Of a stretch of DNA of 43,399 bases, positions 1-43,399 are shown in pieces. Numbering within the stretch: position 1 is the first letter of the stretch; every line of letters begins with the position of its first letter. Made by a program: the position numbers and the translations under genes. Source of the stretch: a virus; the IMG/VR virus record IMGVR_UViG_3300036985_000788, positions 1-43,399 of that record; one strand, given 5' to 3'. The notes beneath the pieces are model-generated. The model was not told the DNA's origin. It saw nothing but the letters and a program-made list of their open reading frames with translations, and made no database searches.

Positions 1-194
1 GTAGTAAGTGGAAAAAATATTTTACTTTGCGCCCAGCCCCTCCATTTTGGCATACCTGCTGAGGCCATAGCAAGGCGCAAAAATCGCGGCCATAGCAGTG
101 CATAGGTTAGAATTAAAACGGCTTAAAACGGCTTAAAATGCGCTTATAGTGGCTTGTGAATATGGCGCTTTTATTGTGGCATGGTATGGCGCTT
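1..194. other. Non-coding end segment with short repeats
   Basis: No convincing gene lies between the window start and the HNH stop codon. Together with 43346..43399 it forms about 250 bases between the HNH gene and terS if the molecule is circular. It holds a tandem 10-bp repeat AAAACGGCTT (115-124 and 125-134, then a degenerate third copy), two copies of GGCCATAGCA (63-72, 88-97) and two copies of ATGGCGCTTTTATT (162-175, 186-199, the second running into the end of the HNH gene). Packaging (cos or pac) sites often lie near terS, so this is a candidate location, but no site can be recognised by eye. Confidence 0.5.
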
Positions 195-515
195 TTATTT
201 GAACCAATGCGAGGCGCTATCGAGCGGCAAGCCGCTAAGATCATGGCCGCCCATTATCCCGCGCAATTCTTTAATGCGCTTGTGCTTATCGTGGCAAGGC
301 TTGCATAACGATTGTAAGTTAGCAGCATTAAAGAAAAGCTCTTTATTGCCTCGGTGTGGCTTCACATGATCCACAATAGTGGCCGCTTGTGTTATGCCTT
401 GCGCTTCGCATAGGGCGCAAAGCGGGCTAGATTGTAACTGATAATGGCGGATCTTATGCCATTGGCTAGAATTGTATAGATAATGGTATGCGCTTGCTTT
501 AAACATGCGCGCCAT
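195..515 (-). CDS. HNH homing-type endonuclease
   Basis: A 106-aa HNH nuclease. The core runs from a CALC pair (about residues 33-36) through the DHVKPHRG catalytic segment (about 49-56) to NLQSLCKPCHDKHK, giving the usual two Cys pairs that bind structural zinc plus the metal-binding His/Asn residues. In HK97-like phages a small HNH protein next to terS supports TerL in cutting DNA at packaging. Here it reads leftwards towards the window end, so in a circular genome it would directly precede terS (43345). The start is uncertain: ATG at 515 or 506, neither with a good ribosome-binding site. Confidence 0.88.
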   Translation of the reverse strand: MARMFKASAYHYLYNSSQWHKIRHYQLQSSPLCALCEAQGITQAATIVDHVKPHRGNKELFFNAANLQSLCKPCHDKHKRIKELRGIMGGHDLSGLPLDSASHWFK

Positions 516-527
516 TGTAACAGATAC

Positions 528-551
528 AAAAAAACCAGCCTAAGCTGGTTT
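528..551 (-). terminator. Rho-independent terminator of the left-arm operon
   Basis: Perfect 8-bp inverted repeat AAACCAGC / GCTGGTTT with a 4-base loop. Read on the minus strand it runs into a T tract (the A tract at 528-534 of the plus strand). It lies between the left-arm operon, which ends at 659, and the HNH gene. Confidence 0.85.
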
Positions 552-658
552 AATTGTTTATTCTGGTAGATTAAGAAAAGCGATAAACACTAAGAGAATG
601 AAGCATATTGATTTAAAAAGAATTAAAAATATGAACCTAAGCGCGTATAGAACCATAG

Positions 659-1318
659 CTAGTAACTCGGCAAATCAGGCAAATTATCGCAAAGCCATTT
701 TTTGGCATAAGTGCTTATATTAAAATTATAGATTTTTTCATATATTACATTTTTATCATACTCAAAACAATCGGCTAGAAAATCATCGCTTTCAAATTCT
801 AAGCCGTTTATATTAGCGTAAATATATATAGGTGCATCCCATAAAATGTTATCTATATAGCGCCTTAAGCCGTTATCGATAGGCTTATCAATGCTTACAA
901 TATATACAGCATCGCCTTGTGAATAGCCTCGGCTTATAAAATAATCGTGAGTTATATGCTCGCTTATATCATGCCAAGTGTAATTGGCTATTAATTGCTG
1001 ATAATGCTGCTCGATTGTCACGGCTAATAAGTCACTGATATATTCATGCGCTAGATAATCATTGATTGAAACATTGTTGCCAAAATCATATAAAAGCCAT
1101 AACTCAAAAATATCTTTTTTTGACATAGTGGTAAATTGTGATTTTTTATAGTATGGCGCTGAAGCATCACCAAGTAAAAAGAGGCTATTATCGCGGCCAA
1201 AACTTAGCCGAGTATTTTCGCTTTCAAATTCATCATATAAAATTTGAGCTAAATCTGAATCATAAGAGCAAAAAAACTCTATATTTTCGCCTGAGCTGCT
1301 AATGTCAAAATTATTCAT
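659..1318 (-). CDS. Conserved phage protein, unknown function (left arm)
   Basis: A 219-aa acidic, aromatic-rich soluble protein. The segment HDYFISRGYSQGDAVYIV (about residues 126-143) resembles a motif I recall from uncharacterised proteins of proteobacterial phages and plasmids, usually beside relatives of the next two upstream genes. No catalytic motif, signal peptide or membrane segment is visible. The start has a GGAGG box, and its ATG overlaps the TGA of the upstream gene (ATGA), so translation is probably coupled. It is the last gene before the terminator at 528-551. Confidence 0.7.
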   Translation of the reverse strand: MNNFDISSSGENIEFFCSYDSDLAQILYDEFESENTRLSFGRDNSLFLLGDASAPYYKKSQFTTMSKKDIFELWLLYDFGNNVSINDYLAHEYISDLLAVTIEQHYQQLIANYTWHDISEHITHDYFISRGYSQGDAVYIVSIDKPIDNGLRRYIDNILWDAPIYIYANINGLEFESDDFLADCFEYDKNVIYEKIYNFNISTYAKKWLCDNLPDLPSY

Positions 1319-1527
1319 TCTAATACCTCCACAATTATAAAATCATCAAAATCAGGTGCATCAGGCATATTGCCGCTTAATACTTCTTCTTCACATTCAG
1401 CTATAAAATAATTTAGCTCGGCAAGCGCGGCTTCGTATGTTTCAAAGTAACTCGGCCCGTTATCATCGCTCCAGTTATTAGCATAACCTCCACATAAATT
1501 AAATTCTCGCACTTCGTATCGTTTCAT
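1315..1527 (-). CDS. Small acidic conserved phage protein
   Basis: A 70-aa very acidic protein. The N-terminal half YEVREFNLCGGYANNW...YFETYEAALAEL, followed by an acidic C-terminal half, is a pattern I recall from small phage and plasmid proteins of unknown function. Acidic DNA-mimic behaviour is possible but unsupported. It has a GGAGG-type ribosome-binding site just upstream of the ATG and overlaps the next gene by 4 bases (ATGA). No cofactor or metal motif is seen. Confidence 0.7.
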   Translation of the reverse strand: MKRYEVREFNLCGGYANNWSDDNGPSYFETYEAALAELNYFIAECEEEVLSGNMPDAPDFDDFIIVEVLE

Positions 1528-1540
1528 AATGAAGCCTCCA

Positions 1541-2407
1541 TTAATTAAGATTTAAAGCACTAGCCACTTTTAAAACTTCGGCCATTGGTATGTTATGACA
1601 GCCCACAATTAAGGCCTCGCTGCTAATGCTGCTAACTTGATAATAGCCTAAGCGCATATTATCAGGCCTTAAGGCTTCGCCACTTGTGGCTATTTTTTGC
1701 AATAATGGCCAAGCTCTTACAGCTTCAGCAAGCGGGATTCTAGCGCCTCGGCTAGTCTGAACTTCATCGCCGTAAACTCTTAAGGCCGTAACTTCAAAAT
1801 TGTGATATACATTTTCGCCCGCCCGCCATTTGATAAGCGCCTCGGCTTGCTCGGCTATTTTCTCGGCTTTTCTGATTTTATCGAGCGCCTTCTGTTTTTT
1901 CTCGGCTTCGAGTGCATCGCTTCTTAAAATATCAATGTCACTAATACTTGTTTCATAAGTTAAGCCAAATAAATCAGCATAGGATTTTAAGCTGCTAAAA
2001 ATCGATAGAGCAATGCCATTATATAATTGAGCGTATTTTTTAGAGCGCGAGGCCTTAACTAGCCACTCAGCAGCCTTGGCCTCGTTATGCTTAACTATAA
2101 CCTCGTTAAAATCATTTTGGCCAAAAATTAAAGTGTTAAGGTTATAGCGGCTAATATCTAGGCTTATGCACTCGCGGCCATGTATAGCCGAGCGAGCGAG
2201 CGATTGATGCTTGCTAGTGCTAACACTATAAGAGTGACTATTAAAAATTACATGATTATCGCCATATAATTCAGCAATGGCCGTGTTATATGAATATAAG
2301 CGCTCAAATTGGCATGAAACAGAATTTGCTCTTTTATATACTTCAGGCTCGTTATTATTAGCCCATACGTGAATTAGTTCTGAATTGCTAGAAAATACTT
2401 TTTTCAT
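1541..2407 (-). CDS. Conserved phage protein with SYSVSTSKHQ motif
   Basis: A 288-aa protein. The N-terminal part has NSHSYSVSTSKHQS (about residues 56-69), resembling an uncharacterised phage/plasmid family in which a short text motif like YSV-T-KHQ recurs. The middle (about 165-200) is a charged, Lys/Ala-rich probable coiled coil, and the C-terminal part has SRGARIPLAEA. No enzyme motif is visible. It is the first large gene of the left-arm operon, followed at a 13-base gap by the small acidic gene. Codon and word use (many GCC, GCG, GGCC) differ from the structural genes. Confidence 0.7.
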   Translation of the reverse strand: MKKVFSSNSELIHVWANNNEPEVYKRANSVSCQFERLYSYNTAIAELYGDNHVIFNSHSYSVSTSKHQSLARSAIHGRECISLDISRYNLNTLIFGQNDFNEVIVKHNEAKAAEWLVKASRSKKYAQLYNGIALSIFSSLKSYADLFGLTYETSISDIDILRSDALEAEKKQKALDKIRKAEKIAEQAEALIKWRAGENVYHNFEVTALRVYGDEVQTSRGARIPLAEAVRAWPLLQKIATSGEALRPDNMRLGYYQVSSISSEALIVGCHNIPMAEVLKVASALNLN

Positions 2408-2417
2408 TTTTAACCCC

Positions 2418-2540
2418 TTAAAGTGTTGCGATAAAAATTAAAACAATGATCGTTAGAATAAAACCAAGCGCGGCTAGATAATCGCATGCGCTTAATTTTT
2501 CGCTTTCAGTTTTTACGTTTTTATAATCGTGCATTATCAT
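2418..2540 (-). CDS. Small single-span membrane protein (40 aa)
   Basis: ATG at 2540 to TAA at 2418 encodes 40 residues: a polar N-terminal half and then one hydrophobic span, YLAALGFILTIIVLIFIATL, at the C-terminus. It sits head-to-tail between the 48-aa ORF and the 288-aa gene, under the promoter at 2735-2764. Small membrane proteins are common in phage early modules. The function is unknown and no homolog is claimed. Confidence 0.5.
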   Translation of the reverse strand: MIMHDYKNVKTESEKLSACDYLAALGFILTIIVLIFIATL

Positions 2541-2544
2541 TTTT

Positions 2545-2691
2545 TTACACCTCGTTAGATATTTTATGCAAAGCGCGTATTAAAAAACTGCTCATGTCAC
2601 AATCAATAATTGAGCCGCTTTGATAATCCATAAAAACTAGCGCTTCGATTGTTGTCATACTGTATTTTGATTTTAAAAAATTTAAGCTCAT
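2545..2691 (-). CDS. Small hypothetical protein (48 aa)
   Basis: ATG at 2691, preceded by AAAGGGT, to TAA at 2545 encodes 48 residues beginning MSLNFLKSKYSMTTIEALVF. It is the first gene downstream of the strong minus-strand promoter at 2735-2764 and ends 5 bases before the next start. No recognisable domain. Support is the promoter position, tight packing and the ribosome-binding site. Confidence 0.5.
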   Translation of the reverse strand: MSLNFLKSKYSMTTIEALVFMDYQSGSIIDCDMSSFLIRALHKISNEV

Positions 2692-2734
2692 TTTTTACCC
2701 TTTCAAGTTAAGCGGCTTATTTTGCCGTTGCGTA

Positions 2735-2764
2735 ATTATAATCCCATGTATTTATAAATTGCAA
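2735..2764 (-). promoter_or_regulatory. Sigma70-type promoter for the left-arm operon
   Basis: Read on the minus strand: TTGCAA (2759-2764), 18-base spacer, TATAAT (2735-2740), a perfect -10 box. It lies about 44 bases upstream of the 48-aa ORF start and downstream of the terminator at 2805-2830, so it would restart transcription for the left arm. Confidence 0.75.
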
Positions 2765-2804
2765 CAAGTATTTTTTTAGATATATATATTTATAGGAATA
2801 GGCG

Positions 2805-2830
2805 AAAAAAAAGCGCTTTTTAGGCGCTTT
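2805..2830 (-). terminator. Rho-independent terminator before the left-arm promoter
   Basis: On the minus strand, AAAGCGC (complement of 2824-2830) pairs with GCGCTTT (complement of 2810-2816) and runs into a T tract (A tract 2805-2812). It would stop transcripts from the primase-helicase side before the left-arm promoter. Confidence 0.65.
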
Positions 2831-2840
2831 TATTACATTT

Positions 2841-2939
2841 TGCCTATTTTTTAGGCAATTATTCATTTTGTCTATACATTGTTTAAACAATTGCCTATTT
2901 TTTACGCAAAAATTGAACATCTGCCTATTTTTTCAGCAA
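2841..2939. repeat. Three copies of TGCCTATTTTTTnnGCAA
   Basis: Near-identical 18-mers at 2841-2858 (TGCCTATTTTTTAGGCAA, itself a dyad), 2892-2909 and 2922-2939. They differ only in the two bases before GCAA. Start-to-start spacing is 51 and 30 bases. They lie upstream of the left-arm promoter and outside any convincing gene. They could be iterons or operator sites. Confidence 0.7.
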
Positions 2940-2981
2940 ATCCACCAAACTGGGTTGATTTTTGACCTTTTCTACAAAAAC

Positions 2982-3150
2982 ACAAAGTTTCCCTTTTCAA
3001 AAGTTTCCCTAAAATAAATTCCAAACCAAAATAATTATTTCACCAGTGGTGGATGACGTTGACGATCAAAACGATGTCAGCTATTGCAGCCAAAACTAAA
3101 ATTAAAATTTCTTTCTTATCCATAAAATACAAAGTTTCCCTTTTTCAAAA
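2982..3150. repeat. Spaced direct repeat ACAAAGTTTCCCTTTT
   Basis: ACAAAGTTTCCCTTTT followed by CAAAA occurs at about 2982-3002 and 3129-3150 (one extra T in the second), with a third partial AAAGTTTCCCT at about 3000-3010. Read on the minus strand the repeat precedes short open frames. With the 2841-2939 repeats it marks 2800-3290 as a non-coding control region. Confidence 0.6.
3040..3123 (-). CDS. Possible 27-aa membrane microprotein
   Basis: ATG at 3123 to TGA at 3040 encodes 27 residues: MDKKE, then a hydrophobic run ILILVLAAIADIVLIVNVI, ending HHW. The charged start followed by one membrane span is typical of phage microproteins. The nearest purine-rich stretch (AAAGGGAAA) is about 14 bases upstream, a poor spacing, so expression is doubtful. 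Confidence 0.3.
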   Translation of the reverse strand: MDKKEILILVLAAIADIVLIVNVIHHW

Positions 3151-3180
3151 TCATGTCACCAAAATCTCCTGCATTTATGT

Positions 3181-3225
3181 GTAACCTGTAACCCACTCTT
3201 AAGAGTGGGGTTACGCAGGTTACGC
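3181..3225. repeat. Long hairpin with GTAACC/GGTTAC arms
   Basis: GTAACCTGTAACC, CACTCTT / AAGAGTG (a 14-base perfect palindrome) and GGTTACGCAGGTTACGC form an almost continuous inverted repeat of about 20 bp per arm. A second copy of the arm sequences lies at 3252-3292. It could be a transcription terminator for the primase-helicase gene or part of an origin; there is no clean T tract on either side. Confidence 0.7.
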
Positions 3226-3251
3226 TAATATAAATACTTTTGCCCCTTTTC

Positions 3252-3292
3252 GTAACCTGTAACTTACCGTAACCAGGTTACGCAGGTTACGC
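3252..3292. repeat. Second GTAACC/GGTTAC hairpin overlapping the primase stop
   Basis: GTAACCTGTAAC, a short loop, then GGTTACGCAGGTTACGC: the same arms as 3181-3225 with a different centre. The right arm includes the last codons and stop of the primase-helicase gene. Two copies sharing arms but not loops suggest that the arm sequence GTAACCTG(CG)TAACC is itself a binding unit. Confidence 0.7.
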
Positions 3293-5305
3293 ATTTACAC
3301 CTTCTTTTTTTGCCATTAACATTACCGCAGATAACTCAGGATTGATTACTTCAAACTCTCGAATTTCACCGTTTACAAAGTTAGCTTTAATTAGTTCTGG
3401 AACAACTAAAGTTCCTATAAACCCATTATGCTTTGATGGTGTCATCTGATTTCTTATTGCTTTTTCAGCATAAAGACCTTCATCAACCAAATACTGAATC
3501 AAAGCAGAACGTGAGATAACAGGCATACCCCCTACCCCTACCTCTGCCTCTGCTCGCCACCAAGCACTTTTAAATATTCTTAAGTTCTTATCAACATTGG
3601 ATTCTTTCTTAGCCTTTACAGGAGCCTCAGCAAATTCTATAACGGCAGAACTAACAGGTTCGCCATCTTCATCTAGCCACCCCTCTATCTCAACTTTCTC
3701 TAGTGTGCAATACAAAGGTTCCGCCAACTCAGAATCTTTAGACTTACGTTGGATAATTTCCATAGGAGAATCACCTTTGCCTGGAACAATGCTAATCTCA
3801 ATCTCTAAGGCACCGCGCCATGCACTAGAACCCCTTGCACGATGCTGTGCTTCTTCGGATACGCCAGTGTGATGCACTAGGATAACCGTACAGTTAAACT
3901 CCATCATAAGAGCTGCACAAGCGTCTAGCATGGTCTTAGTGTCCTGTGCGCTGTTCTCATCACCTTTCAAGAACCTATGCAATGTATCAACTACAATGAC
4001 GTTAGGCTTTATTTTCATGCTACGTAATTGCTCACACACTTGTTGATAACCTTGTGGCGTGTTGAGGTCGCAGCCTGACTTAGATACCCACATGGCCAGC
4101 TTCTTAATCTTACGCTTTTGTTTCCATGCTGCGATACGACCTCTAAGACCTGCATGTCCTTCACCAGCTAGGTAAACAACAGTTGCTTGCTTAACCTTAT
4201 TACCTGCCCAATCATCTAATCCACCAGCCATGCTCATGCACCAATCCAAGACCACGAATGTCTTACCGCCACCACTAGGCCCATGAACCATGACCAAGGC
4301 ATTATCTTGCAACCAGTTCTTCACTAGCCATGAGATAGGAGAAGCCTTTTGTGAGAAGTGATCGGCAGCCATCAACCATTCTTCTTGAGGCGGATTAAGT
4401 AGGGCTGATAAGTTACCGCCACCTAATAGATAGTCATTAGCATCACCAATCTCAGGCGGAACAATTACCTTAGCGCCATACTTAGCACTAGCTTGGTCTG
4501 CGTATTTCTGACCCACCCCTGATACATCATTGTCTGCCACAATCACAATCTCTTGCATGGCACCAAACTTTTCACGGATGATACGTGTCACAGGCACCAA
4601 GTTCGATGCGCTGTACGCTACGATAGTATGCTCGTTGGTATTCTCAAAGATAGTGGCAGCAGTAGCAAAACCTTCTGCGATGTAAATAACCTTACCAGGC
4701 TCACCCAGTGACCAATAGCACTCTGACGTTGCGCCACCTGCATGGTATTTCTTATCGCCATCCTCACCTATATATTGTATAGATGAAAGTTTCCCTTCCT
4801 CGTTAAACAATGGCAACATTAAACGGCCATCGCCTGTTACCCTGGCACCGTGACTATATATACCTTTTTTCTTTAAATAAGAATGTTCAGCCTCAGCGTG
4901 CATACCGCCAGACCATATATGTTCAACTGTATTGGCAGCCAATTCGTGCTTACGCTTTTCTTCTTCTTCACGCAGTGCGCGAGCTTCTACCATCCTCCGT
5001 GTATTCGCCATCTCCTCAACCATGGTAAGCGATCTGCCAATGTCTGCTCGAAAAGATACCTCAATGCCTGTCCGCCAATCACCGAACCGACCTGCTGGTA
5101 CGCCATCACTAAATACAATGTACCAACCACTGTCACCTTTCTTACCGCTAGTGCAGAAGCGATGAACCTTACCATCTATTAATATATGTCGAGGTGGCGT
5201 TAATCCATGCTCTATCATTGAATCAATTAATTGCTGATCTGCCGGCTTAATAATCTTTTCTACTGGTGGCGTAAAGCTACCAATAATGTTTGTGATGTTA
5301 CCCAT
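3287..5305 (-). CDS. TOPRIM primase-helicase (RepA-like)
   Basis: A 672-aa replication protein. The N-terminal half carries a TOPRIM fold: IYIAEG (about 207-212, Glu211) and VIVADND (254-260), the acidic metal-binding residues used in primer synthesis. The C-terminal half is a RecA-like RepA/AAA_25 helicase: Walker A GPSGGGKT (342-349), Walker B VIVVDTLHR (437-445) and VHHTG (477-481). No N-terminal zinc finger is obvious. It would prime and unwind DNA at the phage fork; no polymerase gene is present, so it probably works with the host enzyme. It follows the Cro-like gene with an 8-base overlap and shares its promoter. Repeats at 2841-3292 lie just downstream. Confidence 0.9.
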   Translation of the reverse strand: MGNITNIIGSFTPPVEKIIKPADQQLIDSMIEHGLTPPRHILIDGKVHRFCTSGKKGDSGWYIVFSDGVPAGRFGDWRTGIEVSFRADIGRSLTMVEEMANTRRMVEARALREEEEKRKHELAANTVEHIWSGGMHAEAEHSYLKKKGIYSHGARVTGDGRLMLPLFNEEGKLSSIQYIGEDGDKKYHAGGATSECYWSLGEPGKVIYIAEGFATAATIFENTNEHTIVAYSASNLVPVTRIIREKFGAMQEIVIVADNDVSGVGQKYADQASAKYGAKVIVPPEIGDANDYLLGGGNLSALLNPPQEEWLMAADHFSQKASPISWLVKNWLQDNALVMVHGPSGGGKTFVVLDWCMSMAGGLDDWAGNKVKQATVVYLAGEGHAGLRGRIAAWKQKRKIKKLAMWVSKSGCDLNTPQGYQQVCEQLRSMKIKPNVIVVDTLHRFLKGDENSAQDTKTMLDACAALMMEFNCTVILVHHTGVSEEAQHRARGSSAWRGALEIEISIVPGKGDSPMEIIQRKSKDSELAEPLYCTLEKVEIEGWLDEDGEPVSSAVIEFAEAPVKAKKESNVDKNLRIFKSAWWRAEAEVGVGGMPVISRSALIQYLVDEGLYAEKAIRNQMTPSKHNGFIGTLVVPELIKANFVNGEIREFEVINPELSAVMLMAKKEGVNA

Positions 5306-5468
5306 GAGTGGCCTCTAAGTATGATATTAATTTTTGGACAGTTTCATATTGTGGATTAGTTGACTCGTTCATTAAACGATACAAGGCGTTGTAATGTACC
5401 CCAGCAGCCTTAGATACGGCCATTAAATTAGAGTCCTTAAGTCGTTCTCTTACATCACTAAGTGTCAT
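5298..5468 (-). CDS. Cro-like helix-turn-helix regulator
   Basis: A 56-aa HTH protein: LMAVSKAAGVHYNALYRLMNE is a clear helix-turn-helix and the rest is a compact helical bundle, as in Cro/XRE DNA-binding proteins. I place the start at ATG 5468 because AGGAAA lies 5-10 bases upstream; an in-frame ATG at 5516 would overlap the promoter. It is the first gene of the leftward transcript and faces the plus-strand early operon, so it probably binds the shared intergenic region and controls one or both promoters. Confidence 0.8.
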   Translation of the reverse strand: MTLSDVRERLKDSNLMAVSKAAGVHYNALYRLMNESTNPQYETVQKLISYLEATHG

Positions 5469-5592
5469 AAAGTTTCCTTTCTGTGTAAATAAATTTGCGT
5501 TTAGTGTTGACAGCATAAACTAAATTATATTAATATACAACCACTGCCTCAAATTGAATTGTTCAGACCGAGGCTTACATAGGAGAAATAAA
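5469..5592. promoter_or_regulatory. Divergent promoter region
   Basis: Gene starts face away from each other at 5468 (minus) and 5593 (plus). Plus strand: TTGACA at 5507-5512 with a -10-like TTAATA/TAATAT 17-18 bases downstream (5530-5536). Minus strand: TTGTAT, 17 bases, TATGCT, overlapping the plus promoter. The AT-rich dyad ATATTAATAT is at its centre. This is the natural control point for the early genes and a likely target of the Cro-like protein. Confidence 0.65.
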
Positions 5593-6267
5593 ATGGCTAT
5601 TAGCCTTAAATCCACTTCTTCGCTACATACAAATGGCGTGAAGTTATTAGTGTACGGTCAGGCAGGAGCTGGGAAAACATCCCTGATTCCTACTTTACCT
5701 AAACCAATCGTACTATCTGCTGAAGGTGGTTTGTTATCCATCCAAGACGCAGATCTTCCATACGTTGAGATTTCCTCAATGGAAGAACTTAAAGAAGCCT
5801 ACGCATGGCTGACAGAATCTAAAGAAGGTTTGGAGTTTGAATCCGTTGCATTGGATTCTATTAGTGAGATTGCTGAGGTGGTGTTGAACTACGAGCGCAA
5901 ACTAACTAAAGATCCACGCGCTGCTTACGGTGCTATGCAAGAACAGATGTCTGACATTATTCGTGCCTTCCGTGACATTCCTAACCGAAATGTGTACATG
6001 AGTGCCAAATTGGAGAAGTCACAGGATGAAATGGGTAAGATAATGTATGCCCCATCGATGCCAGGCAATAAGACAGGTCAGCAGCTGCCGTATTTCTTTG
6101 ATGAGGTATTGGCATTACGAGTTGAGCGTGACGGAGATGGTAAGGTGCAACGTGCTTTGATGTGTGATTCTGATGGTTCTTGGTCTGCTAAAGACCGTAG
6201 CGGCAAGTTAGACGCATGGGAAGCTCCCGATTTGGGATTAATCATTAAAAAGATTGGAGGTAAGTGA
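5593..6267 (+). CDS. Sak4-like RecA-fold ATPase (AAA_24)
   Basis: A 224-aa single-domain RecA-like ATPase with Walker A GQAGAGKT (22-29) and Walker B SVALDS (about 84-89), the layout of the AAA_24/Sak4 family of phage single-strand annealing or recombinase proteins. It probably loads on ssDNA and promotes strand annealing in recombination-dependent replication. The DUF669 protein two genes downstream is its usual partner. The start at 5593 is chosen for the AGGAGA box; a frame extension to 5554 has none. It is the first gene of the rightward early operon. Confidence 0.85.
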   Translation: MAISLKSTSSLHTNGVKLLVYGQAGAGKTSLIPTLPKPIVLSAEGGLLSIQDADLPYVEISSMEELKEAYAWLTESKEGLEFESVALDSISEIAEVVLNYERKLTKDPRAAYGAMQEQMSDIIRAFRDIPNRNVYMSAKLEKSQDEMGKIMYAPSMPGNKTGQQLPYFFDEVLALRVERDGDGKVQRALMCDSDGSWSAKDRSGKLDAWEAPDLGLIIKKIGGK

Positions 6268-6470
6268 TGGATCAACTTACAGTTGCACAATTAACTTACC
6301 AACTTCTTTTAAGAAAATTATTAGATAAAAAAGAGATTGATAATCTTAGGACTGAAGAAGCATTTGATAATTATGCAAATAAAATTGGATTAAATGCTTA
6401 TTGTATGGTTAAAGTATTAACAAACTGGTCACCTACTTTAGAAGATTTGGAGCATAGTGATGATGAATAA
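6267..6470 (+). CDS. Small hypothetical protein in recombination operon
   Basis: A 67-aa protein, acidic at the C-terminus, with no recognised domain. The ATG at 6267 overlaps the TGA of the Sak4-like gene by one base, and GGAGG lies 6-11 bases upstream; a GTG at 6264 is an alternative start. It overlaps the next gene by about 11 bases, so it is translationally coupled on both sides. Confidence 0.6.
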   Translation: MDQLTVAQLTYQLLLRKLLDKKEIDNLRTEEAFDNYANKIGLNAYCMVKVLTNWSPTLEDLEHSDDE

Positions 6471-6852
6471 TTTATCTGACCTTTCAAAAGTATGGCTTGA
6501 GTTAAAAGAAGCCGAGCGTGTAGCCACTGAGCGCAGACGTGAAGTAGAGGATAAGCTAATGAGTTTGATTGGCATACCTGTATCTATGGAAGGCACTGAG
6601 AACGTCAAGCTAGATGATGGTTACGCAATTAAGATTGTAGGTCGTATGAACCGTAAGGTTGACACCGAGCAACTGCAAGACATAGCAGCTGCTAATGGGT
6701 TGACTGAACATCTACATGACCTATTCCGTTGGAAAGCTGAGATTAACTCAGCAGTATGGAAAGCAGCAAACGAAGCAATTACTAAACCATTGATGGCAGC
6801 CATTACAACTACACCAGGCAGACCATCATTCACTATTACAATTAAGGAATAA
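6460..6852 (+). CDS. Conserved phage protein between Sak4 and DUF669 genes
   Basis: About 130 aa. The N-terminal half has a charged helix (VWLELKEAERVATERRREVEDKL, about residues 9-31 in this frame, shown only in part), and the rest looks alpha/beta with YAIKIVGRMNRKVD. Proteins of this size and position recur beside Sak4 and DUF669 genes in phages, but I do not know a function. GGAG stands 8 bases before the ATG at 6460; GTG 6457 and ATG 6463 are also possible. It ends 4 bases before the DUF669 gene. Confidence 0.6.
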   Translation: MMNNLSDLSKVWLELKEAERVATERRREVEDKLMSLIGIPVSMEGTENVKLDDGYAIKIVGRMNRKVDTEQLQDIAAANGLTEHLHDLFRWKAEINSAVWKAANEAITKPLMAAITTTPGRPSFTITIKE

Positions 6853-6856
6853 TAAC

Positions 6857-7336
6857 ATGGCACAATTTAGCGAATCATTTGATATTAACTCACTACCTGA
6901 GCAGCAGAACGACTTTACCCCACTGCCTGAAGGTTGGTATAACGCAGTCATCAACAAGGCTGAGATCCGTGATACTAAAGACAAGACTGGTCAGTACGTT
7001 GCTGTAAGGTATGACGTTACAGGCCCGACACATCAAGGCCGCGTGGTATTTGGCAACATCAACATCAAAAACAAATCAACTGCTGCTGAGGAAATTGGCC
7101 GTCAGGCTCTAGGCTCTATCATGCGAGCAATTGGTTTATCTCGTGTTGATGACACTGACCAACTAATTGGTGGCGCATTACAAATTAAAGTTTCTATCCG
7201 CACTCAGGAAGGTTATGAGCCAACTAATGATGTACGTGGGTATAAAGCAATAGAAGGCGCATCAATGCCTAAAGTTGCCGCACCAGCACCAGCACAAGAC
7301 GAGGGCAAAGCAGCGCCACCATGGGCTAAGAAGTAA
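6857..7336 (+). CDS. DUF669 family ssDNA-binding-like protein
   Basis: A 159-aa protein with the DUF669 pattern: PLPEGWYNAVI near residue 24, then a beta-rich core (YVAVRYDVTGP, GRVVFGNINIKN) and a disordered Pro/Ala-rich tail ending PPWAKK. DUF669 proteins sit in phage recombination modules and are thought to take the role of SSB. The tail lacks the acidic tip of bacterial SSB, so it may not bind the same partners. The start follows a modest purine-rich stretch 4 bases after the previous stop. Confidence 0.85.
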   Translation: MAQFSESFDINSLPEQQNDFTPLPEGWYNAVINKAEIRDTKDKTGQYVAVRYDVTGPTHQGRVVFGNINIKNKSTAAEEIGRQALGSIMRAIGLSRVDDTDQLIGGALQIKVSIRTQEGYEPTNDVRGYKAIEGASMPKVAAPAPAQDEGKAAPPWAKK

Positions 7337-7345
7337 TTAGGTTTT

Positions 7346-7405
7346 GGGGATGGTGGTATCGGTAACGGCCACTAGCGGTGAGGCTAAGGGCATCCCCATT
7401 TTTTT
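7346..7405 (+). terminator. Hairpin plus T tract: attenuator/terminator or structured RNA
   Basis: TGGGGATG (7345-7352) pairs with CATCCCCA (7391-7398), followed by seven T (7399-7405). The 38-base interior is G/C-rich and can form further stems, for example GTGG with CCAC. It lies between the DUF669 gene and a small gene with a very strong GGAGG box. The outer stem and T run fit a terminator; the long structured interior is unusual for one and could be an attenuator or small RNA. Confidence 0.6.
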
Positions 7406-7419
7406 ACGGAGGATATATT

Positions 7420-7692
7420 ATGAAAACAGTTTATAAATCAAAATTACACACAAATTCTGATTATAAAAGTAATCAAAATAACAAGGCAATGATATATGGA
7501 AGCAAAGCATTATTGTTTAAAAAATTGTATGAACAATTATCTGAATTTTTAGGAAGTAATCTTGCCGTTAATAAATCTTTAAAGGCAGGACAAGGTTTTT
7601 ACTATGAATATTTATGTCAAGAAAGATTAACCCATGATATGGCAAATAGAATATTGAGCTTACACAAAAGGACAATTAAAAATGCAAGATAA
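7420..7692 (+). CDS. Small basic hypothetical protein
   Basis: A 90-aa basic protein (starts MKTVYKSKLH, ends RTIKNAR) with one predicted central helix bundle; the segment YEYLCQERLTHDMANRIL may be a helix-turn-helix-like stretch, but this is weak. The start at 7420 is fixed by ACGGAGGA 7-14 bases upstream, the clearest ribosome-binding site in the operon, just after the 7346-7405 hairpin. It overlaps the next small gene by 11 bases. Confidence 0.6.
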   Translation: MKTVYKSKLHTNSDYKSNQNNKAMIYGSKALLFKKLYEQLSEFLGSNLAVNKSLKAGQGFYYEYLCQERLTHDMANRILSLHKRTIKNAR

Positions 7693-7843
7693 ATACTATG
7701 AAAGACTAGGACATATTATTGATATTTACGCCAAGAGCGAAAAGTTCACAAACATTGAACTAGGTAAAGCAATTGAGAACTTTTACAAACTTTTGACTGA
7801 TGAAGAAATGCGTGACTTGAGAGAGGTTGAAAATAAAAAATGA
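7682..7843 (+). CDS. Small hypothetical protein (53 aa)
   Basis: ATG at 7682 to TGA at 7841-7843 encodes 53 helical, charged residues beginning MQDKYYERLGHIIDIYAK. It starts inside the end of the previous gene, and its stop overlaps the start of the nuclease gene as ATGA, the coupling pattern typical of this operon. No known domain. Confidence 0.6.
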   Translation: MQDKYYERLGHIIDIYAKSEKFTNIELGKAIENFYKLLTDEEMRDLREVENKK

Positions 7844-8844
7844 GTTTACTGCCAACCACCATTAATTTAATTAATAAGTTCCATGAAGATAAAAAAGAAA
7901 ATCCTAGGCCGCATCTAGGTTGCTCATTAATTGGGCATCCATGTGAACGGTGGTTATGGCTATCATTTCACTGGGCAGTCATACCTCAATTTGAAGGTAG
8001 ATTGCTTCGATTGTTTAGACGTGGCCACAATGAGGAAGCCAACATCCTACGTGACTTGCGTAGTATCGGTGTAGATGTCCGAGCCACTCAGAACAAGGTT
8101 GACTTTGGCAAACACTTTGGCGGATCCGTTGATGGCATTATCCACAGCGGCCTACCTGAATCACCAAACAAAGTTCACCTGGCTGAGTTCAAAACTCACT
8201 CCAAGAAATCATTTGATGACTTAGTTAAGAACGGCATGCAGAAATCTAAGCCCATGCACTACGCTCAGATGCAGGTTTACATGCTTGGCTTAAAGCTAGA
8301 CCGTGGCTTCTACTATGCCGTGTGTAAAGATAACGATGAGATTTACACTGAGCGCGTTAAGTTAGATAAAGACTTTGCCATTAAATTGGTAACTAAAGCA
8401 CATCGCATTACGATGATGGAAAGACTTCCCCCACCACTTACCACCGACCCAAGTTGGTACGAGTGTAAGTTTTGTGACGCACACGATTTCTGTCACGGCT
8501 CCAAGGCTATTAAAGAAACCAATTGTCGAACCTGCGCTCATGTGTCATCCAATGAGGACAGCACTTGGACATGTACACGCTACGATGCCACTATCCCATT
8601 AGACGCTCAATACAATGGCTGTGATGCACATGTAATTCACCCTGAGCTAGTGCCGTATGAGTTTAAGCCAGGTAAAGATGAGTGGCATGCAATTTATATT
8701 ATTAACAAGAAAGAAGTTCTCAATGGTGCCGATGGGTTTAAGTCTAGCGAGATACTAGCTAATCCTAACGAGTGCGCTGAACCTAGCGACTTTACTAAAG
8801 AACTTAGAGAAACTATGGGGGCTAAGATTATAAATGCAGACTAA
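7840..8844 (+). CDS. Cas4/RecB-like PD-(D/E)XK nuclease
   Basis: A 334-aa nuclease. The catalytic set is visible: GGSVDGI (Asp98), HLAEFKTH (Glu116, Lys118), and HYAQMQVYMLG (about 140-150), the C-terminal helix with Tyr/Gln of the family. Two Cys groups flank the core, Cys28/Cys35 and Cys209/Cys212/Cys218 (WYECKFCDAHDFCHG), as in Cas4/AddB-type nucleases that hold an iron-sulphur cluster. A second Cys-rich C-terminal part (CRTC, CTRYD, GCDAH) may bind zinc. It probably supplies ssDNA ends by resection for the Sak4-like protein. Its ATG overlaps the previous stop. It is not part of a CRISPR locus. Confidence 0.85.
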   Translation: MSLLPTTINLINKFHEDKKENPRPHLGCSLIGHPCERWLWLSFHWAVIPQFEGRLLRLFRRGHNEEANILRDLRSIGVDVRATQNKVDFGKHFGGSVDGIIHSGLPESPNKVHLAEFKTHSKKSFDDLVKNGMQKSKPMHYAQMQVYMLGLKLDRGFYYAVCKDNDEIYTERVKLDKDFAIKLVTKAHRITMMERLPPPLTTDPSWYECKFCDAHDFCHGSKAIKETNCRTCAHVSSNEDSTWTCTRYDATIPLDAQYNGCDAHVIHPELVPYEFKPGKDEWHAIYIINKKEVLNGADGFKSSEILANPNECAEPSDFTKELRETMGAKIINAD

Positions 8845-9064
8845 GATAGGTTCATTAATAGAATCAGTAATAAATATTGTTATTGGTTTTTCTATAAACT
8901 TTACTGGAAATATTTTTATTCTTCCTTTGTTTGGATTCAATGTGACAAACACACAAGCATTTAATATTGGCTTGATATTTACGGCAATTTCTTTAATTAG
9001 AAGTTATTTAATCAGACGCTGGTTTAATGGCATGGTACATAAATTAATTACAGGTGGAAAATGA
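8834..9064 (+). CDS. Small membrane protein, SLIE...RSYLIRRWFN family
   Basis: A 76-aa protein with two hydrophobic stretches (about 10-35 and 43-56) and conserved-looking ends: MQTKIGSLIESVINIVIGFS and FTAISLIRSYLIRRWFN. This resembles a small phage family that I believe is catalogued as DUF7220 (from memory, unchecked). The function is unknown. It overlaps the nuclease gene by 11 bases and the methyltransferase start by 4 (ATGA). Confidence 0.75.
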   Translation: MQTKIGSLIESVINIVIGFSINFTGNIFILPLFGFNVTNTQAFNIGLIFTAISLIRSYLIRRWFNGMVHKLITGGK

Positions 9065-10101
9065 ACTATTTAAGCGTATGTAGTGGAGTAGAAGCAGCAA
9101 CAGTTGCGTGGCATGACATGGGTTGGAATCCAGTTGGATTCTCAGAGATTGAGAAGTTCCCAAGCCAAGTATTAGCGCATCATTATCCAAATGTTACTAA
9201 TTTTGGTGACATGACAAATTATAAGGAGTGGAATATAAATGAACCAATCAACCTTCTTGTGGGAGGAACCCCTTGTCAATCTTTCTCAGTCGCAGGACTT
9301 AGAAAAGGACTTCAAGACCCTCGTGGAAACTTGGCACTCATCTATCTTGGAATTGCTGACCATTTTAAGCCAAAATGGATTGTGTGGGAAAACGTGCCAG
9401 GTGTCCTCAGTTCAGATGGAGGAAGGGATTTTGGTTCCTTCCTCGGGGCGTTGGCTGAACTCGGGTATGGGTTCGCCTACAGAGTGCTTGACGCTCAACA
9501 CTTCGGAGTTCCACAAAGACGCAAACGTGTCTTTGTTGTCGGATGTCTTGGAGATTGGAGAAGTGCTGCCTCAGTATTATTTGAGCGCGAAAGCATGTCA
9601 AGGGATACTAAGAAGGGCGGAAAAGAGGGGAAAGACCTTGCCAATTGCCTTACAAAAAGCCCTTCAAGCTACAGTAGCTACAATCCAGCAAGAAGTGAGG
9701 GAAACGCAGTAGTAGTTTATGAAACTCATCCTGCAGACAGTCGGGTAAAAGAAATGGGAGATACTTGTCAGACTGTTACTAGACGTTGGGGTACAGGTGG
9801 TGGAAATGTTCCTTTAGCTGTTGGATTTAATGTAAATGCTAGACCTGATGAAATGAAATTTGAAGATGAATTATCAGGCACATTAACTAGAAGTCAGCGT
9901 AGTGGTTTTATAAAAGAAATGCGTGTTAGAAGATTAACTCCACTTGAATGTGAGCGTTTGCAAGGATTCCCTGATAACTACACAGATATATTTGATAAAA
10001 CTCCTGATAACCACCGTTACAAAGCAATGGGCAATAGCATGGCTGTGCCTGTTATGAAATGGATTGGTGAAAGAATTAATGAGGTGGAAAATGCTTCGTG
10101 A
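9061..10101 (+). CDS. DNA (cytosine-5) methyltransferase
   Basis: A 346-aa C5 cytosine methyltransferase with ordered motifs: I SVCSGVEA (5-12, AdoMet binding), IV GGTPCQSFS (68-76, catalytic Cys72), VI WENVPG (109-114), VIII PQRRKRVFVV (151-160), a variable target-recognition part (about 165-300), IX LECERLQGFPD and X KAMGNSMAVPV near the C-terminus. No restriction partner is present, so it probably masks phage DNA from host restriction or alters its expression; the target sequence cannot be read. The start follows AGGTGGAAA. A second, dedicated gene lies inside residues 60-217 in another frame (9239-9712). Confidence 0.92.
   Translation: MNYLSVCSGVEAATVAWHDMGWNPVGFSEIEKFPSQVLAHHYPNVTNFGDMTNYKEWNINEPINLLVGGTPCQSFSVAGLRKGLQDPRGNLALIYLGIADHFKPKWIVWENVPGVLSSDGGRDFGSFLGALAELGYGFAYRVLDAQHFGVPQRRKRVFVVGCLGDWRSAASVLFERESMSRDTKKGGKEGKDLANCLTKSPSSYSSYNPARSEGNAVVVYETHPADSRVKEMGDTCQTVTRRWGTGGGNVPLAVGFNVNARPDEMKFEDELSGTLTRSQRSGFIKEMRVRRLTPLECERLQGFPDNYTDIFDKTPDNHRYKAMGNSMAVPVMKWIGERINEVENAS
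9239..9712 (+). CDS. Overprinted gene inside the methyltransferase gene
   Basis: A 157-aa ORF in a different frame, wholly inside the methyltransferase gene. It has its own AAGGAG box (9223-9228) 10 bases before ATG 9239. The protein has WHSSILELL, LVPSSGRWLNSGMGSPTECL, LSDVLE and a basic C-terminal part with YYLSAKACQGILRRAEKRGK. I recall this pattern from separately annotated uncharacterised phage proteins near methyltransferases, so I take it as a real gene. No enzyme motif is known to me; the C-terminal helix could bind nucleic acid. Both frames keep recognisable family features here, which argues against a chance shadow. Confidence 0.75.
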   Translation: MNQSTFLWEEPLVNLSQSQDLEKDFKTLVETWHSSILELLTILSQNGLCGKTCQVSSVQMEEGILVPSSGRWLNSGMGSPTECLTLNTSEFHKDANVSLLSDVLEIGEVLPQYYLSAKACQGILRRAEKRGKTLPIALQKALQATVATIQQEVRETQ

Positions 10102-11677
10102 ATACCAACAACGCTCAATAGATGAACTCTATGCCTGGCTATCCAATAACAAAGGCCATCCATGCCTAGTGCTGCCGACAGGATCAGGCAAGAGCCACAT
10201 TGTCGCTGCACTATGTAAGGATGCAGTACAGAACTGGCCTGAAACTCGTGTGTTAATGCTCACTCACGTTAAGGAGCTGATTGAGCAGAACGCAGAGAAG
10301 ATGCGCCTCCACTGGCCAAATGCACCGATGGGCATATACTCAGCCAGTATCGGCAAGCGTGAACTAGGTGAGGCCATTACATTTGCTGGCATCCAGTCTG
10401 TGCGTAACCGATCACATGAGATTGGTCACGTTGACTTGATTTTGATTGACGAATGTCACCTTGTGTCACATAAAGATGAGGGTGGCTATCGCACATTGAT
10501 TAAAGAGTTGATTGAGATTAATCCTATGCTGCGTGTCATTGGTCTGTCTGCTACGCCATACCGATTAGGCCATGGCTTGATTACGGATAAGCCAGCTTTG
10601 TTTGATGCTCTAATTAGGCCTGTTGACATTGAGGAGTTGATATATAAGAAATACCTTGTTCGATTGAACTCAAAGGTAACTGATAAACAGTTATCCACAG
10701 AAGGTGTCCATAAGCGAGGTGGTGAGTATATTGAATCAGAGCTACAGGCAGCTATGGATAACGATGCCAATAACTATGCAGTGGTTGATGAAGTTATTGC
10801 ACGAGCAGGGGATAGGAAAGCATGGCTATTCTTTTGTGCTGGTGTTGAGCATGCTTATCATGTTAGAGATGTGTTGCTCAAAAGAAACATTGTGGCAGAA
10901 TGTATTACAGGTAATACAAGTAAGTCAGAACGCAAGCGTATTTTAGATGAGTATAAAGCTGGAAAGATTAAGGCGCTCACTAACTGCGATGTGCTAACAA
11001 CTGGGTTTGATTACCCTGACATTGACTTGATTGCCATGCTTCGACCAACCTTATCGGCTAGTCTTTACGTGCAGATGGCAGGGCGTGGGCTACGACCTAA
11101 GAGCCATACCGATCACTGCTTGGTATTAGACTTTGCTGGTGTGGTTAGAACACACGGCCCAATCACCAACGTGAACATTGAGGATAAGTCTAAGAAGCAT
11201 GGAGAAGGCTCAGGAGAAGCTCCAGTTAAGATGTGCGAGCATTGCCATGAGATTGTACATATAAGTGTTCCAGTATGCCCTGGCTGTGGAACGGAATTTC
11301 CTAAAGAAGAAAAAGAACCATTGAAACTTCGTAATGATGACATTATGGGAGAAGGAGGTACCGAGTTTGATGTCAATTATTGGGAATGGTCAAAGCATGT
11401 GAGCAAGACGAGTGGGATAGACATGCTGAAGGTGACGTATTATGGTGGTTTATCTGATAAGCCAGTGACAGAATACCTATGCGTAAAGCATGATGGATGG
11501 GCAGGTCAAAAGGCATTGCAATCGCTGGTTATACTTGCTAAGAAGTCTGGTGCATACCTTATGCCACATAGCACCTTGCAGGATATATGTGATGCAATGA
11601 ACGAATCCAACTGCCCAAAGGCTATTGAGTTTAAGCAAGATGGTAAATACGCACGAGTAATTGACAGGAGATTTTAA
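10091..11677 (+). CDS. SF2 DEAD/DEAH-type helicase with zinc finger
   Basis: A 528-aa superfamily 2 helicase: Q-like REYQQ at the N-terminus, Walker A PTGSGKS (29-35), DECH box (120-123), SAT motif (153-155), TTGFDYPD (303-310) and motif VI QMAGRGLRP (328-336). A C4 zinc finger follows (Cys382, 385, 396, 399). It resembles the phage UvsW/RecG-like remodelling helicases that process forks and recombination intermediates. The ATG at 10091 has GAGGTGG upstream and overlaps the methyltransferase end by 11 bases. It shares one base with the VRR-NUC gene. Confidence 0.88.
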   Translation: MLREYQQRSIDELYAWLSNNKGHPCLVLPTGSGKSHIVAALCKDAVQNWPETRVLMLTHVKELIEQNAEKMRLHWPNAPMGIYSASIGKRELGEAITFAGIQSVRNRSHEIGHVDLILIDECHLVSHKDEGGYRTLIKELIEINPMLRVIGLSATPYRLGHGLITDKPALFDALIRPVDIEELIYKKYLVRLNSKVTDKQLSTEGVHKRGGEYIESELQAAMDNDANNYAVVDEVIARAGDRKAWLFFCAGVEHAYHVRDVLLKRNIVAECITGNTSKSERKRILDEYKAGKIKALTNCDVLTTGFDYPDIDLIAMLRPTLSASLYVQMAGRGLRPKSHTDHCLVLDFAGVVRTHGPITNVNIEDKSKKHGEGSGEAPVKMCEHCHEIVHISVPVCPGCGTEFPKEEKEPLKLRNDDIMGEGGTEFDVNYWEWSKHVSKTSGIDMLKVTYYGGLSDKPVTEYLCVKHDGWAGQKALQSLVILAKKSGAYLMPHSTLQDICDAMNESNCPKAIEFKQDGKYARVIDRRF

Positions 11678-12027
11678 TGGTAGCTGAAAAGGTTAAGTCG
11701 GAGCATTTAGAGCAGGTTGAGTTTATACAATGGATGAGGCGTACTCACCCACAGCACCGAGTATTTGCCATTGGCAACGGTGGATTAAGAAACAAAGTAG
11801 TGGCCATGAACATGAAGGCAGAAGGTGTCACCGCTGGAGTACCTGACCTTATGATACCTAGTCTTAAGACATTTATTGAGATGAAGCGGACTAAAGGTGG
11901 AACCGCATCGCCAGAGCAATTGGACTGGATAATCTACTTAAACGGATCTGGCTATTATGCACAAGTTTGCAAAGGTAAAGATGAAGCTGTTGATTTTATC
12001 AAATATGTGTTGACAGACATAAAGTAA
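11677..12027 (+). CDS. VRR-NUC domain nuclease
   Basis: A 116-aa stand-alone VRR-NUC protein: EHLEQVEFIQW (about 9-19), GVPDLMIPS (about 50-58) and FIEMKR (about 63-68) give the Glu, Asp and Glu-x-Lys of the PD-(D/E)XK site, then SPEQLDW. Such small phage proteins act as structure-specific nucleases, probably on branched DNA. It starts at the last base of the helicase stop, so helicase and nuclease are probably made together to resolve joint molecules. Confidence 0.88.
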   Translation: MVAEKVKSEHLEQVEFIQWMRRTHPQHRVFAIGNGGLRNKVVAMNMKAEGVTAGVPDLMIPSLKTFIEMKRTKGGTASPEQLDWIIYLNGSGYYAQVCKGKDEAVDFIKYVLTDIK

Positions 12028-12039
12028 ATGATTTATATT
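12010..12039 (+). promoter_or_regulatory. Sigma70-type promoter within the operon
   Basis: TTGACA (12010-12015, perfect), 18 bases, TATATT (12034-12039), 25 bases upstream of the HTH gene at 12065. The -35 lies inside the end of the VRR-NUC gene. It would drive the small-gene cluster 12065-13358 separately. Confidence 0.7.
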
Positions 12040-12064
12040 TATAACTCATTAACAAGGAGTGAAT

Positions 12065-12253
12065 ATGAAACGTAACCAACAACAATTAATGGATGTAATG
12101 TACCAACACCGACTGAGTGCTACTAATGTGGCTGATTTACTTTACTGCAAACCTAACACTGTTCGTGTGTGGAGATGTGAAACAGGCATGTCAATGCCAG
12201 ATGCTAAACTTGAATTACTTAAACTAAAATTGGAGGCTAAGAAAAATGGATGA
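12065..12253 (+). CDS. Cro/XRE-like helix-turn-helix protein
   Basis: A 62-aa protein: LSATNVADLLYCKPNTVRVW is a clear helix-turn-helix (about residues 17-36), followed by one C-terminal helix. Probably a small DNA-binding regulator of phage promoters, perhaps the one right in front of it (12010-12039). The ATG at 12065 has AAGGAG 5 bases upstream. It overlaps the next gene by 8 bases. Confidence 0.75.
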   Translation: MKRNQQQLMDVMYQHRLSATNVADLLYCKPNTVRVWRCETGMSMPDAKLELLKLKLEAKKNG

Positions 12254-12602
12254 TATTCCAGTTTTCATTTCTAATGCTGCTAAAGCTAGAGCTGATTTAT
12301 ACGCAGAGATATGTGATGCAGATAGAACAGCAAAAAGTTTAATGGATCAAGGCTTCTCTAGGTCTGATGTTAGATACAGCCTTAATATGTTAGTAAACGA
12401 TGGTCTTATCTATAAATATGGCACAGGAACTAACACTTACTTTTCAATTAATAAATATGATGCCAATAATATGTCACCATATAAAAAATTAGATCCAATA
12501 AAGATTCCAGAGCATTATGCCAATAACTTTAATTTGGCATTTCTTATGGGATATACAAACACACCTACTGCCAAAGGCAGAGTTATTAAGGAGATTTTAT
12601 AA
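12246..12602 (+). CDS. Winged-helix-like small protein
   Basis: A 118-aa protein. The segment AKSLMDQGFSRSDVRYSLNMLVNDGLIYKYG (about residues 30-60; only key parts are meant) has the spacing of a winged helix with a two-strand wing, so DNA binding is likely. The second half is featureless. It overlaps the HTH gene upstream and touches the next gene (TAATG), suggesting a regulatory pair with the preceding gene. Function unknown. Confidence 0.6.
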   Translation: MDDIPVFISNAAKARADLYAEICDADRTAKSLMDQGFSRSDVRYSLNMLVNDGLIYKYGTGTNTYFSINKYDANNMSPYKKLDPIKIPEHYANNFNLAFLMGYTNTPTAKGRVIKEIL

Positions 12603-12820
12603 TGCCGTGTTCTCAAAATTGCAACCAAGGCCGTGACTGTGACTGTGGCGATAGAAGTGTAGATCGTGCCACAGTGGTGATAGCAACTCTGCTGTTCATT
12701 TGTATTGTTTCCATTTGTGTGGGGTTAGTTAAACTTTATAATGGAAACGCAGGGCAAGACTGTCAGATAGAGGTGCAGTTCAATGACAGCAAAGCTACCT
12801 ACATAGGGAAAACTGTATGA
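12602..12820 (+). CDS. Small membrane protein with N-terminal Cys cluster
   Basis: A 72-aa protein. The N-terminus MPCSQNCNQGRDCDCGDR has five Cys, and one membrane span follows (ATVVIATLLFICIVSICVGL, about 24-43). The NCNQGRDCDC start is a recurring phage motif I recall from uncharacterised proteins. The Cys cluster may bind metal on the cytoplasmic side. No ribosome-binding site stands out; the start overlaps the previous stop. Confidence 0.7.
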   Translation: MPCSQNCNQGRDCDCGDRSVDRATVVIATLLFICIVSICVGLVKLYNGNAGQDCQIEVQFNDSKATYIGKTV

Positions 12821-13242
12821 CTAAAGACGAAGCATTAAAGATGGCTTATGATTGGGTAAATGAATATGCCCCTCCTGAAGTGGTGCAAGCCTGTAAAGAA
12901 GCATTAGAACAGCCATTAACAAGGGATTGGAAAGAAACAATAGACGAACGCATTGCTAAAGATGATGGATTTAAGCAAGCCCTAACACAGCCCGCACAAG
13001 AACCTGTAAAACAAAAAGTAAAAGTGTTATATGAGAAAAATGGAATACAAACTTGTGAAATTTTACCTACACCATTATGGCAAGGAAACAAAGAATTTGT
13101 TGGATTAAGTGATGATGAGATAGCAGTAATTATTGGAAATGGGGCATTTTATGAGTTAGGGGATTTAGAATTTGCCCGTGCAATTGAACAAGAGCTAAAG
13201 ACCAAAAATGGTTTTAGCGCATTAAAGGAAAAGAACACATGA
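12817..13242 (+). CDS. Hypothetical phage protein
   Basis: A 141-aa acidic protein. An N-terminal helical part (residues 1-60) with EALEQPL is followed by a linker with PAQEPVKQ, and the C-terminal half holds WQGNKEFVGLSDDEIAVII. EALEQP-like repeats and the last motif occur in short phage proteins of unknown role. Its ATG overlaps the previous stop by 4 bases and its stop overlaps the next ATG. No enzyme motif. Confidence 0.65.
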   Translation: MTKDEALKMAYDWVNEYAPPEVVQACKEALEQPLTRDWKETIDERIAKDDGFKQALTQPAQEPVKQKVKVLYEKNGIQTCEILPTPLWQGNKEFVGLSDDEIAVIIGNGAFYELGDLEFARAIEQELKTKNGFSALKEKNT

Positions 13243-13358
13243 CTAAAGCCGAGATGGATGAACTGCGATTCTTATTAATACTAGCTAAGATGAAAGAGAA
13301 CGATAAAGTCGCGGATGTTTTGGCGGATGTATTACTTAAATCTACACAATCAGTTTAG
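13239..13358 (+). CDS. Small hypothetical protein (39 aa)
   Basis: ATG at 13239 to TAG at 13356-13358 encodes 39 helical residues starting MTKAEMDELRFLLILAKMKE. It begins with the same MTK start as its neighbour and has an ATGA overlap with it. A short inverted repeat AGTTTA/TAAACT (13352-13367) sits on its stop codon and may be a weak terminator between this gene and the convergent pqqA. Confidence 0.5.
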   Translation: MTKAEMDELRFLLILAKMKENDKVADVLADVLLKSTQSV

Positions 13359-13395
13359 AGTTAAACTAAAAGTGTAGATATATAGAAAGTATATA

Positions 13396-13467
13396 CTATT
13401 TGTTCATTACGTACATTGTAACTTCAAAGCCAAAACGCATTTCAGTAGCTGCTGGTGTAGTCCACAT
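13396..13467 (-). CDS. pqqA: PqqA, precursor peptide of pyrroloquinoline quinone
   Basis: A 23-codon ORF on the minus strand, ATG 13467 to TAG 13396. The peptide begins MWTTPAATEM and ends FGFEVTMYVMNK. It has the PqqA hallmarks: MW-x-x-P start, 23-residue length, and the invariant Glu15 and Tyr19 in E-V-T-M-Y, which PqqE joins and which become the PQQ ring system. AAGGA lies 8 bases before the ATG. It stands alone on the strand opposite the early operon. No pqqB-E are in the window, so it would feed the host pathway. PQQ is the cofactor of methanol and glucose dehydrogenases. The sequence looks most like PqqA of methylotrophic betaproteobacteria (from memory). The reading frame was translated base by base. 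Confidence 0.87.
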   Translation of the reverse strand: MWTTPAATEMRFGFEVTMYVMNK

Positions 13468-13488
13468 GGTAGTTGTCCTTAACGAATA

Positions 13489-13506
13489 ACAAGCAAAATT
13501 GCTTGT
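13489..13506. promoter_or_regulatory. Perfect inverted repeat upstream of pqqA
   Basis: ACAAGCAAAATTGCTTGT is a perfect 18-base dyad between the pqqA ribosome-binding site and the small gene at 13557. It fits an operator for either direction; it lacks a T tract, so a terminator is less likely. A weak minus-strand promoter (TTGTGT, 16 bases, TATTAC) may precede it. Confidence 0.55.
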
Positions 13507-13556
13507 ATGTAATATTGTTCTTTTTATTAAACACAAACAATACGGAAAACCATTAA

Positions 13557-13691
13557 ATGAAAAAGTTAAAAATTAAGATACTTCGATACTTTCATCAACC
13601 AAGCAGAGCTAAAATTAGCCGTGACATCAGAAGTTACAATAAAGATGGCATCTCAACAAATTGGATACACGAAGGCAGAAGATTAGGATGA
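13557..13691 (+). CDS. Small basic hypothetical protein (44 aa)
   Basis: ATG at 13557 to TGA at 13689-13691 encodes 44 residues, strongly basic, starting MKKLKIKILRYFHQPSRAKI. It has GGAAAA upstream and overlaps the next ATG as ATGA. Basic and short; it may bind nucleic acid, but no domain is recognised. It restarts the rightward small-gene series after the pqqA interval. Confidence 0.5.
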   Translation: MKKLKIKILRYFHQPSRAKISRDIRSYNKDGISTNWIHEGRRLG

Positions 13692-13807
13692 AAATAATTG
13701 GCAGGGTAAGGGCATGGTATCACTTCAATCGTTTTATCGGCTCTAAGAGCGTTGTACGAAGCCGATATCATTACAATAAGTTTATGGAAATAAAGAAAAA
13801 GGGATAA
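13688..13807 (+). CDS. Small basic hypothetical protein (39 aa)
   Basis: ATG at 13688 to TAA at 13805-13807 encodes 39 residues, rich in Arg, Lys and aromatic residues (MKIIGRVRAWYHFNRF start). It overlaps the previous stop by 4 bases and ends one base before the next gene's ATG. No known domain. Real mainly by packing and codon flow. Confidence 0.5.
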   Translation: MKIIGRVRAWYHFNRFIGSKSVVRSRYHYNKFMEIKKKG

Positions 13808-13808
13808 T

Positions 13809-14033
13809 ATGGAAGAAGTTGAAAAATTTGCAGATGAATCAGATCGAGCGTCTGCTGTAGAAGCTGCATCAATTAATTTAAGTATTCAGCTGGCTAGGAA
13901 CAAAGCAAATCAAAAAGAATACGAGCCAACTGGCTTTTGCTTAAATTGCGGTGAGAAATTATCTAAGCTAAAAAGATTTTGTGATAAAGATTGTACAGAT
14001 GACCATGAACGGAGAGTTAAAAATGTCAGATAG
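13809..14033 (+). CDS. Zinc-finger protein, TraR/DksA-like pattern
   Basis: A 74-aa protein. An N-terminal acidic helix (EEVEKFADESDRASAVEAAS) is followed by GFCLNCGEKL...RFCDKDC (about residues 42-60), a C4 finger. The helix-then-finger order is like phage TraR/DksA relatives that enter the secondary channel of RNA polymerase, but the finger spacing is tighter, so only a zinc-binding role is safe. It overlaps the DUF3310 gene by 11 bases. Confidence 0.65.
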   Translation: MEEVEKFADESDRASAVEAASINLSIQLARNKANQKEYEPTGFCLNCGEKLSKLKRFCDKDCTDDHERRVKNVR

Positions 14034-14253
14034 TGTAAACCATCCATCTCATTATACATTTGGTGGAATTGAAACGATTGATTACATGGAAGCCAAAGCA
14101 ACGCCAGAGGAGTTCCGTGGCCATCTTAGATTGACTGCATTAAAGTATCTATCACGAGCTGGCTTAAAGAACGATACGCTTGAGGATTTACAGAAGGCTC
14201 GTTGGTATATAGAATACTTGATTGATTTTATTGAAAGGACAAATGATGAGTGA
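14023..14253 (+). CDS. DUF3310 family protein
   Basis: A 76-aa protein with VNHPSHYTFGGIETIDYMEA, LRLTALKYLSRAGLK and DLQKARWYIEYL, the full DUF3310 signature seen in many phages (often called nucleotide kinase-like, without strong proof). The start at 14023 is set by GGAG 8-12 bases upstream; a longer frame from 13981 lies within the previous gene. The role is probably in DNA or nucleotide metabolism. Confidence 0.88.
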   Translation: MSDSVNHPSHYTFGGIETIDYMEAKATPEEFRGHLRLTALKYLSRAGLKNDTLEDLQKARWYIEYLIDFIERTNDE

Positions 14254-14473
14254 CGGTGGCAAAGGGTCTAAGCCAAGACCATTGAGTGTTGACCAGTCAG
14301 TATTTGACAATAACTTCGATACTATATTTAGACAGAAAGATGTGCTATGTGATATTTGTGGAAAGAGCTTAAGCGATAAGAACAATAACTGCGCTTATAC
14401 GTCATGTCCACTTAATTGGAACGAGGCTCGTATGGACATCATCGGGCAGAACGGCCCAGTTGGGTATGAGTGA
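14246..14473 (+). CDS. Small conserved phage protein with Cys pairs
   Basis: A 75-aa protein. The N-terminus GGKGSKPRPLSVDQSVFDNNF matches a small recurring phage family; the C-terminal half has LCDICGK and YTSCPLNW, probably a zinc site. The ATG at 14246 (or 14243) follows AAAGGA. It is the last rightward gene and meets the leftward 59-aa gene with no gap. Confidence 0.7.
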   Translation: MSDGGKGSKPRPLSVDQSVFDNNFDTIFRQKDVLCDICGKSLSDKNNNCAYTSCPLNWNEARMDIIGQNGPVGYE

Positions 14474-14653
14474 TTAGTTCATTAATGGTTTATTTAGGTC
14501 AAAGCATTTCATGCTAAGGCCATCACCGCTAAACTCCAAATCATAGTTGGATAGTTCTAAAGTAACGGTTTCTTGTTCGTAATCTATAACTATTCCAACA
14601 ATGGTTTGACCCATCAGTGTTTGAGCCATCTCTTTAGCTTCAACCTGTTTCAT
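14474..14653 (-). CDS. Small hypothetical protein (59 aa)
   Basis: ATG at 14653 to TAA at 14474-14476 encodes 59 residues, acidic and beta-rich (starts MKQVEAKEMAQTLMGQTIVG, later VTLELSNYDLEF). Its start overlaps the metallophosphoesterase stop as ATGA, so it is probably translated with that enzyme. Its stop abuts the convergent rightward gene. No domain recognised. Confidence 0.6.
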   Translation of the reverse strand: MKQVEAKEMAQTLMGQTIVGIVIDYEQETVTLELSNYDLEFSGDGLSMKCFDLNKPLMN

Positions 14654-15801
14654 ATCATTCCAATGTCACAAGTGTGGCGTTCAATTTCGCCATACTCTTT
14701 ATGAAGAACAATGGCACACATATCACGACCAGCTCGGTAGCCTTGACCTTGGTGCCAGGCATCACGAGCAGCTAGTGTCCTGAAATACTCCACCGTACCG
14801 CCCTGATACTCTTTAACGTCACGATGGTGTACGTGGCCGACATACCAGTAGCGATACTTAGAACGACCCCATTCTTCAGGTATATCAGATGCCATAATAG
14901 ACATCATATCTTTACCCTTCACCGTATCGCCATGGGTAGAGCCTATCAATACTTTGCCAAACGGATAGTACCAAGACACAGCTGGTGAGAGATCCACCTC
15001 CATGCGCTTCTCTTTATGGAAGTAGCAACTAATCATAAGCGCCAAAGCATAGGATGAGTGACCATCGTGGTTGCCTTTATTGATTCTAAAGATAACCTTC
15101 TGATGCTTCTCAAGCAGCCGTTGCAAGCAATATATCATGGCTCGCAAACCTATCTGCTGCACTTTAGCCCAGCGACCATCTACATCGAGCTGGTGTCCTG
15201 AGTTGGTGACGTTCTTTTGGTTGTCCGCGTGGAACATGTCACCGAGATTTAGTAACAAGGCTGTGTGAGTGTTTGGTGAGCTTGCTATGAGCCTGTCTAT
15301 GGCACCGCATGTTAGCTTCTCTGCAATGTCTAAATCAAAGTCATCCCCTGCGTCTTTCGCCCAGGCATACAAACCAAAGTGCGGATCGCCCATAGGGATA
15401 ACAGTCAACGTATCAGTTGGCTTTAATTTTGGAGGTGGTGATAGCGGAGCAAGACCTTTAATATCTTCTGCCAGATTGATAACGAAGTCTTTAACAACCT
15501 GTTCTAATTGAGCTTGATCTAAAGATGACTTAACCCATTGGCCTGATGGCTTCCCATCTTTATTATAGTAAGTGCTGACGCCCTTAACTAGGTAGCCTGG
15601 GGGAACTGGTCTAGTCATGTCATGCTCAGGTGATAAGCCTTGCAATGCGGCTTTAGCTTTCAAGCTCCTAACAGCCACATCAACTACCGTGGCAGTTACA
15701 CCAAAAAACTTTGCTGCTGAACGATTAGAACCCAGTTCACAAGACTTAGCGTAATAATCCCACTGCTTTTGTGTTGCGAACTGCTTTAATTCTTCTATCA
15801 T
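14650..15801 (-). CDS. Calcineurin-like metallophosphoesterase with N-terminal HTH-like region
   Basis: A 383-aa protein. Metal-binding motifs are in order: GDPHFG (138-143), GDMFHAD (187-193), GNHDGH (243-248), HGD (290-292) and GHVHH (322-326), the dinuclear site of calcineurin-like phosphoesterases. The first 60 residues (WDYYAKSCELGSNRSAAKFFGV) look like a small helical, terminase- or sigma-like HTH. The substrate is unknown; phage members may act on nucleic acid ends or cyclic nucleotides. It overlaps the previous gene by 4 bases at its start. Confidence 0.85.
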   Translation of the reverse strand: MIEELKQFATQKQWDYYAKSCELGSNRSAAKFFGVTATVVDVAVRSLKAKAALQGLSPEHDMTRPVPPGYLVKGVSTYYNKDGKPSGQWVKSSLDQAQLEQVVKDFVINLAEDIKGLAPLSPPPKLKPTDTLTVIPMGDPHFGLYAWAKDAGDDFDLDIAEKLTCGAIDRLIASSPNTHTALLLNLGDMFHADNQKNVTNSGHQLDVDGRWAKVQQIGLRAMIYCLQRLLEKHQKVIFRINKGNHDGHSSYALALMISCYFHKEKRMEVDLSPAVSWYYPFGKVLIGSTHGDTVKGKDMMSIMASDIPEEWGRSKYRYWYVGHVHHRDVKEYQGGTVEYFRTLAARDAWHQGQGYRAGRDMCAIVLHKEYGEIERHTCDIGMI

Positions 15802-16046
15802 TTTCTAATTAATACCACTGCCGCTTCAATAGCCAAGTTTAAAAGATTAGGAGCAGTCTTAATTATTTGCTCTTTTATGTTACCTTCTAACTCAGTTAAT
15901 GCAGACTTAACTGCCATCTTTTTGGCAGCGCCAGGGATGTCATTATCCATTTGTGACTGAACTAATGATTTAATTATTTCAAATAACTTGGCATCGATTA
16001 AACGATTGATTACGAAAGACAACAAACCTAATAGGAAACTAGACAT
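15798..16046 (-). CDS. Small hydrophobic-ended protein in lysis region
   Basis: An 82-aa protein with hydrophobic ends (SSFLLGLLSFVINRLI near the N-terminus, LLNLAIEAAVVLIRK at the C-terminus) around an amphipathic middle with DNDIPGAAKKMAVKSAL. Similar proteins sit beside holin genes in phages, but I cannot name a function; an accessory holin or virion role are both possible. The end of the gene overlaps the phosphoesterase start by 4 bases. Confidence 0.55.
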   Translation of the reverse strand: MSSFLLGLLSFVINRLIDAKLFEIIKSLVQSQMDNDIPGAAKKMAVKSALTELEGNIKEQIIKTAPNLLNLAIEAAVVLIRK

Positions 16047-16047
16047 A

Positions 16048-16269
16048 TTATTGCTCCTTACATTCTAATGTAAAATAAATGAGTTCTATCTTATACCAAT
16101 CAGCCACCGATAATTCTTTTTGCGGATTCACTTCCAGTTGGATGTGGGGCTGACACACCAATTTTTTTGGTGGATGCGATAGTGATAGCTGGATTGACGA
16201 ACAACCCGACAATGACAACAATAGAAGTACCAATTGAGAGAATATCTGCATCCGACAATGGTAGTTCAT
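16048..16269 (-). CDS. Small lipoprotein, outer-spanin candidate
   Basis: From ATG 16269 the protein begins MNYHCRMQIFSQLVLLLLSLSGC: a basic n-region, a hydrophobic core and the lipobox LSGC, so it should be lipid-anchored with Cys at about residue 23. The mature part (about 50 aa) has two more Cys and a Pro-Pro pair. The frame stays open upstream to 16365, but no start there has a signal peptide. Up to 170 bases overlap the holin candidate in another frame, like the nested Rz1 genes. Ribosome-binding sites are weak, and an alternative ATG is at 16251. Confidence 0.55.
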   Translation of the reverse strand: MNYHCRMQIFSQLVLLLLSLSGCSSIQLSLSHPPKKLVCQPHIQLEVNPQKELSVADWYKIELIYFTLECKEQ

Positions 16270-16414
16270 AGCCAAACGCTTTAGCCAATGCCACGAGCGC
16301 AGCCAATAACCCTGCGATGACTGAGCCAGTAATTTGACCTTTCTTCCATGCTTCAGGGTTGGCAACTTCTCTACCTTTGCGAAATACAGAAAATAAAGCT
16401 ATTAATTTATTCAT
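16100..16414 (-). CDS. Holin-like membrane protein
   Basis: A 104-aa protein with two predicted spans: about 28-46 (GSVIAGLLAALVALAKAFGY) and about 59-80 (SIGTSIVVIVGLFVNPAITIA), and a short polar tail. The N-terminal segment VANPEAWKKGQITGS is a pattern I recall from phage proteins near endolysins. It sits directly downstream of the M15 endolysin (overlap of 4 bases), the usual holin position, so it probably forms the lesion that lets the endolysin out. Direct proof is lacking. Confidence 0.65.
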   Translation of the reverse strand: MNKLIALFSVFRKGREVANPEAWKKGQITGSVIAGLLAALVALAKAFGYELPLSDADILSIGTSIVVIVGLFVNPAITIASTKKIGVSAPHPTGSESAKRIIGG

Positions 16415-16827
16415 AGTGTCTTTCCTTTTTGAAAATCAGCTAACGATAATCCGCCAGTGTATTGCATGTGGGCGGTTTCTTTTATCTTTCCAGACCATCT
16501 TCCAGCCCACTCAAGACCTATTGATTCGCCTATCCTACCACACTTTGCGTAAATAACATCGTTATCCCACAATGGCTTACCGTGAAGCATAGGCACCCAA
16601 TCGAAGGCAACTCTGTAATTATGAAAGGATTGACCGCCTTTTGCATTGGTTACGATCCTGCCTTTTGCAGTTCTTCCCTGGGCGTAGATAAAGTTTTGAG
16701 ATTCTATATCTCGGTATGTAGAATAAATAAGAATGTCAAACCCTGCGGCTAAACATTCTTTTTTAAATCTTTCTGCTAGTGCTTTTACTTTTGGGTGTAA
16801 CTCATCAAGCGAACGACTGTTAATCAT
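16411..16827 (-). CDS. M15 (VanY-like) peptidase endolysin
   Basis: A 138-aa peptidase of the L-alanyl-D-glutamate endopeptidase type. Zinc ligands: SFHNYRVAFDW (His69, Asp76) and AHMQY (His119). IYSTYRDIESQ and GRWSG fit the family fold. It cleaves the peptide stem of peptidoglycan during lysis. It has no signal peptide, so it needs a holin; a holin candidate follows at once. The start overlaps the previous stop by 4 bases. Confidence 0.9.
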   Translation of the reverse strand: MINSRSLDELHPKVKALAERFKKECLAAGFDILIYSTYRDIESQNFIYAQGRTAKGRIVTNAKGGQSFHNYRVAFDWVPMLHGKPLWDNDVIYAKCGRIGESIGLEWAGRWSGKIKETAHMQYTGGLSLADFQKGKTL

Positions 16828-17057
16828 TTATCTGCCTTGTTATCTAACCTGTCAAACAACTTGTTTAACATTTCTTTAACTTCACGTATATCTTGGCGGT
16901 AATCATCACGAGCCACATAATCTTTTGGCAACTCCTCACGTAGTTTAGCCAAATCAGATTTAAGTTCTTTAACTGCCGACCACATTTCACGTAAGAACCA
17001 ACCCAAGACAAGTGATGCTGATGATAAGAGAATGTTTAAGATTGATTGATTGTCCAT
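16824..17057 (-). CDS. Membrane-anchored coiled-coil protein, inner-spanin-like
   Basis: A 77-aa protein: an N-terminal span (ILNILLSSASLVLGWFL, about 5-21), then a charged coiled coil with DDYRQDIREVKEMLNKLFDRL. This topology fits an inner spanin or an XhlA-like lysis protein. Together with the lipoprotein candidate at 16048-16269 it could make a two-part spanin, but here it stands before the endolysin rather than after the holin, which is unusual. Confidence 0.55.
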   Translation of the reverse strand: MDNQSILNILLSSASLVLGWFLREMWSAVKELKSDLAKLREELPKDYVARDDYRQDIREVKEMLNKLFDRLDNKADK

Positions 17058-17078
17058 GATGAAATACCTAAAAGATTG

Positions 17079-17300
17079 TTAGCAGGAAATGGCTTTTAAC
17101 TCATCAAGAGTTGTTATTGTATCAACGGCTTTAGTAATGTCACGCAACCTTTGCTTTTCAGCAATGATCTCGGCTGTGTCACCGCCAGATTCTAAAGCTC
17201 TTTGAAATGCCACATCTTGTTCTTGAAGTAATGGCGCACGTTCTGCACGAAGCCTTGCCTTGGTAATTTCTTTAGCTTTGTCTATATTAATAGTAATCAT
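17079..17300 (-). CDS. Tail-fibre assembly-like small protein
   Basis: A 73-aa charged helical protein (ITINIDKAKEITKARLRAERAPLLQEQDVAFQRALE, given in part) with TTLDELKAI near the end. The AKEI...LRAERAPLLxxxD pattern occurs in small phage proteins downstream of tail fibres, probably chaperones. The start at 17300 has GGGAG 8 bases upstream. Its ATG overlaps the previous stop, so the two small genes are coupled. Confidence 0.65.
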   Translation of the reverse strand: MITINIDKAKEITKARLRAERAPLLQEQDVAFQRALESGGDTAEIIAEKQRLRDITKAVDTITTLDELKAISC

Positions 17301-17491
17301 GCTGCATACTCCCATGCTTCACGGAATGTTCTGTCAGACGGAATATCTGCAGCATCTACAATTTGGAACTCTGCACCAGCAGGTACATCTTTTGCTGCTA
17401 ATTCCTCAATGGTGTGTGACTCTAACCACTCGGCAGTAGGGATCAATACTGCTACCCCACCGTTATCTGTTTTGTATATGATTCTTTGCAT
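17297..17491 (-). CDS. Small conserved phage protein after tail fibres
   Basis: A 64-aa protein: MQRIIYKTDNGGVAVLIPTAE, then a helix (SHTIEELAAKDVPAG) and DIPSDRTFREAWEY. This motif set recurs in short phage proteins placed after tail-fibre genes and paired with the next gene. The role is not known; fibre chaperone or modifier is an inference from position. Confidence 0.65.
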   Translation of the reverse strand: MQRIIYKTDNGGVAVLIPTAEWLESHTIEELAAKDVPAGAEFQIVDAADIPSDRTFREAWEYAA

Positions 17492-17499
17492 AATTTATC

Positions 17500-18033
17500 C
17501 TATTCGTACATTATGTTTACTGATCCAGCATCAAAAAATTGTGAGCCAATTACTGTTGTGATACTTAGTCTATCTATAACTCCGTTAGATGTAACACTAC
17601 CGCCACCATTACAGCCTATTAAACTTCCTGCCGAAAAACCTATAACAGATGTTGCAACATAAACATTTCCACCAAGATTAGTTATTGTTACCATCCCATT
17701 TCTAGCAGTTGTTGCACTTGAACCAGCATTTGCAATATCAACAGGAAAGCCATTTGTTACTACAGCTCCCTCTAAAGAGTTTGTATTGTATGTAATCGCT
17801 CCACAAGCATATCCAGTTGTTACTAAAGTAGTAAGTCCAATTTGAATACGCAAAGGTGAAGTACCATTTGTAGATAACCCTTGAAACATTACAGTAATAC
17901 GCTTAACCCAGTTTGGTATGCCTGTAAAATCTATACTTGTTTGCCCAGATGCTGATATAGATGTTGCATGTACTAATGATCCAGTAGTCCTTCCTGTAAC
18001 CGTATTTGCTGTTCCGTCTATTGTAACTGCCAT
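17500..18033 (-). CDS. Tail fibre tip/adhesin protein
   Basis: A 177-aa beta-rich Gly/Thr/Ser protein starting MAVTIDGTANTVTG; SASGQTSIDFTGIPNWVKRITVMF matches the C-terminal tip domain of many phage fibre proteins. It ends in a beta strand. It is one of three short fibre-like genes (17500, 18044, 18443) downstream of the long fibre at 18887, so they may be alternative or stacked tip subunits for receptor binding. Confidence 0.75.
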   Translation of the reverse strand: MAVTIDGTANTVTGRTTGSLVHATSISASGQTSIDFTGIPNWVKRITVMFQGLSTNGTSPLRIQIGLTTLVTTGYACGAITYNTNSLEGAVVTNGFPVDIANAGSSATTARNGMVTITNLGGNVYVATSVIGFSAGSLIGCNGGGSVTSNGVIDRLSITTVIGSQFFDAGSVNIMYE

Positions 18034-18043
18034 AATTTATCCT

Positions 18044-18433
18044 TTAATTACCTATTGCAAACCAGTTGGCGGTAAAAGTAAGTGAATCTGTATTTCTTAT
18101 TACCAATTGTGTAGCTGACTTAGATTCTATTTTAGTAGCAAAGAAGTCTGTTGCACCTGCTTGTTCTATTGTTACTTGTGCTGATAATGTGCCAGTTGGG
18201 AAAGCTAAAGGATAAGTAACAGTTGCCGTTCCTGCTGGTACTGAAATAGTACCCCATTGCATTATTAATCCATTAGAAAATCTTACATACCCAGGATTCG
18301 CTATAGACCTTGCAACATCCACTAAAGCATTGCCTGTTGCTACTGGCATTGTGATTGTTGATGAACCTGCTGCCGCTGGTGCGGACAGTGTAATCGAACC
18401 GCTTGTATCGCCACTAATAACTACTGAAGCCAT
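18044..18433 (-). CDS. Short tail fibre protein, gp53-like C-terminal domain
   Basis: A 129-aa protein. N-terminal SVVISGDTSGSITLSAPAAAGSSTITMP is a shaft-attachment repeat seen in marine and freshwater phages, and YVRFSNGLIMQWGTIS...YPLAFPTG matches the putative tail-fibre gp53-like C-terminal domain. Probably a receptor-binding tip subunit. It follows the 18443 gene after 9 bases. Confidence 0.75.
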   Translation of the reverse strand: MASVVISGDTSGSITLSAPAAAGSSTITMPVATGNALVDVARSIANPGYVRFSNGLIMQWGTISVPAGTATVTYPLAFPTGTLSAQVTIEQAGATDFFATKIESKSATQLVIRNTDSLTFTANWFAIGN

Positions 18434-18442
18434 GATTTATCC

Positions 18443-18877
18443 TTATCTGAAAATTGCTACATTGGTATACTCTGAATCTGCCACATTACCAGCATCAGTA
18501 CAAACAAAAACTCTTTGTGATGATACCGTGTTAGCAACAGTAGTAGCATTTTGACGAGTGCTATTTATTGAAGCACCATTAACACCAGTCATACTATTAA
18601 CTGTACCAAGGCAAGCATAATTTATATCTGGCATAGCATTAGAAAAGTTTATTGAGTAATTGCCAGTTCCATTATCACCAACAGAACTTACATTAAATGA
18701 AGACCTTATTGCTATTGTACCTGTACCGTTAAAGTTTACCCAAGCACGACAGAATGTACCAATCTCTGCACCATTAACATCTGTGATTGTAGGGGGAGTT
18801 AAAGCTACTCCGTTATCAATGACAAGCTGACTTCCTACACCTGCCTCTAATCTATCTGCTATAACCGTTCCTGCCAT
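18443..18877 (-). CDS. Short tail fibre protein
   Basis: A 144-aa protein with MAGTVIADRLEAGVGS at the start and GTFCRAWVNFNGTGTIAIRSSFNVSS in the middle, a recurring tip domain of phage fibres. Gly, Asn, Ser and Thr rich, no enzyme motif. It lies 9 bases after the long fibre gene in the same transcript and probably completes the distal fibre. Confidence 0.75.
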   Translation of the reverse strand: MAGTVIADRLEAGVGSQLVIDNGVALTPPTITDVNGAEIGTFCRAWVNFNGTGTIAIRSSFNVSSVGDNGTGNYSINFSNAMPDINYACLGTVNSMTGVNGASINSTRQNATTVANTVSSQRVFVCTDAGNVADSEYTNVAIFR

Positions 18878-18886
18878 GATTAATCC

Positions 18887-20392
18887 TTATAAAATAACCC
18901 ATCTGCTGCCAGTGGGTATGGTAATTATAACACCACTATCTATTGTAATATCACCAGTTGACATGGCTGACTTACCAGATGTAATAGTATAACTTGTTGT
19001 AACTATCTGACTATTCTCATAGAAAATATCATCATTACTGCCGCCTTTAGCGCCACCACCTATTGAACCCCAAACACTACCATTATACCCTTCAAATGAT
19101 AAGGCCGATGTATTGTATCTTACCATGCCTTGCACAGCAGTAGGTCTTTGTGCAGTAGTACCAACTGGAGCAACAATAGCACCAGTAGCAGACGTTCCAA
19201 CAAAGCCTGATGCTGTTATGGTTGTTGCTGTAGCGTTGCCTATATTTGGCGTTGTTAAAACTGGTGATGTAGAGAATACAATGTTTGTACTTGTTGTACC
19301 AGTAGCGCCACTAGCAGTATAACCAGTTATATTATTAAATGCACCTATACCTGCTGTATCTGTATTGGTACCACCGCTGGATACAGGTAGAATACCTGAA
19401 ACATGACCAGTTAATGTAACTTTACCATAAGTAGGGGCAACGCCTACACCACCTGATAGTAGCGCATTACCAATAGATACATCAGGTACCTTAGTCAAAG
19501 TGTTAGTTGATCCGCCAACTAATATATCACCAATTGCATAAGTATTATTTCCTGTACCGCCATTGGTTGCTGGCAATGTACCTGATACGTGAGTATCAAG
19601 ACCAATCTTGCCGTAACTAGGCGCAGTACCAACACCGCCAGAGATAAGCGCATTACCAGTAGCGACATCGGCTAACTTAGATAATGCGGTAGAGGTAGAA
19701 GCAAATACTAAATCACCAACAGCATAAGACGATTGACCAGTGCCACCAGCAGTAGCAGGTAGTGTACCAGTAGTTAAAGCTGATGTAGAGGTAGCGTAGA
19801 GAGCGCCACCAGAAGTAAATGTTGTTAAGTTAGTACCACCGTTAGCTGTAGGTAGAGTTCCAGATACATGCGTAGCAAGGCCTATCTTTCCGTAAGCTGG
19901 GGCAACACCTACGCCACCAGAGATTAATGCGTTACCTGTAGCAACGTCAGGCAATTTTGACAATGCAGTTGTAGTGGAGGCATAGACAATATCACCGACT
20001 GCGTATGAGCTTTGCCCTGTACCGCCAGAGGCAGCTGGAATTGCTACATTGAATGTAGGGGTGGCATTTACTGTTAGTGTGTCGGCAGAGGCATCACCAA
20101 GCGTTGTATTGCCAGTTGAGCTTAATGCTGTAAATGCGCCTGTGTTTGGCGTGGTGGCACCGACAGTACCATTGATGTTAATGTCATATCGAGTAAAATC
20201 AACCCAAGCAGTGCCGTTCCATCTTTGATTTTTAAATGTTGTACTATTCCAACGAATAGCATTGGTTGGTAGATTAGTAGGCGTAGTTAATGCTGAATCT
20301 AATCCTAATGTTAAGTCATCAAAGCGAGCATCTATTTCAGCAGTATAGTTTGCATACGTGCTGGTATTGACTGGTTTACTATGGTCTGCCAT
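18887..20392 (-). CDS. Long tail fibre protein with repeats
   Basis: A 501-aa fibre. The N-terminal attachment part has RFDDLTLGLDSALTTPTNLPTNAIRWNS; three to four repeats follow (about residues 119-345) built from SGGTGQSSYAVGDI...ATGNALISGGVG...YGKIGL-THVSGTLP units; the C-terminal part ends SAMSTGDITIDSGVIITIP-like with GSRWVIL. The same C-terminal tag closes the 660-aa fibre at 33359, so the two share a module. It probably forms a trimeric side or tip fibre for host recognition, beside the tail-tip protein. Confidence 0.85.
   Translation of the reverse strand: MADHSKPVNTSTYANYTAEIDARFDDLTLGLDSALTTPTNLPTNAIRWNSTTFKNQRWNGTAWVDFTRYDININGTVGATTPNTGAFTALSSTGNTTLGDASADTLTVNATPTFNVAIPAASGGTGQSSYAVGDIVYASTTTALSKLPDVATGNALISGGVGVAPAYGKIGLATHVSGTLPTANGGTNLTTFTSGGALYATSTSALTTGTLPATAGGTGQSSYAVGDLVFASTSTALSKLADVATGNALISGGVGTAPSYGKIGLDTHVSGTLPATNGGTGNNTYAIGDILVGGSTNTLTKVPDVSIGNALLSGGVGVAPTYGKVTLTGHVSGILPVSSGGTNTDTAGIGAFNNITGYTASGATGTTSTNIVFSTSPVLTTPNIGNATATTITASGFVGTSATGAIVAPVGTTAQRPTAVQGMVRYNTSALSFEGYNGSVWGSIGGGAKGGSNDDIFYENSQIVTTSYTITSGKSAMSTGDITIDSGVIITIPTGSRWVIL
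19360..20038 (-). repeat. Internal coding repeats of the long fibre
   Basis: Imperfect in-frame repeats of about 60-95 codons, each with a GGTG(Q/N)xxYA(V/I)GD start and an (A/S)TGNAL(I/L)SGGVG core, with one shorter unit between. They build the fibre shaft and are not a CRISPR array: the units are long, in frame and without spacers. Confidence 0.75.
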
Positions 20393-20394
20393 CT

Positions 20395-23300
20395 TTAATA
20401 TCCTCTAACATTCCAAGATACTGAGCCACTTGTTCTAGCTCCAGCACTATTAAATAAGTATATCCTAAAACTTTCAGGATATGTTGATATATTACCACTT
20501 GTGTTAGCAGTTGTTAAATTCACAGTGTATTGGTTTGCATTAACAACTGACGCAACAGTATAAACTCCGTTAGGTGCAGTTCCACTTGTAAAGGTTAGCC
20601 TTACTTTTTGACCAGCCAACAAGCCATGAGCCGTTGCATTTACAGTGACAACATTTGATGAAACAGAATATGTACCTGTAATAATTGCATCTTTAAAATC
20701 ATAGACTGGTGTTAGCAATGTGGTGCCATTTGGTGAAACTGTAATACTTGCTATATCAATAAATTCTTTTGCGAAGTTTACTATTGTTCCATCAGTATCT
20801 GTACTAACCGCATTTACAGATCCAGCATCAGTTAATAGTTTTGCACTTAATAAGGCATCTAATGATGACAATAAATACAAATCTTTATCTGAAGAAGTCG
20901 TTACGTTTACAGTTACTTGAACGTATCTAAACGATGTAGCAAATATAGATTTAACGCCAGTTATCGTAGTATATGTAATACCGTCATCTGACGTTCCAAT
21001 ATCAAATGAAATGTTTGGCGTTCCAGCAATTATCTCGCCTTTGGTATTCAATGTAATTTGGCTGCTTCCCAAGAGAGTGCCGTAATCAAATACCTCAACA
21101 TAAGACCCAGTGCCATTATTAGGTTGAATAAATATTGGGTAATCTGCTGCTATCTGTGCTGAAGGGCCAGCCCATGAGCGAGATGTAAAATGACTAGTCC
21201 ATGTTTCTGTTGTATTCACAGGAAGCAACAATCCACCGCCATCATTGATAGCAGATGATTTAGTGCCACTAAATGTACTGAAGTATTGTGCATTAAATAC
21301 GAAATCAGGTGGCTGAGAAACTTGGCATGTGATGCTTACTGGAGAAGATAGGTTAGCATCCGTATCTCTGACAACAAGCCAATAAGTATAAGTTCCACCA
21401 GTTAGTTCTAGTATCGATGTAAACGTACCATTCTTATATCCAATTTCTTCAGCAGTTTCATATACATCACCTTTTTTAATCAAGATGTCTTGAATAGGTA
21501 ATGATGTTTTAGTTGGTAGCTGCCAATATAGCAATACGTTGTTATCTACAATTTGAGTTTTGATAGTAGATGTATCTATCGGACTTGGAGCAAGTTTTGT
21601 TACTGTAATGGCTAATGGATCTGATTCACCATTAAGAAAATCAATAGTGTAAACATTGAATACTTTATCGCCAAGCCAATTAGCAGGTAGCGTTATCGTG
21701 CTTGATTTTGTGTAAATTACATCAGTATCATAAGCAATCTTATATTGGTCTAAGCCAAATAAAGGTGATACGTCAGTCCAGTCTAATGTTACTGTTGCAT
21801 TAGTTAAGCTGGTATCAGCAAATGTATAAGATGGACTATGAACACCTGGAGGAGCTGGTATGGCCCTAGTATAGTTTATTGCTAGTGATGTAGTTGAATA
21901 CCTATTATCCGTATCAAACGAACGCACGTACCAAGTGTTAGAGCCTAACGCTGGTATTACTGAAAAGTTTAGAGCATTGCCTTTAAATAAGAACCCTGCT
22001 GATCCCCAAGACGAATTAACACTTCTTAACTCATAACCTGCTATTGGCAATGTAGTTCTAACTGAAGCTGCCCATGATAACTGCAACGCATTATTAATTA
22101 TGGCGGTTGCACTTGATGGAGGTGCATTTGGTATAACTTTTGTTACAGTAACAGATGTTGAAGCAGATTGCTTATTTTGAGTATCTACAACAGTAACGCT
22201 AAATGTTCTATTGCCTACCCAATCTACAGGTACAGTTAATGTGGATGTTCTTGCTGTAACTACTACGTCATCATAACTGATAATGTAATGGCTCAATCCA
22301 AACTGAGGAGCAACGTCTGACCAACTCAATGTTAATGATGTTGTAGTTAGTGATGTGTCTGCAAATGTGTAATTTATTGCAGATACGGCTGGAATGGCAG
22401 ATGGAGTGAAAATAACTGATGCCGCATTAACACTGTATAAATCAATTACATCTAGTGCTTTAACAAAGTAATCTGCTATTACGCCAATGGCACCTGGAGC
22501 AACTAAACATTCAGATGATGAGCCACGATATATATAGTCATCCGTTCCCCAGCCAGAGTTGGTGTCACGAACTTCATAACCCCATAAATCTAACTCAGCG
22601 TTATCATTCCACTCTAATTTAATCTTATCGCCACTGACTGTAGCAGTTAAGCCAGTTACATCGGCAGGAGGGTTTGTCTTACCTGCAACGGTATGATTAT
22701 CAGCATAAGCCCAAGGGCCAGCTCTGCCATCGTCAGTAACATACCTAACTCTAATACGATACTCTGAGCCTTCTTCTACATCAGTAAAATAAATAGAAGA
22801 ATCTCTAATATCTGCTGATTGGCTAGTTTGCCATATTAGTGCTGTGTCACCAGAGAAGTCAATTTGACCCTCAAGGTATTTAGCAATAGAAGGCAAGGTT
22901 GCAGGGTTGCTAAATGAGAGTTTAATCCGATAAAGAAATTGATTTGGAGCTGGGCGTAACATAACCGTTTCATCACTAATTACTGAAGTAATCAATGGCT
23001 CAACAGTAATCATGTCCTTCATCAATAATGGAGGCAAGGATAATTGGCTGTTAAATTCAGGGATTGGTTCTAAATCACTATTGTAAATAGCTGGTGAATA
23101 ATCAACCAATGTCAAAAGGGCAGACAAGTTATTTGATGGCTCAATGCTCTGCACAATCAAATCAACTGAATCACTACTTAACTCGCCAAACATAAATAGG
23201 TTGTTTACAGCGCCCTCAGTCGATGTAATTGAGCTTGTCAATGTGATGGTATCGTAATAGCCATCTGAAGGCTTAGAGGCCACTGTACGTGTTATGCTAG

Positions 23301-26300
23301 ACCCATCTTCCAATCTAATGCGGATGGTGTAAGTCACATTAGCATCCATTGCCATTTCTTCATCAAGGCGGATAGATGTAGTTGAGATGAACTCTGCAAT
23401 ACGACCAGTGCCTAATCCCCACATAGGAACGTCATGGCTTACTTTAACCAAGTCACCGCGAGTACATATTAGGTTCTCAATGTCAGCGTTAAGCGTATAG
23501 GTTTCTGGGCGAAGTTTAATCTGTGCGAAATGGAATCTTGCATGTTTGAAAATAGCATCTTGTGACGTTACGCCTGGGAACTCCATTTGCTCAAACAAGG
23601 TGGCATTGGTTGCATCATAGCCATCGTTGTACACAATGTATTCATCAGGCTGATACCCTTGGTTGGCATTTTTAAATGGCACTCTAAATGCGTGTGGCAA
23701 CTTAGGTAATGCTTTAGTTGATTCAAAACCCCATGAGTTATGTGGGGTAAAATACTGAGCCGTCACAGTACGTGGCTTATCAGTAACGACTGTCCACTTA
23801 CCATCTACCAATGTTGGAGATGATCGACCTGCTGCACAAATGTCACGCAATACATCCAACAAACTTTGCTGGTCTGTAACTACATAATCAAATATAAATT
23901 CATTTTCTGCACAATACTCATGCCATTCTTCAATAGAAGTTAAGTCCAACTGAGCATCCGTCACGGCTTGTGCATTGGCAGGGTGTTGTAATACATACCT
24001 AAACAATGAAGCAGGATTGCGCGTAGGCCTTAATACCCATTCAGTATTTGTAGCATCCCAATCCAAACAAATAGATACTACCGTAGCTGAAACACCTTCT
24101 AGCGTTTGATTAATTTGGTCAGTTGCTTTAATTCTTAAAGCAGTCATAGCCATTGGCTTAGGCGGATTGACTGGGCGTGAAGCACCGTAAGCTGTAACTG
24201 AAGTTAGGATAGAGTTACTCATGCGCTGATATTTAATACCATTGGCAGTGTATTCCTCAGTAGTAGTCGTATTCCTACGAATACGCACTTCATACTTACC
24301 TTCTGGAACTCTGAATGACACATTGTAACTAAACGCATCTTTACGTTTAACAAACTCAGTGCCATTAACTCCAATATAGATAGTGGTTGACCTTCCTGTT
24401 CTGCTTAAGCTACCAGCAGATATGCTTGCTGTAGTTTGCTTAACTGATGTTGTTGCGCTAAAGCCAACGCCATAACTTACTGGTACATCTGCCGTTCTAA
24501 CGGTTAAATTTAAACCAGTGTATGTGCCTGATATTAAACTACGTTTATCTTCTGTACTAAATACTTGAGCGCCATACATGCAAATTCTATATAGCTCTAT
24601 TTCATTAGATGGAATAGTTGGATATAACTCATATGTAGTATTTAGATTTCTTGTAGTTCTTTTTAATCTATCTAAAAAAGCACCGCTAGGATTTGCTGTA
24701 GATGTTTCAGAGTAACTGCCATAACGAACAATTAACTTATTAAATATATCTAAACTTAAAAAGGCCCATCTGTAACATGCGTTTGGAGTTGTTAAAAAGT
24801 ATGCTGAACTTCCGCCAAAAAAAGCCCCATCTATAGTAGCACTTGCTTGTCTAAACCTAGTTTCAACTGGATCCCAATCTTCTAATGGAGCTAAGGTTTC
24901 ATTGTCCAATTGACGAACTTGAACATCGGCAGTAAACAATTCTTCTAGAATATTACCTGCACCATCTCCATCCATTTGTAAGCGTCTTAAACCTCTTGGG
25001 AAATGCAGATTAACACTTACAGAAGTGCATAGCTCGTTGATTACTTTTTCATAGAATGGGGATACTATAGAGAACGCAGTTCCAGTTGATCCTGAAGCGT
25101 TTGTGGCTGTCTGAGCATAGGTAAATGTAGTCAGCGTTGGAGTTGATGCAATAGTAAATGTACCATTAAATCCAGTCGCTGCTGATATGGTTACAGAGTT
25201 GCCAACAATAAATGTATGTTCAGTAGATGTAGTAACTGTTACTACATTTGTAGCTCGTACAATAGATGTGATTGTTTTTGTAGTTTCTGTCGCAGCCATC
25301 TCAACATTGACGGCCAATTGCTCTACATCATTGGGATAAATTGAATTGAAGTATGAGTAATCTTCGTCTAAATCTTGAAATCCACTAATGGTGGATTGGT
25401 CTAATTCCTCAAGCGTATTAATGTCAGTTGAGCCAATACGCATGTCAGACACTTGCAATGGGCCGTAGCCCCACACAAGCAACATTCTTAGGTAAGATGT
25501 ATCCGTGTTTGATTCAGCGTATATCTGTGCGCCTAGCAGTCCTGTAAAGCGCATTTGACCCAATACTACAGGGATGGCACCGTATTGAGATGCTTGGTTG
25601 CTACCGCCTTGCAATAGGTTCTGAGCTAACGCAGTTCCAGGGGCTTCTTGAGTTGGCATCCTAACTGGGAATATGGCATTTAATAATAAACTACCAACAA
25701 CGGTTAGACCTGCTTGAACGGCACTAGCTGCTACTCCTGCTGATACATACCCAGCAGTTACTAAGCCAGCCGTAAAATAAGACGCTGCAACTACAATAGC
25801 AATGCTGGCTATTATTCTTAATACGTTACCTTCAGCAACGGCACGATATTGAATAACATCACCTGGCAATGGCACCATATGCCATTCTTCTTGCGGAACT
25901 AATTTACCATTAACAAATATAACTGCATTACAGTTGTATTCTTGAGCAACAGGATATTGCGTTTTAACAAACTCGATAATATCTGCAACGGATGAGTTTG
26001 CAGGAACTTGACCATCAATGCGCTCAGTCTTTAACGGATGGGGTTTAATGGCAAGCGTTAAATCACCAACATTAACCTTTTCAACGTAACGATAGAAGCC
26101 TTCAACGCGATGCTTCCATATTCCAGTGTCAAAACGCTCAATGGTGGTATCTGTATGCTCGCTGACGTGAATAAACTGGTTGGGTGATACTACGACCCCA
26201 ACGTGCATAAATAAACCGTTTACACGAAGCAGGGCAACGTCACCAATTGTAGGAGTGTCAACTTTTTCCCAACCTTCTTTACCTAGGGCAATAAGTTGTT

Positions 26301-26469
26301 CTATTTTTGTTTGCTGTTCAGCCTCGTACTCATCTGAAAAAGATGGAAGATCAATATTGTATTGTTCTTTGTAAATTAGCTTAACCAAACCCCAACAATC
26401 AATGCCATCTTTATCTCGGCCTTTTTTTAGGTACTTAAGACTAATGTAATCATTCCACCATGTTTTCAT
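20395..26469 (-). CDS. Tail tip protein: NlpC/P60, lambda-I-like and J-like fusion
   Basis: A 2024-aa protein, much longer than a J protein alone (about 1100). Residues 1-130 are an NlpC/P60 peptidase (Cys25 in DCWGLV, His89 in MHVGVV, HVSEH). Residues 135-212 form a beta-grasp domain like lambda I (KTERIDGQ, EEWHMVPLPGDVI). Residues 214-266 are a Gly/Ala-rich hydrophobic stretch. From about 268 it is J-like central tail protein (ASQYGAIPVVLGQMRFTG), followed by several fibronectin type III-like repeats (about 1240-1700) and a C-terminal Ig-like module. A separate Ig-like module is inserted at about 392-468. It should open the wall and start DNA entry at the tail tip. Confidence 0.88.
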   Translation of the reverse strand: MKTWWNDYISLKYLKKGRDKDGIDCWGLVKLIYKEQYNIDLPSFSDEYEAEQQTKIEQLIALGKEGWEKVDTPTIGDVALLRVNGLFMHVGVVVSPNQFIHVSEHTDTTIERFDTGIWKHRVEGFYRYVEKVNVGDLTLAIKPHPLKTERIDGQVPANSSVADIIEFVKTQYPVAQEYNCNAVIFVNGKLVPQEEWHMVPLPGDVIQYRAVAEGNVLRIIASIAIVVAASYFTAGLVTAGYVSAGVAASAVQAGLTVVGSLLLNAIFPVRMPTQEAPGTALAQNLLQGGSNQASQYGAIPVVLGQMRFTGLLGAQIYAESNTDTSYLRMLLVWGYGPLQVSDMRIGSTDINTLEELDQSTISGFQDLDEDYSYFNSIYPNDVEQLAVNVEMAATETTKTITSIVRATNVVTVTTSTEHTFIVGNSVTISAATGFNGTFTIASTPTLTTFTYAQTATNASGSTGTAFSIVSPFYEKVINELCTSVSVNLHFPRGLRRLQMDGDGAGNILEELFTADVQVRQLDNETLAPLEDWDPVETRFRQASATIDGAFFGGSSAYFLTTPNACYRWAFLSLDIFNKLIVRYGSYSETSTANPSGAFLDRLKRTTRNLNTTYELYPTIPSNEIELYRICMYGAQVFSTEDKRSLISGTYTGLNLTVRTADVPVSYGVGFSATTSVKQTTASISAGSLSRTGRSTTIYIGVNGTEFVKRKDAFSYNVSFRVPEGKYEVRIRRNTTTTEEYTANGIKYQRMSNSILTSVTAYGASRPVNPPKPMAMTALRIKATDQINQTLEGVSATVVSICLDWDATNTEWVLRPTRNPASLFRYVLQHPANAQAVTDAQLDLTSIEEWHEYCAENEFIFDYVVTDQQSLLDVLRDICAAGRSSPTLVDGKWTVVTDKPRTVTAQYFTPHNSWGFESTKALPKLPHAFRVPFKNANQGYQPDEYIVYNDGYDATNATLFEQMEFPGVTSQDAIFKHARFHFAQIKLRPETYTLNADIENLICTRGDLVKVSHDVPMWGLGTGRIAEFISTTSIRLDEEMAMDANVTYTIRIRLEDGSSITRTVASKPSDGYYDTITLTSSITSTEGAVNNLFMFGELSSDSVDLIVQSIEPSNNLSALLTLVDYSPAIYNSDLEPIPEFNSQLSLPPLLMKDMITVEPLITSVISDETVMLRPAPNQFLYRIKLSFSNPATLPSIAKYLEGQIDFSGDTALIWQTSQSADIRDSSIYFTDVEEGSEYRIRVRYVTDDGRAGPWAYADNHTVAGKTNPPADVTGLTATVSGDKIKLEWNDNAELDLWGYEVRDTNSGWGTDDYIYRGSSSECLVAPGAIGVIADYFVKALDVIDLYSVNAASVIFTPSAIPAVSAINYTFADTSLTTTSLTLSWSDVAPQFGLSHYIISYDDVVVTARTSTLTVPVDWVGNRTFSVTVVDTQNKQSASTSVTVTKVIPNAPPSSATAIINNALQLSWAASVRTTLPIAGYELRSVNSSWGSAGFLFKGNALNFSVIPALGSNTWYVRSFDTDNRYSTTSLAINYTRAIPAPPGVHSPSYTFADTSLTNATVTLDWTDVSPLFGLDQYKIAYDTDVIYTKSSTITLPANWLGDKVFNVYTIDFLNGESDPLAITVTKLAPSPIDTSTIKTQIVDNNVLLYWQLPTKTSLPIQDILIKKGDVYETAEEIGYKNGTFTSILELTGGTYTYWLVVRDTDANLSSPVSITCQVSQPPDFVFNAQYFSTFSGTKSSAINDGGGLLLPVNTTETWTSHFTSRSWAGPSAQIAADYPIFIQPNNGTGSYVEVFDYGTLLGSSQITLNTKGEIIAGTPNISFDIGTSDDGITYTTITGVKSIFATSFRYVQVTVNVTTSSDKDLYLLSSLDALLSAKLLTDAGSVNAVSTDTDGTIVNFAKEFIDIASITVSPNGTTLLTPVYDFKDAIITGTYSVSSNVVTVNATAHGLLAGQKVRLTFTSGTAPNGVYTVASVVNANQYTVNLTTANTSGNISTYPESFRIYLFNSAGARTSGSVSWNVRGY

Positions 26470-26984
26470 TAATATAATCCTGGGAAATAAGACGGTGTAA
26501 AAGTATGGGCAGGGAACGGTTCAATTGCTAAAGATTCTACATTCAAATCTGCCACTATGCTATTAGCATTATACGTTATTCCGCTCATTAAAAACCCTGG
26601 GAATGAAATTTCTAATACATCAGGTGTCCTAGTTAATACAAGTTCTATGCTCACGTTCAATGCAGTAGTAGCCAACCGTATTGTCGGTGTAAGGTACCTA
26701 GTTACATCGTTCAATGTAATTTGGCATCGAGGCGCTGCGTCAGCTTCTTCTGACGGCAATGTGATTTGAAACGGCAAGAACACATAATCATTACCACGGC
26801 TTTTGATGCCATACAACACATCATCGGCTGTAGCGCTAAGACGTTGCGTATAGTTATCAGCCAATCTTATTGGGGTAGCAATACCTGCGCCAGTGATGGT
26901 TAATAATACCGCTAGGGTATCGTCACCATCAGGGCTAAACATAGCCCTCAAAGCAGCTGGTGAAAATGAACTTAATCTACTCAT
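26469..26984 (-). CDS. DUF1833 family tail protein
   Basis: A 171-aa protein: LAVLLTITGAGIATPIRLADN near the N-terminus and the beta-rich remainder fit DUF1833, a family found between tape measure and tail-tip genes. Probably a minor tail protein that joins tail tube and tip, in place of lambda M/L. It shares one base with the tail-tip gene and overlaps the next upstream gene by 4. Confidence 0.82.
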   Translation of the reverse strand: MSRLSSFSPAALRAMFSPDGDDTLAVLLTITGAGIATPIRLADNYTQRLSATADDVLYGIKSRGNDYVFLPFQITLPSEEADAAPRCQITLNDVTRYLTPTIRLATTALNVSIELVLTRTPDVLEISFPGFLMSGITYNANSIVADLNVESLAIEPFPAHTFTPSYFPGLY

Positions 26985-27346
26985 GGCATTTGCTCTAGTG
27001 AGAATGAGATCCTATATAAGTAAGGAGCGAAGTAAGAGATGCCAAAATACTTTCCATCGCTGGATGGAACAAATCGCGCCTCAATAACTGTTTGAGTTCT
27101 AGGGTGTGGAAAATCAAACCTAGCCGTACCTCTTAATGTAGTATTAATAAATGTTTCCAATGTGGCGATTTGAGAATCGTTCATTATCATATCAACAGTG
27201 AACTGCCTTGGCTTCTGACCTCTGTAACGCATCTTAGCTGGGCCAGCATCCATTGGACTAACTAATACAAGAGCGCCTGATACCTCAGAGTAAGCCTGAG
27301 AATCAACGCTGGTTGGGAGTGCTGAAGGCCAGGTATATGATGCCAT
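26981..27346 (-). CDS. Minor tail protein after tape measure
   Basis: A 121-aa beta-rich protein with YTWPSALPTSVDSQAYSE at the start and KMRYRGQKPRQFTVDMIM, TARFDFPHPRT later. The position just after the tape measure gene and the pattern fit the small minor tail proteins (lambda M-like) that cap the tape measure. It ends 4 bases inside the DUF1833 gene. Confidence 0.75.
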   Translation of the reverse strand: MASYTWPSALPTSVDSQAYSEVSGALVLVSPMDAGPAKMRYRGQKPRQFTVDMIMNDSQIATLETFINTTLRGTARFDFPHPRTQTVIEARFVPSSDGKYFGISYFAPYLYRISFSLEQMP

Positions 27347-27348
27347 AA

Positions 27349-30105
27349 TTATCTTCCTACTAATGTTGGTCTTGCATTAAATGTATTGCGAATAGCTTGG
27401 TTAGCGCCAGAGCCATTACGTCTAATCTCACCAGCCACCATATCACCAATGGTAACTTCAATCTTACGATTGCCACGGCTGTCTATTGTTTCATTTGCAG
27501 AGGCTTGTGATGAGCTGTTGTTGTTGATTACAACAGATACATTAGAACCCATTTTGCTTTGAGGCACAATAGTTCCTGTGGCTTGTGGAACAAACATTTC
27601 TGCACCACGCTCGCCAACCAAGTAACTATGCTTTGGATTGACAGGGCCACCTGCTGCATTTGCACCACCGTAGTTTAAGTATGGATTTTGGTCAATGCTG
27701 TAAGCTCCAGCAGTCGCGCTAACTCCGCCATTACCGCCAATCAATCCACTAAAGAATCCACCAATACCACCAGCTCCGCCTAACGCATTGCTTATTGAAT
27801 TAAACAATGGCTCTGTTATTTGCTTTTGAATACTTAGGCGCAACAAGTCTGTCAGAATTGAGTTAATCATATCTGTGAAACTTGTCTGTGTATTAGTGAA
27901 GAAGTCTGTCATAGCTTGTGCAGAGTTCTTAGCAAAGCCATCATAGATACGCTCAAGCTCTTTAATTAGTGATGCTTCTTCTTTTAAAGATTCTTTATTC
28001 TCTTTATCGGCTTCTTTTTTATCTCTGTCTAATTGCTCTTTCTGAGCAGTCAATTCAAGCAACTTCATGCGTGTTGCAATTTCAAGATTTAACGCATCGA
28101 CATTCTCGCCTTTTGCTTCCATCAAGATTTTACGCTCTGTTAGGCGTGATAAGTTAGTCGCTTCAATGGCGGCTTCTGTTTTACCGTAAGTATCAATCTC
28201 AATAACTAGTTTTTCTATCTTGTCATCAATTGCTTTTTGAGTTGCAATTTGAACCTTGTTTACTTCATCCATTGCCTCTTTGAGCAGTCTAGTAGTTTTA
28301 TCAAGTTCCATTGAAGCTAAATCTTCTTCCCTAGCAGCTTCTTGTGCTTCTTTTAATGTCTTGGCATAGTCTTTCTTGGCTTTAGTTGCCTCTTTAGTAG
28401 CGCCAGTAGCTTTGTCGTATTTTTCTTTTAATATATCTAATTTTGCAAGAATTTCAGAATCAGGCAATCCATCTTTTTTACCGTCAAGCATAATAATTTG
28501 CATATCTCGGCTGTAGGCAATAGCCAATTCTTTTCGTGTTTCAAGTGTTTTACTTAACTTTTTATATTCTTCAGAAGTTTTATTTACATTGCTTGCTTCT
28601 ACGTCAGCAGCTATAGCAATAGCATTTGAATAATCAAGAATGTTTTTACGGCCTTGTGCTATTTGAGCATCAATCTCAGCTAACTTTTCTTTTGGATTTG
28701 TAAACATCATGTATGGGCCAGCACCCTTGCCCATTTTTGAAACACGATCACGCTGTTCTTGCAATGTTGCAATCAACTTAATAGTATCGTTTATTTTTGT
28801 TTTCTCATCAGCCATTGCATCATTTGCCATAATGCCTTGAGCTGTAAGTTTTTTGCTTCGTTCTATTTGGTCGTTTATCTTTTTAAGCTCTGGTGTCATG
28901 CCACGAGCTTTATCAATCCATTGAAGGATGCTATCGCCAAATAATAGGAAACTTGTAATTGCAATTCCAATTGGGCCGCCTAGTGCTGCAACGGCAACTT
29001 TAAAACCTGTGAGCGCCCTTGCTGCCAATGTAGAACTTGCTGCAACGGCATTGTTTAAAATAACCTGTTCACGCATAGCTACTGAGTTAGCAGCTGCCCA
29101 TGCGGTTGTTGCCCTAGCATTATTAGCCAAGGCTGCTGTTGAAGCCGCTTCAGCTAATGCTTTTTCTTTTAATAATAAATTCTCTTTAACAATCTCAATT
29201 TGGCGAATTTGACTTGCTCGAATAGAAGCATTAACGCCTAGGACAAATTTACCTAATTGCGCTCCAACAGCAACTAAAGCAGCATTGGCAAGTATGTTTA
29301 AGTTGTCAGCTAACAATATTATTGTTTGACTAATTTTTGTAGAAACACCATCTGCTTTATCTGCTTCACCAATAAACAATGTAAAGTTATTTTTAAGTAC
29401 AGTGATAGCACTAGAGATGGTGCCAACTGATTTAACTTGCTCTTGCAATCCAGCAAGATACGCAGGATCAGTCAGTGCTTTTTTCAATACTTCAGCAGTC
29501 AACTCACCTTGGGTTGACATGTTTTTCAGTTCACCATAAGTCACGCCTAATGACTTGGCTAACTGCCTCATTATCATTGGTGCGCCTTCTGATACGGCTA
29601 AGAACTCTTGACCGTTTATCTTGCCAGAACCAAATGATTGAGAAAGTTGCAACATAACAGAATTGGTTTCTTGAACCGTTGCATTTGAAACACGTAAGCT
29701 CAACGCAACCGATTCTGTAATCATCCCGATTTCTTTTTGAGATGTACCAAAGTCGCGCAAGTTGTTTGTTAGACGTGCGTATAGAACACCAATAGAGCCA
29801 ATGTCAGACTGAGATTCACGAGCAATCCTAGCCACATCACGGTAGGCAATATTATATTTTTCAAGGGATTTTGTTGCCAACTGAAGTTGAGAATCAAACT
29901 TCTTATACTCATCGGCTGTTTTTAATATGGAGGCTACTCCAAAAGCACCAGCAAGTCCGCTAAATGCGTTTTTAGCCAATGTAACGGACTTGTCGATGTT
30001 CCGCATTGCGGTATCAACGCTTTTATTTGCCTTGTTCATGTCTGCTTGCAGACGCGCTATATCAGCAAATAATTTAATCTCAATTGAACCAGCAGAAAGA
30101 GCCAT
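27349..30105 (-). CDS. Tape measure protein
   Basis: A 918-aa protein. The N-terminal third has the tape measure domain (IEIKLFADIARLQADMNKAN, FGSGKINGQEFLAVSEGAPMIM), the middle is hydrophobic and Ala-rich, the next part is a Lys/Glu-rich coiled coil, and the C-terminal end (AAGGPVNPKHSYLVGERGAEMFVP) is the lambda-type C-terminal motif. It sets tail length; at roughly 0.15 nm per residue this predicts about 135-140 nm. It follows the GT chaperone gene, as in lambda. Confidence 0.92.
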   Translation of the reverse strand: MALSAGSIEIKLFADIARLQADMNKANKSVDTAMRNIDKSVTLAKNAFSGLAGAFGVASILKTADEYKKFDSQLQLATKSLEKYNIAYRDVARIARESQSDIGSIGVLYARLTNNLRDFGTSQKEIGMITESVALSLRVSNATVQETNSVMLQLSQSFGSGKINGQEFLAVSEGAPMIMRQLAKSLGVTYGELKNMSTQGELTAEVLKKALTDPAYLAGLQEQVKSVGTISSAITVLKNNFTLFIGEADKADGVSTKISQTIILLADNLNILANAALVAVGAQLGKFVLGVNASIRASQIRQIEIVKENLLLKEKALAEAASTAALANNARATTAWAAANSVAMREQVILNNAVAASSTLAARALTGFKVAVAALGGPIGIAITSFLLFGDSILQWIDKARGMTPELKKINDQIERSKKLTAQGIMANDAMADEKTKINDTIKLIATLQEQRDRVSKMGKGAGPYMMFTNPKEKLAEIDAQIAQGRKNILDYSNAIAIAADVEASNVNKTSEEYKKLSKTLETRKELAIAYSRDMQIIMLDGKKDGLPDSEILAKLDILKEKYDKATGATKEATKAKKDYAKTLKEAQEAAREEDLASMELDKTTRLLKEAMDEVNKVQIATQKAIDDKIEKLVIEIDTYGKTEAAIEATNLSRLTERKILMEAKGENVDALNLEIATRMKLLELTAQKEQLDRDKKEADKENKESLKEEASLIKELERIYDGFAKNSAQAMTDFFTNTQTSFTDMINSILTDLLRLSIQKQITEPLFNSISNALGGAGGIGGFFSGLIGGNGGVSATAGAYSIDQNPYLNYGGANAAGGPVNPKHSYLVGERGAEMFVPQATGTIVPQSKMGSNVSVVINNNSSSQASANETIDSRGNRKIEVTIGDMVAGEIRRNGSGANQAIRNTFNARPTLVGR

Positions 30106-30114
30106 AGTGAACCT

Positions 30115-30908
30115 CTAGCGTAATATATCTTTAATATGTTGAGCCAACTTGGATTGGTCTTGCTCAACTACTTTGCCTGGCGGTGGGCAGTCTATCTTGC
30201 TAGACAAATGCACTTGCTCAACATATACCGCAGAGGCTTTCCTTATTATACTTAATTCCCAAGGCTTTAGGGTAAATCCATTTTGCTCTTGCCACGATGC
30301 TAACTCTTGCCAACTAAATGGTGCTTGCCCCATCCCTGTGTTCATACAAGCACCAGCACTCATTAAGTAGTCAAACAAATATCTGCAAGTTAAATCTGGC
30401 CACATTACTTCTGCACCAGATTCTTCGTACTGCTCTATTCTACTTACTTCCTGCTTATCAGGTATCGTGTATAACCATACATAATACCTGACAAATGTTA
30501 TTACTTCGTTGGCAAGCTCGGCATAAAATTTTCAGTTTCATTCAGGAACTTTTCTACCTGCTCGGTTATGTAGTTAAGTTTTGGATTGCTGTATAAAGCA
30601 AATGCACCGCCATCAATAGGGAAGTTATCAATGGATGCTGTCACTGCTGCATAAAACTCAGCTTGTAACTGACGTGTTTCTTCAGCGGCATTTTTAGATG
30701 CTTTGCCACGCAACATAGCAATAGATCGTGTTTGAACTGCGTTATCTAATTTGTATTTAGCATTAACAAATTCTTTAGAGCCTGGGCCATAAACATTAAT
30801 CAATACTTTCTTACCATTAAATAACAAGTCCTCACCTTTGGGGTTGAGAACTGTTAATGTTGCCGTATCTATTGTTTCAAACTGCGATAAATCAAACTCT
30901 TTGGTCAT
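30115..30908 (-). CDS. GT fusion tail assembly chaperone, by -1 frameshift
   Basis: Frame 1 (start 30908) and the -1 frame (stop 30115) join at the slippery heptamer A AAT TTT (30525-30531, minus strand): complement of 30525..30908 joined to complement of 30115..30525, with one base read twice. This gives 128 + 136 codons, both whole numbers. The -1 frame is open across the gap and reads on from NETENF into YAELANEVITFVRYYVW...IPDKQEVSRIEQY, then MWPDLTCRYLFDYL, a T-domain pattern of these chaperones. The GT form bridges tape measure and tube protein during assembly. An ATG at 30405 inside the T part is not the start of a separate gene. Confidence 0.85.
30501..30908 (-). CDS. G tail assembly chaperone (unshifted product)
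   Basis: A 135-aa protein made without frameshifting: KEFDLSQFETIDTATLTVLNPKGEDLLFNGKKV, then an alpha-rich C-terminal half, ending FMPSLPTK after the slippery site. In lambda-like tails the G form is made in excess and coats the tape measure. The ATG has ACGGAG upstream. A terminator (30922-30958) separates it from the tail tube gene. Confidence 0.85.
   Translation of the reverse strand: MTKEFDLSQFETIDTATLTVLNPKGEDLLFNGKKVLINVYGPGSKEFVNAKYKLDNAVQTRSIAMLRGKASKNAAEETRQLQAEFYAAVTASIDNFPIDGGAFALYSNPKLNYITEQVEKFLNETENFMPSLPTK
30525..30531 (-). promoter_or_regulatory. Slippery site for -1 programmed frameshift
   Basis: Minus-strand A AAT TTT fits the X XXY YYZ rule, frame 0 codons AAT TTT. After the slip the P- and A-site tRNAs re-pair on AAA TTT. 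An inverted repeat CAGGTAT/ATACCTG (30459-30465, 30484-30490) lies about 35 bases downstream, farther than usual stimulators. Confidence 0.8.
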
Positions 30909-30921
30909 AATACTCTCCGTT

Positions 30922-30958
30922 AAAAAAACTCCGTAAAAAGATGAGGCGCGTGACGGAG
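30922..30958 (-). terminator. Terminator between tail tube and G genes
   Basis: Read on the minus strand: CTCCGT (complement of 30953-30958), an 18-base loop, ACGGAG (complement of 30929-30934), then seven T. Termination here would reduce G/GT expression relative to the abundant tube protein. Confidence 0.7.
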
Positions 30959-30999
30959 GAACACGGTTTGTCAGCTAATGCTCTAGCCTCAAAAACTTA

Positions 31000-31458
31000 T
31001 TAATCTAATACTTCAACAATGCCAATACCTGCATCGTTTGTAGTAATAGATAGACTTACAGATGCCATACGCATTGTATCAACACCGCCTGTTGCTTTTT
31101 TCAATGATAATGTTTTAGCTTGGAAGTAATCAACATCGCCATTTGGATAGGCTACTTTAAAGCTATAGTCATCGTCTGAAAGAACAGCAGTTTTTAATAC
31201 AACCATACCTGCATCTACAGAATCATAAGCAATGGATAAGGTTTTTGTACCTTCATTGAATGAGCCTTTATATTTGCGTGTACCACGAGTGTCGATTGGA
31301 TTAAAAGTAACTTCAGCATATTCACGACCATGCTCACCACCGTCATCAATATTACCAATTACTGTCCATGTTAAAGCAGCGTAACCAGTGCCATCAAAAG
31401 TTGCTGGCTGGGCTGCACTGATACTAATTGCGGTTCCTGCTACGGTTCCAAGTGCCAT
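31000..31458 (-). CDS. Major tail tube protein
   Basis: A 152-aa beta-rich protein: MALGTVAGTAISISAAQPATFD at the start, WTVIGNIDDGGEHGREYAEVTFNPIDTRGTRKYKG in the middle (in part), and MRMASVSLSITTNDAGIGIVEV at the end. The position before the G/GT genes and after DUF3168, and the pattern, fit the hexameric-ring tube protein of siphovirus tails. An AAGGAG-like box precedes the ATG. The following terminator fits high expression. Confidence 0.85.
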   Translation of the reverse strand: MALGTVAGTAISISAAQPATFDGTGYAALTWTVIGNIDDGGEHGREYAEVTFNPIDTRGTRKYKGSFNEGTKTLSIAYDSVDAGMVVLKTAVLSDDDYSFKVAYPNGDVDYFQAKTLSLKKATGGVDTMRMASVSLSITTNDAGIGIVEVLD

Positions 31459-31481
31459 AATAATACTCCTTAAAAATTAAA

Positions 31482-31877
31482 TTAATTGCTATGAACAATA
31501 CGGAAGTCAATGGTGGAGTAAAATATTCCTACTTCATCATCTCTAAAATCCGCATTAACCACGTCTTTTATTACACTATCAGTTTTGACCCCATTAAACG
31601 TGCCTTGCCTATGGTTACAAGCTGCTACTACTAATGCAGCGATTTCCTTAACTTGAGGATAAGTATTCGCTGCAATAGTAACTTGAACTCTGCTTCTATA
31701 TATTTCAGAAGTTAAACCGATAGCAGTTTGTTCTGTGCTAGATACTAACATATATGCTATAGCTGGCAAAGTTGTTCCTAGTGGTATTAAACTAGGAAAA
31801 ATTCTTACTTTAGGTACTTGCACTAATAACGGTGCATTTGTAGAAAGTAAATTATATATGACTTTTTCGGCTGACAT
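31482..31877 (-). CDS. DUF3168 tail terminator/completion protein
   Basis: A 131-aa protein with EKVIYNLLSTNAPL, FPSLIPLGTTLPAIAYM and a C-terminal beta strand with FYSTIDFRI, the DUF3168 pattern. These cap the tail tube at the head end (lambda U-like). The ATG at 31877 overlaps the previous stop; a TTG at 31880 is not needed. Confidence 0.85.
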   Translation of the reverse strand: MSAEKVIYNLLSTNAPLLVQVPKVRIFPSLIPLGTTLPAIAYMLVSSTEQTAIGLTSEIYRSRVQVTIAANTYPQVKEIAALVVAACNHRQGTFNGVKTDSVIKDVVNADFRDDEVGIFYSTIDFRIVHSN

Positions 31878-32404
31878 CAATCACTTCCTTCAGGCGCTAC
31901 ATTATTAATACCTTCTTTTGTTAATCTTTCGCGGATCTTTTGCGCCACCGCGTCAACAGCTTCATTTGCTTTACTATCTAACGCTGGGCGCATATATGGT
32001 TTAGCAACTGCACCTGGATGAGATACTTGTGGAGTTTTTATAGTCTTGCCGTCTTTTGCCACAAAACGTAACATCCCACCGTCTTTACCCTTAATAATAT
32101 GAGCAGCCGTTCCAAACTCAACAAATGTAGCATAGAAAGCACTCTTATCTTTTCCTGCTTTGCTACTTCTACCGCCAGCCAATAAATAAGCCTCAACATG
32201 GCCTTTTTTTGCATTACTACCTGTTCTTATGCTTTTCTTTAATTTACCATATTTAATTGGTACATTCTTTTTTGCTTCTTTTGCAATAACACCTGCTCCA
32301 GCTCTTAAAGCTGCTCGCATGATATTCTTTTCAATCTTCAATGGCAATGATTGAAGAAACTGACCAAGCTCCTTACCACCACGGATTCTAATTGTATCAT
32401 CCAT
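31877..32404 (-). CDS. HK97 gp10-like head-tail joining protein
   Basis: A 175-aa protein: IRGGKELGQFLQSLPLKIEKNIMRAALRAGAGVI (in part), VPIKYGKLKKSIR, ATFVEFGTAAH and PYMRPALD, the HK97-gp10 family signature. It joins tail and head-completion complex. Lys-rich insert GSNAKKGHVEAYLLAGGRSSKAGKDK. It overlaps the adaptor gene upstream by 8 bases and the DUF3168 gene by one. Confidence 0.9.
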   Translation of the reverse strand: MDDTIRIRGGKELGQFLQSLPLKIEKNIMRAALRAGAGVIAKEAKKNVPIKYGKLKKSIRTGSNAKKGHVEAYLLAGGRSSKAGKDKSAFYATFVEFGTAAHIIKGKDGGMLRFVAKDGKTIKTPQVSHPGAVAKPYMRPALDSKANEAVDAVAQKIRERLTKEGINNVAPEGSD

Positions 32405-32741
32405 TTTGAGAGTAGTCCTCAGCAGTAAATTCCATTGCTTCCTTCCTGCCGATCTCAGCAGGTTTAGTTACAATCTGCAATATCCTGTTATCTCTATCAA
32501 GCATAACAATTCGCATTGTTGCATTAATACCAGCGTCATACCTAACCAATACTTTGCATGGCTGTTTAAGTAATCTTAAATCACTATTAGTAGATTCTTG
32601 CATACGAGTTGTAATGTCTTGAACATTTGCCCAACACTCTTTGTATGTATCCCATGAGATAATTTCAGAACCATAATTCTCATCTTTGGTTACTGTTTTC
32701 TTCTCTATGCGAATGTATCTATCTAGTTTTCCAACTTGCAT
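32397..32741 (-). CDS. Head-tail adaptor (head closure) protein
   Basis: A 114-aa protein: LDRYIRIEKKTVTKDENYGSEI and WDTYKECWANVQD at the start, VLVRYDAGINATMRIVM and RILQIVTKPAEIG later, the SPP1 gp16/HK97 head closure family. It seals the connector after packaging. It shares one base with the connector gene. Confidence 0.9.
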   Translation of the reverse strand: MQVGKLDRYIRIEKKTVTKDENYGSEIISWDTYKECWANVQDITTRMQESTNSDLRLLKQPCKVLVRYDAGINATMRIVMLDRDNRILQIVTKPAEIGRKEAMEFTAEDYSQNG

Positions 32742-33349
32742 TATACGCCCAACCCTAGTCGATATGATTGTAATAAGTTATATACGCCCATTGGCAATGA
32801 GTTAAATGTTACTCTTGAACTACCTAACATATCTTCTTGGCGATTCTCATACAAGCTACCAATTAATAATAGCATGGCTGATTTTATTGGATTTGGCAAA
32901 GGTGCTAAATTAGTACCAACAGTTTTTGTGTATCCAGCCACGTATTCAATAACTACTGCCGTTTCACGAGTGACTGTGTTTGGCCATGTTTTATTTACCT
33001 CTAAGTAAATAACAGAATCAAAATAATCAACATAATAAACAGAAGGATCTAATGTTTGAAGAACATTTGATGTATCGTAATATTTTACTGATACTACAGA
33101 TTGTACAGGAGCTAAAGGCAACTCAATAGCATTTTCAAACTGACTTAATGACATAGTGACTGTTTGTGTTGCTAAAGCCCTACGAATGTACTGCTCACAC
33201 CATTCTCTTGCAGAGGATATTAGCAATGTAATATCTGAATCATCAGGATGAGCTAGTGGGTACCCAAACGGCTCTATTCTAAGATGGCTTCTTGCTTCAC
33301 ATAAAGTAATCGGCTCTACAGTAACTTGAGTTGTTATCTTATATTTCAT
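32741..33349 (-). CDS. Head-tail connector (gp6-like) protein
   Basis: A 202-aa protein: PITLCEARSHLRI and DDSDITLLISSAREWCEQYIRRALATQTVTM (in part) near the start, PLAPVQSVVSVKYYD in the middle, IKSAMLLLIGSLYENRQED at the end. This is the HK97 gp6/phage connector family that docks under the portal. It stands 9 bases after the 660-aa fibre gene, apart from the other head genes by the fibre island. Confidence 0.9.
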   Translation of the reverse strand: MKYKITTQVTVEPITLCEARSHLRIEPFGYPLAHPDDSDITLLISSAREWCEQYIRRALATQTVTMSLSQFENAIELPLAPVQSVVSVKYYDTSNVLQTLDPSVYYVDYFDSVIYLEVNKTWPNTVTRETAVVIEYVAGYTKTVGTNLAPLPNPIKSAMLLLIGSLYENRQEDMLGSSRVTFNSLPMGVYNLLQSYRLGLGV

Positions 33350-33358
33350 ATTGTATCC

Positions 33359-35341
33359 TTATAGAACTACCCAGCGTGATCCGCTAGGGATGGTTACTGT
33401 AACACCACTATTCACTGTAATTGGCCCAGTTGACATTGCACTATTTCCACTTGGTATTGAGTAAGACGTAGATATTGTAAGCCCATTTAAAATAAAGCCA
33501 GATGTCGCTGTAAGTGTCGTACCTGATACTGTGGTTGTAGCAGCAATAGAGCCTGGAGCAATAAATGTACTTGGAGTGCTTAATGTAACCGCGCCTGTAG
33601 AAGCCGATGCTGTAATTTGGTTGGCAGTACCAGCAATGCTTGATACTCCGCCAGCAGTTCCGTTTGAAGCAGCTGTGATTCGACCTTGTGCATCAACGGT
33701 AAGGTTTGTGTTTGTGTATGACCCTGCGGTAACAGCTGTATTAGCTAATGAAATAGTACCAGTTGTTGTTATGGTTCCGCCAGATAGTCCTGTGCCTGTC
33801 GCAACGCTTGTAACAGTACCTGTAGTAGAGCTAGTACCTGCACCAATAGCCGTTCTGAATGTTGCCGCGTCTAAAGCAGAAACAGTATTGTCAGCGTTCA
33901 TTCTAGGGAATGTAACCGCGCTTGGGTTTGTTAATGTAGCAAAGCTATGGCCAACGGTTGTGAAATAACCAGTATCCACATTCTGCGACCAGTTCATTGC
34001 AGTTGTGCCTATTGTATCGGTGGCTTTAAAATCATTATCAAATACTTTACCGCCATTGACTGTACCAGAATCAACATTGACAAATGCACCTGCTATTTCA
34101 CCTGCTGTATCTGCATCAACAGCACGTACCCAAGTAGTAGTTGTTACACCTGTGTATATACCATTTTGTGAAGCCGTTGCTTGATTTTTAACCAATACGC
34201 GAGAGGCTGCGGAAATCGTTACCCCATCAATAGTTGTCTGTGCTGTATTTAATGTTAAAGCAGCAGTTGTAGCGCAATCGCAAGCCTTTTTAACCCAAGC
34301 TCCTGGCAAATTCAATAATGTTAATTCTTGCCACGTAGGAGCAGCTGCACCGTTTGATACAATTACTTGTCCTGCTGTACCTGCTGCTGTATAAGCATGA
34401 GCTGTACCTGTTCCATACCCCACCCCACCATTTGTAGCAGTGGCAGTTGAGTTTGTACCACCGTTAGCAATAGCGACTATACCTGTTACGTTTGTTGCAG
34501 AATCGGCAAATCCTGCTGATATTTTTTGCCAAGCCCCTAATACGCCCGCTTCTTCATACCTAACTGATAAATAAGGCGTTGATACATTTCTTGGTAATGC
34601 AAATTGAGCGGCATACGAATTAAAAGCATATTCACTACCTAAACCAATGTTCCAAGCATAGTATTGTGTTGCGCTGTTTGTTGCTGGACTATTAGTATTT
34701 CCCTGAACAAATCTATAACCAAATCCTGAAGATAAAGCCCCACCAGCCGCGTCAAATGATGTTCTAGTTGAATGAACTTGCCCCATGTTGTTATACAAAT
34801 TAATTGCTGATATTGAGTTTAATAAACTAGCATCTGACGCTGTTGCCGCATTACCTGTGCATGAACCCGAACTGCCTGTGGTGTTTTGATTAAGCGTTGG
34901 AATATCAGCCGCAACAACGGCTCTAAATGTTGGAACACCTGCCACACCGTTTGGCGCTGCTAAGAATGTATTAGCCGTCTTACTTGCATAAGGATTTAAT
35001 GTATCGCCATAATTTGCAGACAAACTAATTGCTGGGGTTGAGCCACCTGATGAGGCTATTGGAGAAGTGCCTGTTACAGATGTAACCGTACCTGCTCCAG
35101 CTGCTGCATTGACCCAGTTAGTACCGTTGTAGGATAGGGTTTGACCGTTTGATGGAGTTGTTAAAACAACATCGCCAAGGGCTGACAATAATCCAGCCCC
35201 GACTTGAACAACAGATGTGCCATTATTGATGTAAACTTTTCTGTCTGCCATGTTTACACCTAACTCACCTGATAACAACTCAGATGTGTTAGGCACTTTA
35301 GCGGCAGTATTGGAACGCTTTGGTTTTATTACATTTGCCAT
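33359..35341 (-). CDS. Fibre-like structural protein, 660 aa
   Basis: N-terminus IKPKRSNTAAKVPNTSELLSGELGVNMADRKVYI is a virion-attachment motif. The centre has a module DGVTISAASRVLVKNQATASQNGIY (about residues 370-395), also found in the 471-aa protein next door; the C-terminus SGNSAMSTGPITVNSGVTVTIP-like and GSRWVVL matches the fibre at 18887. Gly/Ser/Thr rich, beta-structured, no enzyme motif. Its place between connector and capsid genes suggests a head-attached or collar fibre rather than a tail fibre. Confidence 0.75.
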   Translation of the reverse strand: MANVIKPKRSNTAAKVPNTSELLSGELGVNMADRKVYINNGTSVVQVGAGLLSALGDVVLTTPSNGQTLSYNGTNWVNAAAGAGTVTSVTGTSPIASSGGSTPAISLSANYGDTLNPYASKTANTFLAAPNGVAGVPTFRAVVAADIPTLNQNTTGSSGSCTGNAATASDASLLNSISAINLYNNMGQVHSTRTSFDAAGGALSSGFGYRFVQGNTNSPATNSATQYYAWNIGLGSEYAFNSYAAQFALPRNVSTPYLSVRYEEAGVLGAWQKISAGFADSATNVTGIVAIANGGTNSTATATNGGVGYGTGTAHAYTAAGTAGQVIVSNGAAAPTWQELTLLNLPGAWVKKACDCATTAALTLNTAQTTIDGVTISAASRVLVKNQATASQNGIYTGVTTTTWVRAVDADTAGEIAGAFVNVDSGTVNGGKVFDNDFKATDTIGTTAMNWSQNVDTGYFTTVGHSFATLTNPSAVTFPRMNADNTVSALDAATFRTAIGAGTSSTTGTVTSVATGTGLSGGTITTTGTISLANTAVTAGSYTNTNLTVDAQGRITAASNGTAGGVSSIAGTANQITASASTGAVTLSTPSTFIAPGSIAATTTVSGTTLTATSGFILNGLTISTSYSIPSGNSAMSTGPITVNSGVTVTIPSGSRWVVL

Positions 35342-35382
35342 GTGGCTTCCCTTTCGTTGCTATATAGCAGGGTTAATGTTAC

Positions 35383-36798
35383 TTAGAATGTGCCACCGTC
35401 AATTGTAATTCCATCAAATGTACTTAGATTAGTAATTGAACCGCCTGTGATAGCCACATTGCTTGCCGCTTGAGTTGACATAGTGCCAAGACCACTAACT
35501 TGAGTGTTAGCGATGGCAATGGCAGTAGAAGCCGCAGCAGTTAGTTGACCTTGAGCATTTACAGTAAATGTACCTACGCTAGAAGCTGATCCGTAAGAGC
35601 CACCTGTAACGGCTGTGTTGGTTATGCTAAATGCGCCACCAGTTAATGTTAAACCAGTACCAGCAGTGTATGTACCAGCACCGCTGAATTGCACAAATGT
35701 AATTGCTGTGGTGCCGATAGTACCACCAGCATTGGCTGTACAAACAAAACCTGTATCTGACTGAGTTGTACCACCTTCAACGAAGGTAAACGCATTAGGC
35801 ACTTCAGCCCAAGCATCCATATCTGCTGCGCGTGACCATGTGCTTGCCGCAGCAACGTAAATACCATTTTGTGCTGGAGTAGTTTGGTTTTTAACCAACA
35901 CTCGATCACCAGCAATAACAGACACGCCATCAATAGTTTGTGGGCCTGATAAAGTGATGTTTGCAGTAGTCGCTGCAACGCAAGACGCTTTAGGGTCTAA
36001 GCCCTGTGCAACGCTATCAACATACTGTTTCGTTGCCGCATCTTGTGCTGATACTGGATCTGCAAGACCTGTAATTTTAAAGCCACCAAAAGCATAGTCA
36101 GCCGTTGGAACGGTTAAATCATTGATGTTTGCGGTAGATGCTGAAGTTGTTAAACCTTTAGCATTAACCGTTGTTTTCATAAATGAACCAACATTGGCGT
36201 TTACAGTTGCAAGCGTTAAGGCTTGGCTATAATTAGCTGAACCATCAAAAGTACCTGAAGCTGTAGCATCGCCAGTAAAAGCAATCGTGCGAGCTGTGGT
36301 TAAAGCGGCAGCAGTAGTTGCAGTTGAGGCATTACCAGTTAAAGGGCCAACAAAGCTGCTTGATGTGACTGAAGTTAAGCCAGCCAATGTAGTTGATGAT
36401 GAACCAAGAGCAATGGCCGTTGTACCAACAGTTACGCTTGAGTTTACTAATTTAGTATTAGCAATAGAACCAGCCAACATTGTGTTGGTAACTGTTCCTG
36501 TGTCAGTAGTGTACACACCGTTCGTTACAGTGCCAGCATTGCCACTTACAGAACCAGTAATCGTGTTGCTGAATGTTTTTGTGCCGCCAACAGTCTGAGT
36601 AGTAGAGGTATCAACAAACGCGCCATTACCTGCAATAGCGATAACGCTGGTAGCAGAGCCTCCAGAGCCACCAGTGCCTGTTCCGTAGTACAGAACATTC
36701 GTTTGTTCGTTAAACGCTAGTTCAGCGTTTGCTAAAGAAGCTGGCGCTCCTGCACCACCGCCACTTGCCCTACGTTTAACTCTGATTGTATTTGCCAT
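35383..36798 (-). CDS. Fibre-like structural protein, 471 aa
   Basis: N-terminus TIRVKRRASGGGAGAPASLANAELAFNEQTNVLYYGTG is a phage-particle attachment motif. Shaft repeats follow; the module PQTIDGVSVIAGDRVLVKNQTTPAQNGIYVAA (about residues 285-316) is shared with the 660-aa protein; it ends TNLSTFDGITIDGGTF. Gly/Thr/Ala rich. Probably a head or neck fibre. GGAA precedes the start. Confidence 0.75.
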   Translation of the reverse strand: MANTIRVKRRASGGGAGAPASLANAELAFNEQTNVLYYGTGTGGSGGSATSVIAIAGNGAFVDTSTTQTVGGTKTFSNTITGSVSGNAGTVTNGVYTTDTGTVTNTMLAGSIANTKLVNSSVTVGTTAIALGSSSTTLAGLTSVTSSSFVGPLTGNASTATTAAALTTARTIAFTGDATASGTFDGSANYSQALTLATVNANVGSFMKTTVNAKGLTTSASTANINDLTVPTADYAFGGFKITGLADPVSAQDAATKQYVDSVAQGLDPKASCVAATTANITLSGPQTIDGVSVIAGDRVLVKNQTTPAQNGIYVAAASTWSRAADMDAWAEVPNAFTFVEGGTTQSDTGFVCTANAGGTIGTTAITFVQFSGAGTYTAGTGLTLTGGAFSITNTAVTGGSYGSASSVGTFTVNAQGQLTAAASTAIAIANTQVSGLGTMSTQAASNVAITGGSITNLSTFDGITIDGGTF

Positions 36799-36811
36799 GA
36801 TAATTCCTTAA

Positions 36812-37060
36812 TTAAAAATTGCCGCCATCTGCTAGAGATTCTTGCCGCCTGTTATACCAAGCTGCTCCATTAAAACCTAATACATCTCCGTTAATTAAAT
36901 CTGCCGCAGATACTGGATAACCAGCAATATCTGGTGATGCTGGCCCAGGAGGGCCTTGTGGCCCAACAGCTACAACATTTACTATTGTAGGTTCTTGATC
37001 GGCATATACATCAATGATTGTTGGCGCTAAATCACGGATAATTTCAACTACATCAGTCAT
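36812..37060 (-). CDS. Short collagen-like fibre protein
   Basis: An 82-aa protein: an acidic N-terminal part with DVVEIIRDLAPTIIDVYADQEP, a short GPQGPPGPA collagen-like stretch, then DVLGFNGAAWYNRRQESLADGGNF, a recurring end of phage fibre proteins. It may act as a linker or base for the two larger fibres downstream. It overlaps the previous gene by 4 bases. Confidence 0.7.
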   Translation of the reverse strand: MTDVVEIIRDLAPTIIDVYADQEPTIVNVVAVGPQGPPGPASPDIAGYPVSAADLINGDVLGFNGAAWYNRRQESLADGGNF

Positions 37061-37398
37061 CTAGTAACCTCTGCTGAAATAACAACCTCTCCCTGAAGTA
37101 GTCTTGTTACCGTTCCGTCTGTACTTTGTAGCTCTAGGTCATACCTAGCACTTAATGTTGGCAACGCAGATGTGGCTGTTGCTGAAACTTCTATTTTAAT
37201 TGAACCATCGTCACCAAGCGTCATTCCGCTAGTATTAGTTAGGTTTAATATGATATTCTCTGTTTTAACCTGACGAACTTGCATGCGAGAAGTATATGTT
37301 GATAAATCGATAGGCGTTCCTTCGCTATCTTTCCACACAAACTCTTGAGAATAAGTTGCACCCTGCTCAATATATAAATCATAATTTGCTGCTGGCAT
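37057..37398 (-). CDS. Beta-rich adaptor-like structural protein
   Basis: A 113-aa protein: AANYDLYIEQGATYSQEFVWKDSEGTPIDLSTYTSRMQVR (in part), LDDG-type turns and LELQSTDGTVTRLLQGEVVISAEV. It is similar in layout to small phage proteins with an Ig-like fold that join fibres to a base (BppU N-terminal-like). It is the first gene after the strong promoter at 37437-37466, so fibres here can be made separately. Confidence 0.65.
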   Translation of the reverse strand: MPAANYDLYIEQGATYSQEFVWKDSEGTPIDLSTYTSRMQVRQVKTENIILNLTNTSGMTLGDDGSIKIEVSATATSALPTLSARYDLELQSTDGTVTRLLQGEVVISAEVTR

Positions 37399-37436
37399 AA
37401 CTTACCTCGTTAATATCTATTCAATTATCTACAATC

Positions 37437-37466
37437 ATTATACCTTAAGTTTTTTTACTATGTAAA
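37437..37466 (-). promoter_or_regulatory. Strong sigma70-type promoter for the fibre island
   Basis: On the minus strand: TTTACA (37461-37466), 18 bases, TATAAT (37437-37442, perfect), starting 3 bases after the stop of the 205-aa gene and about 39 bases before the next start. It would drive 37398 leftwards. Confidence 0.78.
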
Positions 37467-37468
37467 CA

Positions 37469-38086
37469 TTAAGGTCGTTCTTCCCATCTTGCTCTAAATA
37501 TACCTGTGGCAGTAGCGCCATCAACATTAATTAGATGAATGTAATATGTTCCAGCAGGGAAACCTTGTGGCTGTTCCTCTGATGCACTGCTATCAACTGC
37601 TTTATTTTGATTATCACCGCTAAATAAATGCAACAAATCTACAGTAGTACCACCAGTATGGGTTCCGCCTGTTGCCATTGTTATTTGTGGCGTATAAGTA
37701 GATGCAGAAGTCATTGTATTGGTTCTAAAGATTGGAAGTGACGTTGCAAATGTTCCACCTTCAGTTCCACCGTATCGAAGTTCAATTCTTAACTCTGCCA
37801 AATGCAACTCACCGCCAAAATTTTGAATAATGGTGTTAATTGGCGCGACAACTTTAATTACTTGTTCTTCACCTGTTGGTATGGCAAATTCATAAAATGT
37901 TCTAGCCTCACGGCCAGCAAAGAACCCTGTCTGCCCAACATCTACGCGCATACGAGCGTATGTGCCATCCCCATCTGTCATCAAAACTTTAGGGGGATAT
38001 GCTTCCATTCTTTCCGCATAGGTACCATCACCCATATCAGTCAATAGTTTCAATAATCCTTGCCAATATGGGAATTTAATGTTCAT
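37469..38086 (-). CDS. Structural protein of the head/fibre module
   Basis: A 205-aa protein: MNIKFPYWQGLLKLLTDMGDGTYAERMEAYPPKVLMTDGDGTYARM at the start (two DGTYA motifs), a beta-rich body with FYEFAIPTGEEQVIKVVAPIN, then YYIHLINVDGATATGIFRARWEERP-like end. A DGTYAERMEAYPP pattern recurs in phage structural proteins next to fibre genes. Probably a virion protein, perhaps a head or collar decoration; no domain is named with confidence. Confidence 0.6.
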   Translation of the reverse strand: MNIKFPYWQGLLKLLTDMGDGTYAERMEAYPPKVLMTDGDGTYARMRVDVGQTGFFAGREARTFYEFAIPTGEEQVIKVVAPINTIIQNFGGELHLAELRIELRYGGTEGGTFATSLPIFRTNTMTSASTYTPQITMATGGTHTGGTTVDLLHLFSGDNQNKAVDSSASEEQPQGFPAGTYYIHLINVDGATATGIFRARWEERP

Positions 38087-38088
38087 AA

Positions 38089-38280
38089 TTATTTAGCTTT
38101 TGTTTTTGTTTCTTTTTTTACTTCTTCAACTTTAGGTTCAGCTACTTTAGTAGCATAAACTTCAACGGCTTTCTTCTCTAAATACATATCAACTTGATTT
38201 TTAGGCAAATCAACTTCTTGCCCAATGCTTACCTTACCTAAACGGTCATGGTAAAAAACCTTAAGTGCTTTTACTTTCAT
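38089..38280 (-). CDS. Small Lys-rich protein after the capsid gene
   Basis: A 63-aa protein: MKVKALKVFYHDRLGKVSIGQEVDLPKNQVDMYLEKKAVEV (in part), then a Lys/Glu tail. The DLP...A-xx-L-x-x-KAVEV layout is that of small head proteins next to HK97-like capsid genes. The start at 38280 has GGAG 6 bases upstream; a longer frame to 38319 crosses the terminator and is rejected. Confidence 0.7.
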   Translation of the reverse strand: MKVKALKVFYHDRLGKVSIGQEVDLPKNQVDMYLEKKAVEVYATKVAEPKVEEVKKETKTKAK

Positions 38281-38295
38281 AATATACTCCAAATT

Positions 38296-38328
38296 AAAAA
38301 AGGGAGCGGATTTCTCCAACTCCCCTTT
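38296..38328 (-). terminator. Terminator after the major capsid gene
   Basis: On the minus strand AAAGGGGAG (complement of 38320-38328) pairs with CTCCCTTT (complement of 38299-38306) and runs into a T tract (38296-38301 complement). It would limit read-through from the highly expressed capsid gene. Confidence 0.75.
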
Positions 38329-38337
38329 ATCTAGCTA

Positions 38338-39516
38338 TTAAGCAACAGCAGTGAAATCACCGTACAAGATACCTGTAGGACGATCAACACCAAGACCTAG
38401 GCGTTCTTCAGCGCGGATTGTCACTAAGTTTTTAGTGAAGTCATCGTTGATGTAGCCCATTTCAACTGTAGAGCCTTGGCGGTCATAAGCAATAGCAGAG
38501 CCATTCAATTGACCAATCAAGAATTTACCAGCAGCCATGTTGTTTGACATTACAACTTGTACGCCAAATGGATTTGCATTACCAAATGTACCAGGCATGC
38601 CGTACAAGTAAGCACCGTCACCAGCTGTGTATTCACGAGTACGCTCCATTGCACCCCAATCAGCAGGGTTCACAATAACTGTGTCTGGTGCGCGACCAAT
38701 AGCCCACAATTGGTATTTAGCGCGGTTGATAGCATCAACTAGCAAGTCACCAGCAACAGCAGTGTAAGCAGTAAAGTTACCTGTGTCTGTCAAACCTGAT
38801 AATTGAGGAGATGTACCGTTACCATTCAACAATTGGCTATCCACTTTTTGTGCTAGACCATCACGTAAACGTGTATTGATATAAGCAGCAACAGCAGGAG
38901 CATCAGCCAATAATTGGTTAGATACTTTGATCCAGTGAGCTACAGTTTCAATTGCCACGTTGTATTGTTCAAATGTGATATCTGATTCAGGTTTAGCAGC
39001 ACCTTGAGCAACGCCAGCTGCATCGTTAGTCCATGAGGCTTCACGTAGGCTGTTTACCATGTTGCTAGTAACACCGATTGAAGGCAATACTTGGCGAATA
39101 GTAACAGGAGCAAAGTTACCTGGAATGATACCAGCGCGGTTTAATGGGAATGAAGTTGTAGAACCAGAAGTTACAGTGTTTTTTACTTCCATACGGATGA
39201 TAGCGTTGCGGCTATTAGCGTTTAGGAATGATTTGAACTGTTCTGATTTAACAAACTCATCACCAGCAGTTAAAATAACTGATTCTTCTTTGGCTTTTAC
39301 GCCATCAGCTAATTTTTGACCTAATGCTGAAATTTCTGCATTGATTTTAGAGTAATCTTCAGCAAGTTGTTTAACTTCTGATTTAACTTCATTATCAACT
39401 TTAGATTTTTCATCTAATTGGCCGTGGTATTGCTCCATTGATTTCTCAAGGGCAACTTGTTTTTCAGAAAGAGCTTTTAAGCCGCTTTCCAACATTGTTT
39501 TGATTTCTTCAGACAT
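38338..39516 (-). CDS. HK97-fold major capsid protein
   Basis: A 392-aa protein. The first 75-80 residues are a charged coiled coil (delta or scaffold domain, removed by the protease), then the HK97 core: TTSFPLNRAGIIPGNF, LREASWTNDAAGVAQGAAKPESDITFEQ (in part), WIKVSNQLLADAPAVAAYI, NPADWGAMERTRE, FGVQVVMSNNMAAGKFLIG. It assembles the shell. GATAT precedes the ATG with a weak AAGGA. It follows the protease gene. Confidence 0.93.
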   Translation of the reverse strand: MSEEIKTMLESGLKALSEKQVALEKSMEQYHGQLDEKSKVDNEVKSEVKQLAEDYSKINAEISALGQKLADGVKAKEESVILTAGDEFVKSEQFKSFLNANSRNAIIRMEVKNTVTSGSTTSFPLNRAGIIPGNFAPVTIRQVLPSIGVTSNMVNSLREASWTNDAAGVAQGAAKPESDITFEQYNVAIETVAHWIKVSNQLLADAPAVAAYINTRLRDGLAQKVDSQLLNGNGTSPQLSGLTDTGNFTAYTAVAGDLLVDAINRAKYQLWAIGRAPDTVIVNPADWGAMERTREYTAGDGAYLYGMPGTFGNANPFGVQVVMSNNMAAGKFLIGQLNGSAIAYDRQGSTVEMGYINDDFTKNLVTIRAEERLGLGVDRPTGILYGDFTAVA

Positions 39517-39527
39517 GATAATATCCT

Positions 39528-40175
39528 TTATTTGTTAGGCGTAATGCCAAATTTAAGTAATAAACTTGCAATATCTTGTTTTTGTTTTTCCGCCTCAGCT
39601 TCACGCTGATTTAGGGAGTTGATTTTACTAACAAGATGCTTCGCATCAACCCTTGAGAAGCCGCCAACATCGCGCAGTAAGCTCTCGATCTCTTTTAGTG
39701 AATTAGCTGATTCTAATGCTGACTTAACTTCTGAAATACGAGCTGCTAAGTCGGCAGGTTCTTCAACTACACTAATTTCTACTAAATCAATTTCTTTAAG
39801 TAAGCGTCTGTCGTTATCCATTTGGTTAAACGCTTTAACGCGATAGCCAATAGACAAGCCATCAATTGCACCGTGTTTCAATGATGCAAATACGTCTGCT
39901 GCTTTAGTATGACCAGGCGTTAATTCACCTTCTACATACAGACCCTTCTCATCCTCGCGTATGCTAGTCCACTTGCCGATAATATCGCCATAATGGTTCC
40001 AGCGCATGCGAACTGGTCGGTCACGGCCTTCTAAAGTATTCTTGTAAGCGCCTGGTTCAATAGTATCGCCATAAGAATCGACACCGTTAAACATAGAAGC
40101 ATATCCGCTAAAGGCAAAAGCATTGCCTACGAATTTTAGCTCCGTATTAGATAGTGATATTTGCTTGGTTTCCAT
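39528..40175 (-). CDS. HK97-like prohead protease (S78)
   Basis: A 215-aa serine protease: FAFSGYASMFNGVDSYGDTIEPGAY at the start, VRMRWNHYGDIIGKW (His near residue 62), HGAIDGLSIGYRV (Ser near residue 102) and VEISVVEEPA, the usual His/Ser pattern of the S78 family. It cleaves the capsid delta domain. The start at 40175 has GGGGG about 7 bases upstream; it overlaps the portal gene by 29 bases. Confidence 0.93.
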   Translation of the reverse strand: METKQISLSNTELKFVGNAFAFSGYASMFNGVDSYGDTIEPGAYKNTLEGRDRPVRMRWNHYGDIIGKWTSIREDEKGLYVEGELTPGHTKAADVFASLKHGAIDGLSIGYRVKAFNQMDNDRRLLKEIDLVEISVVEEPADLAARISEVKSALESANSLKEIESLLRDVGGFSRVDAKHLVSKINSLNQREAEAEKQKQDIASLLLKFGITPNK

Positions 40176-41382
40176 TTGTAGCCCCCAATGGGTTAGTTTC
40201 AATGTCCGTTAGTTTCATGTTTGCACCTTGCATGTATAAGCTATCTCCACCTTCTTCATCAGGCATACCTTCTAACCTTCTAGCCTCGTTAGGTGTCATA
40301 AAGCCTCCATAGATACCAACACGGTATGAATCAAACCTTGTTTTTAGGTCGGAACGAGTAAGTGCATTAAAATCAAATTCAACCTCATGGCGCTGTGCGT
40401 CATTGGGGTTCATTAAGTTAATTAAAATAGACGCTTCAATTTTCTCCATTAATGGTCTTAATGTCAACTTGTAGAAGCCTGACACTATTTGCTCAATACC
40501 TGAACCCCATACCGTAGAACTTGATGTATCGTTAATCATTACAGAAGGCACACCGTACCAACGGCATATCTCACTGATCTGGAATTGGCGAGAAGCCAAC
40601 AACTCAATGTCTTGCGGTGAAAGGCTGATTGCATCAAACTTCATGCCACCCTCAAGCACCATCAAGCGTTCTTCTGAACCTGCTGACAAGTTGTAGAACT
40701 TGCTACGAACCAAATCACGTTGCTCTTGTGTCAAAAATTTGTCCATTGACAACACGCCTGACGGCTTGGCACCGTTTTTATAAATGTTAGTAACAGCCGA
40801 TTCAGCTGCTTGGGCAATTCCTAGTGTATTTCGTTGGTATGCTAGTGGACTAAGCCCAATAACACCGTTACCCATCAGTTTTAAGTGCCAAATGTTGGTT
40901 TCAGAGTAAATATTGACGCCAGTGTCGGTTGCATACTCATAAACGATGGATCCATTCTCTAAAAGAGTGGTTGTCATGTCAGCCGACATCAATGGCAACA
41001 AGCCGACTATCCTATCGTTATTGATTCGTTGAATATAACAATAAGAATTGCCAGAAGTGAGCAAATTAAGCAAAACTGTTTCAAAAAACTCTATTTTTGT
41101 CTGATAACGGTTCACTTTACCGTTAAAAAGCAATGTTAATGGGTGATTTGTGTCAATTTTACGGCCAGTTGGAGTGAGTTTATAGACTGTGAGAGGTAAA
41201 CTAGATACTGTTTCAGAGATTAACTTAACGCAAGCCCACACGGAACTTAGTTGTAAGGCACTATCAAAGGTAACTGGGGAGGCGGAGGTGTCTGCGTAAG
41301 CTGATGGGATGCCATATTGAACGCCTACAATGCGCCTAAGACCTTCTTGCATCCAGCTACCAATTCTAGTAAAAAAGTTCAT
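40147..41382 (-). CDS. HK97-like portal protein
   Basis: A 411-aa protein: SPVTFDSALQLSSVWACVKLISETVSSLPLTVYK (in part), LLTSGNSYCYIQR, LAYQRNTLGIAQAAE, KNGAKPSGVLSM and FGVPSVMI-like WYGVPSVMIND. This is the phage portal family that forms the dodecameric ring at one vertex. It overlaps terL by 4 bases and the protease gene by 29. Confidence 0.93.
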   Translation of the reverse strand: MNFFTRIGSWMQEGLRRIVGVQYGIPSAYADTSASPVTFDSALQLSSVWACVKLISETVSSLPLTVYKLTPTGRKIDTNHPLTLLFNGKVNRYQTKIEFFETVLLNLLTSGNSYCYIQRINNDRIVGLLPLMSADMTTTLLENGSIVYEYATDTGVNIYSETNIWHLKLMGNGVIGLSPLAYQRNTLGIAQAAESAVTNIYKNGAKPSGVLSMDKFLTQEQRDLVRSKFYNLSAGSEERLMVLEGGMKFDAISLSPQDIELLASRQFQISEICRWYGVPSVMINDTSSSTVWGSGIEQIVSGFYKLTLRPLMEKIEASILINLMNPNDAQRHEVEFDFNALTRSDLKTRFDSYRVGIYGGFMTPNEARRLEGMPDEEGGDSLYMQGANMKLTDIETNPLGATNGNQANITI

Positions 41383-42890
41383 AGTGAAATGGCGTTCCTT
41401 AAATATTCATCAAAATCAGCTTCTGCTTCTTGTGGCATGACACCAACAGCTTGAGCTAACGCTTGCATACCATCGATTCTTCCGTTAGACTTCTGTTTCG
41501 TAAACTTACGATTACCAGCAGGGTCGTTTACTGTTATAGCGTTTGCAGCACACATTGTAAGCACAGGATGATTTCCATGCTTTAATTGCTTCTGTAGCAA
41601 TTTAGATTCTAATTCACGGATAGCTGGTGACATGGAAATAAATCCCTGTCCAAACTCAACAAACCGTTCAAGTTCTTCTTCACTGAACCCTGCCTTCTCA
41701 AGCCAAGGTTTTAAGAACTTCATGTTGTATCGGTCAAATGCTAATTGTTTAATATTACATGTATTAAATATATCACGCAATTCGTAAGCAATAAATTCGT
41801 ATTCAATGGAACGACCAGGCGTGGTTAATAAATAACCATCTTTAGCCCATAAATCATACGGAACCCTGTCAGACCTTGATTTCTCAGCTAATCCTTCCTC
41901 TGGCAACCAAAACCTACAATGAACATCTCCATTATCGCTTACAAGTACAAGTGCAGTCAAATCATTTACAGAAGAAAGGTCTAAACCTGCATAAAATGAT
42001 AATCCATCCATTTCTGCTGGTGGTTCACCGTTTTCTTGCCAAACTGTCCTAGTTATGAACGGATTTGACGATTCTACGCGCTGATTCAAAATTAAGTTAC
42101 GGTAAGAAGCCTCTGAACTTGGCATCCGCTTGGCATCAGACGCTTGTTTCATCACTTCCGCTTTATTCATCAGCTTGTAATGTGGGTTCGCCTTTTTAAT
42201 CGTGGCTTCGTCAAACGGATCATCCTCCAATGGAGCCGTGTAAAGAATAACTTTGATTGTTGGGTCTGCGCCACTAAGAGCATCGTCAATAAGAATTGAA
42301 AGTAAGTCACCATCTGTCCTCGCCTGTGTACTAATTACAATGCTCAAAGGAGAGGCCTGAGCGCCAGCTGCTGTTTCTAATGCTTCAAATAATTCTGACC
42401 TAGGGCCTTTAACCTGACCCAACTCATCGTGAATGATAAGTGACGGACTTAATCCGTATGCTGTAGAGGCATCCGCAGATAAAGCCCTATACAATGTGCC
42501 AAGCTCAGTGCAGTAGAGCTGTTTGGCTGTATCACGTATTCCGACAAACTGCGACAATGTTGGTGACAGTCTGACCATCTTAGCGCATAAGCTAAAAAGA
42601 ATGGCGGCTTGGTCACGAGATTGCGCTGCCGAGAATATCTGACCATTGTGTACATACTCAGGCCCAACCAGGTGAAGCAATGTAATCGCAGCCGAGAAAG
42701 TAGTCTTACCATTCTTACGACCCATGCTATCAATGAACATCCTAGTCGGAGAGCCGTAAATCAGTTCCATCCACTCTTTCTGTTCACTTGTCAGCAAAAA
42801 AGGCTGACCAACCATTCTACCATCAGGGATGTATAGGTTAGATTCAATCCACTTTACATTCCTAAGCGTTCTTGCTGATAATTTAGCCAT
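41379..42890 (-). CDS. terL: Terminase large subunit
   Basis: A 503-aa packaging motor: Walker A GRKNGKT (57-63), Walker B SLIIHDE (149-155), then the C-terminal RNase H-like nuclease with FYAGLDLSSVNDLTAL (near 300) and IDGMQALAQA near the end. It pumps and cuts DNA. It follows terS at 2 bases and overlaps portal by 4. Confidence 0.95.
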   Translation of the reverse strand: MAKLSARTLRNVKWIESNLYIPDGRMVGQPFLLTSEQKEWMELIYGSPTRMFIDSMGRKNGKTTFSAAITLLHLVGPEYVHNGQIFSAAQSRDQAAILFSLCAKMVRLSPTLSQFVGIRDTAKQLYCTELGTLYRALSADASTAYGLSPSLIIHDELGQVKGPRSELFEALETAAGAQASPLSIVISTQARTDGDLLSILIDDALSGADPTIKVILYTAPLEDDPFDEATIKKANPHYKLMNKAEVMKQASDAKRMPSSEASYRNLILNQRVESSNPFITRTVWQENGEPPAEMDGLSFYAGLDLSSVNDLTALVLVSDNGDVHCRFWLPEEGLAEKSRSDRVPYDLWAKDGYLLTTPGRSIEYEFIAYELRDIFNTCNIKQLAFDRYNMKFLKPWLEKAGFSEEELERFVEFGQGFISMSPAIRELESKLLQKQLKHGNHPVLTMCAANAITVNDPAGNRKFTKQKSNGRIDGMQALAQAVGVMPQEAEADFDEYLRNAISL

Positions 42891-42892
42891 CG

Positions 42893-43345
42893 TTAATCGT
42901 TATCTGCCATCTCAGCCATTTCCCACGGCTTTTTAGATTTTACATGTCGAGCAACTTCGTTAGTCGCTGTTTCAGGGTGAAGTGCTTGCCTAGTGATACG
43001 CATACGAGTAGCCAATGAAGAAGCGGCTCGTGTTTCGCGCTCCGCCATACCAAGCAATCGGTCATAGCGTTTAAGGCCATCGTCATCGGCAAGCCAGCTT
43101 CGGTCAAAGTTGAGAATCTCATCGGCCAATATACGACCTTGTACTATGTGCCGACAGTACATCTCAAGCAGTGGCGAATGGGTAGCCGTGAACGAAGTGG
43201 CTGGCTGGTCATTGACCACCTCAGTCCAAACCGACATTTCTGCATCGGTAAGGTGGGATGGAGCAGCCAACCTAGTGTTAGTGGTCAAAATCCGCGCCTG
43301 GGGCGAGAGGATTGAGGCTTCTGATTTTCTTCCGCGTTTTATCAT
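42893..43345 (-). CDS. terS: Terminase small subunit (P27 family)
   Basis: A 150-aa protein: a basic N-terminus, PSHLTDAEMSVWTEVV (about 29-44), LEMYCRHIVQGRIL and RETRAASSLATRMRITRQA (in part), the P27 small-terminase pattern. It binds the packaging site, probably in the region between here and the HNH gene across the circle. No clear ribosome-binding site is seen; GTATTATT upstream may be a -10 box. Confidence 0.9.
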   Translation of the reverse strand: MIKRGRKSEASILSPQARILTTNTRLAAPSHLTDAEMSVWTEVVNDQPATSFTATHSPLLEMYCRHIVQGRILADEILNFDRSWLADDDGLKRYDRLLGMAERETRAASSLATRMRITRQALHPETATNEVARHVKSKKPWEMAEMADND

Positions 43346-43399
43346 TTTTTAATAATACATCATTTTTACAAAAAAAGTACGATTTTATGAAAAGAGAGG

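Follow-up and report, generated by a model that had tools for sequence, protein, structure and literature searches.

A gene nested in the +1 frame of a phage C5-methyltransferase gene and its possible role as a small subunit

We found that the C5-cytosine DNA methyltransferase gene of a virus record contains a second open reading frame (ORF), nested in its +1 frame, and that both frames are under selection. Given the codon-level constraint, coding by the nested frame is near certain, and we consider it very likely that the ORF at 9239-9712 is a real gene and not the result of chance; its translation is inferred, in the absence of expression data. Our preferred reading, to which we give a probability of roughly 0.6, is that the nested product is a beta-like small subunit of the same C5-methyltransferase and carries a segment lost from the main frame. 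The overlap, the start signals, the fixed linkage and register, and the likeness of the C-terminal segment are, like selection on both frames, shown. That the product is made, that it binds the large chain, and that it is needed for activity or specificity are inferred, and we have no expression or binding data.

The window, which is the whole stretch of DNA that we analyzed, is a 43,399-base virus record that carries genes for head formation, terminase, and replication. Its relevant features are the following.

9061..10101, + strand: C5-cytosine DNA methyltransferase (large chain, alpha-like), 346 aa, complete, motifs I to X all in the main frame
9223..9228, + strand: AAGGAG, putative ribosome-binding site of the nested gene, 10 nt before the ATG at 9239 and inside methyltransferase codons Y-K-E-W
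9239..9712, + strand: nested +1-frame gene (proposed beta-like subunit), 157 aa, open, wholly within the methyltransferase gene, supported by a PHROG 16143 match and codon constraint
9262..9288, + strand: motif IV (GGTPCQSFS) of the methyltransferase, inside the overlap, from translation
9527..9613, + strand: nested residues 97-125, similar to the post-motif-VIII segment of ordinary C5-methyltransferases (main-frame matches L434, L427, L386, and L387)
9572..9706, + strand: nested residues 112-156, predicted helical hairpin (helices 117-130 and 136-156; AlphaFold2, pLDDT 83-98)
9601..9645, + strand: methyltransferase codons 181-195, inverted constraint, nested frame dominant (position entropy 1.46/0.70/0.42 bits)
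9928..9975, + strand: motif IX, RRLTPLECERLQGFPD, in the methyltransferase frame, 3' of the nested ORF, from translation and alignment to M.HhaI

The large chain matched PF00145 over residues 1-340, its full length (E 9e-61), and TIGR00675 (E 2e-61). Membership of PF00145 was met, with the catalytic PCQ, ENV, QRxRxF, RRLTxxExxRLQGFP, and GNS motifs on a single chain, and the chain aligned to M.HhaI as two blocks, motifs I-VIII and motifs IX-X. Motifs IV, VI (ENVPG), and VIII (QRRKR) lie within the overlap, and motifs IX and X lie downstream of it. The nested start is offset by 178 nucleotides from the methyltransferase start (1 mod 3). An earlier note, made from the sequence alone, had claimed a 157-codon second gene in another frame here, an AAGGAG box 10 bases ahead of its ATG, and retention of motifs IV, VI, and VIII by the methyltransferase frame in the overlap. 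All three claims held, with both frames open on the + strand. Just upstream of the methyltransferase, a 76-aa ORF (8834-9064) matched PHROG 4276, of unknown function (E 5e-25); at locus L361, a small protein resembling it sits after the methyltransferase.

Constraint on both frames of the overlap

Similarity in a second frame may be a mere by-product of conservation in the first. We therefore took two precautions, the use of unbiased loci and a comparison of codon positions. Unbiased loci were collected by the N-terminal 59 residues of the methyltransferase or by its C-terminal motifs IX-X only, both of which lie outside the overlap. All 152 unbiased loci long enough to judge had a nested homologue (profile E < 1e-5), and none had one in the other frame. 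These loci represent the window enzyme's nearest kin, and some are one contig seen twice; the result describes that clade and not methyltransferases at large.

We compared codon positions in 60 nonredundant genes, also picked by the methyltransferase ends. An earlier constraint analysis on loci selected by nested motifs was set aside as biased and was redone with this set. We found that entropy at codon positions 1, 2, and 3 was 0.59, 0.38, and 1.43 bits before the overlap, 0.69, 0.40, and 0.98 bits inside it, and 1.05, 0.87, and 1.70 bits after it. Where the amino acid is conserved, third-base entropy at four-fold sites was 1.83 bits before the overlap, 0.98 inside, and 1.86 after. Third-base constraint is mild in the N-terminal third of the overlap (codons 61-120, 1.2-1.3 bits) and reaches 0.84-0.98 bits by codons 121-160, against 1.43 bits ahead of the overlap. 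At codons 181-195, the order of the three positions is reversed, as it also is in the nested-selected set. The most conserved position there is the third base of the methyltransferase codon, which doubles as the second base of the nested codon, and we conclude that the second frame sets the sequence in this stretch.

Openness of the nested frame also exceeded expectation. The nested core was open in 58 of 59 nonredundant genes, while 0.41 was expected when synonymous codons were drawn from the rest of each gene (mean probability of an open core, 0.007). The longest +1 open stretch of the window gene is 157 codons, a length reached by none of 5000 synonymous shuffles (mean 58, maximum 150). A start codon with an SD-like box was present within the first 40 nested codons of 51 of the 60 genes, compared with 40% of synonymous shuffles. 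Among these homologues, the signal is mostly AAGGAG at 7-10 bases and is commonly found at methyltransferase codon 58-59. The earlier note had held that both frames appear to be under selection, a view that stops at chance frequency in the second frame of homologues would have refuted. This was not what we observed, and the claim held.

In the C-terminal core, the nested frame was more conserved between groups than the methyltransferase frame was: 0.45 versus 0.33 for proteobacterial/marine against Firmicutes/gut sequences, 0.54 versus 0.40 for proteobacterial/marine against P1-like sequences, and 0.43 versus 0.30 for P1-like against Firmicutes/gut sequences. These loci were picked partly by nested motifs, so the unbiased entropy test weighs more; mycobacteriophage rows were misaligned and were left out.

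Spread, linkage, and annotation of the nested gene

A tblastn search with the nested protein returned 174 phage records and 534 plasmid records, the latter mostly P1-like. Nested homologues occur in P1 and its relatives, in mycobacteriophages, in Roseobacter, Caulobacter, Vibrio, and cyanobacterial phages, in Streptococcus, Lactobacillus, Clostridioides, and Bacillus phages, in the archaeal Methanobacterium virus Drs3, and in prophages of Proteobacteria, Acidobacteria, Verrucomicrobia, and Planctomycetes. Of the 374 homologous loci that had the C-terminal motif, 372 were nested in the same register, and none held a free-standing copy. The other two are mycobacteriophages, Thibault (L379:3539-5340) and Constella (L378:1324-3123), in which an HNH endonuclease gene is inserted into the methyltransferase; what survives there of the nested ORF is its C-terminal piece, now a short gene that has acquired a new start (gp104 in Thibault). 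Among 18 dcm genes analyzed in sampled Bacillota genomes, a count that leaves out two plasmid genes picked for another purpose, only one had the nested ORF, the prophage gene L385 that was our entry point to the phylum. The nested ORF is missing from the ordinary dcm genes of this sample and is therefore no by-product of methyltransferase motifs.

Few of these homologues are annotated. In Streptococcus phage MM1 1998 (DQ113772.1), orf13 and orf14 are annotated as "C5 methyltransferase alpha / beta subunit," and orf14 is the nested homologue. Its offset of 151 (1 mod 3) gives the same +1 register as in the window. The MM1-type chain ends soon after YFLS, whereas the window type continues into the helical hairpin. 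The nested family falls in PHROG 16143, labeled "DNA methyltransferase," to which MM1 orf14 (E 5e-82) and the window ORF (E 7e-9, residues 50-121 on profile positions 63-133, membership met) both match. These names are annotation and not tested function. Thibault gp104 is the same nested stretch, annotated as a hypothetical gene. The nested ORF was unannotated in most other records examined, and we found no paper describing it in the literature searched, with most subscription literature outside our scope.

P1 dmt also contains an unannotated 157-codon nested +1 ORF (AF234172 66728-67201; L001:3264-3737), which has its own GGAG 7 nt before the ATG, at a start site different from that of the window type. 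It is like the window ORF over residues 64-146 (49% identity) and unlike it in its N-terminal part. P1 Dmt differs from the window enzyme in being bifunctional, with the methyltransferase fused to an adenine-methyltransferase half.

Two further points of the earlier note call for comment. It had likened motifs of the nested product to those of separately annotated phage proteins, and a few homologues, MM1 orf14 and Thibault gp104, are indeed annotated as genes. An absence of independent homologues would have counted against a gene. Homologues are numerous, and the gene was not refuted on this count, but all except two sit nested in the methyltransferase in the same register and none stands alone. 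Nested homologues count as evidence only because their synonymous sites are constrained.

We also searched for a stop in the methyltransferase frame (pattern GCT-GAR) and obtained six contigs, of which four were unrelated and two, L342 and L346, had the nested ORF together with a main-frame stop. In L342, a P1-like record, the methyltransferase frame is broken by two stops and a 12-codon deletion while the nested frame is open, possibly a natural separation of the two genes. The L346 contig has a stop after VRGDLEES with the nested frame open, and either decay or a recoded stop is possible. Three P1-like plasmids of E. coli and Shigella (L348, L349, and L350) carry a frameshifted dmt that is absent from the PLSDB gene table. 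We rejected these as separations of the two frames, as the frameshifts strike both. A Bifidobacterium plasmid (L351) was rejected as an exception; its gene is merely cut at the record start.

A displaced enzyme segment and the rival explanations

The conserved C-terminal stretch of the nested protein reads LSDILE..V..+YFLS.KAC.GIL. A similar stretch occurs in the main frame of ordinary C5-methyltransferases right after motif VIII, leading into the target-recognition domain. We first spotted this likeness in plasmid dcm genes of Paenibacillus and Spiroplasma. For the main-frame matches L386 and L387, the query already contained the motif. An alignment of nested C termini only, searched against 348 Bacillota genomes, gave mostly nested matches and two main-frame matches in ordinary C5-methyltransferases, L434 (PLKKVLEKHVPEKYYFSAKAVQGML, E 4e-7) and L427 (LQDLLEHDVDKKYFLSDKIIPTIL, E 3e-5), both between motif VIII and the target-recognition domain. 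The same search gave two chance matches, to a response regulator (L429, 9e-5) and to a RecJ-like protein (9e-4). The L427 value is close to that of the response regulator, and this match counts more by its position than by its E-value. Against 1000 shuffles of the same proteins, L434 and L427 scored 30.7 and 23.0 bits versus 5.1; with window-type sequences only, they scored 19.2 and 8.5 bits versus 6.4. At the place after motif VIII where ordinary enzymes carry the segment, the window-type main frame reads SAASVLFERES, and the segment therefore appears to have changed frame.

Nested C termini from Proteobacteria run well past the shared segment. AlphaFold2 on the nested protein alone gave the confident values listed above for only about 45 residues (112-156), with pLDDT elsewhere mostly 55 or below. 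Such weak predicted folding of the rest of the chain would suit a protein that folds on a partner. We found no family for the nested protein in Pfam or NCBIfam and no significant relative in a profile search of solved structures. A fold search matched short helical hairpins only (best Z, 5.3) and was uninformative.

In our preferred model, the post-motif-VIII segment would have left the main frame for the +1 frame of the same gene and gained an upstream start, hence the overprinted N-terminal half. Ribosomes would begin the nested gene at a binding site of its own within the methyltransferase message, and the nested product would supply the segment in trans to the large chain. The earlier note had proposed that the product may regulate, modify, or replace the methyltransferase. 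We found no support for replacement, and the best fit is a subunit or partner, its role and expression being inferred. Against the subunit model, a large chain with the full set of motifs I-X might need no second chain for activity. The small share of the nested chain that is folded confidently, the borderline E-value of L427, the motif-containing query behind L386 and L387, and the extension of proteobacterial C termini past the shared segment also count against it.

Two rival roles for the product are possible but unlikely. The first is that it is independent of the methyltransferase, for example a regulator or a counter-defence protein, and that nesting is compaction only. In its favor, the C-terminal helical hairpin is basic and is confidently folded alone in the model, and the nested frame of L342 remains open despite the damage to its methyltransferase frame. 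Against it, no homologue is free-standing, though occasional escape would be expected, and the conserved nested segment resembles part of the methyltransferase itself. L342 is a single case whose history is unknown, and its deletion takes out nested residues as well. The second is that the product restrains or retunes the methyltransferase, as an inhibitor or specificity switch, and does not complete it. A shared message and fixed linkage suit a regulator as well as a subunit, and the large chain keeps all ten motifs. However, this role does not by itself explain the likeness of the segment to a piece of the enzyme, unless the product acts by mimicry of that piece.

In a third rival, which we consider very unlikely, the nested frame is entered not from its own start but by ribosomes that shift by +1 once past motif VIII, which would join motifs I-VIII to the nested C terminus in one chain. 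The nested segment does lie exactly where the canonical order puts it, after motif VIII. However, an SD and start of the ORF's own are kept in 51/60 genes, P1 has a different SD and start elsewhere, and frameshifting there would not explain third-base constraint that is already present upstream of motif VIII, in codons 121-160. Finally, we regard as all but excluded the idea that the ORF has no product and merely follows from strongly conserved methyltransferase coding and codon usage. Overlap with motifs IV-VIII imposes some second-frame resemblance and constraint is mild at codons 61-120, but the idea is contradicted by the synonymous shuffles, by the four-fold sites, by the inversion of entropy at codons 181-195, and by the lack of the ORF in ordinary dcm genes.

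Long same-strand overlapping genes have seldom been demonstrated in double-stranded DNA phages. The present overlap is conserved in P1 as well as in marine, mycobacterial, Firmicutes, and archaeal viruses, and its second frame is visibly dominant in part of the sequence. If the subunit model is true, the case would show a piece of an enzyme migrating into the other frame of its own gene, and phage methyltransferases cloned or modeled as single chains, P1 Dmt included, may have been studied without their partner. A bolder reading, which we hold as likely to be wrong as right, is that phage and prophage C5-methyltransferases include a large and ancient class, with P1 Dmt as a member, encoded by overlapping pairs in which a nested gene, almost always missed by annotation pipelines, would deliver a displaced structural segment in trans.

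Comparison with two-polypeptide methyltransferases

M.AquI is split in its variable region, and its second chain has motifs IX-X (PMC3404938). It is like the proposed window pair in that two chains together form the enzyme. It differs in the placing of motifs IX and X, both of which lie in the main frame of 9061-10101 in the window, so the M.AquI-type arrangement is not met.

M.EcoHK31I consists of two polypeptides, the smaller of which bears motif IX (PMC3404938, citing Lee, Kam and Shaw 1995). Its chains are encoded in overlapping frames, and both are needed in vitro. Like the proposed window pair, M.EcoHK31I and M.EaeI have a large catalytic chain and a small second chain. In M.EcoHK31I, the small chain has motif IX and the large chain lacks it, whereas the window large chain has IX and X and the nested chain, which ends before the motif IX region, carries the post-motif-VIII segment. 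An EcoHK31I-like layout, in which the large chain lacks motif IX and a +1-frame chain contains LNPAxSRWLMGLPxEWD, occurs in Burkholderiaceae and in genome G016. Overlapping pairs of this layout at L359, L365, L371-L374, and L377 have the same +1 register as the window; identification with EcoHK31I is by layout. These seven loci, together with L361 and L364, have motif-IX-less C5-methyltransferases overlapped in the +1 frame by ORFs of 200-440 codons with a motif-IX-like stretch (PHROG 1008), and the layout is seemingly common in prophages. MM1 orf14 matched PHROG 1008, the EcoHK31I-like beta chains, at E 5e-4, and the window-type nested profile had no significant match to the beta chains L359-L365; methyltransferase motifs shared by both confound these comparisons. 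By analogy, the window arrangement may be a two-polypeptide enzyme like M.EcoHK31I but of a different variant, because motif IX remains in the large chain.

Follow-up and report, generated by a model that had tools for sequence, protein, structure and literature searches.

Small unannotated pqqA genes in phages of methylotrophs as a probable extra template for PQQ synthesis during infection

The closest described system is the Lake Baikal population VP_266, a set of T4-like methylophage contigs in which PqqA is encoded beside a viral methanol dehydrogenase (Coutinho et al. 2020, PMC7678222); virus-borne pqqA, pqqE and pqqD have also been listed from reservoir sediments (PMC13188868). The first-pass annotation of the locus studied here had stated that no phage pqqA was described, and both reports contradict it. 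No mention of a viral pqqA was found in the text of the searchable reports on Melnitz, MEP301, Venkman and MEP401/402. As a concept, phage pqqA is already known; what is new here is its breadth, its autonomy and its systematic non-annotation. Coastal and fresh waters are rich in methylophages, and in the methylotrophic cells that they infect the PQQ-dependent methanol dehydrogenase is the entry point for carbon and the main one for energy. PQQ synthesis consumes one PqqA for each PQQ made. Within PqqA, a Glu and a Tyr are cross-linked by PqqE/PqqD, as cited in PMC7678222 and PMC9851590.

The window, by which we mean the whole 43,399-nucleotide stretch analysed, carries on its minus strand a gene of 23 codons plus a TAG stop (13396..13467; ATG at 13467, stop ending at 13396) that encodes the peptide MWTTPAATEMRFGFEVTMYVMNK. 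An AAGGA ribosome-binding site, read directly from the sequence, lies 8 bases upstream of the ATG (13476..13480, minus strand). A longer in-frame start would be a TTG; the start that recurs elsewhere is the ATG with its ribosome-binding site. The peptide matched Pfam PF08042 (PqqA) with E = 3e-10 and 40.3 bits, covering all 19 model positions, and NCBIfam TIGR02107 with E = 5.6e-10 and 38.8 bits, scoring about twice the curated cut-off of each (21.1 and 20 bits); a search of PHROGs assigned it to no family. PqqA peptides have about 22-24 residues with a Glu and a Tyr four apart near the C-terminus, and the 23-residue window peptide has this form: Glu15 and Tyr19 are spaced as in the Klebsiella-type peptide MWKKPAFIDMRLGLEVTLYISNR and are the predicted residues of the PqqE cross-link. 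A chance ORF is ruled out by the profile scores together with recurrence in other phages. The short frame, its AAGGA, the spacing of Glu15 and Tyr19 and the PqqA identity had all been proposed in the first-pass annotation, and each of them held up, the same 23 residues being found in Methylophilaceae chromosomes as well. On sequence grounds we consider 13396-13467 confirmed as a genuine phage-borne pqqA.

The window reads as the genome of a tailed phage, because terminase, portal, capsid and tail genes are all present. A replication and recombination block on the plus strand (5554..12027) encodes a Sak4-like annealing protein, an ssDNA-binding protein, a Cas4-type exonuclease, a DNA methyltransferase, a helicase and a Holliday-junction resolvase-like protein, and pqqA lies just past it on the opposite strand. 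Beyond follow, on the minus strand (14650..43345), a DNA-repair exonuclease, a lysis gene (VanY-like peptidase) and a tail and head block with tape measure, major capsid protein, prohead protease, portal and terminase genes. The window genes that were scanned included none of pqqB-E, so that pqqA stands alone. A contaminating host fragment is ruled out both for the window, whose whole length is phage, and for the isolate genomes described below. Elsewhere in the structural block, a tail-fibre-like region (19368-20027) contains internal repeats, seen as multiple self-similar matches against the related genomes G001 and G007.

The gene sits in a variable cassette (13331..13554) made up of pqqA, its leader and a hairpin. 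On one side a 39-aa ORF (13239..13358, plus strand), whose start region is conserved in G007, converges on pqqA; on the other a 44-aa ORF (13557..13691, plus strand) diverges from it, its start forming the other cassette edge. Between the converging genes lies the hairpin ATCTACAC...GTGTAGAT (13340..13379), with a folding energy of -19.1 kcal/mol and a z of -5.5 (0/200 shuffles as stable). It likely ends both transcription units, though its T-run is short. A second, small hairpin in the pqqA 5' leader, ACAAGCA-ATTT-TGCTTGT (13489..13506, minus strand), is not significantly stable (z -1.1); several relatives, L096 and L102 among them, have the same sequence. The pqqA stop is touched by a near-palindrome, GTATATACTTTCTATATAT (13378..13396), which is the sole exact match in the window, also flanks pqqA in G001 and, in G007, lies at the junction where pqqA is lacking. 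The near-palindrome form GTATATACNTTNTATATAC, which adjoins pqqA, is matched approximately at two places in the window, where 0.15 would be expected. In other phages it also turns up in some of the pqqA leaders, and could be an operator or a recombination junction.

To place the cassette among close relatives of the window, we collected 25 records by terminase similarity. Genome G001 (terminase 96%) has MWTSPAATEMRFGFEVTMYVMNK at the same site as the window pqqA, and G003 (89%) encodes a peptide identical to the window's. No pqqA was found in G007 (97%, 42 kb), where the same site was compared, or in G004 (88%). The alignment of the window with G007 stops at 13330 and restarts at 13555; where the window has its 224-bp pqqA cassette, G007 has about 98 bp. 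In total 2/25 terminase-related records carry pqqA and 23/25 do not, most of the rest being distant. Because the gene is missing from the G007 site, from G004 and from those 23 records, it is, by comparative genomics, an accessory cassette that is dispensable in the window clade. The first-pass annotation had counted absence or frame disruption in close relatives against the gene. Absence was indeed found, in G007 and G004, and no frame-disrupted copy was seen; this pattern is that of an accessory gene, not of a spurious one.

We then asked which cultured phages carry the gene. A tblastn search of the window peptide against 50,697 phage records matched 12 of them, comprising nine methylophage isolates, one spring-water phage contig and two entries named as 'Acinetobacter phage'. 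The nine are all the isolate genomes that the search returned (P19250A, MEP301, Venkman, MEP401, MEP402 and four Melnitz); taxonomy holds the further names MEP431-434 and EXVC038S, and MEP431-434 were not among the matches. P19250A encodes the same 23 residues as the window (100%), contrary to the statement that it carries none of the reported auxiliary genes (Coutinho et al. 2020, PMC7678222). One of the two 'Acinetobacter phage MD-2021a' records, CAKLQF020000010, appears to be bacterial DNA, with a chromosomal-type pqqBCDE operon and ppk, and was rejected; the second record filed under that name is CAKLQH020000055.

In every phage genome examined the gene lacks a pqqA annotation, as the first-pass annotation had anticipated for a gene this short. 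Five of the examined phages have nothing annotated at pqqA. In a Melnitz genome (MZ577095, 74848-74943) and in MW202481 (2067-2195) a 'hypothetical protein' has been called over pqqA on the opposite strand, and these antisense proteins look like spurious gene calls. Few proteins are common to P19250A, Venkman, MEP301, MEP402, Melnitz (represented by the fetched part) and the window. When ORFs of at least 60 aa were compared at E 1e-3, the sole ORF matching all five other genomes was a 60-aa ORF of MEP402, which is the antisense frame of pqqA. At this threshold pqqA is therefore the one sequence common to all six phages.

To assess its spread in the environment, IMG/VR was scanned with the pattern MRFGFEVTMY, which returned at least 120 stretches. 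The guess in the first-pass annotation that the gene might be widespread is thus borne out by nine isolates and at least 120 IMG/VR loci. The frame was intact in 120/120 loci listed, no broken copies were seen among the viral matches listed, and nearly all viral copies have AAGGA or AGGAG ahead of the ATG. Since a sub-variant accounting for 15/120 of the listed matches gave at least 120 when searched alone, extrapolation puts the number of viral copies at probably about 1,000 or more. Viral origin is supported by relatives of isolate-phage or window proteins, which 96 of the 120 listed loci encode, and by a Terminase_6N match (one terminase type only) in 18 of 41 longer pqqA-bearing contigs. 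None of these 41 contigs encodes a PqqE above cut-off. One pqqA-bearing viral contig (IMGVR_UViG_3300025120_009955, 72 kb) also encodes a PQQ-dependent alcohol dehydrogenase (34049-35731), like the Baikal methylophages.

The 115 viral copies that could be aligned comprise 104 distinct DNA sequences and only 39 peptides. In pooled estimates from related sequences, codons beyond the search pattern had a pN/pS of 0.27, and the constrained codons Trp2, Pro5, Glu9, Asn22 and Lys23 one of 0.04. By these measures viral pqqA is under purifying selection. While the first scan had fixed codons 15 and 19, a second scan left both free; it gave no new loci, with Glu and Tyr in every match listed. Glu15 and Tyr19 were invariant in all 300 viral matches fetched, 120 of them from the free-position scan.

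A scan with the Klebsiella-type motif MRLGLEVT, bearing on a pan-phage pqqA in other hosts, returned 13 contigs that look like prophage ends abutting host pqqA (L376-L388; e.g. L380:12908-12957 and L388:421-470), and a pan-phage pqqA was rejected. Two of these contigs were examined, and near the contig end they also have the N-terminus of a TonB-receptor-like protein, possibly PqqU. Prophages may integrate repeatedly at a site adjoining the pqq locus. As far as these scans reach, phage pqqA is specific to methylotroph phages.

Expression signals were sought in the viral leaders. TATAAT is concentrated about 60 and about 40 bases before the viral pqqA ATG (20 and 17 matches in 116 leaders, against 1-4 in other bins), and in 39/117 viral copies a terminator with a perfect stem lies within 100 bases. 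The TATAAT position bins are the only promoter signal that stands out, a generic promoter score being barely above that of shuffles (41% vs 33%), and no consensus sigma-70 promoter was found in the window's pqqA leader. Autonomous transcription is plausible for many viral copies and unproven for the window copy.

We propose that the phage pqqA encodes a functional PqqA that would serve as an extra template and sustain PQQ and methanol dehydrogenase during infection, a reading to which we give a probability of roughly three in four. The PqqD/PqqE and downstream enzymes of an infected Methylophilaceae cell would turn the phage PqqA into PQQ. Because PqqA is consumed one for one, and the infected host is expected to transcribe and translate less, a template expressed by the phage could keep PQQ and methanol dehydrogenase supplied until lysis. 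The phage would bring only PqqA because the enzymes are catalytic and already in the host. PqqE is present in 9/10 Methylophilaceae genomes; the window's host is presumably one of the Methylophilaceae, through which PqqE would be available to process the phage peptide. We infer that the gene is expressed in infection, that its product is processed by host PqqE, that PQQ is raised and that the phage benefits. The gene also has two features of an auxiliary metabolic gene, being a host-type gene in genuine phage genomes (the window and nine isolates) and under selection (the pN/pS of 0.27 and its retention in dissimilar lineages).

Host genome contigs were scanned with the same pattern with VMN, and matches were titled Methylotenera, Methylophilus, Methylopumilus, OM43 and related or unclassified proteobacterial MAGs. 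The window peptide is the commonest chromosomal PqqA of the Methylophilaceae (69/129 copies), and the nearest host DNA, a copy in a Methylotenera MAG, is identical at 67 of 69 positions. Ten host genomes carried 1-12 pqqA copies each against at most two pqqE, so that the hosts themselves multiply the consumed part. Methylotenera mobilis 13 has twelve copies over cut-off, scattered on one chromosome, and two pqqE. Five pqqA copies are reported in a Hyphomicrobium strain (PMC9851590), a paper that also cites multiple pqqA genes in Methylovorus (Ge et al. 2015).

The scattered host copies suggest another reading, in which pqqA is a passive hitchhiker that moves between phages and chromosomes with little benefit to the phage, perhaps explaining those copies. 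It would fit the phage genes that are 69/69 identical to host copies, the viral leader that is 91% identical to a host-contig leader, and the patchy presence near the window. However, purifying selection with many synonymous differences argues against mere passage, as do the presence of the gene in all nine isolates returned, which belong to several dissimilar lineages, and the lack of broken copies among the matches seen. We therefore regard passive carriage as unlikely.

The first-pass annotation had also offered competition with the host peptide, whereby PqqA would act as a decoy, tying up host PqqE/PqqD and reducing or diverting the synthesis of PQQ. In favour of this, PqqA can be made in excess of the enzymes, and the viral gene does stand alone. 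A decoy, however, would be expected to lose one cross-link residue; the phage peptide equals the host's own PqqA and both residues are kept in all copies, which makes this role very improbable. We give slightly less credence still to another use of PQQ, in which the cofactor would leave the cell and bind to a PqqU-type receptor, preventing superinfection, or would supply a different PQQ enzyme. In E. coli, PqqU-bound PQQ blocks a PqqU-targeting phage (PMC12124388), but methylophages are not known to use PqqU, and the pqqA contig with an alcohol dehydrogenase points to methanol oxidation. Finally, the near-palindrome and hairpins around pqqA might mark a DNA or RNA element (a recombination site, attachment site or regulatory RNA) with an incidental reading frame, which we dismiss because variation is concentrated at synonymous sites with residues kept, and because the flanks vary between phages while frame and ribosome-binding site are always intact.

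A supply of functional PqqA template thus remains our preferred reading. We also lean towards a broader one, that stand-alone pqqA is a near-universal, unannotated accessory gene of Methylophilaceae phages, gained repeatedly by unrelated lineages as PQQ precursor limits methanol oxidation in infected cells. If siphovirus-, podovirus- and T4-like phages all retain this 23-codon gene for a substrate but none for an enzyme, then the supply of PQQ precursor probably forms a bottleneck in infected cells. Widespread as it is, this metabolic gene is hidden by standard annotation, and pqqA is probably a standard means by which viruses of methylotrophs keep host methanol metabolism running.

Compared with VP_266 from Lake Baikal, the window likewise encodes a phage PqqA, and for VP_266 too the proposal was an aid to methanol oxidation. 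There, however, the gene was seen in one population and beside methanol dehydrogenase, whereas here it occurs alone in small (about 35-43 kb), dissimilar phages that include P19250A. The chromosomal pqqA of Methylophilaceae (Methylotenera, Methylophilus, OM43) encodes the identical peptide, differs from the window gene at two of 69 positions in the nearest MAG copy and is kept by the hosts in scattered copies; the phage copy, by contrast, has no link to pqqBCDE, and sister phages differ in whether they carry it. As in the multi-copy pqqA of methylotrophs, what would be raised is the dosage of a consumed substrate and not of enzymes, there on the chromosome and here in the virus. In cyanophages, psbA provides a phage copy of a short-lived or consumed part of host energy metabolism, D1, and is found in many dissimilar phages. 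Phage pqqA resembles it in its spread over dissimilar phages and differs in that PqqA is a ribosomal peptide substrate rather than an enzyme or structural subunit.
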